Of a stretch of DNA of 45,466 nt, positions 1 to 45,466 are shown one piece after another. Numbering within the stretch: position 1 is the stretch's first letter; each line of letters starts with the position of its first letter. Made by a program: the position numbers and the translations under genes. Under the pieces are notes generated by a model. That model was given only the letters and a program-made list of their open reading frames with translations. It ran no database searches and had not been told where the DNA came from. The stretch comes from Deltaproteobacteria bacterium. Its GTDB lineage: Bacteria > Myxococcota > JADLHZ01. The stretch spans positions 1 through 45,466 of the forward strand of contig JADLHZ010000014.1 in assembly GCA_020848545.1 (NCBI GenBank), in the 5' to 3' direction.

Positions 1-315
1 GATCCATTGGCACCCGTCGCACCCGTCGCGCCGTTCGATCCATTCGCGCCCGTCGCACCCGTCGCGCCGTTCGATCCATTGGCACCCGTCGCACCCGTCG
101 CGCCGTTCGATCCGTTCGCGCCCGTCGCACCCGTCGCGCCGTTCGATCCGTTCGCGCCCGTCGCACCCGTCGCGCCGTTCGCGCCCGTCGCGCCCGTCGC
201 GCCGTTCGATCCATTGGCGCCCGTCGCGCCCGTCGCGCCGTTCGATCCATTCGCGCCCGTCGCACCCGTCGCGCCGTTCGATCCGTTCGTGCCCGCGGTG
301 CCGGTCGCACCACTC
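1..315. repeat. 36-bp tandem repeat array encoding Gly-X-Y
   Basis: Eight near-identical units start at 1, 37, 73, 109, 145, 181, 208 and 244; a ninth at 280 is degenerate. All are 36 bp except the unit at 181, which is 27 bp, a loss of 9 bp (three codons) that keeps the Gly-X-Y register. Units differ mainly at the Asn/Ser positions (cattgg, cattcg, cgttcg variants). The array continues past the left edge. All length changes are multiples of 9, as expected if copy number varies while the triple-helix frame is maintained. Confidence 0.95.
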
Positions 316-959
316 GCACCCGTGGATCCCGTCGCGCCCTTCTGGGCCACGAGCGCCCACGCACCCGGCACCGTTCCTGGCGCCGAGCTCGATCCCGTCA
401 CGGAGATCCAGCTCGAGCCCGTCGCCACGTCGAACACAATGTCGCCAGCCGTGTACGTGTTGCCGCCGTTGAAGTTGCCGCGGAAGCGATTGTTGAAGTC
501 GCCGGTCAACCCTGTCGCGCCGGTGGCGCCGGTCGGACCCGTCGCGCCCGCGCCTGGGCCCGGGGGTCCTTGCATGCCGGTGGCGCCCGGCGCTCCTGTG
601 GCGCCCGAAGCACCGGTGGCTCCCGGAGCGCCGGTCGCGCCGTCGGCGCCGTCAGCACCGTTCATGCCGTCGGCTCCGTCGGCGCCCATCGCTCCGGTCG
701 CACCCGGGTCACCCGGCGGTCCCGGCACGGGCGCGATGCCGATCTGTGCGCTGCCCTTGCCCTCGAGCTTCGAGATCGCCTGCCCGAGCGCCTGCAGCTC
801 GGTCGGCGTGATGCACTCACCCTGGAGACAGACGCCTGTCTCGCAGTCCGACGCGCAGCCGGTCAGCGTCGCGCGGCTCGTTTTCTGAGCCCCGCAAGCG
901 GTGAAGACCACCAAAGATAGAACCGAGACCCATCCGAGCGAGAGTTGACACTTCTGCAT
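1..959 (-). CDS. collagen-like (Gly-X-Y repeat) lipoprotein, 3' end beyond window
   Basis: Read on the minus strand from the ATG at 959, the protein opens with [10 protein letters not shown], a hydrophobic stretch and a lipobox-like VFTAC (Cys about residue 22), so it is probably a lipoprotein. A short Cys-containing segment and a helical segment (about residues 50-70) follow, then a first Gly-X-Y tract ([13 protein letters not shown] onward), a globular insert of about 60 residues (around TYTAGDIVF to APGTVPGAW), and a second, very regular tract built on [12 protein letters not shown]. The frame is still open at base 1, so at least 319 residues are present and the C-terminus is missing. Collagen-like bacterial surface proteins form triple helices; the ligand or role cannot be read here. 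A plus-strand frame over this stretch (Ala/Pro/Val repeats) is only its complement. Confidence 0.85.
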
Positions 960-1070
960 CGGCACTACCTCGTCGACGAAGCCTAACAGACGCCGCGCAA
1001 CCCCGCCCGCGCAAATCGCAGGCCTGCGGGGAGACGGCTGTGGCACAGACGGGGGAGGCGCCGAGCGTGG

Positions 1071-2930
1071 CTACTTTTCGAGTATTTTCCGGTGCAACTC
1101 GCTGACGGCGTCGACCGTGCGATCGTAGATCTCGGCGTCTTTCAAGCGCTCGGCGATGACGTCGCCCTTCTGCTTCTTGTACTTTTCGTTCACGAACTTG
1201 ATGTCTTTGTGCATCGCTTTGTACAGCGGCAACACGCCCTCGATGCGCGTCAGCAGCGTCGGGTTCTTCTCGATCGCCTGCTCCACGGCTTCGCGCTTCT
1301 TCAAATACGACTCGTAGTCTGCGCGGCTGGTCTCGGACTTCACCGCCTTCGATTCCTTCGCCGCTTCCTTGGCTTCCTTTGCCGCCTCCTTGGCAGCCTC
1401 TTTGGCTTCTTTCGCTGCCGCGGCCGCTGCGGCAGCTTCGGCCTTCGCGTCGACCTTGGCCGTCTTCTCGTCCTTGGCGTCTTTCCCTGCCGCCGCGTCG
1501 TTGCCACCGTTGCCCGCCGCCGCCTTCGCCGCCGCGATCGCCTTCTCCGCTTCGGCCTTCGCTTCTTCGGCCGCCTTTTTTTGATCCGCCGGCACGTCGT
1601 CGAGCGTGAGCACTTGCACGCCACCACCACCGCCGCCGCTTCGGATCAGCGCGATGCCGCCGGCGATGACGCCGTAGGTGCTGTACAAGCTCAACGCGCT
1701 CATCACGACGGCGATCACGATGAAGACGATCGGCACCCAGCTCATCACGGCGAAGAACTGGAACCAGCGAAACTGCACGTACAAGAGGGCGAGGATCGTC
1801 ACGAGCGAGAGCAGCACCGGCACGATGCCGATGAATGGCACCGGGATCACCGCGAACAAGACGCCAACGCTCGTGAACGCGAGCAGCAACGACGCCGCCG
1901 TCATCACCGTGATGAAGTAGTTCGTGCGCGAGGTCTCGTCGGACTTGCCCTTCAGGATTTTGACGAGCCACCCGAGCAGCGGATGGAAGATGAAGCCCTG
2001 CACGATCGCGACGACGAACGAGACGGCGATCATGATGACGAGCGTGATGAGCCAGCTGACGATCGCGAGCTGCCCGCTGACGATCATCGCGATCAGGCCG
2101 AACACCTGGCCGAGCACGAGGCCGATCGCGAGCGGCGGGACCGCCCATGCCGCAAGCGCCATCTTCTCCATCGGCGGAAACTTCTGATCGGTGATGCTGT
2201 CTTCGACCGAGCCTTTGAAGGCGACCAAGAACTTCGGCACCGCCACCAAGTAGAACGCGATCGCTTTGGCGATCTCGGCACCGAAGGCGCCGCCCGGTGG
2301 GTTCGCGCGCGTGGTCGGCGCATCCGGTGTTTTCTTCGCGGCGGGCTTCGGCTTCTCCACCGGTCGCTCGGTCGTTGGGGCGGCGGCGTGCGCGATGGGC
2401 TCTTCGGGCGTGGTCTTCGGTCCGGAGTCTGCGGCGTCTTCTTCTGGCGGGGGCTCGGACGGCTCGCTCGCCGGCGCCGGCGGCGACACCGCGGCCGCTT
2501 CCTCTTCGCTGATCGTCGGATGCTCTGTCGTCCGCTCGGGCGTGTGCGCGGGCGCCGGCGCCGCCTTCGTGTGCGTCTCCGGCTTCATCGCGATCGCCGT
2601 CTCGGCGCTGAACACCGCGGTCTTTGCCCCCTCGCCGTCCGGATCGATGTCGATGACTTCGAATTTATAAGTGTGAAACTTGAACTGGGTGCCGCGCTCG
2701 AGCTGCGCCGGCTCCTTCACGCGCTCTTTGTCGATGAAGGTGCCGTTCGAAGACTTGAGATCCTCGAGCCACCACTTGTTGTCCTTCACCGCGATGCGTG
2801 CGTGCAACCCGGACACGCCGCTCTCCGGGATCGCTATCGCGGCCCGCGCCTTGTCGCGCCCGAGCGTCGTTCCCTTTTCGTCGATGCGAAACGTCTGGCC
2901 AGACTGCAGGTCTTTGATCTCGATGTGCAT
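1071..2930 (-). CDS. FHA-domain protein with Yip1-like multi-TM region
   Basis: 619 residues. The N-terminal about 90 residues are a forkhead-associated domain: a TTLGRD loop, a SGLHARI segment and SSNGTF (near residue 60), the standard phosphothreonine-binding signature. A Pro/Glu/Ala-rich linker follows (about 110-215), then about six hydrophobic segments (about 225-425) resembling a Yip1-type domain, and a C-terminal Ala/Lys/Glu-rich stretch (about 440-530) with a charged, probably coiled-coil end. Known: FHA domains read Thr phosphorylation by Hanks-type kinases. Inferred: a membrane-anchored phospho-reader. It lies 47 bp downstream of the 2978-4852 gene on the same strand, so the two are likely co-transcribed. 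The ATG at 2930 sits just before the FHA domain, supporting this start. Confidence 0.85.
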   Translation of the reverse strand: MHIEIKDLQSGQTFRIDEKGTTLGRDKARAAIAIPESGVSGLHARIAVKDNKWWLEDLKSSNGTFIDKERVKEPAQLERGTQFKFHTYKFEVIDIDPDGEGAKTAVFSAETAIAMKPETHTKAAPAPAHTPERTTEHPTISEEEAAAVSPPAPASEPSEPPPEEDAADSGPKTTPEEPIAHAAAPTTERPVEKPKPAAKKTPDAPTTRANPPGGAFGAEIAKAIAFYLVAVPKFLVAFKGSVEDSITDQKFPPMEKMALAAWAVPPLAIGLVLGQVFGLIAMIVSGQLAIVSWLITLVIMIAVSFVVAIVQGFIFHPLLGWLVKILKGKSDETSRTNYFITVMTAASLLLAFTSVGVLFAVIPVPFIGIVPVLLSLVTILALLYVQFRWFQFFAVMSWVPIVFIVIAVVMSALSLYSTYGVIAGGIALIRSGGGGGGVQVLTLDDVPADQKKAAEEAKAEAEKAIAAAKAAAGNGGNDAAAGKDAKDEKTAKVDAKAEAAAAAAAAKEAKEAAKEAAKEAKEAAKESKAVKSETSRADYESYLKKREAVEQAIEKNPTLLTRIEGVLPLYKAMHKDIKFVNEKYKKQKGDVIAERLKDAEIYDRTVDAVSELHRKILEK

Positions 2931-2977
2931 GTCTCACATTTGGGTACCATCGCGATCCGCAAGCATCAACAAAACGC

Positions 2978-4852
2978 TCAGGAGAGGATGTTCGTCTCCG
3001 CCAAGATCGCCGCGTACGACTCGGCCGCCTTGTTGAGCGACTCCATGATCCGCGCCTCCATCTCTTGGCGTTCTTCGATGTCGTCGCGCACGTCGTTCTC
3101 TTCGGTGCGCTTCTTCTCCATCGCGACGTAGAGCTCTTGGATCTCGGTCTCGACCTCGAGCAGCTGAGCTTGCAGCGCCTCGATCGTGCGCTGCAGCCGC
3201 GCGATGTCTTTGGCGATGACGCTGCCGGCAATGGAGACGCAGCCAGACACGAGCGCCGACACCGCGTTCAAGATCGACACGACGTTCATCACCTGCTGCG
3301 TCACCTGGATCGCCGCCGTCGCCCCCTGCGCCACGGCGGTCGCCGAGGTCGCGAGCGTGGCGCCCGAGAGCGGCAGCAGGATGATCGCCATATACAAGGA
3401 GGCGACGATATTGATGACCATCAGCGCGGTGCCGAGCCCGGACTCGTCCATGTACTTGTCGAACGCCTCGGCAGCCGCGAAGAGCTCTTTGGCCATGTCG
3501 TCGTGGCCGAGGTCTTCCAAGATCATCGCGACCGCTTCGATGATGTCGCTTATCGTCGTCACGAAGGTGACGATGGCGACGATGATCGCAGCGACGACGA
3601 CGCTCATCGCGAGGCCGATGGCCACCGCCGCCGAGCACGCGAACGCCACGGCGATCGACGCCGCGAGCGCACCGCCGATGAGCGCCGCACCAGCTGCTGC
3701 CGAGCCCGCCACCGCGGCCGGCGCGCCGACACCGAAGGTGAAGACGGTCACGATGATCGCCACGATGATGACGATGATGAGCGCGATGATCGAGCCGGCG
3801 AGCTTGCCCTGCTTGCTGCTGTGCTGCGCCGCGGCCGCTTTCTCCTGCGCGTCCATCCGGCTCCACTGGTTGCCGAACACGGTGCCCAGGTGATCGTTGA
3901 TCTGCCGCCCGATGTCCTTCTTCTCGGCCTTCAAGTAGCCGAGGTGCTCCATCATCTGCGCGAGATCTTTGCCGAAGTCGCCCTTCACCAAGCGGCTCGA
4001 CTGGCTGACGAAGTATTCGAGGCTCGCGTCGAGCACGCCGGGCGCGATGCCGCCGACGTCTTTGCCCATGCGCTTCAGATCGATCTTGCCGCCACCGTCG
4101 AGCCCGAGCAGCGCGCGGCCGCCTTTGTACGTCGCGCCGGCCGGCGGACCACCCGGCGCCGAGCCCATGCGCATCGCGAACTGTTGCTCGGCCTGCGCAG
4201 CGGGCATGCCGGTGACCGCTTGGGTGAACTGGCCGACCAGCTGCTGCATCGGCGGCAAGTTTCCGCTGAGCCCGCGCTCGAGCAGCATTTCGAGCGCCAT
4301 GCCGCGGGCGCCGTCGTTCACGCGCGCGGCCGATTCACCAAAACGCTCGACGATCTTCGCGCGCAGGGGTGAGGCGTCTGCCAACTTCTGAAAGATCTCG
4401 GGTAAGTTCTGCGCCAGCTTGTCGCCGAGCGCCCCGGTGAACACCCCTTGCTCGGGGTTCTGGCGCAGAAACGCGGCGCGCTCCTGCACCCACTTGACGC
4501 CGTCGCGCTCGAAGAGCCCTTTGACGACGTCGGTGACGACACCGGTGACGTTGGCTTCGTGCGCGTCGATCGCCGACGCCTCGCCGGCGCCCTCGGCCTC
4601 TGACGCCGGCAGATCGTAGGTGGTCAGATCCTTCAGCGGGCTCTCTTTGAGCTTCCCCGGTCCCTTTTCGCGGGCGACGCTGTCCTTCGTCGCCACCGGG
4701 GCCGCCGGCTTCGCCGTGGGTGCGGCCTTGGTGTCTCCGGGCAACGGCGCATCCCCGAGCGCAACGGTTGCCGTAGGCGTCGCCGTCGCCGGATTTTCCG
4801 TCTTCGGTATCACCGCATTCGGCTGAGTCTTGGGAGGCAGCGTCGTCGCCAT
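2978..4852 (-). CDS. large membrane protein, translocator-like architecture, function unknown
   Basis: 624 residues from ATG 4852 (MATTLPPKT); an in-frame GTG at 4867 would add five residues and no clear ribosome site decides between them. The N-terminal about 60 residues are Pro/Ala/Thr-rich and disordered-looking. A soluble helical region follows, then a long hydrophobic block from about 346 to 445 (KLAGSIIALIIVIIV onward, rich in Gly/Ala/Ile/Val), another hydrophobic segment near 470-495, and a heptad-like coiled coil near 560-600 (IARLQRTIEALQAQLLEVE). Central hydrophobic hairpin plus flanking coiled coils recalls type III secretion translocators of the IpaB/SipB/EspD type, but that is architecture, not a sequence match. 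It is the middle gene of a three-gene minus-strand group with an FHA protein. I do not recognise the family. Confidence 0.75.
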   Translation of the reverse strand: MATTLPPKTQPNAVIPKTENPATATPTATVALGDAPLPGDTKAAPTAKPAAPVATKDSVAREKGPGKLKESPLKDLTTYDLPASEAEGAGEASAIDAHEANVTGVVTDVVKGLFERDGVKWVQERAAFLRQNPEQGVFTGALGDKLAQNLPEIFQKLADASPLRAKIVERFGESAARVNDGARGMALEMLLERGLSGNLPPMQQLVGQFTQAVTGMPAAQAEQQFAMRMGSAPGGPPAGATYKGGRALLGLDGGGKIDLKRMGKDVGGIAPGVLDASLEYFVSQSSRLVKGDFGKDLAQMMEHLGYLKAEKKDIGRQINDHLGTVFGNQWSRMDAQEKAAAAQHSSKQGKLAGSIIALIIVIIVAIIVTVFTFGVGAPAAVAGSAAAGAALIGGALAASIAVAFACSAAVAIGLAMSVVVAAIIVAIVTFVTTISDIIEAVAMILEDLGHDDMAKELFAAAEAFDKYMDESGLGTALMVINIVASLYMAIILLPLSGATLATSATAVAQGATAAIQVTQQVMNVVSILNAVSALVSGCVSIAGSVIAKDIARLQRTIEALQAQLLEVETEIQELYVAMEKKRTEENDVRDDIEERQEMEARIMESLNKAAESYAAILAETNILS

Positions 4853-4909
4853 GGTCGTACCGTACACGGCAGGAAAAAGCTTGGCGAACTAATTTTACCC
4901 GGCGGTAAA

Positions 4910-5548
4910 CTACTTCTTGGTCACCCTAGGGCCCGCTTCGGACAGCACTTTCTTCAGCTCCGGATCGCCGCCATACAACGCATTCGCCGCCGACAGCGCC
5001 GCGTAGATCGGCTTCGCCTGCGCGCGCCGCGTCGCATCGAAGCCGACGGCGTCGCGAAAGTACGCCTTCGCCGCCTGGCGCAGCACGTCGGCCGGGAGCT
5101 GCACGACGAGCAACGCCGCGAGCGCGTCGAGCGCCGCATCGTTCTTGCCCGCCGCTTGCACGGTGATCGCGCCAGCGGCCTTCAGACGCTTCGTATCGTC
5201 GTCGGTCAGCCGCTTCCCGGAGGCGAGCAGCGCGTCGATCTCTGCGCCGATCGGCGCGAGGTCGCCGGTGAACGCAAGCGCCGAGATCACGCGCGACCAG
5301 AGCGCGTGCGCGTGCAGCGTCGCTACCTTGTCGAGCACTTGCTCCTTGTTCAGCGCCGCGATGAACGCTGCAAGCGCGTCGGGCGAGGCATCGTCGAGGC
5401 GCTTCTTCACGTCGGCGAAGCTGATGCGCTTGCCTTCGAGCACGATCGTCGGACCGGCAGCGGCCTGCGGCGGCGGCTTTTGAAACTTCGACGCGAATTT
5501 TTTGAACATCCGCTGTGTGAACGTCTGCTTGCCGGGGGTGAGCGCCAT
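4910..5548 (-). CDS. conserved-looking hypothetical protein
   Basis: 212 residues from ATG 5548 (MALTPGKQTFTQRMF). It is Ala/Leu-rich and predicted all-helical, with a basic N-terminus (FKKFASKFQK) and no signal peptide or membrane segment. No motif is recognised. It is the first gene of the minus-strand group; the next gene begins about 57 bp downstream of its stop, so co-transcription is likely. The promoter should lie in 5549-5672, shared divergently with nuoA. Codon use resembles its neighbours. Confidence 0.7.
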   Translation of the reverse strand: MALTPGKQTFTQRMFKKFASKFQKPPPQAAAGPTIVLEGKRISFADVKKRLDDASPDALAAFIAALNKEQVLDKVATLHAHALWSRVISALAFTGDLAPIGAEIDALLASGKRLTDDDTKRLKAAGAITVQAAGKNDAALDALAALLVVQLPADVLRQAAKAYFRDAVGFDATRRAQAKPIYAALSAANALYGGDPELKKVLSEAGPRVTKK

Positions 5549-5564
5549 GCGGGAACGGGATACT

Positions 5565-5608
5565 CGGCGACGGCGACGGCGACGTCAACGGCAACGTCGA
5601 CGTCCGCG
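5565..5608. repeat. GACGGC-rich intergenic repeat, copy 1
   Basis: Tandem GGCGAC units followed by GTCAACGGC and GTCGACGTC, placed between the divergent 5548 gene and nuoA. A 26-base stretch starting at 5565 is repeated exactly, in reverse complement, inside 45370-45407. A looser relative (CGGCGTCAACGGCGACGG) lies at 32399-32425. No reading frame here looks like a protein. Confidence 0.7.
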
Positions 5609-5672
5609 TGAAGATTCGGCGCGTTGACCGCGAGTCCGAACGACAATATACGGCCACGCGGAGGCGAGCCCT

Positions 5673-6029
5673 TTGTCCGAGAGTTACCTTCCGATCTTCA
5701 TCTTGTTCTTCGTCACTTTAGGCATCGGCGGCGCGATGCTCGGCCTGGCCTACGTGCTCGGGCCGCGCAAGCCGAGCGCGATCAAGGAGATGCCCTTCGA
5801 GTTCGGCAGCCCGAACATCGGCACCGCGCGTGAAAGATTCAGCGTCAAATACTACGTGACGGCGATCCTTTTCTTGGTCTTCGACATCGAATCAGTGTTC
5901 ATCTACCCGTGGGCCGTCCTCTTCCGCGAGCTTGGATGGTTCGGGTTCGTCGAGATGCTCGTGTTCGTGGCCTTCATTCTCGTCGGGCTCGTGTACGTGC
6001 TGAGAAAGGGAGCGCTCGAATGGGAATAA
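5673..6029 (+). CDS. nuoA: NADH-quinone oxidoreductase subunit A
   Basis: 118 residues, the normal size for NuoA, a small three-helix membrane subunit of complex I at the quinone-channel end of the membrane arm. The conserved loop [21 protein letters not shown] and the following [16 protein letters not shown] helix with its buried acidic residues are present. The start is a TTG at 5673, chosen because a GGAGG at 5660-5664 lies 8 bases upstream. It is the first gene of the cluster and overlaps nuoB by 10 bases. Confidence 0.97.
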
Positions 6030-6565
6030 CCAAAGCGCACAGCGGCAGCGACGGCGAAGTCCTGGTCACCCGCAAAGACGACGTACAAAATTGGATCAAG
6101 CGGCTCTTGAACGCCAAGGGTCCGCAGACCGCGGTCAACTGGAGCCGCAAGAACTCGCTCTTCCAATACCCGTTCGTGACCGCGTGCTGCGGCATGGAGT
6201 TCATGAGCGTGAGCTGCAGCCGCTACGACATCGCGCGTTTCGGCGCCGAGTTCCCGCGCTTCTCCCCGCGGCAGGCCGACCTGCTCATCGTCGTCGGCAC
6301 GGTGGTGCAGAAGCAGGCGCCGATCTTGCGCCGCGTCTACGATCAGATGGCGGAACCAAAGTGGGTCATCGCGTTCGGCGCATGCGCGTCGACCGGCGGC
6401 TTCTATCAGAACTACGCCGTCGTCGACGGCATCGACAACATCGTTCCCGTCGATGTGTACATCCCGGGCTGCCCGCCGCGCCCCGAACAAGTGCTCGACG
6501 GCCTGATGATGCTGCAAGAGAAGATCTCGCGTGAAACGGCGACGAAGCATCCGGTGATTGGTTAG
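6020..6565 (+). CDS. nuoB: NADH-quinone oxidoreductase subunit B
   Basis: 181 residues from ATG 6020; a longer frame upstream is only nuoA read in another frame. NuoB carries cluster N2, which passes electrons to quinone. All four ligands are visible: the tandem pair C56-C57 in TACCGMEF, C122 in GACAST and C151 in [16 protein letters not shown] ahead of the ATG serves as ribosome site. It overlaps nuoA by 10 bases, suggesting translational coupling. Confidence 0.98.
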
Positions 6566-6567
6566 TC

Positions 6568-7203
6568 ATGGCGCAAGTCATCCTCGACAAACTGCAGAAG
6601 AAGTTCGCCCACGCGATCATCGCCACGCACAACCGCTTCGGCAACGAGACCGCGGTCGTTCACAAGGAAGACCTCGTCCCGATCTGCGAGCTCTTGAAGA
6701 ACGATCCCGAGCTGCAGATGTCGATGATCATCGACGTCACCTGCGTCGACTGGTTCGAGGATCCTTCGCGCGTCGAGAAGCGGCCGGACGGCGAGCGCGC
6801 GCGCTTCGACGTCGTCTATCATTTGTATTCGCTCGAGCGCGGCCACCGCGTGCGCTTGAAGGTGCCGACCGACGGCGACCCGCCGCACGTGCCGAGCGTC
6901 TTCTCGGTGTGGAAAGGCGCCGACTGGTTCGAGCGCGAAGCGTACGACATGTACGGCGTCATCTTCGACGGCCACCCCGACTTGCGCCGCATCCTCCTGT
7001 ATCCCGAGTTCATCGGGCACCCGCTGCGCAAGGACTACCCGATCGACAGGAAGCAGCCGCTCATCGAGAACCGCCTGCGCGCGGTGAACTACGGAAAGAC
7101 CGGCGTCATGGGCGACGCGATGGTGTTGAACAACCCGCTCGTGCAGATCGGACGGCGGCGCGGATCAGAAGATTCTCCCGAAAAGAAGGCGCAGCATGGA
7201 TAA
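6568..7203 (+). CDS. nuoC: NADH-quinone oxidoreductase subunit C
   Basis: 211 residues. NuoC is the 30-kDa peripheral-arm subunit next to NuoD. The family signature is clear: ADWFEREAYDMYGVIFDGHP, then LRRILLYPEF and HPLRKDYP. It is separate from nuoD, unlike the nuoCD fusion of enterobacteria. It begins 3 bases after the nuoB stop and overlaps the nuoD start by 8 bases. Confidence 0.98.
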   Translation: MAQVILDKLQKKFAHAIIATHNRFGNETAVVHKEDLVPICELLKNDPELQMSMIIDVTCVDWFEDPSRVEKRPDGERARFDVVYHLYSLERGHRVRLKVPTDGDPPHVPSVFSVWKGADWFEREAYDMYGVIFDGHPDLRRILLYPEFIGHPLRKDYPIDRKQPLIENRLRAVNYGKTGVMGDAMVLNNPLVQIGRRRGSEDSPEKKAQHG

Positions 7204-8425
7204 GCCCGCTCCCGTGATCCCGACGGTTCATCCGGGTGAAGATCTCGCGCCCGACTTCGCGACGAAGGTCATGGAGATCAACCTCGGCCCGTCGCACCCG
7301 GCCATGCACGGCACGATCAAGCTGAACATGACGGTCGACGGCGAGACCATCGTCAGTATCGACCCCGATATCGGCTACTTGCATCGCGGCTTCGAGAAAG
7401 AGAGCGAGCGCGCCACCTGGACGCAGGTGATCCCGTACACCGATCGCCTCAACTATGTCTCGCCGCTGATCAACAACTTCGGCTACGTGCTCGCGGTCGA
7501 GAAGCTGCTCGGCATCAAAGCGACGCGCCGCTGCGACTACATCCGCACGATCATGAGCGAGCTGTCGCGCTTGAGCGACCACCTCACCTGCGTCGGCGCC
7601 GGCGCGATGGAGCTCGGCTCGTTCACGGGCTTCCTCTACTTGGTCGAAGCCCGCGAGATGATCTGGGAGCTCATCGAAGAAGTCACCGGCGCGCGCCTGA
7701 CGATCTCGTACGCGCGCGTGGGCGGCGTGACGGCGGACTTGCCCGAGCACTTCAAAGAGCGCTGCGAGAAGGTGTTGGACAAGGCGTTCCACCTGCTCGA
7801 CGACTTCCAAGCGATGGTGAAGAAGAACCGCATCTTCATCGATCGCATGGACGGCATCGGTGTGGTGCCGAAAGAAGACGCGATCGCGTGGGGCTTCACC
7901 GGCCCCTGCGGGCGCGCGAGCGGCATCCCGTACGACGTGCGCCGCGCGCATCCGTACTTTGCGTACGACGAGATCGACTTCGATGTGCCGATTGGCGAGA
8001 AGGGCGACAACTACGATCGCTACCTCGTGCGCGTCGAAGAGCTGCACCAGAGCCGCAAGATCCTCCAGCAAGCGTTCAAGCAGATCCCGGACGGCCCAGT
8101 GAACGTGCAGGACCCGCGCATCATGCTGCCGCCGAAGGAGCGCGTGTACGGCTCGATCGAAGGGCTCATCGGCCACTTCAAGATCGTGATCGACGGGATC
8201 AAAGTGCCGCGCGGCGAAGTGTATTCGTACGTCGAAGGCGGCAACGGCGAGCTCGGCTTCTACCTCGTGTCGAACGGCAGTGGCCACCCGTGGAAGTGCC
8301 GCGTGCGACCGCCGTGCTTTGCGATCATGCAGGGCCTGAAGCTGATGCTCGAGAAGTATCAAATCGCCGACATGGTGCCGACCTTCGGCAGCGTGAACAT
8401 GATCGGCGGCGAGTGCGACAGATGA
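7196..8425 (+). CDS. nuoD: NADH-quinone oxidoreductase subunit D
   Basis: 409 residues, typical of the 49-kDa subunit, which forms the quinone pocket with NuoB. Seen: NLGPSHPAMHGTIKL near the N-terminus (the quinone-site HP loop), IGYLHRGFEK, YTDRLNYVSP, and the C-terminal GGECDR ending that derives from the [NiFe]-hydrogenase large-subunit fold. The ATG at 7196 lies within the end of nuoC. Confidence 0.98.
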   Translation: MDKPAPVIPTVHPGEDLAPDFATKVMEINLGPSHPAMHGTIKLNMTVDGETIVSIDPDIGYLHRGFEKESERATWTQVIPYTDRLNYVSPLINNFGYVLAVEKLLGIKATRRCDYIRTIMSELSRLSDHLTCVGAGAMELGSFTGFLYLVEAREMIWELIEEVTGARLTISYARVGGVTADLPEHFKERCEKVLDKAFHLLDDFQAMVKKNRIFIDRMDGIGVVPKEDAIAWGFTGPCGRASGIPYDVRRAHPYFAYDEIDFDVPIGEKGDNYDRYLVRVEELHQSRKILQQAFKQIPDGPVNVQDPRIMLPPKERVYGSIEGLIGHFKIVIDGIKVPRGEVYSYVEGGNGELGFYLVSNGSGHPWKCRVRPPCFAIMQGLKLMLEKYQIADMVPTFGSVNMIGGECDR

Positions 8426-8435
8426 GGTTTTCGCC

Positions 8436-10046
8436 ATGCCGAAGTTGAACATTGACGGCCAGGACATCGAAGTACCCGCGGGCGAGAACCTCGTCCTCGC
8501 GGCGCGGCGCATCGGCGTCGAAGTGCCGGTCTTCTGCTACCACGAGAAGCTCTCGATCGCGGCGAACTGCCGCATGTGCCTCGTCGAGATCGAGAAGATG
8601 CCGAAGCTGCAGCCCGCGTGTCAGACGGTCGCGACGGACAACATGATCGTCAAGACGTCGTCGCCGAAGGTGATCGAAGCGCGCGCCGCGGTGATGGAGT
8701 TCTTGCTCGTCAACCACCCGCTCGATTGCCCGATCTGCGACAAGGCCGGCGAGTGCATGCTGCAAGACAACTACATGGGGCACGACGGCAAGTCCTCGCG
8801 GCAGCAGGACACGAAGACGGCCAAGCCGCGGCTCGAGGTGCTCGGGCCATTGGTGAACTACAACGCCGAGCGCTGCATCATGTGCACCCGCTGCGTGCGC
8901 TTCATGGACGAGATCCCGAAGAACACGCAGCTCGGCGTCTTCGGCCGCGGCGATCGCAACGTCATCGGCGTGTTCGACGGCAAGCCGCTCGACGATCCTT
9001 ACTCTTTGAACGTCGTCGAGCTCTGCCCCGTCGGCGCGCTCGGCTCGCTCGACTTCCGCTTCGAGAGCCGCGTGTGGTCGCTCGATAAGACGAACAGCGT
9101 CTGCGACGGCTGCAGCAAAGGCTGCAACACCGAGACGCACTCGAAGAAAGAGCACGTCTACCGCATGATCCCGCGGCGCAACGACAGCGTGAACGACACG
9201 TGGATGTGCGACGAGGGCCGCCTCTCGTATCACGCGCACGAAGAGCAGCGCGCCGAAGAGCCGCTGACCGACGGCAAGCGTGCGTCCGACGCGACAGCGT
9301 TGTCGGCGGCGCTCGGCGTGCTCGCGAACGCGGTGAAGGAGAAGGGCAACGGCTGGGGCGTGTTCATCTCGCCGACGCTGACGAACGAAGGCGCCTTCGC
9401 CTGGCTGAGCTACGTGAAGGCGAACATGGCGCAGGCGAAGGTGTACTTCAGCGGCCGCGCCGACGGCGTGGGCGACCAGCTGCTGCGCCGCGCCGACAAG
9501 AACCCGAACCGCGCCGGCATCAAAGCGATCGCCGAAGCGCTCGGCATCCCGGTCGGCACGTACACCGACGGCATCACCGCGAAGCCCCTGCGCGTCGTCA
9601 TGCTCGGCACCGAGACGCCAGACGATCGCATCTCGTCGATCGTCAACGCCGCGCAAGCGAGCTTGGTCATCGGCGCGCACCTCACCCAGGCGTTCAAGGG
9701 CGCAAAGGTGGCGCTGCTCTCGGGCACCGTGTTCGAGAGCGACGGATCGTTCGTGAACGAAGACGGCCGCGTGCAGCGCGTGCGGCCGTGCCACGGCGTG
9801 AAGTTCGCCGGCAAGTCGTACGCCGACTGGGCGGTGATGCTCTCGCAGGGGCTAGACAAGGCCGTCGGCGCCAAGACCTTCGCGTGGGCCAACACCGAGA
9901 GCGTCTTCGCCGATCTCGCCAACGCGGTGAAGGGCTTTAGCGGCATGCGCCTCCTCGGCCTCGGGCTGCATGGCAAGGCGCTCGGCTCTGGTCGCGCGAC
10001 CGAGTCGCCGTCACATCAACAAGCTTCATCTCCGGTGGGCGCGTAA
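8436..10046 (+). CDS. nuoG: NADH-quinone oxidoreductase subunit G with N7-type cysteine set
   Basis: 536 residues, short for NuoG (commonly about 690-910). Ligands can be read in order: [2Fe-2S] C34, C45, C48, C62; His-ligated cluster H94, C98, C101, C107; [4Fe-4S] C147, C150, C153, C197; then C223-x2-C226-x3-C230-x27-C258. The last spacing matches the N7 motif of E. coli and Thermus NuoG, which the mitochondrial and Paracoccus proteins lack. The molybdopterin-oxidoreductase-like remainder (about 265-530) is reduced. It follows nuoD directly, without nuoE or nuoF between. Its TAA overlaps the nuoH ATG (TAATG). Confidence 0.95.
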   Translation: MPKLNIDGQDIEVPAGENLVLAARRIGVEVPVFCYHEKLSIAANCRMCLVEIEKMPKLQPACQTVATDNMIVKTSSPKVIEARAAVMEFLLVNHPLDCPICDKAGECMLQDNYMGHDGKSSRQQDTKTAKPRLEVLGPLVNYNAERCIMCTRCVRFMDEIPKNTQLGVFGRGDRNVIGVFDGKPLDDPYSLNVVELCPVGALGSLDFRFESRVWSLDKTNSVCDGCSKGCNTETHSKKEHVYRMIPRRNDSVNDTWMCDEGRLSYHAHEEQRAEEPLTDGKRASDATALSAALGVLANAVKEKGNGWGVFISPTLTNEGAFAWLSYVKANMAQAKVYFSGRADGVGDQLLRRADKNPNRAGIKAIAEALGIPVGTYTDGITAKPLRVVMLGTETPDDRISSIVNAAQASLVIGAHLTQAFKGAKVALLSGTVFESDGSFVNEDGRVQRVRPCHGVKFAGKSYADWAVMLSQGLDKAVGAKTFAWANTESVFADLANAVKGFSGMRLLGLGLHGKALGSGRATESPSHQQASSPVGA

Positions 10047-11362
10047 TGGACAACGTGATGTGCAGTCAGGCCGACAAGTTCCTCGGCATGGTCCCTTACG
10101 ATTGGACGATGATCGTCATCGTCCCGGTCGCGAAGATTCTGTTCATCATCGCGGTCATCATCGGCCTGTACACACCGCTCGCGACGCTCGTCGAACGCAA
10201 GCTGTCGGCCGCGATGCAAGATCGCATCGGCCCGAATCGCGCGTACATCATCAAGGTCGGCGGCAAGCCGCTGACCATCTTCGGCCTCTTCCACACCATG
10301 GCCGATGCGCTGAAGATGTTCACCAAGGAGTGGACGACACCGAAGTCGGCGGACAAGTTCCTCTTCTACTTGGCGCCGGTCATCGGCCTCGTGCCGGCGC
10401 TCTTGACCTTCGCCGTCATCCCCTTCGGCCCACCGATCCAAGTCTGTGATCGCGTGGTGCCCCTGCAGATCGCGTCGATCAACGTGGGCGTCTTGTTCAT
10501 CTTCGCCGTCGGATCGATGGGCGTGTACTCGGCGGCGCTCGCCGGCTGGGCGTCGAACAACAAGATGGCCTTGCTCGGCGCGCTGCGGGCGTCGGCGCAG
10601 TCGATCTCGTACGAGATCACCTTCGGCCTGACGCTCGTCGGCTTGATGATGGTGTTTCATACCGTGCGCTTGGACAGCATGGTCGCCCAGCAGGTGGATC
10701 TGCTGCACTGGGGCGTGTTCCTCCAGCCCCTGGCCTTGGTGCTCTTCTTCACCGCGGCGATGGCCGAGAACAAGCGCATCCCCTTCGACCTCCCCGAAGG
10801 CGAGAGCGAGATCGTCGGCTACTTCGTCGAATACTCGTCGATGGGCTTCGGCCTGTTCATGACCACCGAGTTCATCGAGATGAGCGCGATCGCGTTTCTG
10901 ACGACGGCGCTCTTCTTCGGCGGCTACACGGTGCCGACTTGGGTGGCGACGGATCACTCGTTCGCCATGTGGAACGTCGCGTCCGAGCTGTGGCCGGCGG
11001 CGTTCTTCGCGATTCAGATGGCGGCGTTCTTCTTCAAGGTGACCGTCCTATGGCTCTTTCAGTTCGTCGTGCGCTGGGCGTTGCCGCGCTTCCGCTACGA
11101 TCAACTGATGCGCCTCGGCTGGCGGATCATGCTGCCTTTGTCGCTGGCGAACATCGCCGTCACCGCGATCGCGATCTTGGCCGCGGACGGCGACGCCGCG
11201 AAGGGCACCGAGTACGTGATGATGACGGGGCTCGTGATGATCGGGCTCTTTGTGTTGTCGTTGTTCTACAGTCGGAAGCCGAGACAGAGCGGGGATTCCG
11301 GCCACGGCCACGATCACGGCCACGATGAACAGCAGGCGACCGTCGCGGCAGCGCATCACTAG
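10046..11362 (+). CDS. nuoH: NADH-quinone oxidoreductase subunit H
   Basis: 438 residues, longer than the common 325-350. NuoH is the membrane subunit joining the peripheral arm to the proton-pumping arm. Conserved pieces: LVERKLSAAMQDRIGPNRA, then IPFDLPEGESEIV with the acidic loop and FVEYSSMGFGLFM. The extra length lies partly at the C-terminus, which ends in a His/Asp/Gly-rich tail (SGHGHDHGHDE) after the last helix and might bind metal. The 1-base TAATG overlap with nuoG fixes the start. Confidence 0.97.
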   Translation: MDNVMCSQADKFLGMVPYDWTMIVIVPVAKILFIIAVIIGLYTPLATLVERKLSAAMQDRIGPNRAYIIKVGGKPLTIFGLFHTMADALKMFTKEWTTPKSADKFLFYLAPVIGLVPALLTFAVIPFGPPIQVCDRVVPLQIASINVGVLFIFAVGSMGVYSAALAGWASNNKMALLGALRASAQSISYEITFGLTLVGLMMVFHTVRLDSMVAQQVDLLHWGVFLQPLALVLFFTAAMAENKRIPFDLPEGESEIVGYFVEYSSMGFGLFMTTEFIEMSAIAFLTTALFFGGYTVPTWVATDHSFAMWNVASELWPAAFFAIQMAAFFFKVTVLWLFQFVVRWALPRFRYDQLMRLGWRIMLPLSLANIAVTAIAILAADGDAAKGTEYVMMTGLVMIGLFVLSLFYSRKPRQSGDSGHGHDHGHDEQQATVAAAHH

Positions 11363-11374
11363 GAGATCTGGACC

Positions 11375-11998
11375 ATGGGAAAGATCATCAAAGTTCGCGC
11401 GCAAGACGCCGAGGTTGGCGCCTACGAAAAAGCGTACCTGCCCGAGATCACCAAGGGCATCGGCATCACCTTGCGGCACGTCGTGAAGAACCTGTTCGGC
11501 GGCGACGAAAAATACACGCGCACCGTCAGCTACCCGGAAGAGAAGGTCGAATATCCGGTGCGCTTCCGCGGCGCCCACCGGCTGACGCCGCGTGAAGACG
11601 GCGCGCCCCGCTGCGTCGCGTGCTTCATGTGCTCGACGGCGTGCCCCGCGCGCTGCATCAACATCGTCGCCGAAGAGAGCGATGATCCGAACATCGAGAA
11701 GCGCCCCAAGGTGTTCGAGATCGACGAGCTGAAGTGCATCTTCTGCGGGATGTGCGTCGAAGCGTGCCCGGAAGACGCGATCCGGATGGACACCGGCGAG
11801 CACGTCAAGCCGTTCACAAACCGCGCCGACGCCGTCTACGGCAAGGTCGACTTGCTCAGCATGCTCGGCCGCACCGAGAAGAACGGCGAGCAACCCGTCT
11901 ACCGCGGCGCCCACGAGCACCGCGCGCGACAAGCTCCGCAGCACTCGCCCGAAGGCACGCTGCCGGTGCAGGATGAGCAGCCGGAAGACGCGCATTAG
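11375..11998 (+). CDS. nuoI: NADH-quinone oxidoreductase subunit I
   Basis: 207 residues. NuoI holds clusters N6a and N6b. Two ferredoxin motifs are seen: C80-x2-C83-x2-C86-x3-C90-P and C121-x2-C124-x2-C127-x3-C131-P. The C-terminal about 45 residues (after GRTEKNGEQ) are charged, low-complexity and variable. Last gene of the cluster; a convergent minus-strand gene ends 8 bases downstream, so nuoJ-N must be elsewhere in the genome. Confidence 0.97.
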   Translation: MGKIIKVRAQDAEVGAYEKAYLPEITKGIGITLRHVVKNLFGGDEKYTRTVSYPEEKVEYPVRFRGAHRLTPREDGAPRCVACFMCSTACPARCINIVAEESDDPNIEKRPKVFEIDELKCIFCGMCVEACPEDAIRMDTGEHVKPFTNRADAVYGKVDLLSMLGRTEKNGEQPVYRGAHEHRARQAPQHSPEGTLPVQDEQPEDAH

Positions 11999-12006
11999 GT
12001 CGAGGC

Positions 12007-12294
12007 TCAGTGACGCTGGGCGAGGTGTGCCCGCGTATCGGCCAAGCGCTCTTCGGTTTCGCGCACGTGCGTCCGGGCGATGTAGTGCGTCGCGATCCAC
12101 ACCGACGACGCGACGAAGGCGCCGAACGGGATCATCCACCACGAGTAGAAGGCGCCGAAGAGCGAGGCCGTGAAGAGCAAGGGCGCGATCCAGTTGACGA
12201 CCTTCAGCTGCGACTGCAGCGCGTCGTATTCACGTTGCAAGAACGCCAGGCGGGCGTTGAGCTCGGCTTCGCTCAGTTGGGGTTGGTCGGACAT
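12007..12294 (-). CDS. small two-TM membrane protein of unknown function
   Basis: 95 residues from ATG 12294. An N-terminal amphipathic, coiled-coil-like helix (about 7-35) is followed by two hydrophobic segments (WIAPLLFTASLFGAFYSWW and IPFGAFVASSVWIATHY) and a charged C-terminal helix. No family is recognised. It converges on nuoI with an 8-base gap, leaving no room for a separate terminator. Confidence 0.6.
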   Translation of the reverse strand: MSDQPQLSEAELNARLAFLQREYDALQSQLKVVNWIAPLLFTASLFGAFYSWWMIPFGAFVASSVWIATHYIARTHVRETEERLADTRAHLAQRH

Positions 12295-12386
12295 CGTACC
12301 AGCGTGCTACATCGACTGCGGCGAAATTTCTAATGCGCCCGAATGTGCGGTAGGCTCCGGGCGAACGGGGGAGAGCACCGCGACCG

Positions 12387-13184
12387 ATGACCGACCCGCT
12401 GCCGAAAGCGCGCGATCTCGAGGACTTCGCACATGCCAAGGGCGACAGCTCTGGCTGCAAGGCCGATCTCTTCTTCGCGCGGAGCGGCCTCGTCGTCGCC
12501 GCCGTGTTCCCTGCCCTGCCAACGGCCGACACGGTCGCCACCTTCATCGCTGTCCTCGACTCCGCGCTCGCCCGCGGCAAGCACTACTCGCTCGTCGACT
12601 TCTCGGAGCTCGAGCGCGTCGACACCGGCGCGTTTGGCAACCTGCTCTCGGCGCTCGATCAACGCCGCGCGCAGCTCGGCGCATGCATCTTGCGGCAAAC
12701 GCTCGTACACCCGCAGAGCCTCGCCGGTGCGTTCGTCGCCGGCTTTCACGCGATCTTCCAGCCGCCCTACCCGGCGCAGGTGCACATGGATCGCCTGCAA
12801 GCGATCGCCGATCTCGACGCGTCGCTCGACGCCTCGGCGATCTTGCGGCGCCTGGACGCGGCCAAAGGCGAGCTGATCTCGGTGCCGGACTGGCTGCGTG
12901 ACCTCCGCCGTTACCTCCAACGCGAGATGGCGCAGGCTTCGCTCGAAGGCGCGGCGCGGGCGCTGCTCGTGTCGACGCGGACGCTGCAACGTCAGCTGCA
13001 AAGTCAGCAACGCACCTTCTCCGATGAGCTCGACCTCGTGCGCCTCGCGGCGGCCGATGATCGCCTGAAAGGCACGCGCGAGAAGCTCATCGCCATCGCG
13101 AGCGACCTCGGGTTTTCCTCGGCCGAGCATTTCTCCGATTGGTACAAGAGGAAGACCGGCGTGTCGCCGAGCTCGGCGCGCTAA
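12387..13184 (+). CDS. AraC-family-type regulator with STAS-like N-terminal domain
   Basis: 265 residues. The C-terminal about 95 residues are an AraC-type double helix-turn-helix: SLEGAARALLVSTRTLQRQL forms the first HTH, and IAIASDLGFSSAEHFSDWYKRKTGVSP is the classic second HTH with its closing FxRxxGxSP-like signature. The N-terminal part (about 30-110) has alternating strands and helices with YSLVDFSELERVDTGAFG, resembling an anti-sigma-antagonist (STAS) fold rather than the usual cupin sensor; that is inference. Stand-alone gene, tail-to-tail with the 13181 gene (4-base overlap). GGGGGAG ends about 13 bases before the ATG. Confidence 0.8.
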   Translation: MTDPLPKARDLEDFAHAKGDSSGCKADLFFARSGLVVAAVFPALPTADTVATFIAVLDSALARGKHYSLVDFSELERVDTGAFGNLLSALDQRRAQLGACILRQTLVHPQSLAGAFVAGFHAIFQPPYPAQVHMDRLQAIADLDASLDASAILRRLDAAKGELISVPDWLRDLRRYLQREMAQASLEGAARALLVSTRTLQRQLQSQQRTFSDELDLVRLAAADDRLKGTREKLIAIASDLGFSSAEHFSDWYKRKTGVSPSSAR

Positions 13185-13906
13185 GGTTCCAACGCGGCGC
13201 CGTCGATGATCCCGAGCACGGCGCTGCCGATGACGCCGAAAAATCCAATGTTCATCACCGTCCGCGCCGTCTCCGCGCGCTGCAACGACCCGACCGATCC
13301 GTCCGGCTGCCGCTCGCGCTGCAAGAGCACGTAGCCGGCGACGTTCATCGCGACGAAGCCGAGCTCGAGCACGAGCAAGATCGTGCCGCGCACGGGCGAG
13401 CCGGCGAGGAACTGCCCGATGCCGAGCGGCGTCAGGTAATACCACTTCCACGTCTTCGCCGGCGCTAGCGGCTCTTGCGGCGCGGTCGTGATCTCTCGCG
13501 GCGCTAGCGGCACCTCGGCCGGCTGCACCACGGGCTCCTCCGGCTTGGCGAGGATCGGCGCTTCTTTGTCGAAGAACTCGATGGTGTCTGGGAACACGCG
13601 ATCCGGATCGAAGCGGAAGCGCGGGAATTTTTCGATGAGCGCTTTGTATTCGGTGATCGCGCGCGGCTTGTCGTTCGCCGAGTAGAGCGAGAGCACCAGG
13701 CGCTCGCGCACGTCTTCTTCCACCTCGGTGCCGATGTCCGCCGAATCGAGCGAGACGAGCTCATCGTTGTAGAGCTTGGCCGCCTCCTTGTACTTGCCCA
13801 TCTCGAAGAGCTTCCCCGCCTTCGTATGGATCTTCTCGGCGGCTTTCGAACGCGCGAAGGCCGGGACAGCGATGAAGGTGCTGAGGACGATCAAGAACGC
13901 ACGCAC
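13181..13906 (-). CDS. exported TPR-like protein with C-terminal membrane segments
   Basis: 241 residues from ATG 13906. It begins with a signal peptide (MRAFLIVLSTFIAVPAFA). Residues about 20-95 look like one or two TPR units (KAGKLFEMGKYKEAAKLYNDEL, then VLSLYSANDKPRAITEYKALIEKFP). A Pro-rich linker (about 115-150) and three hydrophobic stretches near the C-terminus follow. Similar TPR-plus-membrane proteins are common in myxobacteria next to Ser/Thr kinases, and a kinase starts about 95 bp away divergently. The exact role is unknown. Confidence 0.75.
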   Translation of the reverse strand: MRAFLIVLSTFIAVPAFARSKAAEKIHTKAGKLFEMGKYKEAAKLYNDELVSLDSADIGTEVEEDVRERLVLSLYSANDKPRAITEYKALIEKFPRFRFDPDRVFPDTIEFFDKEAPILAKPEEPVVQPAEVPLAPREITTAPQEPLAPAKTWKWYYLTPLGIGQFLAGSPVRGTILLVLELGFVAMNVAGYVLLQRERQPDGSVGSLQRAETARTVMNIGFFGVIGSAVLGIIDGAALEP

Positions 13907-13942
13907 GGTTTGATCCTAGCCGATCTCTGCTAGACTCTCACG

Positions 13943-13988
13943 GGCGGCTCAGGGTTAGCCGCCAACGGAGGCCGAGCTTGCTTCGGCC
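13943..13988 (+). promoter_or_regulatory. two tandem hairpins before the kinase ribosome site
   Basis: First hairpin: GGCGGCT (13943-13949) pairs with AGCCGCC (13957-13963) across a 7-base loop. Second: GGCCGA (13970-13975) pairs with TCGGCC (13983-13988) across 7 bases. A GGAG at 13989-13992 follows at once, 8 bases before the kinase ATG. Their position suggests 5'-UTR structure affecting translation or transcript stability. No riboswitch family is recognised. Confidence 0.45.
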
Positions 13989-14000
13989 GGAGTGTGATTG

Positions 14001-15548
14001 ATGTTGGCCGCCGGGCAAAAGCTCGCCGACAGGTACTTTCTCGAAAAGCTCGCGGGTGAAGGCGCGACGGCGAAGGTCTTTCGCGCCACCGACGAGCGCA
14101 CCGGCAAGCACGTCGCGATCAAGGTGTTCCAGCAGCCGCCGTCGACCGCGGACGAAGCCACGTGGCTCAACCGCGAGCTCAAGGCGCTGAGCGTGCTCGA
14201 TCACCCAAACGTCGTGCGCATGCTCGACGCGTCGCCAGTGAACGCCGAAGAGCCGTGGATCTGCACCGAGTGGCTGGAAGGCAGCGATCTCTTGACGCTG
14301 GTGAACGAGCTCGGCCCTTTGTCCGAGGCCGCGGTCGTTGGCATCGCCCTTGGCGCGCTCGCGGGTTTGGACGCCGCGCATGCGTTGACGATCGTGCACC
14401 GCGACATCAAGCCGGCGAATATCTTCCTGTGCCGAAACGGCCGCGTCGTGCTCCTCGACTTCGGCCTCGCCCGCGCGGTGAGCGACAAGGCCGGAAAGAC
14501 GCTCGCCGGCTCTGCCCACACGACCGTCGTCGGCACACCGACCTACCTCTCGCCCGAGCAGCTCGGCGAGCAGGCACCGAACGCCGCGAGCGACATCTAT
14601 TCGCTCGGCATGACGCTGCGCCACTTGGTGCTCGGCAAGGCGCCGTTCAGCGCGGTGCAGATCTTGGACTTATTGAAGCAGATCATGAAGGGCGAGACGG
14701 CGCCGCTGCCCGGGACGTTGACCCCGGCGCTGACCCAAGCGCTCGACGGCATGATCGCGCTCGACATCAACGCGCGGCTCGTTCCGGCGAAGCGCGCGCG
14801 GCAGGCGTTCTTCGAGATCTCGGCCGACCTGCAAGGCTTCGCCCGCGACTTCGAGCGCTTCTGCCAGCGCGCCGACGAGACGACGAGCGTTCGCATCGCC
14901 GCGCTCAAGGAAGCGAAGAGCGACAAGACCGAAGTGACGCAGACGGCCGCGGAGACCCAGCGCGACACCGACGTCACGCGGGTCCCGATGACCGTCGCCG
15001 GCGAAGGCACGCAGATCGCCACGATCACCGTGAAGACCGATCTTCCCGGCGGCACGCAGATCGCGACGACGACGGGCCAAGCGGTGGTGCGGGGCCCGTC
15101 GCGCGCGCCGATCTTCGTCACCGCGGGCGCGCTCGCGATCGTCGTCGGCGTCGCCGTCGCCATCGTGATGCCGTCCCGCGCGCGGCAGCGGCCTCCCGTG
15201 GCGGTTCCGACGACCGTCGCCCCGGCGACAGCGGTTCCGGACGCGCTGCCGGCCCCCGTCGCCATCGAGCCGACGAAGCCGCCGCCGGAGATCCCGGAGG
15301 TGCCGCCGCCGCCGAAAGCGCCCGTCGAGGCGCCGCGCCCGGGCACCCTCCAGATCACGTTCAAGCAGTGGGCGAACGTGAAGATCGACGGCAAGGATCT
15401 CGGGCGCCGCCAGCTTTCGGCGCGCTTCGAGCTCCCCGCGGGTAAGCACAAGATCTTCGTGCAAAACCCGCAGTACGGTGAGCGCACCTTGGACGTGGTC
15501 GTACGTGCGGGCCAAACGGCCGCGCTCGATGTAGACTTCAAGCAATGA
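14001..15548 (+). CDS. Hanks-type Ser/Thr protein kinase with PEGA domain
   Basis: 515 residues from ATG 14001; an in-frame TTG three bases earlier is less likely. Kinase elements: glycine loop GEGATAKV (19-26), Lys41 in AIKVF, Glu59 in the C-helix, HRDIKPAN with catalytic Asp135, DFG at 153-155, and a GTPTYLSPE activation segment. After about 275, a Thr/Ala-rich cytoplasmic linker leads to one TM helix (about 368-390), a Pro-rich stalk and a C-terminal PEGA domain (VKIDGKDLGRRQLSARFELPAGKHKIFV) predicted outside the cytoplasm. Known: such kinases phosphorylate Ser/Thr and FHA proteins read the marks. The stop overlaps the next gene by 4 bases. Confidence 0.95.
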   Translation: MLAAGQKLADRYFLEKLAGEGATAKVFRATDERTGKHVAIKVFQQPPSTADEATWLNRELKALSVLDHPNVVRMLDASPVNAEEPWICTEWLEGSDLLTLVNELGPLSEAAVVGIALGALAGLDAAHALTIVHRDIKPANIFLCRNGRVVLLDFGLARAVSDKAGKTLAGSAHTTVVGTPTYLSPEQLGEQAPNAASDIYSLGMTLRHLVLGKAPFSAVQILDLLKQIMKGETAPLPGTLTPALTQALDGMIALDINARLVPAKRARQAFFEISADLQGFARDFERFCQRADETTSVRIAALKEAKSDKTEVTQTAAETQRDTDVTRVPMTVAGEGTQIATITVKTDLPGGTQIATTTGQAVVRGPSRAPIFVTAGALAIVVGVAVAIVMPSRARQRPPVAVPTTVAPATAVPDALPAPVAIEPTKPPPEIPEVPPPPKAPVEAPRPGTLQITFKQWANVKIDGKDLGRRQLSARFELPAGKHKIFVQNPQYGERTLDVVVRAGQTAALDVDFKQ

Positions 15549-17257
15549 GGGGCGCGCTCATCGTCATCGCTTGCGTTGGCCTGCCGGCCTGCGTGTCCTT
15601 CGAGCGCTTTCGCCAGAGCTCGACGACGACCTTGAACGGCGTCCCCACCTGCGCCGACGGCATCCGCAACAACGGCGAGACCGACGTCGACTGCGGCGGC
15701 AGCGCCTGCGGCGTGTGCGGCCGAGGCAAGGGCTGCGCGCTCGATCGCGACTGCGACGCGGCGCCGTGTATCGCCAACGTCTGCACCTGCATCGCCGAGA
15801 GTGACGCCGTCTTCTGCACCCGCTTGAACAAGAGCTGCGGCCCGGCCAACGCAGACGACAACTGCGGTGCGCTCCGCTCGGTCGCGAGCTGTGGATCGTG
15901 CACGGCGCCAGCGCAGTGCACCGCGGATGGATCGTGCGCCTGCACCGGTCAGTCGGACGCGACCCTGTGCTCAGCTCAGTCCGCGTCGTGCGGCGCGATC
16001 CAGTCGACGGACATCTGCGGCGCCACGCGCAACATCGCGAGCTGCGGTTTTTGCACGAACGGCCGATCGTGCACCGGGTCACACACGTGCCAGTGCCCGC
16101 AGACCGACGCCGCGTTCTGCAGCGCGGCGGGCAAGAACTGCAACGCGCTCAGCGGCACCGACACTTGCGGCGATCCGCGCAACGTCGCCAGCTGCGGGTC
16201 GTGCTCGGCGACGGAGAATTGTTTGAGCGGCGTCTGTACGTGCTTTGCCGAGACGCCGGATGAGCACTGCGTGACGCATCCGACGCTGCGGTGCGAGTGG
16301 AACGGGCAGTTGAACCGGTGCGGCACGGACGTGATCGATGTTGCTTGCCCCGTGGGGAAACGGACGGCGCAGAGCCCGTTGACTTTCCTGAACGGAAATA
16401 CTGGTTCGCCGCTCACAAACCAATCGACGATTTTCTACGCTGCGGACACCGCGCTCACGATGATGATCTTTCAAATGGGCCCGGGCGATGCATTTGGTTG
16501 TCATCTAACATCCACCGACACCACGTACTTTGCCGCGTACAATTCGGGAAACAGTAGCTGGCACGCATGGACCTTGCCCTCGCCATTTGTGCGAACCAAC
16601 TTCGCCAACGTCAGCACCGGTCTCAACGGTGAGTACGCCTTTGCTATGGCGTCCATAGGAAGCCGCGTCATCGGTATCAATGCTACCGCCGATGGCTTCG
16701 CCGGATTCACCGTTGCGTATCCCCAGTTCACGGACGCTACGCTTTCGGTGACGACGTTCACCCCCAGCGATCCGTACAATCCTGCGGGCTTCGGACTTCC
16801 AGTCGGACTCTCCGGCTCGGTCGGGGCGATCAACGGCGTTGCCATCGGCGGAGACGACCTCATCTTCGCTTATCGTCGCGGAAACGAAGTATTCATCGCC
16901 GAACGAGACAACGTCATCTCGAATTTCACCGCCTATCGCGACGCGACGGCCGAGTTCACGGCGACGATAAACGGAGTGCCACAAGTGTTGCTCCCCCGCA
17001 GCTTCTCCCGTGACGGCCGCATTGCCCTCGCTGAAGCGGGTTTCAACGTCTTCGAATTCACGCGGCTGAGTCGTCACTCCGCGACCCCGAGCGGTTTTAC
17101 TCCCTTTCAACCGCGCAAGAATCCGGCGACCACGGCGGCGGACGGCATAGGTGGCTTCCGAACCGTGCTACGCGGCGCTTGCCAAGGCTCTTCCGCTCCG
17201 CTGGTCGGCACCTGTGTCGGTGGATGTGCCGGTGAACGGATCTGTTTCTATCAGTGA
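15545..17257 (+). CDS. Cys-rich repeat lipoprotein coupled to the kinase
   Basis: 570 residues from ATG 15545, overlapping the kinase stop (ATGA). A short signal ends in LPACVSF, a likely lipobox. Residues about 35-70 hold the CADGIRNNGETDVDCGG motif common in myxobacterial secreted proteins. Then come about three Cys-rich modules of roughly 47 residues, each with CG-x2-R-x-(V/I)-ASCG-x-C, to about residue 235. The C-terminal half (about 270-570) has few Cys and looks like a beta-rich, propeller-type domain. Base composition from about 16350 to 17250 is visibly less GC-rich than the first half, so the gene may be a fusion of old and acquired parts. Overlap with the kinase suggests a shared job, perhaps sensing. 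Confidence 0.8.
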   Translation: MRGALIVIACVGLPACVSFERFRQSSTTTLNGVPTCADGIRNNGETDVDCGGSACGVCGRGKGCALDRDCDAAPCIANVCTCIAESDAVFCTRLNKSCGPANADDNCGALRSVASCGSCTAPAQCTADGSCACTGQSDATLCSAQSASCGAIQSTDICGATRNIASCGFCTNGRSCTGSHTCQCPQTDAAFCSAAGKNCNALSGTDTCGDPRNVASCGSCSATENCLSGVCTCFAETPDEHCVTHPTLRCEWNGQLNRCGTDVIDVACPVGKRTAQSPLTFLNGNTGSPLTNQSTIFYAADTALTMMIFQMGPGDAFGCHLTSTDTTYFAAYNSGNSSWHAWTLPSPFVRTNFANVSTGLNGEYAFAMASIGSRVIGINATADGFAGFTVAYPQFTDATLSVTTFTPSDPYNPAGFGLPVGLSGSVGAINGVAIGGDDLIFAYRRGNEVFIAERDNVISNFTAYRDATAEFTATINGVPQVLLPRSFSRDGRIALAEAGFNVFEFTRLSRHSATPSGFTPFQPRKNPATTAADGIGGFRTVLRGACQGSSAPLVGTCVGGCAGERICFYQ

Positions 17258-17270
17258 CCGAGAGAGGTCC

Positions 17271-19259
17271 CTATCGCCGGAACCGTCGTCGCACGAGGAC
17301 CAACAGCACCGACAAGAGTACGACCGCGCCGGAGCTCGAGAGGCCGCTCGCGCCATCGCCGCTCGCCCCGCAGTGACAGCCATCGATGATCCGTCCGCGG
17401 CGCATGCCGAGATCGCCCACGTTCTCTTCGTCGACCGGCATCTCCTGCGGCTCACTCCCCGGGCACTCGTCGATCGACAAGACCGGCGGCGCGCTGCAGT
17501 CCTGCACCTTGCCGTTGACGCATTCGATCGATCCTTCGCCCAAGCAGTTCGAGCAATCCATCGACAGCGCTTCGTCGACTTGCCCGTCGCAGTCGTTGTC
17601 TTTCCCGTCGCAAACTTCCTTCTTCGGCACGCACGGCGCCGCGGTGCACAGCCATGGGTGCGGCGTGCCGTTCGCGCAGATCGGCTTCGCCGACGCGCAG
17701 TCTTTATCCGTCACGCACTCGTCGACCGGAAACGCTGCGTTCGTCGTCTTGAAGTCGGTCGGCGGATTGCCGGCGAGGCCCGCCGCCGTGATCGTCGCCT
17801 CGTTGAAGACGTCCATGCCGACCGCCGCGGCGTCGACCGTCACACGAAAGCGCAGGACGACCTCTTGCCCCGGCGCGAGCACGCCGCCAGCGGACGCCGA
17901 CGCGCCGGCCCCGAGCCGCACGACGACGGTGCGGGATGATGCATCGTACTCGCCCGCGTCGTCGCCAGCGGCATCGCTCACCGCCGACTGCGCTTGCACG
18001 GTCGGATCAAGCTGCGCCTTCAGACTGCCCGCGAGATACGTGATCCCGGCCGGCAACGGATCGCGCAGCACCGTGGCGATGGCCGCGTCGTTGCCGTCGT
18101 TCTTCACGGTAATCGTGTACTCGATGACGTCTTTGGGGATCTCGCCGCCCTGGCGCGTGAGGTTCGCGTAGACCTTGGTCGCGCTCGACAGATCCGGGCG
18201 CAGCGTCGAAATCGACGTGACGAACGCGCCGAGGCTGTAGCTGTCGTTGCCGTTGCTCGTCGCTTCGACGTGCGCCATGGTGTCGCCCGCCTTCACGTGC
18301 GCGGTGATGTCGACGACGTCGAGATCGGTGCCCGACATGCTGCCGCTGGCGCCGGAGAGCTGCGGCAAGTCGCCGGCGATGCTCACCGGCACGCCGAGGT
18401 TCGTGCGGCTGCCGTTGAAGAAGTTCGTCGCGCTGTTCTCGGCGTCGCTCAAGACGGCGCTGTTGAAGACGAGCGAGTCGCCGTCGAACGCCTTGTCGCC
18501 TTCGTACGCGATGACGCCGAGCTTGGCGTCGAAGCCGGCGTTCGGCACGTGAAAGCCGCTGATGTCGATCGCGGCCGAGCTGTTGATGTTGACGACGTCG
18601 AGGCCGTCGAAGAGCGCCAGGTTGCGCTGCACCGCGCCGGGCACGGAATAGAACACGACCATCGACCACGCGATGAACGGATCGTTGTTGTGCAGGTTGC
18701 GGAACTCGAAGCTCTTGATGTTGCCCAAGCGATACGGACCCTGGCCTTGGCCGACGACGAACGACGTGACGTCGAGCGTGCCTTGGTACCAAGTGCGAAT
18801 GCCCTTCACCACGCCGTACACAGCGTCGGCGGTGACCGGCAGCGTTTGCCCGCCGGGACCGTCGAGCGTGGCCGTCGTGCCGAGCGTCGTGTCCGGGCTC
18901 ATCGCCGACCAGTAGAGCCGCGCGTAGGTGACGCTCGCGCCGGCGGGAAGGACGAGGCGCGCCGTCGTGCGTGCGTCGGCCGCGTTGATGCTCACGTCGG
19001 CGGCGGCGCTCGCGGTGTCAGCGCGCCAGAATGCGTCGACCGAGTTGTCGCTGGTGTTCGTGCCGCACGCGCCGATCGAGCCGCCTGCGACTGGAGCAGG
19101 GCCGCCGCAATCTTGGGCGAGCGTGTTGCCGAGGAGCAAGAAGTCGCCGGCTTGATCGACCTGATGACGAAGCGTTGGCGTTGCCGTCGCTTGTGACGCG
19201 AGCGTCCACGCGAAGACGGTCATCAGCATCGACGAGAGAGAAACTCGTATAATATTCAT
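17271..19259 (-). CDS. secreted DUF11-type repeat protein with MYXO-CTERM tail
   Basis: 662 residues from ATG 19259, chosen because MNIIRVSLSSMLMTVFAW begins a clean signal peptide; the longer frame upstream adds a non-signal extension. The body is beta-rich, with a conserved-repeat (DUF11-like) domain around residues 345-500 (IEYTITVKNDGNDAA, DPLPAGITYL). Then a Cys-rich stretch and a MopE-like CDGKDNDCDGQVDE motif that probably binds calcium. The end has paired Cys (DGCHCG), a hydrophobic helix and RRRFRR: a MYXO-CTERM-type sorting signal for surface processing in Myxococcota. Divergent from the 19401 gene. Confidence 0.85.
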   Translation of the reverse strand: MNIIRVSLSSMLMTVFAWTLASQATATPTLRHQVDQAGDFLLLGNTLAQDCGGPAPVAGGSIGACGTNTSDNSVDAFWRADTASAAADVSINAADARTTARLVLPAGASVTYARLYWSAMSPDTTLGTTATLDGPGGQTLPVTADAVYGVVKGIRTWYQGTLDVTSFVVGQGQGPYRLGNIKSFEFRNLHNNDPFIAWSMVVFYSVPGAVQRNLALFDGLDVVNINSSAAIDISGFHVPNAGFDAKLGVIAYEGDKAFDGDSLVFNSAVLSDAENSATNFFNGSRTNLGVPVSIAGDLPQLSGASGSMSGTDLDVVDITAHVKAGDTMAHVEATSNGNDSYSLGAFVTSISTLRPDLSSATKVYANLTRQGGEIPKDVIEYTITVKNDGNDAAIATVLRDPLPAGITYLAGSLKAQLDPTVQAQSAVSDAAGDDAGEYDASSRTVVVRLGAGASASAGGVLAPGQEVVLRFRVTVDAAAVGMDVFNEATITAAGLAGNPPTDFKTTNAAFPVDECVTDKDCASAKPICANGTPHPWLCTAAPCVPKKEVCDGKDNDCDGQVDEALSMDCSNCLGEGSIECVNGKVQDCSAPPVLSIDECPGSEPQEMPVDEENVGDLGMRRGRIIDGCHCGASGDGASGLSSSGAVVLLSVLLVLVRRRFRR

Positions 19260-19400
19260 AAGTTGAAGTCTTCCCGCGTCGCCAACATCAGCTCGTGCGC
19301 AGCGCGTTAACAAATGATCGAGCGGATGAGGAGCAAAAAGTGACGACGGCTCAGCGCGTGGTAATTGATGTCCACCACTCAACCAACTTTCGGGAGCCGC

Positions 19401-20786
19401 ATGTCAGACGAAATCGTAGAGAGATCTTCGCAGAGCTGGGGCTCTCGCCTCATGGAATCGATCAAGGCCGTCTTGGTCGGTGCGTTTCTGTTTCTTGTCT
19501 CAATTCCGCTGCTTTGGTGGAACGAAGGCCGCGCCGTTCAGACCTACAATAGTCTGAACGAAGGCTCGGGCGCCGTCGTCTCGGTGCCGAACGACAAGGT
19601 CGACGCCGCCAACGATGGCAAGCTCGTGCACGTGACCGGCAAGGCCGTCACGACGCAGACGCTCACCGATCCGGACTTTGGCGTTTCGGCGCAAGGCGCG
19701 CTGCGCATGAGCCGCAACGTTCAGATGTACCAGTGGGTGCAGACCGAGAAGAGCGAGAAGAAGAAGAAGCTCGGCGGCGGGGAAGAGACGATCACGACGT
19801 ACTCCTACAGCAAGGACTGGAAGAGCGACGTCGTCGATTCGTCGAAGTTCAAGGAGCCGCGCGGGCACCAGAACCCGGCCGCCATGCCACATGAGAGCGA
19901 ACGCTGGCGCGCGAGCCCGGTGACGCTCGGCGCGTTCACGATGACCGACTCGCTCGTCGATCGCGTCTCGGGCGAAGAGAAGATCGTCGTCACGCCCGAG
20001 ATGGTGAAGATGGATGCGAAGGCCGCCGAAGCCGCCGCTGCCGCGCCCCCGCCGGCCGCCGAAGAAGAGAAGAAGGAAGAAGCCGCGCCGCCGCCGGCCG
20101 CCAAGGGCAAGGGCAAGGCTGCGAAGCCGGGCAAGCTCTCGAAGGCGATGGCCAAGGCGAACAAAGGTGACAAGGGCGCGAAGGGCAAGCCGGCGCCGGC
20201 CGCCGCTGCGAAGGATGAGCCAAAGATGGCCGCGAAGCCGTCGGGCCCGAAGGTCGTCGATGGTGGCATTTATTTGGGCTACGGCACCGCGGGCTCGCCG
20301 GAAGTCGGCGACGTGAAGGTGGCCTTCACGCGCGTGCCGTCGTCCGAAGTCAGTGTCATCGCGCAGCAGAAGGGCAGCTCGTTTCAGCCGTATCAAACGA
20401 AGGCTGGCGACGCGTTGAACATCTTGCAAGGCGGCATCAAGACCTCCGCTGAGATGTTCACCCAAGCGCAGGCCGACAACGCCACGCTCACGTGGATCCT
20501 TCGCTTCTTGTTCTTCGTGCTGATGACGGTCGGTGTGTTCACGGTGTTCAAGCCGCTGGCGGTCGTGGCTGACGTGGTGCCGGTGCTCGGCGACATCCTG
20601 CGCTGGGGCCTCGGTGTCGTGGCGGTGGCGATCTCGGCGCCGGTGACGTTGTTGACGATCGCCTTTGCGTGGATCTTCTACCGGCCCCTGCTCGGATCGC
20701 TCTTGCTCGTCGTCGCCATCGGCGCGTTCGTCGGCATCAAGGTGTTGGCGTCGAAGAAGAAGGCCGCGGGGGCGGTTCCCGCTTAG
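19401..20786 (+). CDS. TMEM43-family membrane protein
   Basis: 461 residues from ATG 19401, preceded by CGGGAG at about 6 bases; an in-frame start at 19365 lacks this. The family signature sits at the N-terminal helix: VSIPLLWWNEGRAV. A large extracytoplasmic region follows, then four hydrophobic segments at the C-terminus (from ATLTWILRFLFFVLM). Known: TMEM43 (LUMA) is an inner-nuclear-membrane protein in animals with bacterial homologues of unknown role. Unusual here is a low-complexity Ala/Lys/Pro/Glu insert (about 215-275) splitting the soluble domain. The last 50 bases overlap the end of the convergent radical SAM gene. Confidence 0.85.
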   Translation: MSDEIVERSSQSWGSRLMESIKAVLVGAFLFLVSIPLLWWNEGRAVQTYNSLNEGSGAVVSVPNDKVDAANDGKLVHVTGKAVTTQTLTDPDFGVSAQGALRMSRNVQMYQWVQTEKSEKKKKLGGGEETITTYSYSKDWKSDVVDSSKFKEPRGHQNPAAMPHESERWRASPVTLGAFTMTDSLVDRVSGEEKIVVTPEMVKMDAKAAEAAAAAPPPAAEEEKKEEAAPPPAAKGKGKAAKPGKLSKAMAKANKGDKGAKGKPAPAAAAKDEPKMAAKPSGPKVVDGGIYLGYGTAGSPEVGDVKVAFTRVPSSEVSVIAQQKGSSFQPYQTKAGDALNILQGGIKTSAEMFTQAQADNATLTWILRFLFFVLMTVGVFTVFKPLAVVADVVPVLGDILRWGLGVVAVAISAPVTLLTIAFAWIFYRPLLGSLLLVVAIGAFVGIKVLASKKKAAGAVPA

Positions 20787-22293
20787 CGTGCTGCTCTTGG
20801 CGTCGGCTATGCCGTGTCTGAGTCGCGGCTGACGTCCCCGCCTCTGCGAACAACCAATCGAGCGCGTCGCGCTTTCCCGTTTCCTGACCGGATCGCTGGT
20901 AGTCGGCGACGAGGGCGCTCTTCACTTCTTGCTCGCCGTGGGTGCGCTTTAAGTATTCACCGATCAGCGCGATCTGGCGGTTGAGCGCGACCCCGGATGG
21001 CTTCGCGCCATTTTCGTGCAGCCAATCGGAGAACGCGAGGAACGCGCCGAAGGGCGAGACCGTGTCGAAGAGCAGTGAGAGCGTCAACTTGAAGCGGCCG
21101 CTGTTGCTGTAGACGTCCCAGAACTTCGCGAAGCGCTTCAAGCGTTGCAGCGTTTGGAAGTCGAGCGTGCTCGTGCTGAGCACTTCGTACGGCGGCTCGG
21201 GCGCGTAGATCATGTGATAGGCGAGATCGTGGCGGATGACCGGCGTGCCGCGCAGGCGCTTCAAGATGCCGACTTGGATCTCTTCGGGGCCGTAGGCGAG
21301 CAGCGTGTCGAAGCTCTGCGCGAAGCTCGCGAGCGTCTGCCCCGGGAGGCCGGCGATGAGGTCGGCGTGGACGTGCACGCCGGTCTCGTCTCTCAAGAAG
21401 CGGAAGTTCTCTTCGAGCTTTTTGTGGTTCTGGCGGCGGCTGACGAGCGCTTCGACTTTCGGGTCGAGCGTTTGCACGCCGACTTCGAACTGCAGCACCC
21501 CGGGGCGAAAGCGGCGGATGACCTCGCGCAGCGCGTCGGGCAAACGGTCCGGGACCATCTCGAAGTGCACGAAGAGGCCGTCGCGATCGTTCTGCAGGAA
21601 GAACTCGAGGATCTGCTGCGAGGTCGCGACGTTCAGGTTGAAGGTGCGATCGACGAACTTGAACTGGCGCACGCCGCGGTCGAGGAGGCGCTGCATTTGT
21701 GCGAGGAATTCACCGGTATCGAAGGCGCGGACCTTTTCGTCGAGCGACGACAAGCAGAACTCGCAGCGGTAAGGGCAGCCGCGCGAGGCCTCGACGTAGA
21801 TCACGCGGTGAGCGGCGTCTTCGCCAGTGTACTCGTCGTACGGGAGCTTCAGCGTTTCGAGATCCGGGAGCGGCGGGCGGAGGATCTTCGTCGCCGGCGC
21901 ATCGTTCGCGAGGATCTTGCGGCAGAGATCGGCGAAGGCGAGATCCGCTTCGCCGACGATGGTGTAGTCGGCGAGCGCGGTGATCGTCTGCGCCTCGGTC
22001 TCGTGGCTGACCTCGGGGCCGCCAAGGACGATCGTGAGATCGGGCCTCAGGCGCTTCAAGATCGCGACCAGCTCTTTCATCGGCGCGGCGTTCCAGATGT
22101 ACACCGAGAGGCCGAGGATCTTCGGGTCGTGCGAGAGCAGGATCTCGGCGGCGTCGGTCACGCGTTGGTTGATGTCGAGCTCTTTGATCCGCGTTCGGTC
22201 GCCGAGGTCGCCCATGTTCGCGAGGAGGTAGCGCAAGCCGAAAGAGGCGTGCAGATACTTCGCGTTGAGCGTGGCCAGGAGGATCTCGGACAT
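20737..22293 (-). CDS. B12-binding-domain radical SAM protein (DUF4080-like)
   Basis: 518 residues from ATG 22293 (MSEILLATLNAKYLHASFGL); an earlier in-frame start at 22332 adds a basic 13-residue leader and is less likely. Residues about 1-125 form a cobalamin-binding-like Rossmann domain (LGLSVYIWN, VLGGPEVSHE, VGEAD). The radical SAM cluster motif is C173-x3-C177-x2-C180 (RGCPYRCEFC). A C-terminal domain of about 200 residues fits the DUF4080 class. Known: such enzymes use a [4Fe-4S] cluster and S-adenosylmethionine, often for methylations; the substrate is unknown. Convergent with TMEM43, overlapping it by 50 bases. Confidence 0.88.
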   Translation of the reverse strand: MSEILLATLNAKYLHASFGLRYLLANMGDLGDRTRIKELDINQRVTDAAEILLSHDPKILGLSVYIWNAAPMKELVAILKRLRPDLTIVLGGPEVSHETEAQTITALADYTIVGEADLAFADLCRKILANDAPATKILRPPLPDLETLKLPYDEYTGEDAAHRVIYVEASRGCPYRCEFCLSSLDEKVRAFDTGEFLAQMQRLLDRGVRQFKFVDRTFNLNVATSQQILEFFLQNDRDGLFVHFEMVPDRLPDALREVIRRFRPGVLQFEVGVQTLDPKVEALVSRRQNHKKLEENFRFLRDETGVHVHADLIAGLPGQTLASFAQSFDTLLAYGPEEIQVGILKRLRGTPVIRHDLAYHMIYAPEPPYEVLSTSTLDFQTLQRLKRFAKFWDVYSNSGRFKLTLSLLFDTVSPFGAFLAFSDWLHENGAKPSGVALNRQIALIGEYLKRTHGEQEVKSALVADYQRSGQETGKRDALDWLFAEAGTSAATQTRHSRRQEQHAKREPPPRPSSSTPTP

Positions 22294-22459
22294 CGGTGCG
22301 GCGGCATGCCATTTTCGGCGGCGCTGTGGCAACGCGACGTTCGCGATTGATTACAGCGTAGCGCCATGTGCGCACTTGCGCTCATGACGCAACGCAAGAA
22401 AGGGCAACCAGGAACGGGGATTGATTTCGACTCGGCCGAGGCGCACATCAATAGACAGT

Positions 22460-23044
22460 ATGATCATTCAAAAGGACACTGAGACGCTGATCCGCGATGT
22501 GCTCGGAGACAAATACGTCGATTTGAAGGCGACGAAGCTCACCTTCGAAGAAGACTTTGCCACCGAGCGCGTGCGCGTGCGCTGCGACGTCACCGACGAC
22601 AAAGGGGCGCAGCACATCGAGGGCGAAGGTGTCGGTCTCCTTGACGCGTTCTTCGGCGGTCTGTCGAAGCACCTCGCCAAGAACTATCCGAGCTTGAAGA
22701 CGATCGTCTTCGCCGATTTTCTGGTGAAGGCCGACGTCAACACGAAGAAGGTGTCATCAGCGTCAGACGCCGCGGCGCGCGTCGAGCTCATCGTCGAGAA
22801 CCCAGACAAGCGCCGCTTCACCTTCTCGCACGCGTCGCGCTCGATCACGCACTCGTCGGTCGAGGTGACGATCCAAGCCTGCGCGTACTTTCTGAACAGC
22901 GAGCGCGCGTTCCTGCAGGTGCGCTCGGCGCTCGAGCACGCGCAGAAAGAGAACCGCCAAGACAGCGTCAAGCGCTACACGGCGATCTTGGCGCAGCTGG
23001 TCGAGAACACCTCGTACTCCGAAGCGCTTTCGAAGAAGTCTTAG
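22460..23044 (+). CDS. stand-alone LeuA/CimA-type allosteric domain protein
   Basis: 194 residues from ATG 22460. Residues about 5-140 resemble the C-terminal regulatory (dimerisation) domain of 2-isopropylmalate/citramalate synthase: VRVRCDV, then EGEGVGLLDAFFGGLSKHL matching the family's G-x-GPVxA helix, YPSLKTIVFADFLVKAD, RVELIVEN and a final helix after SRSITHSSVEVT. In the synthases this domain binds leucine or isoleucine. The catalytic TIM barrel is absent here and nearby. A charged helical extension ends the protein. No leucine-pathway neighbours are present, so the ligand is open. The convergent transporter gene ends 1 base downstream. Confidence 0.7.
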   Translation: MIIQKDTETLIRDVLGDKYVDLKATKLTFEEDFATERVRVRCDVTDDKGAQHIEGEGVGLLDAFFGGLSKHLAKNYPSLKTIVFADFLVKADVNTKKVSSASDAAARVELIVENPDKRRFTFSHASRSITHSSVEVTIQACAYFLNSERAFLQVRSALEHAQKENRQDSVKRYTAILAQLVENTSYSEALSKKS

Positions 23045-23045
23045 T

Positions 23046-24614
23046 CTAGCGCGCCGCCTGCAGGTACGTCTTCTCCTTGTAGAAGTGCGCGAGCACGCTG
23101 AAGATCGCCGCCGCTACCGCCATCAAGCCGGCGAAGGTCCAGAAGAACTGCTCGAGCGAGAGCGCGGAGAAGCCGGCGAGGAACGCGACGAGCAAGTTGC
23201 CCAAGGTGACGGCGAGCAACCAGAAGCCCATGATCGTCGACTTCATGCTCCGCGGCGCCTGCGTGTAGGCGAACTCGAGACCGGTGGCGCTCACCAGCAC
23301 CTCCGCGGTCGTGATGATGAGGTAGGGCAGGATGTGCCAGAGCACGGTGACCTTCTCGCCCGCCGCGGCCAGCGCCTCGATCCGCGCTTGCAGCAGCGCG
23401 ACGACGATGAACGAGAACGCCGTCAGGAACATGCCCGAGGCCATCTTGCGCAGCGGCGTCAGCTTGAGCCCGAGCTTCGTCAGCACGGGATAGACGGCGA
23501 AGTTCAAGAACGGGATGATCAGCATGACCATCAGCGGGTTCAATGCCGCGATCTGCGAGGCCTTCAGCGTCTTCTCGCCGACGATCGGGAGGTTCACCGT
23601 GAGGTTCATCTTGCCGGCTTGGTTGATCCAGCTCGACGCGTGTTGATCGAAGAGCGCCCAGAACACGCTGACCATCGAGAAGACGATCGCGATGCGGATG
23701 ACCGCCGGCGGGCCCTCCGCTGCTTCGTCGCCGAACTTTTCGCGCGCCACCGAGAAGAATCCTTCGCCCGGCTTCTTCTTCGCTTGGTTCTGCAGCGAAT
23801 AGACGAGCACGGCGAGAAAGCCCGAGTCCTGCTCGATGCCCTGGCGCACGGCGAACAGCACGGCGCCGAGCGCGAAGCAGGCCGCGCCGACGCCGATGCG
23901 CACCACGAGCGACGCGCCGCTCGTGAAGAAGAGCGAGCCGAAGGTCATGAACAGCGCCACCGACGAGAAGGTGTCGAGCAGGCCGAGCTTGCCACCGGGC
24001 TTCGGCGGCACGCGGATGAACTTGTTCCGCCCCATCCACATGACGACCGTGGCGATGAACATCAAGATACCCGGCACGCCAAACGCGACCTCCGAGCCGT
24101 ACTCCGCGAGCAGCACCGGGATGAGCAGCGTCGCGAAGAACGAGCCGAAGTTGATGATGAAGTAGAACGCTTGATAAACGTTCGTGACGAGCGACTCGTT
24201 CTCGGCGCTGAACTGATCGCCGACTTGCGCGCTGACGCAGGGCTTGATGCCGCCCGAGCCGAGCGCGATCAACGCCAGGCCGAAGTAGAGGCCGTACTCG
24301 GTGGTGCCGACGACCGCGAGCGCGGCGTGGCCCATACAATAGACGAGCGAGAGCCAGAAGATCGTCCGGTACTTGCCGAGCAGGCGGTCCGAGATGATCG
24401 CGCCGATCATCGGGAACGCGTAGACGCCGGCGAAGAACAGGTGGATGCGGTTCGTCGCTTTGTCCTCCGCGGCCTTTTGCGCCAGCTGCTGGCCGAAGAG
24501 CGAGACCATGTAGACGAAGAGGATCGCGCGCATGCCGTAGTAGCTGAAGCGCTCACAGCCTTCGTTGCCGATGATGTACGGGATTCCAGGGGGATAGCGC
24601 TTGGCGTGATCCAT
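23046..24614 (-). CDS. POT/PTR2-family proton-coupled oligopeptide transporter
   Basis: 522 residues from ATG 24614 (MDHAKRYPPG); the 27 codons before it look untranslated. Proton-dependent peptide transporters of the major facilitator superfamily carry di- and tripeptides inward. Signatures: the helix-1 ExxERFxYYG motif (EGCERFSYYGMRAIL) and the PTR2 motif GSGGIKPCVSAQVGDQF. About 12-14 hydrophobic helices fill the protein, with a cytoplasmic loop rich in Lys/Glu near 290 (NQAKKKPGEGFFS). Substrate specificity is not readable. Divergent from the S8 protease at 24712, which could supply peptides outside the cell; that link is speculative. Confidence 0.93.
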   Translation of the reverse strand: MDHAKRYPPGIPYIIGNEGCERFSYYGMRAILFVYMVSLFGQQLAQKAAEDKATNRIHLFFAGVYAFPMIGAIISDRLLGKYRTIFWLSLVYCMGHAALAVVGTTEYGLYFGLALIALGSGGIKPCVSAQVGDQFSAENESLVTNVYQAFYFIINFGSFFATLLIPVLLAEYGSEVAFGVPGILMFIATVVMWMGRNKFIRVPPKPGGKLGLLDTFSSVALFMTFGSLFFTSGASLVVRIGVGAACFALGAVLFAVRQGIEQDSGFLAVLVYSLQNQAKKKPGEGFFSVAREKFGDEAAEGPPAVIRIAIVFSMVSVFWALFDQHASSWINQAGKMNLTVNLPIVGEKTLKASQIAALNPLMVMLIIPFLNFAVYPVLTKLGLKLTPLRKMASGMFLTAFSFIVVALLQARIEALAAAGEKVTVLWHILPYLIITTAEVLVSATGLEFAYTQAPRSMKSTIMGFWLLAVTLGNLLVAFLAGFSALSLEQFFWTFAGLMAVAAAIFSVLAHFYKEKTYLQAAR

Positions 24615-24711
24615 GGCGCGGCGCGGTACCACGATACCGATCCGGCTCCAATCGTGATCAAAGCACCCGCCGATCCCACGTGCGCGATAACGCACTCAGG
24701 AGTCTCGCCCC

Positions 24712-26802
24712 ATGCCCCTCTGCCTCGTTGTCATCGCCCTGGCAGCCGCATCGCCGACGCACGCCCAACGCTGGCGACAGATGCGCTCCCTCCCCGACTC
24801 GGCCTTCTCAGGCGTCATCGAGCTGCGCCTGAAGAACCCGACCGATGTCCGGATCGGCCCCGCCGGCCTCAGCATGGGCACCCGCACGGCGATCGACCTC
24901 GATGCGCTCGTCGGCGCCGACCGCGGCCTGTTCTCGCCCGGCCGCCTCGCCTTCTCCCGCTCGATCCCTGACGCCGAAGCGATGCGCGCCCGCGCCGCCG
25001 ATCACTGCCGCTGCGAGGCGCCCGATCTCTCCGGCTTCATGCGCCTGCACACCGGCACGCGAAGCCTCGCCGACGCGTGGGTGCTCATCGAGCGCTTGAA
25101 CGCGATCGCCGATGTGGAGGTGGCGTATCCAGTCGCGATCCCACAGTGGAGCGCCGCCACGAGCTCGACGCCAAGCTTCGAAGCCGACGCGCATCACTTG
25201 AACGGCGCGCCGACTGGCATCGAAGCGCGCTTCTCGCTGTCGGTGCCGGAGACCCGCGGCAAGGGCGTGCGCATCGGCGACGTCGAAGGCGGCTGGATCC
25301 TGAACCACGAAGACTTGCCGGCGTGCGCCGACTACTCGCAGTACCCGGGCGCCGACACGGACCAAGGCACGATCTTTCACGGCACCGCCGTCCTCGGCGA
25401 GATGTTCGGCGTGCCGAACGGCTTCGGCGTCACCGGCATCGCCCACGAAGCCACGTGCCAAGTCGCGAGCGTGCACCACTACGAGAACGATCAATGGACC
25501 TGGAACATCGCCGCGGCGATGGCGCGCCACGGCCAGCAGATGTCGCCGGGCGACGTGATCTTGCTCGAAGTGCACGGCCCAGGCCCGAACACCAAGACGC
25601 CGCAAGACGCGCAGAACCAGATCGGCTTCGTGCCGGGCGAGTTCGACGAGGCGGTCTGGAGCATGACCGACACGCTGACGAAGCAAGGCATCATCGTCGT
25701 CGCCGCGGCCGGCAACGGCGGCGAGAATTTGGACGCGCCCGTCTACAACGGCTGGTTCTCGCGCTCGCACCACTCGGGCGCGATCATGGTCGGCGCCGGC
25801 GCCGGCTCGAAATCGAAGACGCCGCGCGAGCGTTTGTCCTTCTCGAACTATGGCGCCCGCGTCGACTTGCAGGCGTGGGGCGAGCAAGTGACCACGCTCT
25901 CGTACGGCGATGCCCAAGGCGGCCCGGTGACGCAGCAGTACACCTTCACCTTCGCCGGCACCTCGAGCGCGTCGCCGATCGTCGCCGCGTCGGTCGCGGT
26001 CGTCAACGGCTACATGAAGGCGCTGAAGAAGCCCGTGTTGAACGCGCGCGACATGCAGACGTTGCTCCGCTCGACGGGAACGGCGCAGGCCGGAAACACC
26101 AGCGAGCAAATCGGGCCGCTGCCGAACCTGCGCGTGGCGCTCGCGGCGATCAGCGTGTGCGGCGACGGCAACAGAGCGCCGGCCGAAGCGTGCGACGACG
26201 GCAACGAAGTCGACGCCGACGGTTGCTCGGCGAACTGCGTGTCGAACGAGACGTGCGGCAACAGCTTGACCGACGCGACCGTGGGCGAAGTGTGTGACGA
26301 CGGCAACAAGAGCGCCGGCGACGGCTGCCGCGCCGACTGCAAGGGCACGGAAAAGTGCGGCGACGGCCAAGTCGACACCGTCAACCGCGAGATCTGCGAC
26401 GACGGCAACCTGGTCAATGGCGACGGCTGCACCAGCGACTGCATGGGCAAAGAGAAGTGCGGCGACGGGCGCATCGACGAAGCCGCCGGCGAAGTATGCG
26501 ACGATGACAACAGCGAGGCCGGCGACGGCTGCTCGGCGGACTGCAAGTCAGACGAGACCTGCGGCAACGGCGCGCTCGATCGAGCCAAGGGCGAAGAGTG
26601 CGACGACGGCAACCGTTTGACGGACGACGGCTGCGACAATCAGTGCAAGAAGCCGAAAGCTGCGCCGCTGAACGAAACGGTCAACGCCGAAGCGACGGCG
26701 CCGAAGTCAGGGTGCAACACGAGCGGCGAGAGCGTCTGCATGGCGCTGGCGGCGATCGCGCTGGTTCTCCGCCGGGCGCGACGCAACGAGCGACCGTCTT
26801 AG
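24712..26802 (+). CDS. secreted S8 (subtilisin-like) protease with DUF4215 repeats
   Basis: 696 residues with a signal peptide (MPLCLVVIALAAASPTHAQ). A propeptide-like region runs to about 170. The subtilase catalytic set is complete: Asp190 (VRIGDVEGG), His223 (FHGTAV), oxyanion Asn335 (AAGNGG) and Ser418 in GTSSASP. Residues about 465-650 hold five DUF4215-type Cys-rich repeats (CGDG...CDDGN...DGCSANC), typical of secreted Myxococcota proteins. The end (SGCNTSGESVCMALAAIALVL then RRARR) is a short Cys-hydrophobic-Arg tail like a degenerate MYXO-CTERM, suggesting surface attachment or processing. Confidence 0.93.
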   Translation: MPLCLVVIALAAASPTHAQRWRQMRSLPDSAFSGVIELRLKNPTDVRIGPAGLSMGTRTAIDLDALVGADRGLFSPGRLAFSRSIPDAEAMRARAADHCRCEAPDLSGFMRLHTGTRSLADAWVLIERLNAIADVEVAYPVAIPQWSAATSSTPSFEADAHHLNGAPTGIEARFSLSVPETRGKGVRIGDVEGGWILNHEDLPACADYSQYPGADTDQGTIFHGTAVLGEMFGVPNGFGVTGIAHEATCQVASVHHYENDQWTWNIAAAMARHGQQMSPGDVILLEVHGPGPNTKTPQDAQNQIGFVPGEFDEAVWSMTDTLTKQGIIVVAAAGNGGENLDAPVYNGWFSRSHHSGAIMVGAGAGSKSKTPRERLSFSNYGARVDLQAWGEQVTTLSYGDAQGGPVTQQYTFTFAGTSSASPIVAASVAVVNGYMKALKKPVLNARDMQTLLRSTGTAQAGNTSEQIGPLPNLRVALAAISVCGDGNRAPAEACDDGNEVDADGCSANCVSNETCGNSLTDATVGEVCDDGNKSAGDGCRADCKGTEKCGDGQVDTVNREICDDGNLVNGDGCTSDCMGKEKCGDGRIDEAAGEVCDDDNSEAGDGCSADCKSDETCGNGALDRAKGEECDDGNRLTDDGCDNQCKKPKAAPLNETVNAEATAPKSGCNTSGESVCMALAAIALVLRRARRNERPS

Positions 26803-26826
26803 AAATCCCCGGTCGGGATCCGATCG

Positions 26827-27699
26827 CTACTTCTTGATCGGAATCGCCGCCACGCACGCGACCGGCACCTTCAGCGACACCGCGCCGAGCTTCGTCAGCG
26901 ATCCCGCGCCGAGCTTCCACAGCGCCGCCATGCCGTCCTGCTGGCACGTCGCGAGGATGCCGCCGACCTCGACCGGCGCCACGATCATGTCTTCGAGCTC
27001 GATGCGGCCTGCTTGCGAGCTGCCGAGCCCTTGGTTCACCCGCCACACCGCCCCTTCGCCGTCGATCGCGAGCACGTTGCCGCAGGAGTCGCCGCAGATG
27101 CGCAGGGCATCGTCGAAGGCACGCTCCGGCGCCGCGTCGATGTCGCCCGCAGAGAACGCGTCGATCGCGCCCGAGCTCAGCAGCGCGAAGACGCGATCGC
27201 CGCGGACGACGAGCGCGGTGATCTCGCTGTCCTGCTCGGTCGCTTCGAAGCGGGCGCCTTTGCCGCGCGGATCCTGTGCGCTGCGTTTGTGCAAGGTGCC
27301 ATCGGCGCTGGCGTAGAAGAGCGCGTCGTCTTTCAGCGCGAGCGAGGTCAGCGGGATGCCGCCTTCGTCGACGTCCGAGAGCGTCTGCAGCGACTCGGCC
27401 TCGGCGTAGGCGATGAGCCCGTCGCCGGTGGCGGCGATGACGAACGCGCCGGCTTCGACGCAAGCGACGTAGGCGCGGCCTTCATTCGTCTTACGCGTGA
27501 GCAACTGCCCTTTGTCGCCCTTGTCGGCGATGCGCGCGAGCACGCCTTCGCTGGTCGTCGCGACGAGGGTGCCGCGCGCCGAAGCGTACAGGCTCGTGAC
27601 AGCGCCTTTGCCGACGCGCAGGATCCATTGGGTCTTCGCCTGGGCGTCGAAGCAAACGACGTGACCGTCTTCCGTGCCGGCGAAGAAGCGTGCGCTCAT
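26827..27699 (-). CDS. WD40/PQQ-like beta-propeller protein
   Basis: 290 residues from ATG 27699. Repeated blade-like units such as FAGTEDGHVVCFDAQAKTQW, LFYASADGTLHKRS and GGILATCQQDGMAALWKL, spaced about 40 residues apart, mark a six- or seven-bladed propeller. No signal peptide, so probably cytoplasmic and a protein-interaction scaffold. Same strand as the 27743-28510 gene, 43 bp downstream of that gene's stop, so possibly co-transcribed. Family beyond the fold is not clear. Confidence 0.75.
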   Translation of the reverse strand: MSARFFAGTEDGHVVCFDAQAKTQWILRVGKGAVTSLYASARGTLVATTSEGVLARIADKGDKGQLLTRKTNEGRAYVACVEAGAFVIAATGDGLIAYAEAESLQTLSDVDEGGIPLTSLALKDDALFYASADGTLHKRSAQDPRGKGARFEATEQDSEITALVVRGDRVFALLSSGAIDAFSAGDIDAAPERAFDDALRICGDSCGNVLAIDGEGAVWRVNQGLGSSQAGRIELEDMIVAPVEVGGILATCQQDGMAALWKLGAGSLTKLGAVSLKVPVACVAAIPIKK

Positions 27700-27742
27700 G
27701 AGCGGCCGGACTACACTGGCGCGTCGCCGCGCTCAAGATACC

Positions 27743-28510
27743 TCAGCCCAAGCGTTTCTTCGCCCGCGCCATGTACTCCTCGAGCGGGAAGAGCTCGACC
27801 TCGGCGGCGCCCTTCTCTCCGTCCGCCGAGTACTCGAAGGGATCGTCGATGTCGCGGATGAGCCGCAGCATGTAGGTGAAGATCAACGTCACGAAGGCGA
27901 CGAGGATGAGCTCGGCGATCTGGCTCTTGAAACGCGAGATCATCAGCAAGAGCACGATCGTCGCCGTGAGCGTCTCGAGCAGCGCGTAGCCCGACGCCAA
28001 GAAGCCCGTACGCGAGATGACCGCGATGCGCGAGAGCGTCTTCCTCAAGTTGTGCACCTCGCCGAGGGCGCGCGTCGCGTAGCTGCCGGCGCCCGCCTTC
28101 TCCACGCCGTGCAGCAACTTCGAAAAGTCATCGAGGCGGCCGAACATGATCTCCTGCGTGAGCTTCTTGTAGAGCCACTCGTGGATGCCGCTGGTGACCT
28201 GCCAGAGCCCGCTCTTCAACGCTTTTTCGTCGAGGCCGGGCTTGGCGATCGCCGCCTGCACAATCGTCTCTTCCAAGGTTTCGAGCGTGCACGCGACGTC
28301 GGCCGGGATCTTTTCGCTCTCTTTGTAGTCGGCCATCGTGCCGGCGAGCATGAAGCCGACGAGGAAGACGCCGCCGGTCAACACCAGGCCGACGTCGCTG
28401 AACTCGATGACGCCAGCGAAATGCAGGCCGAACTCGAGCGCCAACTTCACGGCGACGGCGACCGCCACGTAAGGGAGCGATGTCAGCATCAATTTCCATT
28501 TGATGAGCAT
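27743..28510 (-). CDS. bestrophin-like (DUF4239-type) membrane protein
   Basis: 255 residues from ATG 28510. Two hydrophobic segments near the N-terminus and two near 175-225 flank a helical soluble part. Near the C-terminus, LRLIRDIDDPFEY matches the D-x-D-x-PF signature of DUF4239/bestrophin-like proteins, a putative anion-channel fold. The ion or role is inferred only. Divergent from citrate synthase. Confidence 0.65.
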   Translation of the reverse strand: MLIKWKLMLTSLPYVAVAVAVKLALEFGLHFAGVIEFSDVGLVLTGGVFLVGFMLAGTMADYKESEKIPADVACTLETLEETIVQAAIAKPGLDEKALKSGLWQVTSGIHEWLYKKLTQEIMFGRLDDFSKLLHGVEKAGAGSYATRALGEVHNLRKTLSRIAVISRTGFLASGYALLETLTATIVLLLMISRFKSQIAELILVAFVTLIFTYMLRLIRDIDDPFEYSADGEKGAAEVELFPLEEYMARAKKRLG

Positions 28511-28579
28511 GAGCGAAAACTCTCATGCTCCGGCCCGCGCGCAAGAAAAGTGTTCGCGCCGGTCGGCGGCGCGCGTCTA

Positions 28580-28608
28580 TTGAGACCGCCGGCAACATCG
28601 GATAACGC
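28580..28608 (+). promoter_or_regulatory. possible sigma70-type promoter of the citrate synthase gene
   Basis: TTGAGA at 28580-28585 and TAACGC at 28603-28608 with 17 bases between. It ends 35 bases before the GTG start of the citrate synthase gene, in the divergent gap. The -10 is weak, so this is tentative. Confidence 0.3.
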
Positions 28609-28643
28609 TATGCGTAACCCGGTCCTCGAGCGAAGGAGCACGT

Positions 28644-29936
<1,293 letters not shown>

Positions 29937-30090
29937 ATCGTGGCCGTGAACGTGGCCGTGGCCACGAGTAGCACTTACGGAGATCCCCGGTGTTTCACCT
30001 AAAGTGGAGACCACTCCGACCTTGTGCGACATTCACGGCGTGAATGATCCGCACTCCGGCTCCGTCCCAACGTCTTCGAAGGGAGATCGA

Positions 30091-30717
30091 ATGATCCGTT
30101 TCCTCGTCCTCGTTCTCGCGACGACCTGTTTCGCCTCGACCGCAGAGGCTGGATGGGGCCTACGCAATTCCTTCGGCCAAGGCATCTACATGGCGCAACC
30201 AGACACGACGCCCGCGCAAGAGAAAACAGACGCCGACGGCAACGTGATTACGGACGCAGCGGGCGAGATCGTGCTGCAAGCGGACAAGTTGAAGCGCGGC
30301 TGCCTCGGGAAACTCTGCTACGACGGCAACCGCCGCAAGCCCGTCGACTTCGAGATCATGCCCTACTACGGCTTCGGGCTGGTCTCGATCGACCTCGGCA
30401 TCGCCTTCAACTTGGAGCAGCGCAACGACATCGGCTTCGATTTTCACTTCCGTCCGGGCGTGCGCATCTTCCCGTTCATGGGCCTGTTCATCCGCGCCTT
30501 CTTGGACCTGACGGCCGCGCAGATCTCGACGGCGACGTCGAGCACCGGCGCCATCCGCGCGTCCTTCGAAGGTAACTTGGGCGTCGGCGCTGGCTGGCAG
30601 TTCAAGCTCGGGCCGTGGGGCATCTTCGGCGAATTCTCGCTGCAACCGCGACTTTGGGGCGCGGGCGCGTTCAACTTCCCCATCGAGTTCCGCGTCGGCA
30701 TTCTCTTGGAACCGTGA
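30091..30717 (+). CDS. outer-membrane-type beta-barrel protein
   Basis: 208 residues from ATG 30091, preceded by GGGAG at 6 bases; an in-frame frame from 30004 lacks a signal. It begins with a signal peptide (MIRFLVLVLATTCFASTAEA). The rest alternates short amphipathic strands (YYGFGLVSIDLGIAF, DIGFDFHFRPGVRIF, WGIFGEFSLQPRLW) ending in a terminal strand FRVGILLEP, as in small outer-membrane barrels. No specific family is recognised. Single gene between citrate synthase and the RNase Y homologue. Confidence 0.7.
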   Translation: MIRFLVLVLATTCFASTAEAGWGLRNSFGQGIYMAQPDTTPAQEKTDADGNVITDAAGEIVLQADKLKRGCLGKLCYDGNRRKPVDFEIMPYYGFGLVSIDLGIAFNLEQRNDIGFDFHFRPGVRIFPFMGLFIRAFLDLTAAQISTATSSTGAIRASFEGNLGVGAGWQFKLGPWGIFGEFSLQPRLWGAGAFNFPIEFRVGILLEP

Positions 30718-30757
30718 GCTTGGCACCCTCGCCCTTATCGGCGTACACTCCGCGCTT

Positions 30758-32389
30758 ATGATGATCCCCCTCCTCGTGGCGGTCGGCAGCACTGTCGTCA
30801 CGTTGATTCTACTCAAAATACTCGTGAAACCGGCCATCACGCAGGCGTCGATGGACGAAGGCATCGAGCAGCGCCTGGCCGCCGCCAAGGCGGAAGCCGA
30901 GCGCACGCTGCAAAACGCCAAGTCCGACGCCAAGGTCGTCTCGGCCGAGCTGCGCGAGGGCTTCTTGGCCACGCTCGAGCAGATGGGCAAAGACCTCAAA
31001 GACATGGGCGAGCGCCTCGACCGCAAAGAGAGCACGGTCAAGACGCGCGAAAACACCGTGAACGAGCGGCGCAAGGTCGTGCAGCAAAAAGAGCTCGAGA
31101 TCAAAGAGCGCGCTCAGAAGGTCGTCCCGGCGCAGAAGTTCCGCGGCGACTTGCTCGCACGCTTGCGCGCGAAGCTCGTGGAACGCAGCGGCGTCGAAGA
31201 AGCACACGCCGTCAGCGAGATGGTCGAAGCGCACCTGACCGACGCGCAGCTCCACGCCACGAACCTGAAGCTCTCTGCCGAGCAGCGCGCCAAGGAAGAC
31301 GCCGAGCGGCTCGGCAAGCGGGTCATCGCGATCTCGAACGAGCGCTTCAACATGAGCCATCAGCCGGACGAAGAGCACCCGGGCTTTCGCCTGACCGATC
31401 CCGAGATCGTCGAGAAGGTGGCGAACGACGCGGCCTTCAAGGAAGCGTTCATCGCCGCCACCGAGGCCGAGCTCAACGTGGCCGACGAGGGCAAGTGGGT
31501 GGACGTGCGCGGCGTCGATCCGCTGAAGCGCGAGATCAGCCGGCGCACGCTCATCTACATGAAGAACCAAGGCGTCGTGCACGTCGATCGCATTCCGATC
31601 GTGCTCTCGCGCGTGCAGAAGGAAGTCGACAAAGAGCTCGACCGCGCCGCCGAACGTGCGGTTCGCATCTTGCGCCTGGCGCCGCTCGAGGGCGAAGTGA
31701 AGCGTCTGTTCTCGCGCTTGCTCTACCGCGCGTCGTACTCGCAGAACCAGTGGCACCACGCCGTCGAGGTCGCCTACGTTTGCGGCATGATGGCCTCGGA
31801 GCTTGGCCTCGACGTCAAGGTTGGACGCCGGGCCGGCTTGCTCCACGACATCGGCAAAGCGATGACGCACGATCACGAAGGATCGCACGCGCTGCTCGGC
31901 GCCGACGTGGCGCGTCGGTGCGGCGAGTCCGAAGACGTGTGCAACGCCATCGGCGCGCACCATGGCGAAGAGCCCCTGATCTCGCCCTACGCCGAGATCA
32001 CGGCCGCCGGCGACGCCATCAGCGGTGCTCGCCCGGGCGCGCGCCGCGAGATCCAAGAGGCGTTCGCGAGTAAGGTCTACGACATCGAGCGCATCGCCCT
32101 GAACGTGAAGGGCGTCGAGCGCGTGCACATCATGCAAGGCGGCCGCGAAGTGCGCGTGTTCGTCGGCGAGCGCGAATCGAAGGTGGAGAACAAGCCTGCG
32201 ATCGGCTGGGAAGCCATCTACGGCGGCGGCAACGGCGGCAACGGCGGCGCCAAGAAGGGCGTCACGGATAACGATATGCCGGACATCGCGCGGGAGATCG
32301 CGACGCAGATCGAAGAGCAGCTGACGTACCCTGGGCAGATTCGCGTGACAGTGATTCGCGAGACGCGGGCCATCGGGGTCGCGCGCTAG
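30758..32389 (+). CDS. rny: RNase Y homologue with degenerate KH domain
   Basis: 543 residues from ATG 30758 (a second ATG follows at 30761). Layout matches RNase Y, the membrane-bound endoribonuclease that starts mRNA decay: N-terminal TM (about 3-22), long coiled coil (about 30-210), KH region, HD domain. The HD part is strong: WHHAVEVAYVCG, RRAGLLHDIGKA, AHHGEEP, GDAISGARPGARRE, and a C-terminal YPGQIRVTVIRETRA. In the KH region the usual GRIIGREGRN loop is absent; the aligned stretch reads EIVEKVANDAAFKEAF, while the following DPLKREISRRTL part is kept. So RNA binding may differ. Gene name is by homology. Confidence 0.85.
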   Translation: MMIPLLVAVGSTVVTLILLKILVKPAITQASMDEGIEQRLAAAKAEAERTLQNAKSDAKVVSAELREGFLATLEQMGKDLKDMGERLDRKESTVKTRENTVNERRKVVQQKELEIKERAQKVVPAQKFRGDLLARLRAKLVERSGVEEAHAVSEMVEAHLTDAQLHATNLKLSAEQRAKEDAERLGKRVIAISNERFNMSHQPDEEHPGFRLTDPEIVEKVANDAAFKEAFIAATEAELNVADEGKWVDVRGVDPLKREISRRTLIYMKNQGVVHVDRIPIVLSRVQKEVDKELDRAAERAVRILRLAPLEGEVKRLFSRLLYRASYSQNQWHHAVEVAYVCGMMASELGLDVKVGRRAGLLHDIGKAMTHDHEGSHALLGADVARRCGESEDVCNAIGAHHGEEPLISPYAEITAAGDAISGARPGARREIQEAFASKVYDIERIALNVKGVERVHIMQGGREVRVFVGERESKVENKPAIGWEAIYGGGNGGNGGAKKGVTDNDMPDIAREIATQIEEQLTYPGQIRVTVIRETRAIGVAR

Positions 32390-32430
32390 ATTTCGGCTAC
32401 GGCGGCGTCAACGGCGACGGATACGCTGGA

Positions 32431-33855
32431 TCAGGAAGCCGCCGGAAGGTGCACAGAGAAGGTCGTGCCCTTGCCCACTTCCGATTGAACTTGGATGAGC
32501 CCGCCGCGGTTCTTGACGATGCCGTACACGGTCGACAAGCCGAGGCCATTGCCTTTCCCCTTCAGCTTCGTCGTGAAGTACGGCTCGAAGATGCGTTCGA
32601 GCACGTCCGGCGCCATGCCCTTGCCGTCGTCGGTGACCTTGATCACCACGTAGGCGCCGGGCACGACGCCGTCGAGGCGCGCGGCCGCGTCGAGATCGGC
32701 GCGGGTGGCGGCGATGACGATGTGGCCACCGTCGGCGCAAGCGTCCCGCGCGTTGACGACGAGGTTCATCAGGATCTGCCCGAGCTCGTCGTTGTCGACG
32801 CCGACGGATCCGAGGCCGTCAGCGAGGGTGACGGCGAGGTTCACTTGGCCCACGCTCGCGCGCAAGATCCCCGAGAGCTGGGTCACCGCCATCGCGACGT
32901 CGCAGCTGCCGGCACGGCGGCGCGCTCCGCGGCCGAACGCCAAGATCCGTTGCGTGAGGTCGGCCGCCGAGCGGCCGGCCGAGAGGATGTCGCTGACGCT
33001 CTGCTGCACAGCGGGATCGACCGGCGGCGTCATCTGCAAGAGCTCGGCGCTCGCCAGGATGACGCTGAGCAAGTTGTTGAAGTCGTGCGCGACGCCGCTC
33101 GCCAATCGGCCGAGCGCCTCCATCGTCCGCGCTTCGCGCAAGGTGCGCTCGAGCCGCTCCTTGTGGCGCTCGGCCTCGTAGCGCGCGGTCATGTCGCGCA
33201 AGGTGTAGAGCATCGCGGCTTTGCCCGCGATCATCACGCGCGAGCGCACGATCTCGATGCGCTTCTCGGCGCCGCGCGCGTCTTTGATCGTCGCGTCGCC
33301 TTCGAAGGTCATCGACTCGTTCGGCACGAGCTGCGCGAACGGCGTGCCGCGCAGATGATCCTCCGGGACGCCGAAGAGCTCGGTCGCCGCGTGGTTCACC
33401 TCGAGGATGCGGCCCTCGTCGACGACGAGCATCGCATCGAAAGCTGCGAAGAATGCGGCCCGGTACCGCTCTTCGCTTTGATCGAGGCGGCGGCGGAGCT
33501 GCACCTTGTCGGCGGCCGAGCGCAGGCGCAGCGCGAACGCGTCGAGGTTGTCGATGGGCTTCTGCACGTAGTCGAAGGCGCCAACGTCGATCGCCTCAAT
33601 CGCCGACTGCAGCGAGCCCTCGGCGGTGCAGATGATGATCTCGCACTCGGGCACTTGCCGGCGGATCTCACGTGAGAGGTCGATGCCGCTGCCGTCCGGG
33701 AGGTTGCGATCGATGATCGCGAGCTCCAGCTGGCCGAGATCCGTGAGCAGCGCTCTGGCGCCCGCGACAGAAGGGGTCGCATGCGGGCGCCAGCCGTTTT
33801 TTTTGCACACGAGGCTCAGCAGCTCGACGATGCCGGGCTCATCGTCCACGATCAT
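32431..33855 (-). CDS. response regulator-PAS-histidine kinase hybrid
   Basis: 474 residues from ATG 33855 (MIVDDEPG); earlier in-frame codons read the complement of ttcA. Domain order: receiver (phospho-acceptor Asp49, acidic D4/D5, Thr77, Lys99); PAS (about 125-225, FDAMLVVDEGRILEVNHAA); HisKA with GRLASGVAHDFNNLL, phospho-His257; HATPase with N-box NLVVNARDA, G1 DDGKGM, F-box FEPYFTTK and G2 GNGLGLS. Receiver first means another kinase may feed it. Cytoplasmic, no TM. No output regulator is adjacent. It converges on rny and is divergent from ttcA across an inverted repeat. Confidence 0.92.
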   Translation of the reverse strand: MIVDDEPGIVELLSLVCKKNGWRPHATPSVAGARALLTDLGQLELAIIDRNLPDGSGIDLSREIRRQVPECEIIICTAEGSLQSAIEAIDVGAFDYVQKPIDNLDAFALRLRSAADKVQLRRRLDQSEERYRAAFFAAFDAMLVVDEGRILEVNHAATELFGVPEDHLRGTPFAQLVPNESMTFEGDATIKDARGAEKRIEIVRSRVMIAGKAAMLYTLRDMTARYEAERHKERLERTLREARTMEALGRLASGVAHDFNNLLSVILASAELLQMTPPVDPAVQQSVSDILSAGRSAADLTQRILAFGRGARRRAGSCDVAMAVTQLSGILRASVGQVNLAVTLADGLGSVGVDNDELGQILMNLVVNARDACADGGHIVIAATRADLDAAARLDGVVPGAYVVIKVTDDGKGMAPDVLERIFEPYFTTKLKGKGNGLGLSTVYGIVKNRGGLIQVQSEVGKGTTFSVHLPAAS

Positions 33856-33896
33856 GACGCGGGTAGATTCGATGTATGTTGTTAACCGCCGCGCCG

Positions 33897-33922
33897 CGAA
33901 GACGCAAATTGTTGCGTCTTCG
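33897..33922. promoter_or_regulatory. perfect 11-bp inverted repeat between divergent genes
   Basis: CGAAGACGCAA (33897-33907) and TTGCGTCTTCG (33912-33922) with spacer ATTG. It lies in the 81-bp gap between the hybrid kinase start (33855) and the ttcA start (33937). Position suits a dimeric-regulator operator; it could also fold as an RNA hairpin in either transcript. Confidence 0.5.
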
Positions 33923-33936
33923 ACGCCCTTTCCGCT

Positions 33937-34734
33937 ATGCGCGGCCGCGTGCTGACGCTGTCCGACACCGAGCAGAAGCTGCGCTCCGCGATGGGCCGCG
34001 CGATCGCCGATCATGCGCTGATCCGCGATGGCGATCGCATCCTCGTCGGCATGAGCGGCGGCAAGGACAGCTACGCGATGATGACCTTGCTCGACGGGCT
34101 GCGCGCGCGCGCACCGGTGCGCTTCGAGCTCGTCGCCGTGCACGTGGATCAAGGGCACCCGGGCTACGACGGCTCGCCGCTCGTCCGCTGGCTCGCCGCC
34201 GCGGGCGTGCGCTACGAGATCGTGCACGAGGACACCTTCTCGATCGTCACGGACAAGGTGAGCGAGGGCAAGACGTACTGCTCGCTCTGCTCACGGCTCC
34301 GGCGCGGGATCTTGTACAGCGTGGCTAGGCGGTTTGGCTGCAACAAGATCGCGCTCGGGCACCATCGCGAAGACACCCTCGAGACCCTGATGATGAACCT
34401 CTTCTTCGGCGGCAAGCTGGCGGCGATGCCGGCGAAGCTCACGACCGACGACGGCGAGCTCGAGGTGATTCGGCCGTTGATCTATTGCGCCGAGGAGACG
34501 CTGGCGGCGTTCGCCGTCGAGCAGGCGTATCCGATCTTGCCGTGCAATCTGTGTGGATCGCAGTCGCAGGCGCAGAGGAAGCAGATGAAGGCGCTGCTCG
34601 CGAAGATGGAGGCGGAGCATCCGCACTTGAAGCAGACGATGCTCGCAGCGCTGGGGAACGTCAGCGCGACGCATTTGTTGGATCGAACGCTGGAACGAAA
34701 GGTCCCTGGGACCTTTTTCACCATTGTGCCATGA
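33937..34734 (+). CDS. ttcA: tRNA 2-thiocytidine(32) synthetase TtcA
   Basis: 265 residues. TtcA adds sulfur to C32 of certain tRNAs using ATP and an Fe-S cluster. Seen: PP-loop SGGKDS (40-45) and two CxxC motifs, C115-x2-C118 (YCSLCSR) and C203-x2-C206 (LPCNLCGSQ), as in the family. The last residues (KVPGTFFTIVP) are encoded by a REP-like palindrome at 34698-34716, so the C-terminal tail looks acquired. The PHP gene starts 60 bp later on the same strand. Confidence 0.93.
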   Translation: MRGRVLTLSDTEQKLRSAMGRAIADHALIRDGDRILVGMSGGKDSYAMMTLLDGLRARAPVRFELVAVHVDQGHPGYDGSPLVRWLAAAGVRYEIVHEDTFSIVTDKVSEGKTYCSLCSRLRRGILYSVARRFGCNKIALGHHREDTLETLMMNLFFGGKLAAMPAKLTTDDGELEVIRPLIYCAEETLAAFAVEQAYPILPCNLCGSQSQAQRKQMKALLAKMEAEHPHLKQTMLAALGNVSATHLLDRTLERKVPGTFFTIVP

Positions 34735-34794
34735 TAACGCTCGGAGCTGAGTTGTAATCGCAGGCGGATCGAGCGAAAAAGGTCCCAGGGACCC
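34698..34794. repeat. pair of inverted REP-like palindromes
   Basis: Left copy AAAGGTCCCTGGGACCTTT (34698-34716), 9-bp arms around one base, then TTC. Right copy AAAAAGGTCCCAGGGACC ending at 34793 is its inverted partner: its complement reads GGTCCCTGGGACCTTTTTC, matching the left copy. About 60 bases lie between. The left copy codes for the end of TtcA; the right copy sits directly before the ATG of the PHP gene and takes the place of its ribosome site. This resembles a REP doublet. Confidence 0.75.
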
Positions 34795-35619
34795 ATGCCG
34801 TATTTCGACGGACACATGCACACGACCTTCTCCGACGGGAACTTCTCGCCGGAAGAGTTGGCGAAGGCGAACGCCAAAGTCGGGACCAAGGTCGTTGCGC
34901 TCACCGATCACGATACCTTGAACGGCCACGAACGCATGGGCGCCGCGTGCGCTGCGAACGGCGTCGAGTGGGTGCCGGCGGTCGAGATGTCGGTCGACCT
35001 GCTCGGCAAAGAGATCCACGTGCTCGCCTACTTCGTCGGCACCGAGCACACGGCCGTCAAAGACGCGCTCGACGCTTCGCTCGCGCAACGAAAGGCGCAC
35101 TTGAAGGGTGCGCTCGCCAAGCTGAAGACGCTCGGCTTCGAGCTCACTGAGGAAGAAGTCGTGGCGCAAGCGATGGATCAGTCCGTCGGCCGGCCGCACA
35201 TCGCCAAAGCCATGATGAAGCGCGGTTACGTCAACAGCGTGGACGAGGCGTTCAAGCGCTTCTTGGGCGACGGAAAGCCCGGCCACCTTCCGCGCCAGCA
35301 TGTGCCGGCGGAGAAGATGATCGCCCTCGTCAACGCGGCCGGCGGCGTGTGCTCGTCGGCGCATCCCGGGATCTACGGGCTCGAAGAAGAACGCCTGAAG
35401 ATGCTGAAGGACATGGGGCTGAAGGGGATCGAGTGCTACCACCCGGAGCACGACCCCTCGGATCTCATCTTCTATCTGCGCCAATGCGAAGCGCTCGCGC
35501 TCGTTCCGACCGGCGGCAGCGACTTTCACGCACAGCCCGACAAGAAGCACGTGAAGCTCGGCTCGCATGGGCTCGATCAAAAAGGCTACGAGCGGCTGCA
35601 AGCGGCGCGCGGCAAGTGA
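34795..35619 (+). CDS. PHP-domain phosphoesterase (nucleoside bisphosphate phosphatase-like)
   Basis: 274 residues. The PHP fold binds three metals; its motifs are visible: DGHMHTTFSDG (motif I), ALTDHDT (II), PAVEMSV (III), SSAHPG, and a final GGSDFHAQ (IV). Closest known type is the RNase AM/YciV 3',5'-bisphosphate phosphatase class; the exact substrate is inferred. The start lies 1 base after the right REP copy, with only AGGGA three bases upstream, so translation initiation may be weak. The stop overlaps the next gene by 4 bases (GTGA). Confidence 0.88.
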   Translation: MPYFDGHMHTTFSDGNFSPEELAKANAKVGTKVVALTDHDTLNGHERMGAACAANGVEWVPAVEMSVDLLGKEIHVLAYFVGTEHTAVKDALDASLAQRKAHLKGALAKLKTLGFELTEEEVVAQAMDQSVGRPHIAKAMMKRGYVNSVDEAFKRFLGDGKPGHLPRQHVPAEKMIALVNAAGGVCSSAHPGIYGLEEERLKMLKDMGLKGIECYHPEHDPSDLIFYLRQCEALALVPTGGSDFHAQPDKKHVKLGSHGLDQKGYERLQAARGK

Positions 35620-36983
35620 GACGCGCTCTCGCCGTCCTCTTGTGCATCGCGAGCGCAGCGTGCGCCCAAGGCCCGAAGGTCGCGTTGACGATCGGCCTGC
35701 TCTTCCCGCAGAAGGGCGGCCTCGTCACCGGCGACCTCTACACGAACAGCTGCAACCTCGCGCTGCAGCACATCGCCGAAGGCGGCGGCATGCGCGGCAA
35801 CGGCCAGATCGTCTTCGCCACCGAGGACACCCTGACGAACGCAGCGAAGGCGAGCGAAGTGCTGACGAAGCTCGTCGACGAACGCGGCATCAAGGCGGCG
35901 ATCGGCGTCAGCTCCGGCGAGACCTTGAGCCTCTCCGGGCAAGCGCCGAGCGGCGCCGGCCCCACCGCCGCGAGCCTGCAAACGCCGCTCTTGTGCATCG
36001 GCTGCACCGCCCCTGAGCTCGACTGCGTGTCGCTGCACTTGCGCGCGTTTGGCGCGAGCGGCACCGACAGCGCGGCGAGCTGCGCTGATCCCAACGCCGG
36101 CAACATCACGCGGCCGGGCTATGTGTATCGGCTGAGCGAGAGCAGCGCCGCGCAAGGTAGTGCGCTCGCCGCGATGGCGCTCGCAGACGCCGCCGAAGCC
36201 GGTGCCCCGCTCGTCGCCGCGGCGCTCGCGGTCGCGTCGCCGTTCGGTGTGACGCTCGTCGATCAGGTGTTCAAGCCGGCGGTGCTCGCCGCGAACGCAC
36301 GCTTCGTGCGCCTGGCCACGCACGCGATCGGACCGGCGAGCGGCGAAGCGCAGACGGCATACGAAGCGGCGGTGCGCGCCGCGTTCGATGCGGCCGTCGC
36401 CGATGATCCCGCCTTTGGCGCCGTCAACGCGCTCGTCGTCGGATCATTTCCCGACCACGAGAAGTTGATCACCCAGGCCTACGCTGCGAGCACGAAGAAG
36501 CCGGCCCTCTATTTTCCGTTCACCGGTTACTCGAGCGAAGTGCTCGCGGTGTCTGAGCAGACCCTCGTCGGCAGCAAAGGCGTCACCTACGCCGTCGCTG
36601 CCGGCCCTTCGCCCGGCACCTTCGTCGTCGACTACGCCGCCTTCGCGAACGTCGCGAACCAGCAGGTCCGAAACAGCCTCTTCGTCGACGCCGCCTACGA
36701 CGCCGTCATGATGCTGGCGCTCGCAATTTATGCCACCGGCGAAGAGGATCCTTCGGCCGAAGACGTGAAGCGCAAGCTCGACACGCTCAACGATCCGAAC
36801 GGCGTCGTCATCGGCTACCGGCAGTTCTTTCAAGCACGAAAGGCGATCGATGCCGGCAAGACGATCAACTACCAAGGCGTCAGCGGCGCGCTCGACTTCG
36901 ACAGCAAGAATGGCGTGAAGAGCCCGCTCGCGCCGTGGATCGTCGCCTTGGACGGCAAAGCCCCGATGTTTCGCCCGCTCTGA
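35616..36983 (+). CDS. periplasmic substrate-binding (Peripla_BP_6-like) lipoprotein
   Basis: 455 residues from GTG 35616, overlapping the PHP stop. The start fits a signal peptide: VRRALAVLLCIASAACAQ, with a possible lipobox Cys at SAAC. The body has the branched-chain amino-acid/ligand-binding type I fold: LTIGLLFPQKGGLVTG near the N-terminus, IGVSSGETL, and NALVVGSFPDHEKLI. No ABC permease or ATPase gene is adjacent, so it may be an orphan receptor-like binder. Ligand unknown. Confidence 0.8.
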   Translation: MRRALAVLLCIASAACAQGPKVALTIGLLFPQKGGLVTGDLYTNSCNLALQHIAEGGGMRGNGQIVFATEDTLTNAAKASEVLTKLVDERGIKAAIGVSSGETLSLSGQAPSGAGPTAASLQTPLLCIGCTAPELDCVSLHLRAFGASGTDSAASCADPNAGNITRPGYVYRLSESSAAQGSALAAMALADAAEAGAPLVAAALAVASPFGVTLVDQVFKPAVLAANARFVRLATHAIGPASGEAQTAYEAAVRAAFDAAVADDPAFGAVNALVVGSFPDHEKLITQAYAASTKKPALYFPFTGYSSEVLAVSEQTLVGSKGVTYAVAAGPSPGTFVVDYAAFANVANQQVRNSLFVDAAYDAVMMLALAIYATGEEDPSAEDVKRKLDTLNDPNGVVIGYRQFFQARKAIDAGKTINYQGVSGALDFDSKNGVKSPLAPWIVALDGKAPMFRPL

Positions 36984-37052
36984 TCCTGCTCGGGGACGCC
37001 GCGATTGACTCCGGCGCTAAACTTGTGTCAGGACAGCCGCCGTCTGGCCAGT

Positions 37053-37128
37053 GGCCCCATCGTCTAGTGGCCTAGGACGCTGCCCTCTCACGGCGGTAAC
37101 AGCGGTTCGAATCCGCTTGGGGTCACCA
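37053..37128 (+). tRNA. tRNA-Glu (anticodon CUC)
   Basis: Full cloverleaf of 76 bases with encoded CCA. Acceptor GGCCCCA pairs with TGGGGTC (one G-U). The anticodon arm CTGCC-CTCTCAC-GGCGG gives anticodon CTC. T-arm with GGTTCGAATCC. Strong match to bacterial tRNA-Glu. It precedes tRNA-Gln by 19 bases. Confidence 0.95.
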
Positions 37129-37147
37129 TTTTCCTGCCGATTCCAGT

Positions 37148-37221
37148 TGGGGAATCGTTCAATGGTAGGACAGCAGACTCTGAATTTGCTTATCTAGGTT
37201 CGAGTCCTAGTTCCCCAACCA
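37148..37221 (+). tRNA. tRNA-Gln (anticodon CUG), integration site
   Basis: 74 bases with encoded CCA. Acceptor TGGGGAA pairs with TTCCCCA; the anticodon arm GCAGA-CTCTGAA-TTTGC gives anticodon CTG; the T-loop reads GGTTCGAGTCC. The gene is intact. Its last 23 bases (37199-37221) are repeated with one change at 43297-43319 and more diverged at 45333-45355, which marks it as an attachment site of mobile elements. Confidence 0.95.
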
Positions 37222-37305
37222 TCTAACTTCCCGCCAGCATTGAAGAACGCGATCGCCTGTAACAGGCTGTAAGTTCGGGTCGGAATTGAGCGCGGTTTTC
37301 GGGTC
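37199..37305. repeat. attL-like repeat: tRNA-Gln 3' end plus left end of element 1
   Basis: 107 bases: the last 23 bases of tRNA-Gln and the following ATCTAACTTCCCGCC segment to about 37305. They match 43297-43408 with five substitutions and a 5-base indel (near 37266). In reverse complement the equivalent stretch at 43297-43408 has an open frame (AIAFFNAGGKLDGWG); here the 5-base deletion breaks it. Confidence 0.85.
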
Positions 37306-37696
37306 CAACACCACGAGATTTCTTCCGCCCGGGCTCGTCGGGCTCAAAGAGATTGGCGCTCGCTACTTCAAGCACTTCGCGTTCACGAACCGCTCGATCC
37401 ACAAAGAAGTCCTGCGCCTGACGCTGCTCTGCGAGCTCTTTGGCGACACCGAGGTCGCCTCCGCGATCGACGAGGTGATGCGCACCGGCCACGTTGGCGG
37501 CGAGTACGTCGAGTTCGTCTTGCGCCAAAAACGAGGCCTCGTTCCGAACGCGACGCCGCTGCGCCTCGGCAACGACGAGCTCGACGCGCTCAGCCTCAGT
37601 GCACCCAACCTCGCGCGCTACGACGACGAATGCGCCGCACGCATGACGAGGGACCCAGGCCCATTACCGGCAAACGCCGACGGAGAGAACGCATGA
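37286..37696 (+). pseudogene. istA: IS21-family transposase IstA, C-terminal fragment
   Basis: The plus frame encodes only the end of an IstA transposase: KEVLRLTLLCELFGDT, GHVGGEYVEFVLRQKRG and a final LSAPNLARYDDEC, the usual C-terminal region. The DDE catalytic core and N-terminal HTH are missing. The fragment begins directly where the att repeat ends (about 37306), so the upstream part was lost at this junction. It overlaps istB by 4 bases (ATGA), the normal istAB arrangement, which supports the call. Confidence 0.75.
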
Positions 37697-38439
37697 CGAA
37701 CGACGACGACATCTCGCTGCTGATCGACAAGCTCAAATGGCTCCGCCTCCCTGGCATGGCCGAGGCGATCACGGCCCTGCTCGAGCTGCAGCGGAAGAAA
37801 AATCTTTCTACGCTCGAAGTGCTCGGGCGCCTCTGCGACGACGAGAAACAAAGCCGCATGGGCCGCGCCGTCGAGCGCCGCATCCACGCCGCGCGCTTTC
37901 CGGAAGTGAACACGATCGACCAGTTCGATTTCGACTTCGAGGCGGGCAGAAAGAAAATGCGCGCGCGGTACATCGCGCTTCATGACCTCAGCTTCATCGA
38001 CAAAGGCATCAACCCGCTGTTCATCGGCACGCCCGGCACGGGCAAGACGTTTCTCGCCCGCAGCCTCGCGTACAAAGCCTGCCAGTCGAACCGCCGTGTC
38101 GTGTGCACGTCTGCGCCGCGCATGCTCAACGAGCTTCACGGCGCAGAGCTGCACGGCTCGCTCGATAAGGCGCTGCGCCGCTATGTGAAGGCCGACCTGT
38201 TGCTCATCGATGACTTCGCCGTGCTCGCGATGGACCCGGCGCAGGCGAAGCTCGCCTTCTCCGTGATCTCCGATCGCTACGAATATCGGCGCTCAACGGT
38301 GATCACCACCAACCGCGTGTTCAAGGACTGGCCGAAGGTCTTCCCCGACGCGCTCAACGCCGAGGTCATTGCCAAGCGGCTCACCGAACGCTGCGAACAC
38401 TTCGTTCTCGACGGGAGGCCGTTCATCGCCACGAAATGA
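37693..38439 (+). CDS. istB: IS21-family helper ATPase IstB
   Basis: 248 residues from ATG 37693, normal length for IstB, the AAA+ ATPase that helps IstA transpose. Walker A is GTPGTGKT (about residue 113-120) and Walker B LLLIDDFAVL; a sensor-like ITTNR is present. The gene looks intact, but without a full IstA it should not move the IS by itself. Confidence 0.95.
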   Translation: MTNDDDISLLIDKLKWLRLPGMAEAITALLELQRKKNLSTLEVLGRLCDDEKQSRMGRAVERRIHAARFPEVNTIDQFDFDFEAGRKKMRARYIALHDLSFIDKGINPLFIGTPGTGKTFLARSLAYKACQSNRRVVCTSAPRMLNELHGAELHGSLDKALRRYVKADLLLIDDFAVLAMDPAQAKLAFSVISDRYEYRRSTVITTNRVFKDWPKVFPDALNAEVIAKRLTERCEHFVLDGRPFIATK

Positions 38440-38584
38440 CGCGGCTCGATCGCCGCGCACCGCCTCGACGGGAAGGATCCGTAGCTCCCGCCGCCACGCG
38501 ATCGCCGCGCTCTGCTCGCGGCGCCGCCGACGTGCGCCGAGCGATCTGCGTCGCTCGGGCGGAAAACCGCGACGAAATCACCGG

Positions 38585-38645
38585 GTGGGCAACGGTACAC
38601 CGGTGGAACCGCTGAAAGTGGTACACGCGGGCGCCGGTGGCGACA
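38585..38645. mobile_element. probable right end of the IS21-family element
   Basis: The stretch has repeated GGTGG/GGTAC blocks (GGTGGAACCGCTGAAAGTGG and neighbours) and ends GGTGGCGACA at 38645, whose complement begins TGTCGCCACC; multiple short terminal repeats and a TG...CA end are the IS21 pattern. Beyond it, a different minus-strand coding fragment starts abruptly. No gene is seen in 38440-38584, which is GC-rich and simply joins istB to this end. Confidence 0.5.
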
Positions 38646-38813
38646 GACGCGCTTCAACGTCTTCGTTGACCGCTCGATCTCCACGAGGAAGCGCTTCGTG
38701 TCGGTCTCGATGACGACGTCGGGGAACACGCGACGATCGTGCCTGCGCTCGCTGCTCTTTCTGTCTTTCCGTTCCCTTCCACCTGACTTTGCATCTCCAT
38801 CATTCGCCTCCAT
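38646..38813 (-). pseudogene. gene fragment cut by the IS21 right end
   Basis: The minus frame reads MEANDGDAKSGG, a charged stretch, then RRVFPDVVIETDTKRFLVE and IERSTKTLKRV, where it meets the IS end. The PDVVIETD...FLVEIERST block looks like the nuclease-like core of replication-relaxation-type proteins, but the family is uncertain. Start and end are approximate; the C-terminus was removed by the IS. Confidence 0.4.
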
Positions 38814-38894
38814 CCTCTGTCCCAGGACCCATCGCTGCCCGCTTGCTCTTCGCTTTCTCGTTCCCGCCCCGCTCCCTGGCCCCACCGACAAAGG

Positions 38895-38934
38895 GGAGAC
38901 CACCATCCCGAGTCGTTGCGGGAGGGTGGTCTCC
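38895..38934. terminator. strong hairpin, possible terminator
   Basis: GGAGACCACC (38895-38904) pairs with GGTGGTCTCC (38925-38934), extended inward by CCCG/CGGG around a short loop. No T-run follows on either strand, so it may instead be a REP-like or recombination structure. It lies in non-coding debris between the IS end and the transposase relic. Confidence 0.35.
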
Positions 38935-39089
38935 ACTGTCCGCGCAAGCGGTGGCGGCGGGGCCAGGGAGCCGAGCTTGCTCGGGATTCCTTGCCGTCAA
39001 CGCGGTCTTCACGCGGGCAACACCGGGACGCGCTGCGGACGCAACCGGGACGCCTGGCGGACACATATCCGCCGGCGGATCTTTATGCA

Positions 39090-39371
39090 ACTGTAATTAC
39101 GTTGCACGATCGCAGTGACGACGAAGCCTCAGTGCACTTCGTTGCCGCCCCCGCGTTGACTCCCAAAGAGCTTTGGTGCTCGTCCCCGGCCAGGCCCGCG
39201 GGCCTAATCACTCGCATTGCCTCTCGCCTCGAGCGATTGCTCGAGCGACGCGGCCTTCGCCACTCACCCGACGACGAACCTACGCAGCTCGAGCTGCTCG
39301 CCATGAAGGTGCCTGCGTCGGCAACCGGCCAGGAGGCCGCGGCAAACGCGAGCTTTGTTCGCGGGTAGTCG
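39090..39371 (+). pseudogene. degenerate transposase relic (IS91-like C-terminal region)
   Basis: In the plus frame, VHFVAAPALTPKELW, then GLITRIASRLERLLERRGL and a DDEPTQLELLA segment resemble the region between the zinc and catalytic domains of large IS91-type transposases, which often read 'V..R+..LL.RRGL'. No start, no catalytic core and no ends are left. The rest of 38935-39523 holds nothing else I can support. Confidence 0.35.
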
Positions 39372-39523
39372 CAGTACGTGCTGCAGCAGGAGAAAGCGTT
39401 TCGATACGCACGGCTTCTCGATGCAGAAGCTCGTCGAGCGCGAGAAGGGCGAAAGCTCGGCCCTGCTCTCGATGCTCGCAGCGGACGCTATGCGGAAGAT
39501 CGACCGAAGGCGAATGCTTTGCT

Positions 39524-42394
39524 TCATTGGCGAGGGACCGACAGAACGAAGCTCGACCACGGATGCGCCGCCCGCAAAGTGGGGTTCTGCCTTCCCTCGG
39601 ACATCGCCCCTACACGCTCGGTGACGTAGTCAGCCAGGGTGCGCACGTTGACCCCACCTTCCTCCGTGGCGCCAGGGTTTTTCAGGGCGTCGAGAACGGC
39701 CTTGGTGAAGAAGCCGTTCTTGAACTCGCTCGACTCGAAAGACAGCTCATCGCCGCCCGACGACGACAGCACGGTGGCTCCAAGCTCCACTTGCAAGGTT
39801 GCGAGCGTGACGTGCCGCGTTGCACGAAGAGACTCGCGGGTCGACGTTCCGATCGTTTTCGAGCGCATACCCCGTGTGAGCGTCGTCGCGGGCGCTGCAT
39901 GCGTTGGGAATCGATAGTCATCGGTGACGAGACGTGCGTTCGCTTTGACGCTGGAAGGCTGGCCACCCGAATGGCAGGTGTCGAGCAGCAGCAGGCGGTG
40001 GCGGGCGTTGGTCTTGGCGAACAGCTCGCTCAACTCTTGCAGCGCGAAGCCGCGTTCTTCGGGGCGGTCGATGGAAACATCGTGGGTGGCATAATAGTAA
40101 CGGCCGGTCGCGGTGACGAAGCCGTGGCCGGCCAAGAAGACGACGACTGCGTCTCCCGGGCCAGCGTTCGCAAAAAAGGCCGCGCTGCTGGCGATCGCTT
40201 CTCGGGTGACCGCGCCGTCGAGAAGTGTCTTCTTTCGCACCGCAGAAAACTTGGTGCTGTCGCCGAGCGCCTCCGCGAGGTCGGCCGCATCCTTGGCGGC
40301 GTAGTCGAGGGCGAGCGCAGGATCGTCGTAACGCGAGACACCGATGGCGAGCACATGGAGCGTGGGTTTGCCTCGGTCGCTCGGCGCGACGAGCTCGATG
40401 CTCAGAGTGTCGGACGCGGTGTGTGCGCCGCTCGCCGTCTCTCCCTCGATCTGGATCGCGTTCGGCCCTGGCAGCAACTGGAGCTCGACCGTCGCGCTCG
40501 TCGTGTTCTTCACCGCGCGTCGAACGCTGATGCCGTTGATACGAACGTGCACCGCCACGAGCGGCACCGGCGACTCCACCGTCAAGGCAGAGCTCGCGTT
40601 TTTCGTCAGCACGTCCGGCCATCGCCCGAGCGTCGGCTGCGCCTCGGTCATCGGGCGCATGGCGCGTCGCTCGTGTGCGAGACGATAGGCGTCGACGAGG
40701 GCGGTGTTGCGCGAGCCGATTCGAGCGAGGACCAAGTCTGGTCGCTGCCGAGCTCCTTCGAGCTCCGCGAGCGGCCGCACCCGCTCGCCGTCGCGTACGG
40801 ACATGAAGCGGTCGGCGCTCCCTTCGCTGACGTAGTCACCTTCCGGCGTATACGCGATCCACGCGCCCAGCGTGTCGGCAACGAAAGTGGCGAGCAATCT
40901 CTGGGAGGGAACGTCCCAGAGCTTGCTGGTCGCGTCGTGGCTCGTGGTCAGGAGACGTCGTCCGTCCTTGCTCAAGCTGTGAGTGATGACGGGGGCCGTG
41001 TGGCCGACGAAGACGAGCGGCGCGCCGCTCATCGGTTTCAAGCAAAAGTCCCTGTCGTCGACACAAACGGCGCTGACGAGACGAGACTTCGGAGCGAGCT
41101 CGGGATGAGACTGCTTGCTCAACGCTCGCCACAGCTCGTCGCACGGCTGGTGCGCATCCTTGTAGAAGCCGTTTTCGAGCGTGACCTCGGCGGGCTCCTC
41201 TTTTCCGTACGACCACAGCGTGGTCGCAAACCGGTCGCCATTCTTCCACTCGGCCGCGAGGACGTGCACGCCGTCCTCGTGCATGCAGAGCTTTCTGAAG
41301 GGCCTACTTTGCGGTTGGGTCTTCGTGAAGCTCGCGGTCGCCTTCTGCACGTCCACAATCGATTGCGCAAAGCCGTCGAGCATGAGCGCGAATCGCCCAC
41401 CGACGAAAGGATACAGGCGCAGTGGATCGCGCAGGCGGTTGCGCTGTAGGTCTGCGAAGTTTGCCGCGGCAAACGACTCGCGCAACTCGGAGACGTTCCA
41501 GAGCCGGGCAGAGCGCGGACTCGCGACCGCAAGCAAGACGTCCCCTTCGTCGTTGAAGCTGACTGCTGGCGCCTCCGTGACCGCAGCGGTGAAGCGCTCG
41601 CTGCCAGCGCCGAGCACCCGATCCCAGACGAGCGTCTGGTTGTTGGCCACGCATGTGATCCATCGCGCGCCGTGCGGCCGGCAGTTCTCGTACTGCATGC
41701 CGTCGACGAGCATCCTGCGCGGGAGCGGCGCGCCGGCAAGCGAGCACAGAGGCGCGATGGGGTCGCTTGCAGGAACCGAAGAGCACTTGTTCGATACGCG
41801 AGGTGTCGGGTTTCCTGAGGAGAGATCGAAGACGTCGAGCCGCGTCGGCCCCTCGGCGGCGGCGAACGCTACAGCGACGAAGCGTTCGTCCATCGAAAAG
41901 GTGATGAGATGTGGAGTGCCCGCTGCACTTAGCGAAACGCGCTTGCGTTCCTTGGCGTCCATCACGAGCGCCACAACGAGCGTGCCGCTCTTTTCGCCTT
42001 CGGCTTGCTCTACCCACGCGATCTTCGCCCCGCTCGTGGAGACGGCGAAGCGATCGCCTACACGAAGATCGCCCACGCGCTTTCGCAGAGGGCCGGCGCG
42101 ATCGAAGATCCAGACCTCGGTGTCGCTCGCGCCGGCGACGATCTGTCCGTCCGGGCTGAACGTCACGACGTTAGGTCTGTGGGCCATGTGCATGGAGCGA
42201 AGGAAGAGTCGCCGGCGAAAGTCCCAGACATCGAGAGCTCCGCCCCGCGCCCTGACGTTCATCTGTCCCGCGGCGGCGTAAAACTCAGCCGCGGCGCTGA
42301 TCGCGGCGTCGTCCGTCCGGCCGCGCTTCGGCGCGAAGACGAAGGTCGGAGCATCCGCGACCGAGGTGACGACCCATAGAAGGGATAGGAACAT
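39524..42394 (-). CDS. secreted WD40-caspase (peptidase C14) protein
   Basis: 956 residues from ATG 42394, chosen because MFLSLLWVVTSVADA is a signal peptide; a TTG at 42484 overlapping the brnA stop would add 30 residues before it. Residues about 20-560 form WD40-like blades (FSPDGQIVAGASDTEVWIFD, LSKDGRRLLTTSHDATSKLWD). A beta-rich linker follows (about 560-670), then a caspase domain: LHVLAIGVSRYDDP, His757 in FLAGHGF and Cys807 in LLLDTCHSGG, 50 residues apart, a complete dyad. Known: bacterial caspase-like proteases act in signalling, cell death and defence; WD40 often gates them. A signal peptide would place this one outside the cytoplasm, unusual for phage defence. Main cargo of element 1. 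Confidence 0.88.
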   Translation of the reverse strand: MFLSLLWVVTSVADAPTFVFAPKRGRTDDAAISAAAEFYAAAGQMNVRARGGALDVWDFRRRLFLRSMHMAHRPNVVTFSPDGQIVAGASDTEVWIFDRAGPLRKRVGDLRVGDRFAVSTSGAKIAWVEQAEGEKSGTLVVALVMDAKERKRVSLSAAGTPHLITFSMDERFVAVAFAAAEGPTRLDVFDLSSGNPTPRVSNKCSSVPASDPIAPLCSLAGAPLPRRMLVDGMQYENCRPHGARWITCVANNQTLVWDRVLGAGSERFTAAVTEAPAVSFNDEGDVLLAVASPRSARLWNVSELRESFAAANFADLQRNRLRDPLRLYPFVGGRFALMLDGFAQSIVDVQKATASFTKTQPQSRPFRKLCMHEDGVHVLAAEWKNGDRFATTLWSYGKEEPAEVTLENGFYKDAHQPCDELWRALSKQSHPELAPKSRLVSAVCVDDRDFCLKPMSGAPLVFVGHTAPVITHSLSKDGRRLLTTSHDATSKLWDVPSQRLLATFVADTLGAWIAYTPEGDYVSEGSADRFMSVRDGERVRPLAELEGARQRPDLVLARIGSRNTALVDAYRLAHERRAMRPMTEAQPTLGRWPDVLTKNASSALTVESPVPLVAVHVRINGISVRRAVKNTTSATVELQLLPGPNAIQIEGETASGAHTASDTLSIELVAPSDRGKPTLHVLAIGVSRYDDPALALDYAAKDAADLAEALGDSTKFSAVRKKTLLDGAVTREAIASSAAFFANAGPGDAVVVFLAGHGFVTATGRYYYATHDVSIDRPEERGFALQELSELFAKTNARHRLLLLDTCHSGGQPSSVKANARLVTDDYRFPTHAAPATTLTRGMRSKTIGTSTRESLRATRHVTLATLQVELGATVLSSSGGDELSFESSEFKNGFFTKAVLDALKNPGATEEGGVNVRTLADYVTERVGAMSEGRQNPTLRAAHPWSSFVLSVPRQ

Positions 42395-42480
42395 CTTTGG
42401 CTTGTACCATAGACACGAGAACTCAGGCGCAACCGCGTAAGCCGCGCCGCGCGCCCGCGTCGCCGAGATCGAAATCGCCG

Positions 42481-42738
42481 TCAACCCGCCCGTTGCATCT
42501 CCTCGCGAACGATGTCGCGAATTTCGTCGCGCAGGGCACGCGGTGAAGAAGACATGCGCTCGCGCAAGAGCATGTTCAGCAGCGTCTGATACCCGATGCC
42601 GCGCTTCTCAGCCTCGGCGTTGAGCCACGTGAGCACCTCGGCGTCGAGGCGGATCGTCTTCAGCACCTTCGCCTTCTTCGAAAGCACCGCGCCGCGCCGC
42701 TTCACCTTCATCCGCTTCAAGTCATATTCCTTCTTCAT
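42481..42738 (-). CDS. brnA: BrnA-type antitoxin
   Basis: 85 residues from ATG 42738. Begins MKKEYDLKRMKVKRRGAVL, then KTIRLDAEVLTWLNAEAE, the ribbon-helix-helix N-terminal strand and helix typical of BrnA. Known: it binds BrnT and represses the operon. It overlaps the upstream brnT by 17 bases, the usual toxin-first order. Confidence 0.85.
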   Translation of the reverse strand: MKKEYDLKRMKVKRRGAVLSKKAKVLKTIRLDAEVLTWLNAEAEKRGIGYQTLLNMLLRERMSSSPRALRDEIRDIVREEMQRAG

Positions 42739-43000
42739 ACTGCTTCCTTTCTCGCTTCGTCGCCTGGCGCGCCGAGATGATCCGGATCGTCTCGCCCTCC
42801 CGTTCCGTATGCACCACCAAGATCAACCGCTGCCGGTACGAGTGACCGATGGTCAGCTCTCGCACCTCGGTGTAGTGGCCGTCGTCCTCGAACGTCACGG
42901 CGAGCGGGTCCTGCAAGGCAGACACGGCCTCGTCGAACGAGACGCCGTGCTTCTTGAGGTTTGATTCGGCCTTCTTCTCGTTCCATTCGACGTTCAACAA
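42722..43000 (-). CDS. brnT: BrnT-type ribonuclease toxin
   Basis: 92 residues if started at TTG 43000, about the family length. No ATG exists near the start; GGAG (43014-43011) lies 10 bases before this TTG, and a second TTG follows at 42997. BrnT marks: VEWNEKKAESNLKKHGVSFDEA, DPLAVTFEDDGH, then ILVVHTEREGETIRIISARQATKRERKQYE. Known: a RelE-like ribonuclease neutralised by BrnA. The weak TTG start may keep toxin below antitoxin. Confidence 0.85.
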   Translation of the reverse strand: MLNVEWNEKKAESNLKKHGVSFDEAVSALQDPLAVTFEDDGHYTEVRELTIGHSYRQRLILVVHTEREGETIRIISARQATKRERKQYEEGI

Positions 43001-43035
43001 GTGTAGTTTACTCCGTAAATACAAAGTAACAACAG

Positions 43036-43374
43036 CTATTTCAGCAGCCGAACGACCGCTTCGAGGATGGTGAGCGCCTCTGCTCGGTCGCCAACATCGA
43101 GCCGAGCAAGCGCCTGCTCGGCGAGCCCGCGGGCGAGACTTGTGACGATTGTGACAGTGCTACGCCGAGACGGCTCGACAGGGCTTTCGACGGTCATCGA
43201 GCCCGATCGCACCTCCCCTTCAACATCGCCGACATGCGTTTCACACGGCGAAATACGGGTCGAAACGGCTTTCGGAAAATCGCCGTCCGGAGCCCTTCGA
43301 GTCCTACTTCCCCAACCATCTAACTTCCCGCCAGCATTGAAGAACGCGATCGCCTGTAACAGGTTGTGTAACAA
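43036..43374 (-). pseudogene. integrase-tail-like ORF reading through the att core (right end of element 1)
   Basis: The frame begins in the left-end sequence of element 2 (LLQAIAFFNAGGKLDGWG), crosses the reversed tRNA 3' end (SRTRR), and continues into element 1 as HVGDVEGEVRSGSM, then ESPVEPSRRSTVT and LARLDVGDRAEALTILE. A copy of the second half is at 45070-45333. Across 18 shared codons (SLARGL to LDVGD) eight differ silently and two change the residue, so the protein was under selection. I infer the tail of an integrase with attP inside its gene; the catalytic part is absent. Confidence 0.5.
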
Positions 43375-43408
43375 GTTCGGGTCGGAATTGGCCGCGGTCT
43401 TCGGGTCT
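43297..43408. repeat. att junction between element 1 and element 2
   Basis: 112 bases: GAGCCC from the right end of element 1 precedes TTCGAGTCCTACTTCCCCAACCA (43297-43319), one base off the tRNA-Gln 3' end, followed by the ATCTAACTTCCC left-end sequence as at 37222. It has an extra 5 bases at about 43367. It is both the right boundary of element 1 and the left boundary of element 2. Confidence 0.85.
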
Positions 43409-43671
43409 AGCGTAGCTTAGCTAGAGAGATGAACGTGCGCCGGAAATCGTGCTGCCGCCTGACGAAGAGTGCGTGAAGACGGCGCGACTGATCGAACGCG
43501 CGCTTTTGTATCTTCTGGTGGAAGCGAGGCGTGGAATCGACGAGGCCTGCGCGTTCCGAGATGATCCAATGGCAGCAAAAGCGCAAAAGCAGCAAAGACG
43601 AAGCGAGAAACGGAGGCCGCAGACCCCGCTTCGGTTTCCACATAGTTTCTCGATTCGACCTATTTTTCGGT
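43409..43671. other. intergenic stretch without recognised gene
   Basis: About 260 bases between the att junction and hepT. Short frames exist on both strands, but none carries a motif or a ribosome site I trust, and the composition is more AT-rich near 43550-43680. It may hold integrase debris or the toxin-antitoxin terminator. Confidence 0.4.
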
Positions 43672-44004
43672 TCAGGGAGGCAACGCGTCCAGCATGATGA
43701 TCAACTTCGGAACGTCCATCATCACCGTGTCCCAGAGCCGGTCCTCGTCGACGTTCATGTAGTTGTGCACGATGAAGTGCCGCATCCCGATGATCTGCCG
43801 CCACGGGATCTCCGGGTGCGCGTCGCGGAACGACTCTTCCACCCGCCGCGCAGCTTCGCCGATGATCTGGACGAGGTACGCGAGCGCGAGGCGCAGGTTC
43901 TCGTCGGCGTCGTAGTCTTGCCGCGACTTGCCGGCGAGCTTCACCGTGATCTTCTCAGCGGTGTCGCGCATGTGCCCGATGAAGACGCGATGGTCCTTAG
44001 CCAT
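43672..44004 (-). CDS. hepT: HepT-type ribonuclease toxin
   Basis: 110 residues. The catalytic Rx4HxY motif of HEPN nucleases is present as RHFIVHNY, with the usual upstream LAYLVQIIGEAARRV helix. Known: HepT cleaves RNA and is inactivated by AMPylation of its Tyr by MntA. It lies directly after mntA, overlapping by 8 bases. Confidence 0.92.
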   Translation of the reverse strand: MAKDHRVFIGHMRDTAEKITVKLAGKSRQDYDADENLRLALAYLVQIIGEAARRVEESFRDAHPEIPWRQIIGMRHFIVHNYMNVDEDRLWDTVMMDVPKLIIMLDALPP

Positions 44005-44290
44005 AGAGCGGCTTTGCTTCGGCGAGCACGCGGTCGCGAATGCGGGCGTTGAGCGCCTTCGGGCTCACGAGATCAACACTTCGCCCACCAGCGGCCTTCG
44101 AGAGCTCGTCGGCGATGAAGCCGAGGCCCAGGAAGCCTACGCGCACGTCGGGCTCGAATTCGATCAGCAGATCGACGTCGCTGTCCGGACGGAGTTCGCC
44201 GCGCGCGCCGGAGCCGAAGACGGCCAGGCGCCTGATACGGTGGCGCCGGCACACCTCGCCGATCAGCTCGCGGTCGATCTTCAGCTCCAT
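43997..44290 (-). CDS. mntA: MntA-type nucleotidyltransferase antitoxin
   Basis: 97 residues from ATG 44290 (MELKIDRELIG); the longer frame upstream is not typical. The minimal nucleotidyltransferase motif is FGSGARGELRPDSDVDLLIEF (GS and DxD metal ligands). Known: MntA transfers AMP to HepT. Gene order mntA-hepT and the overlap are as usual. Confidence 0.92.
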   Translation of the reverse strand: MELKIDRELIGEVCRRHRIRRLAVFGSGARGELRPDSDVDLLIEFEPDVRVGFLGLGFIADELSKAAGGRSVDLVSPKALNARIRDRVLAEAKPLYG

Positions 44291-44415
44291 GATTCTCTCA
44301 AGATAGCACGCATGCGCCGGCCTTGTCCCGCCGGAACCCAGCCGCTTGCCCGCCGCCGAATGAGGGGTAGAATCCCGGGATGCCCGACCGAAAGCTAGGC
44401 GCCGCCCATAAGCGC

Positions 44416-44574
44416 TCAATCTACCATCGACGTGAGATCGAGCGGAGCGAGCGGTGTGCGTGCTTCCACTGCTTCGCGGAATTTGCGCCCAGTGGGATCA
44501 AGGAATGGGTGGATGACAACGACACTGCGACCTGACCCAATGACCAGGCGTGCATCGCCAGACGCGGCGCTCAC
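44416..44574 (-). pseudogene. possible C-terminal gene remnant
   Basis: The minus frame ends with RLVIGSGRSVVVIHPFLDP, TGRKFREAVEAR and TPLAPLDLTSMVD, which reads like a genuine protein C-terminus. Upstream it runs into the opposite-strand DUF6714-like gene and loses sense. Family unknown; it may be what is left of a gene replaced by its neighbour. Confidence 0.3.
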
Positions 44575-45060
44575 ATGACTGAGGTAGAGCGAAACATCGA
44601 GCCGCTTCGCAAACAACTCTTGTCGGCCTTCGCTGCGGTTCCGCGCCCCAGTAACGATCGCATCGCTCTTCACGACTGCACGGAGTGCGCACAGGTTCGC
44701 CGAGACTATGCCAGCCAGGCCCCCGCAAGCTTCGATCGCGAGATCGTAAAGGTTCACTTCGATTCGCTGCCGCTGTTGTCGCCCGAGGCTTTCCGCTACT
44801 TTGTCGTGGCGCACATGACGTACGCCCTCGAGTGGCCCGACTCCACGGTCGCCGAGTTCGTGCTCTACGCATTGGCCCCGAAGGAGTTTGACGATTTCTA
44901 TCGCGAACGATTCGCGCTGTTCTCTTCAGAGCAGCGGCACGCGGTTATCGCGTTCCTCGAGTTCATGCGGTCTCAGCAGATTGATCCAGAGGAAGGAGCC
45001 GACCGTGAGCGCGAGCCAGAGATAACCGCCGGAATCGATGTCTGGCGGTCGCTGGCGTGA
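44575..45060 (+). CDS. DUF6714-like protein
   Basis: 161 residues from ATG 44575. The centre, FDSLPLLSPEAFRYFVVAHM, followed by an acidic, hydrophobic helix (STVAEFVLYALAP) and FSSEQRHAVIAFLEFM, matches the general pattern of DUF6714 proteins. Function unknown; such small acidic proteins are often found near toxins. Lies on the opposite strand from mntA/hepT in element 2. Confidence 0.6.
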   Translation: MTEVERNIEPLRKQLLSAFAAVPRPSNDRIALHDCTECAQVRRDYASQAPASFDREIVKVHFDSLPLLSPEAFRYFVVAHMTYALEWPDSTVAEFVLYALAPKEFDDFYRERFALFSSEQRHAVIAFLEFMRSQQIDPEEGADREREPEITAGIDVWRSLA

Positions 45061-45069
45061 GCGGCGATC

Positions 45070-45333
45070 TCATTCGCGAAGCAGCTCCAGAGCGGCATGC
45101 AACAGAGAGCGCGTCACCGCCGCGTCGCCGACATCCAATCGCGCGAGCGCTTGCGCGACGAGCCCACGGGCCAAACTTGTGACGCTTGTGACAGTGCTAC
45201 GCCGAGACGGCTCGACCGGGCTTTCGAGGGCTAAAGGCGACGATCGCAATTCGTCTTCAACGTCGCCGACATGTGTTCCAGGCGGCGAAACACGGTTCGA
45301 AACGTCGCTCGCGGAAACACCGTTCTGAGCCCT
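45070..45333 (-). pseudogene. integrase-tail-like ORF, right end of element 2
   Basis: The frame reads from the third att-like core into NGVSASDVSNRVSPPGTHV, GDVEDELRSS, ESPVEPSRRSTVT and LARLDVGDAAVTRSLLH, ending LELLRE. It is the counterpart of 43036-43296 and the two share a DNA block of about 50 bases with almost no change (45174-45224). No ATG is available, only a TTG inside, so it is probably not a gene on its own. Confidence 0.5.
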
Positions 45334-45355
45334 TCGAGTCCTAGTCCTTCGACCG
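45333..45355. repeat. diverged third copy of the tRNA-Gln 3' end (right boundary of element 2)
   Basis: TTCGAGTCCTAGTCCTTCGACCG against the tRNA end TTCGAGTCCTAGTTCCCCAACCA: 18 of 23 bases match, the first 13 exactly. It is preceded by GAGCCC as at 43291. The ATCTAACTTCCC left-end sequence does not follow, so the array ends here. Confidence 0.65.
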
Positions 45356-45369
45356 CATGAAGATTGCTC

Positions 45370-45407
45370 GTAGCCGTAGGCGTTGACGTCGCCGTCGCCG
45401 TCGCCGG
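45370..45407. repeat. GACGGC-rich intergenic repeat, copy 2
   Basis: GTAGCCGTAGGCGTTGACG followed by three GTCGCC units. Its complement shares an exact 26-base run with 5565-5590. It sits outside the att array, between it and the partial gene at the right edge. Confidence 0.7.
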
Positions 45408-45422
45408 TTTTTTGGGAGTGCG

Positions 45423-45466
45423 CTACGAGGTCATCTTGACGAGCATGGAGACGATGCGATGCAGGA
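45423..45466 (-). CDS. C-terminal end of an unknown gene, cut by the window edge
   Basis: The minus frame reads LHRIVSMLVKMTS and stops with TAG at 45425-45423. The helix resembles the end of four-helix-bundle (S23-type) proteins, but 13 residues are too few to name it. Confidence 0.3.
   Translation of the reverse strand, partial: LHRIVSMLVKMTS

Follow-up and report, generated by a model that had tools for sequence, protein, structure and literature searches.

The locus described here raises the question of whether a caspase homologue, encoded on a mobile element directly behind a BrnT/BrnA toxin-antitoxin pair, acts outside the cytoplasm and what it might do there. The initial annotation had described an exported WD40-caspase that could serve contact-dependent killing, predation or envelope stress sensing. 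Analysis of the window, that is, the whole stretch of DNA under study (45,466 nucleotides, from a Deltaproteobacteria bacterium of the Myxococcota), indicates a WD40-caspase that is intact and probably exported. It is of a known kind, an ordinary representative of a bacterial family that is widespread, and sits on a tRNA-Gln island. The features of the locus are given in Table 1.

Table 1. Positions of the WD40-caspase gene, its domains and the surrounding island features in the window.
Feature	Position	Strand	Evidence or remark
tRNA-Gln(CTG), likely attachment target	37148..37221	+	
attL-like repeat: tRNA-Gln 3' end plus 84 nt	37199..37305	+	
Possible IstA C-terminal relic	37286..37696	+	inferred from position
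IstB-like IS21 helper ATPase	37630..38439	+	PF01695, 178 bits
WD40-caspase gene	39524..42394	-	956 aa; dyad H757/C807
Peptidase_C14 (caspase p20-like) domain, residues 681-944	39563..40354	-	Pfam + fold
WD40 propeller, residues ~24-497	40904..42325	-	Pfam repeat + fold match
N-terminal hydrophobic leader (residues 1-15), which may be a signal peptide or anchor	42350..42394	-	weak alone
BrnA antitoxin, directly upstream of WD40-caspase	42481..42738	-	PF14384, 34.4 bits, cut-off 26.1
BrnT RNase toxin, overlaps brnA	42722..43024	-	PF04365, 98.6 bits, cut-off 34.5
Element-end repeat beside 43296 core	43074..43317	.	
attR-like repeat	43296..43407	+	91% over 107 aligned bases, genome's only other copy
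Second element-end repeat, degenerate tRNA core at 45333	45111..45354	.	77-81% identical

The WD40-caspase and its domains

The open reading frame, read and translated from an ATG at 42394 to a stop at 39524 on the minus strand, has the extent, orientation and dyad residues (H757 and C807) reported in the initial annotation; all 956 codons are open and third-position G+C is 0.79. The Peptidase_C14 match (E 1.4e-17, 64.6 bits against a gathering score of 21.4) includes H757 within AGHG and C807 within DTCHSG, and this dyad was invariant in 8/8 proteins of the same genome and in all 19 aligned relatives. By the Pfam match and the dyad the protein belongs to peptidase family C14 (caspase-like), and protease activity is predicted. 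The long WD40 region noted previously was recovered as a propeller that begins immediately behind the leader, with a single repeat above the Pfam cut-off (37.7 bits vs 27) and a fold match.

Structure prediction, proposed earlier as a check, returned both the caspase and the propeller folds. The AlphaFold2 model, built from 11 sequences, had a low mean pLDDT of 54, including over the propeller; residues 1-15 fell under 50, and the first strand was placed at residues 17-20. In this low-confidence model the propeller (residues 24-497) matched ODA16 with Z 23.3 in the fold search, which, together with the repeat over cut-off, marks the protein as a predicted WD40 propeller protein. The C14 domain was modelled well in large part (10-residue block means up to 95 within residues 681-760), and residues 676-953 matched Arabidopsis metacaspase 4 (Z 21.9), MALT1 (Z 21.4) and the bacterial GSU0716 (Z 20.7). 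MALT1 and the Arabidopsis metacaspases are alike in the C14 fold but are eukaryotic and carry other accessory domains.

The closest known counterparts are the WD40-bearing prokaryotic metacaspases or orthocaspases (PMC3501461, PMC5756287, PMC8283722), which, in the available parts of these papers, share the C14 p20-like domain, the His-Cys dyad, the WD40 repeats (found in 73/671 metacaspases in PMC3501461 and described as common in orthocaspases in PMC5756287 and PMC8283722) and multiple copies in the genomes of developmentally complex bacteria. The N-terminal helix is shared too, and the available part of PMC3501461 (2012) regards such helices in bacterial metacaspases as likely signal peptides and the extracellular forms as perhaps fratricidal; an exported caspase with WD40 repeats is consequently no novelty. 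The propeller of the present protein is N-terminal, whereas accessory domains in orthocaspases are mostly C-terminal to the protease in the portions available of PMC5756287 and PMC8283722. A linkage of metacaspases to mobile elements was not found in the part of PMC3501461 available. The EACC1-associated caspases, presented in the accessible part of PMC7159879 as a conflict system at the membrane, bear some likeness, the caspase domain here scoring 89.6 bits with NF047832, although this lies under the cut-off of 140 bits and no EACC1-like gene was recognised adjacent.

The N-terminal leader and probable export

The leader, MFLSLLWVVTSVADA, has a hydrophobic core, which is weak; it is short, lacks a positive n-region (no K or R ahead of the core), and its possible AxA cleavage site would place a proline at +1, which hinders signal peptidase. 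Its hydropathy peaks at 2.08 over 10 residues, a value that falls short of a strand inside the propeller (2.20), was equalled or exceeded by 26 of 126 control ORFs of the same genome at their first ATG, and is the weakest among the 19 aligned proteins, all of which reach at least 2.08, a figure biased by hand-picked starts. The sole alternative in-frame start further upstream is a TTG at 42484, in overlap with the stop codon of brnA; no ATG, GTG or TTG lies between it and 42394. ATG 42394 is favoured as the start, since the nearest paralogue has its leader in the same place and scant room for an upstream start.

For the family survey 40 ORFs were taken, including Planctomycetota proteins in which, by eye, a C14-like stretch precedes the propeller, and one (L084) without the dyad motifs; four were open at the 5' end, which left 36. 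Over candidate starts, a leader of at least 1.9 hydropathy was present in 35/36 of these 5'-complete relatives vs 81/225 control ORFs treated alike, the sole exception (L081) reaching 1.70; of the 39 ORFs scored, 6 showed a lipobox pattern. Although weak taken alone, the leader makes export credible because it is common in the family, and export or membrane anchoring of the WD40-caspase is likely by family inference. The signal peptide proposed in the initial annotation is only plausible for this protein itself. The nearest paralogue, at 30% identity, retains five of the eight non-catalytic cysteines (C217, C238, C248, C444 and C451), which would fit disulphides in an oxidising compartment and lends weak support, 5/8 being not far above chance.

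The tRNA-Gln island

The WD40-caspase sits on a tRNA-bounded island, with the tRNA-Gln 3' end duplicated at the far boundary: the last 23 bases of the tRNA and a further ~84-85 nt recur 6.1 kb away, with 22/23 tRNA bases matching, which confirms the mobile-element linkage suggested earlier. The 23-base core occurs three times in the window, at 37199 (0 mismatches), 43296 (1) and 45333 (5). The first module comprises IstB, the WD40-caspase and BrnA-BrnT, with ~1 kb lacking recognisable genes (38440-39500). No family match to IstA was found for the ORF 37286-37696, and a reading of IstB as an anti-phage gene, through a DrmD match, was set aside as IstB models score far higher. The window is a whole contig, the far side lying beyond its end; no tyrosine integrase (PF00589) matched on this contig, compared with 35 matches elsewhere in the genome, and mobility was therefore past or helped in trans.

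A second small module (43319-45355) holds HepT-MntA and a DUF6714 protein and shows the same element-end repeat with a degenerate tRNA-Gln core, so that both modules contain a toxin-antitoxin pair. Because the last two cores are each preceded by a copy of one repeated stretch, the two modules seem to lie in tandem, and the second is possibly a tandem integrase-less island.

Paralogues and relatives

The genome of origin (G000; 8.0 Mb in 163 contigs) gave 17 Peptidase_C14 matches and eight complete WD40-caspase ORFs, including that of the window, plus one (L025) cut by a contig end. The class-level search for relatives covered this genome only; at E 1e-20 no relative was found outside it among 58 genomes searched, and at 1e-8 there were matches in 88 of 195 genomes, mostly to the caspase domain alone. 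Among these 195 genomes, strong phylum-level matches occurred only in G065 (three) and G148 (one), with a weaker match in G067 covering part of the propeller and the caspase. A contig scan with the single protein gave 20 stretches that matched a pattern, none confirmed as a relative; a further contig scan yielded 32 loci, spread over Bacteroidota, Myxococcota, Spirochaetes, Planctomycetes, Pseudomonadota, Holophagaceae and others. The G148 locus (L093:4949-10790) carries a lipobox-bearing WD40-caspase and, 116 bases after it, a second C14 caspase that weakly matches DUF4384.

In the tree, the sister of the WD40-caspase was the own-genome paralogue L021:8438-11263 on contig C23 (support 100/100); clustering of the own-genome copies was not supported (6 changes vs 6.4 for shuffles). 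This paralogue has the same order of leader, WD40 and caspase but only 30% identity and no tRNA within its 17.6 kb locus, and its neighbour in tail-to-tail orientation is a second WD40-caspase, preceded by AbiEi/AbiEii.

Toxin-antitoxin neighbours

BrnT and BrnA, both over their Pfam cut-offs, overlapping and intact, are by sequence a type II toxin-antitoxin pair, and as the initial annotation had it they lie directly upstream of the WD40-caspase on the same strand, in an operon-like order. In 45 loci (499,547 bases), tblastn with BrnT and BrnA gave 0 hits, so that a conserved BrnTA linkage was rejected, and HepT, MntA, IstB and the other neighbours likewise gave 0 hits.

In the genome, a toxin-antitoxin operon precedes three of the eight complete WD40-caspase genes, BrnTA in one case and AbiE in two. 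At L021:5079-8291, AbiEi and AbiEii precede the gene with 436 bases between. No convincing same-strand upstream gene was present at L021:8438 or L022, an ORF without family precedes L023, and a PD40-like protein below cut-off precedes L026. Against this, none of the 13 upstream neighbours scanned at loci of other genomes (L058, L059, L060, L062, L064, L065, L066, L067, L069, L074, L085, L091 and L093) was a toxin-antitoxin gene (p ~0.04 for 3/8 vs 0/13). The whole genome has 10 AbiEii and 3 BrnT matches. With eight toxin genes of two families, the binomial tail for 3/8 is 6.6e-7, rising to 0.004 if 150 toxin-antitoxin genes are allowed, in a test that assumes 7000 genes and ignores gene clustering in islands. 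The excess, picked after the fact, is suggestive and could reflect both kinds of gene gathering in islands.

Other arrangements were seen at the paralogues. In L021 (G000:C23:20000-37641), positions 3178-11263 hold AbiEi/AbiEii and then the two tail-to-tail WD40-caspases, one being the closest relative. In L024 (G000:C1:36000-55000) a WD40-caspase (5923-9348) begins ~90 bases after an AbiEii gene; the 57 kb contig that holds it also encodes a tyrosine integrase, ParB and a Replic_Relax protein and has the look of a plasmid or an integrative element. At L027:4982-8946 a PD-(D/E)XK nuclease gene lies 9 bases upstream on the same strand.

Discussion

We favour, at a probability of roughly 0.6, an exported or membrane-anchored, propeller-gated protease of the orthocaspase type, carried as cargo of a small integrase-less tRNA-Gln island directly behind brnT-brnA and in the same direction of transcription. 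The leader would carry the protein across the inner membrane, to be cleaved or kept as an anchor, and the protease would work in the periplasm or at the cell surface, where its substrates may be envelope proteins. The propeller may dock or sense a protein partner and so hold or release the C14 domain, which would cut through H757/C807, probably after basic residues, by analogy with the S1 preference in the orthocaspase literature (orthocaspases do not cut after Asp, in the part of PMC5756287 available). The brnT-brnA pair may hold the island in place and may set expression of the WD40-caspase.

It is possible, though unlikely, that the protein is instead a cytoplasmic defence protease, its hydrophobic stretch being the first propeller strand or another non-exported segment, and that it forms an intracellular abortive-infection unit with BrnTA. 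Leader hydropathy no higher than that of an internal strand suits this account, as do a weak PADLOC caspase match (E 1.5e-11), the sub-threshold EACC1-type score and neighbours of a defence-like kind, namely HepT-MntA within the window and, at paralogues, AbiE and the PD-(D/E)XK nuclease. However, in relatives from several phyla the corresponding position holds a clear leader or lipobox, and no STAND, NACHT or EACC1 partner was recognised among the genes scanned.

The initial annotation's exported killer of neighbouring cells, acting in fratricide or predation, appears improbable: the family-wide leader and the metacaspase suggestion in the available part of PMC3501461 speak for it, but the genes examined around the WD40-caspase included no secretion system, immunity gene or delivery module, the lipoprotein form of some relatives points to retention on the producer, and no result here supports contact killing over envelope proteolysis. 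No more credible is an inactive passenger, a remnant without present function in a decaying island; the possible IS21 relic, the gene-poor stretch and the missing tyrosine integrase would agree with decay, but the fully open frame with its third-position G+C, the intact dyad and the intact BrnT and BrnA argue against it.

Beyond the preferred reading of an exported or anchored protease, a more speculative and rather doubtful proposal is that, in this lineage, a toxin-antitoxin operon and a leader-bearing WD40-caspase make up a mobile pair that recurs, with the operon upstream and the exported protease downstream, so that element loss or envelope damage would be answered by two linked lethal enzymes, inside and outside the inner membrane. 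Neither of the two papers that turned up with BrnT, BrnA and caspase together has a title on a link between them. In this locus an inserted element clearly carries a leader-bearing caspase homologue behind a toxin-antitoxin pair, and the recurring toxin-antitoxin neighbour is the part of the finding most worth following. If the pairing is functional, it would open a test of extracytoplasmic action by bacterial caspase homologues, a possibility raised in the available part of PMC3501461.

Follow-up and report, generated by a model that had tools for sequence, protein, structure and literature searches.

The window analysed here is the whole of one contig (G000:C14, 45,466 nucleotides) of an 8.0 Mb Myxococcota genome. 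Its landmark is a tRNA-Gln gene, the only full copy in the genome, whose 3' end supplies an att core that is duplicated at the element ends (37199-37221, 43296-43318, and 45333-45344 plus positions 122-136 of contig C141). The stretches that follow cores 1 and 2 are alike (37222-37305 and 43319-43407), as are those that precede cores 2 and 3 (ending at 43295 and 45332). Judged by this sequence layout, the window holds two related elements integrated in tandem in the tRNA-Gln gene, with the following features.

37148-37221, plus strand: tRNA-Gln (CTG), the integration target (ARAGORN)
37199-37221: first att core, the last 23 bases of the tRNA-Gln gene
37222-37305, minus strand: element 1 left arm (int 3' coding side), in which the loss of 5 bases breaks the frame
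37630-38439, plus strand: IS21-type IstB gene (PF01695, E=2.4e-52), at the place expected for the element 1 int
39524-42484, minus strand: cargo, caspase/WD40 protein
42481-43024, minus strand: cargo, BrnT-BrnA
43036-43416, minus strand: open junction frame made of element 2 left arm, core and element 1 tail, stop codon at 43036-43038
43039-43295, minus strand: element 1 right end, P arm plus integrase tail with a predicted C-terminal two-helix hairpin
43140-43155, plus strand: direct repeat TTGTGACgaTTGTGAC, probable arm-type site in the element 1 P arm
43296-43318, plus strand: second core, between the two elements, a copy of the tRNA-Gln 3' end (T-arm) with one mismatch to 37199-37221
43319-43407, minus strand: element 2 left arm, probable P' arm, with tandem TGTAACA/TGTTACA repeats in the 43355-43373 region
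43416-43460, minus strand: HxxR box remnant of an Mx8-type integrase, RRQHDFRRTFISLAK (E=7.8e-8), out of frame with the arm
43672-44419, minus strand: cargo, HepT/nucleotidyltransferase
45073-45332, minus strand: element 2 right end, second tail copy (the tail match spans 45073-45354, 62% amino-acid identity)
45177-45192, plus strand: direct repeat TTGTGACgcTTGTGAC in the element 2 P arm
45333-45344, plus strand: outer (third) core, first half only, TTCGAGTCCTAG, broken by an insertion, with its second half on contig C141

The missing half of the outer core, CTAGTTCCCCAACCA, lies at the start of C141 (122-136), and the C141 sequence before it matches the window end in inverted orientation with 90% identity over 70 bases. 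We read the sequence that breaks up the outer core, and in which the contig ends, as a probable mobile insertion. Its inverted ends and a CTAG duplication of 4 bases lie in window positions 45341-45466 together with C141 1-136, and the contig break falls inside. The cargo of element 1 comprises the caspase/WD40 protein and BrnT-BrnA, and that of element 2 HepT and the nucleotidyltransferase. BrnT-BrnA and HepT/nucleotidyltransferase are toxin-antitoxin-like pairs. We infer that the IstB gene displaced the element 1 int; the one adjacent ORF scanned for istA (37286-37696) gave no match.

The sequence-only reading had described a minus-strand frame that runs from the element 2 left end through the reversed tRNA T-arm into the element 1 tail. 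This frame was confirmed to be open from 43416 to 43039, with DPKTAANSDPNLLHNLLQAIAFFNAGGKLDGWG on the element 2 side, SRTRR across the core and then the tail. The phase that is open through the core is the only one free of stops on either side, and it is open likewise in the second tail. The same frame in the left end at 37222-37305 is indeed broken by a 5-base deletion, which removes one arm repeat and leaves TGTAACAG at 37258-37265. Over 91 codons the two tails differ by 17 silent and 34 replaced codons, and the changes fall on the three codon positions as 22, 20 and 31, which is not clearly uneven. The NG86 dN/dS between the tails is 0.61 (90 codons); taken alone, the first 40 codons give about 1.1 and the 18 codons 57-74 give 0.17. 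An earlier count of 8 silent and 2 replacement changes, taken as a sign of selection on the protein, is exact for tail codons 57-74 but describes the best stretch only, and with 0.61 for the whole tail it is too weak to stand alone. The claim is carried by evidence from other genomes.

A single-sequence structure model of the frame contains helices at residues 84-107 and 111-125, with a block-mean pLDDT of 77-84 from residue 91 onwards and low confidence elsewhere. No significant match to the frame came from GTDB contigs, IMG/VR, phages or plasmids, and searches at order and class level returned matches in the own genome only, which is the sole genome of its class in the set. Weak matches to the frame in distant genomes were ruled out as they are not integrases. 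The left-arm peptide had no homologue elsewhere, two matches to it in other genomes being rejected as chance.

Nine bases upstream of the element 2 left arm lies the remnant of a catalytic box. Translated searches (tblastn) with the integrase of the Myxococcus phage Mx8 and with the intact integrase C44, located at tRNA-Glu in the own genome, both indicated 43416-43460 on the minus strand. A profile of the catalytic box, built from sixteen family members of other genomes and scanned against 10,289 own-genome ORFs, ranked this remnant second (E=7.8e-8), with only the intact C44 integrase above it; a two-sequence full-length integrase profile had missed it. The stretch between the HxxR box and the arm, where the catalytic tyrosine is expected, is missing, and beyond the HxxR box no catalytic domain of the Mx8 family was present in either element. 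The C44 integrase is the only intact one of the Mx8 type in the genome. A near-palindrome, CTAGCGTAGCTTAGCTAG (43405-43422), marks the boundary between the integrase remnant and the conserved arm and is possibly the scar of the deletion. As no integrase is left in either element, the frame is a relic that joins the element 2 arm to the element 1 tail.

In Mx8, integration replaces the 112-residue C-terminus of the integrase by 13 residues (PMC4701971), and the enzyme is reported to be less active or altered afterwards (PMC4701971, PMC6070905). The Mx8 system (AF396866, D86464) probably resembles that of the window in several ways: its integrase is of the same tyrosine integrase family, to judge by the HxxR remnant and by C44 Int (43% identical to Mx8 Int, with the same HDxRRTFISLA box); its int contains attP, with a core formed by the 3' end of a tRNA; and repeats (GTGACAG) lie in both of its arms, as candidate arm repeats do in the window. 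The window differs in its target, which is tRNA-Gln and not of the tRNA-Asp type, in its class of tail, and in its tandem array of two elements whose integrases have both decayed.

A search of 193 genomes of the phylum turned up relatives of the C44 integrase in 46. Named records of the family come from Corallococcus, Enhygromyxa and Hyalangium, which places the phylum as Myxococcota; one intact relative is a tRNA-Asp element of Corallococcus, on contig NZ_JAIQDE010000004.1. Thirty family loci were examined. Just downstream of the integrase and on the opposite strand, 22 of them have an annotated tRNA, and the int frame enters the tRNA 3' end in 20 of these 22. The far core could be located in 12 elements by the DNA repeat alone, which is exact over 21-31 bp in the eleven from other genomes and spans 22 bp with one mismatch in C44. 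When joined through the core, the integrase frame stays open for 82-128 more codons in all 12; in the integrated form it ends 13-36 codons past the core (eight elements tabulated). The integrase phase is the longest of the three in 10 of the 12 (P=5e-4), and the other phases reach 80 codons in 3 of 24 readings. The own genome has further integrases that cross a tRNA gene, namely those of C36 (Thr), C142 (Phe), C9 (Met), C160 (Pro), C56 (Arg) and C151 (Val). Those of C36 (6279, 20118) and C142 (67258, 78013) read antisense through the tRNA, and their joined frames continue past the core for 94 and 62 codons, respectively, with tails unlike the other classes.

The tails of the 12 elements fall into more than one kind. 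A similar short, helical-looking end segment recurs in eight, the G117 and G057 tails resemble that of Mx8, and the G148 and G161 tails resemble each other. A profile of the eight similar tails, from which the window was left out, was scanned against the 10,289 own-genome ORFs and ranked the window tails 2nd and 4th. Without the own-genome C44 tail, the element 1 tail came 1st (E=8e-4) and the element 2 tail 3rd (E=0.22); these E-values are modest, and the training tails are short and alanine-rich. A profile of the hairpin alone was too short to be useful and was dropped. The VIRQSLGV-like motif and the CxxC common to Mx8, G117 and G057 are, on inspection, absent from both window tails. By its sequence, the window tail is of another class than the Mx8 tail, a predicted helical hairpin that is also seen elsewhere in the integrase family.

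We read the window frame as the decayed 3' end of an Mx8-type tyrosine integrase gene that had attP inside it and whose tail changed on integration, with a probability of roughly 85%. The HxxR remnant, the att-crossing relatives and the tail-profile rank all support the earlier proposal that attP lies inside such a gene, and they also supply homologues with a catalytic domain; that proposal needs correcting in that the integrase itself has been lost. In the excised circle, int would not stop at the core (the tRNA-Gln 3' end) but continue into the other end of the element and acquire a long C-terminal tail, so that the Int of an intact tRNA-Gln element would end in a FFNAGGKLDGWG-like stretch plus a window-type tail. 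Integration would cut int at the core and leave a copy that ends in a short tail, antisense from the tRNA. By analogy with Mx8, the long tail would be the mark of the excised state, and the short one coded by the tRNA that of the integrated state. Because int runs through its own attachment site, integration swaps the tail of the enzyme, and this swap may well be, as reported for Mx8, a built-in switch by which integration lowers or retunes the enzyme. What the data show directly is the anatomy, the catalytic remnant, the arrangement across the family and the likeness of the tails; we infer that the tail is translated and affects activity. Since both integrases have decayed and the elements lie in tandem, 43039-43416 fuses the element 2 arm and the element 1 tail by position only. 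Taken by itself, the window is an unremarkable, decayed case of the Mx8 kind.

The conserved ends might instead be attP arm DNA and nothing more, the open frame being incidental in G+C-rich sequence. Most elements carry short tandem repeats flanking the core. In both window tails, TTGTGAC pairs lie in the most conserved tail DNA, two such direct-repeat matches occurred in none of 100 shuffles, and the dN/dS of 0.61 between the copies also suits this explanation. The integrase phase is nevertheless open in all 12 relatives, far past the other phases, and the likeness as protein resides in the last part of the tail, which lies past the repeats. The two roles are moreover compatible. Across the whole set, P and P' repeats match better within an element than between elements (P=5e-5, shuffling); in the window, the repeats of one arm have a one-base difference from those of the other, and they rank 4th and 5th in this pairing test. 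Given such matched repeats, the same DNA probably serves at once as predicted binding site and as coding sequence, and we consider a purely non-coding arm improbable.

Nor is the tail at all likely to be an independent small protein encoded at the element right end. It does stand apart from int when integrated, and element 1 has an internal ATG (GSMTVESP); element 2 has TTA in place of that ATG. In the homologous tail of C44, none of the codons past the core is ATG, GTG or TTG, which argues against a separate gene, and in G092 and G129a start-like codons after the core occur only inside the hairpin. That the junction frame is a working gene, the tandem integration having restored a long tail to the integrase of the outer element, is the least credible explanation of all and can be practically set aside: the junction frame is intact and the tRNA-proximal copy broken, as it would have it, but a frameshift and a deletion separate the frame from the catalytic remnant, itself a single box, and the sole intact Mx8-type integrase of the genome sits at tRNA-Glu. 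A restored tail could still apply to intact tandem arrays elsewhere.

A second integrase family, of the C9 type, extends the att-crossing arrangement. It has matches in 68 of the 193 genomes, and the sample comprised the own C9 element, with cores at 41556 and 45899 of its contig (G000:C9), and ten other elements. Six could be tested, each having both a far copy of the core and an Int frame that runs unbroken to the core: C9, G073, G095 (where the 19-bp repeat is weak and no tRNA is annotated), G123, G049 and G091. All six joined Int frames lead into an HTH domain of the excisionase type, which lies 56-89 codons from the repeat start in the five other genomes; TIGR01764 scores above cut-off in five and below it in G091. 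From a TTG near the core to the HTH, G091 has no start-like codon. As for the rest of the sample, the Int frame of G122 stops before the core although a far core was found, G100 and G150 end early with no repeat seen, and G099 and G109 cross a tRNA, their far core not being found. On the own-genome contig C21 (14487), a tRNA-Pro core precedes an HTH of this kind, which lies in the phase of the C160 Int, with TIGR01764 just below cut-off. In only 4 of the 6 does the Int phase exceed the other two in length (P=0.1), so the argument here is the domain at the frame end and not openness.

These observations suggest that the Mx8-type att-crossing switch is common in the phylum, and that it occurs at many different tRNA genes and in two integrase families or more. 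We give about even odds to a broader proposal: integrase genes of the phylum would in general cross attP, the tail that they exchange would act as a control domain, and Int and the Xis-like domain would form one protein only in the circle. Integration would part the two, and the state of the DNA would thus set the make-up of the recombinase. No description of an integrase-excisionase fusion formed at attP was found in the open-access literature.

In fuselloviruses of the SSV type, integration splits the integrase gene. That gene, like the one proposed here, extends across attP (PMC4383910); these are archaeal viruses, however, and the window-type gene when integrated would keep its catalytic part and change its tail. 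Streptococcal ICEs in rumA also have att inside the integrase gene, which gives the excised form a different C-terminus (PMC4701971), but they use a serine recombinase and a protein-coding target. Att sites within the cognate integrase gene have been described 'in very few integrative elements', Mx8 being named among them (PMC4701971). In this phylum, att-crossing is apparently common, not rare, and the swapped tail of one family is a recognisable DNA-binding domain. The wider pattern in the relatives, above all the HTH tails, merits attention more than the window itself, and the choice of such elements between integration and excision becomes testable in cultivable hosts such as Corallococcus.
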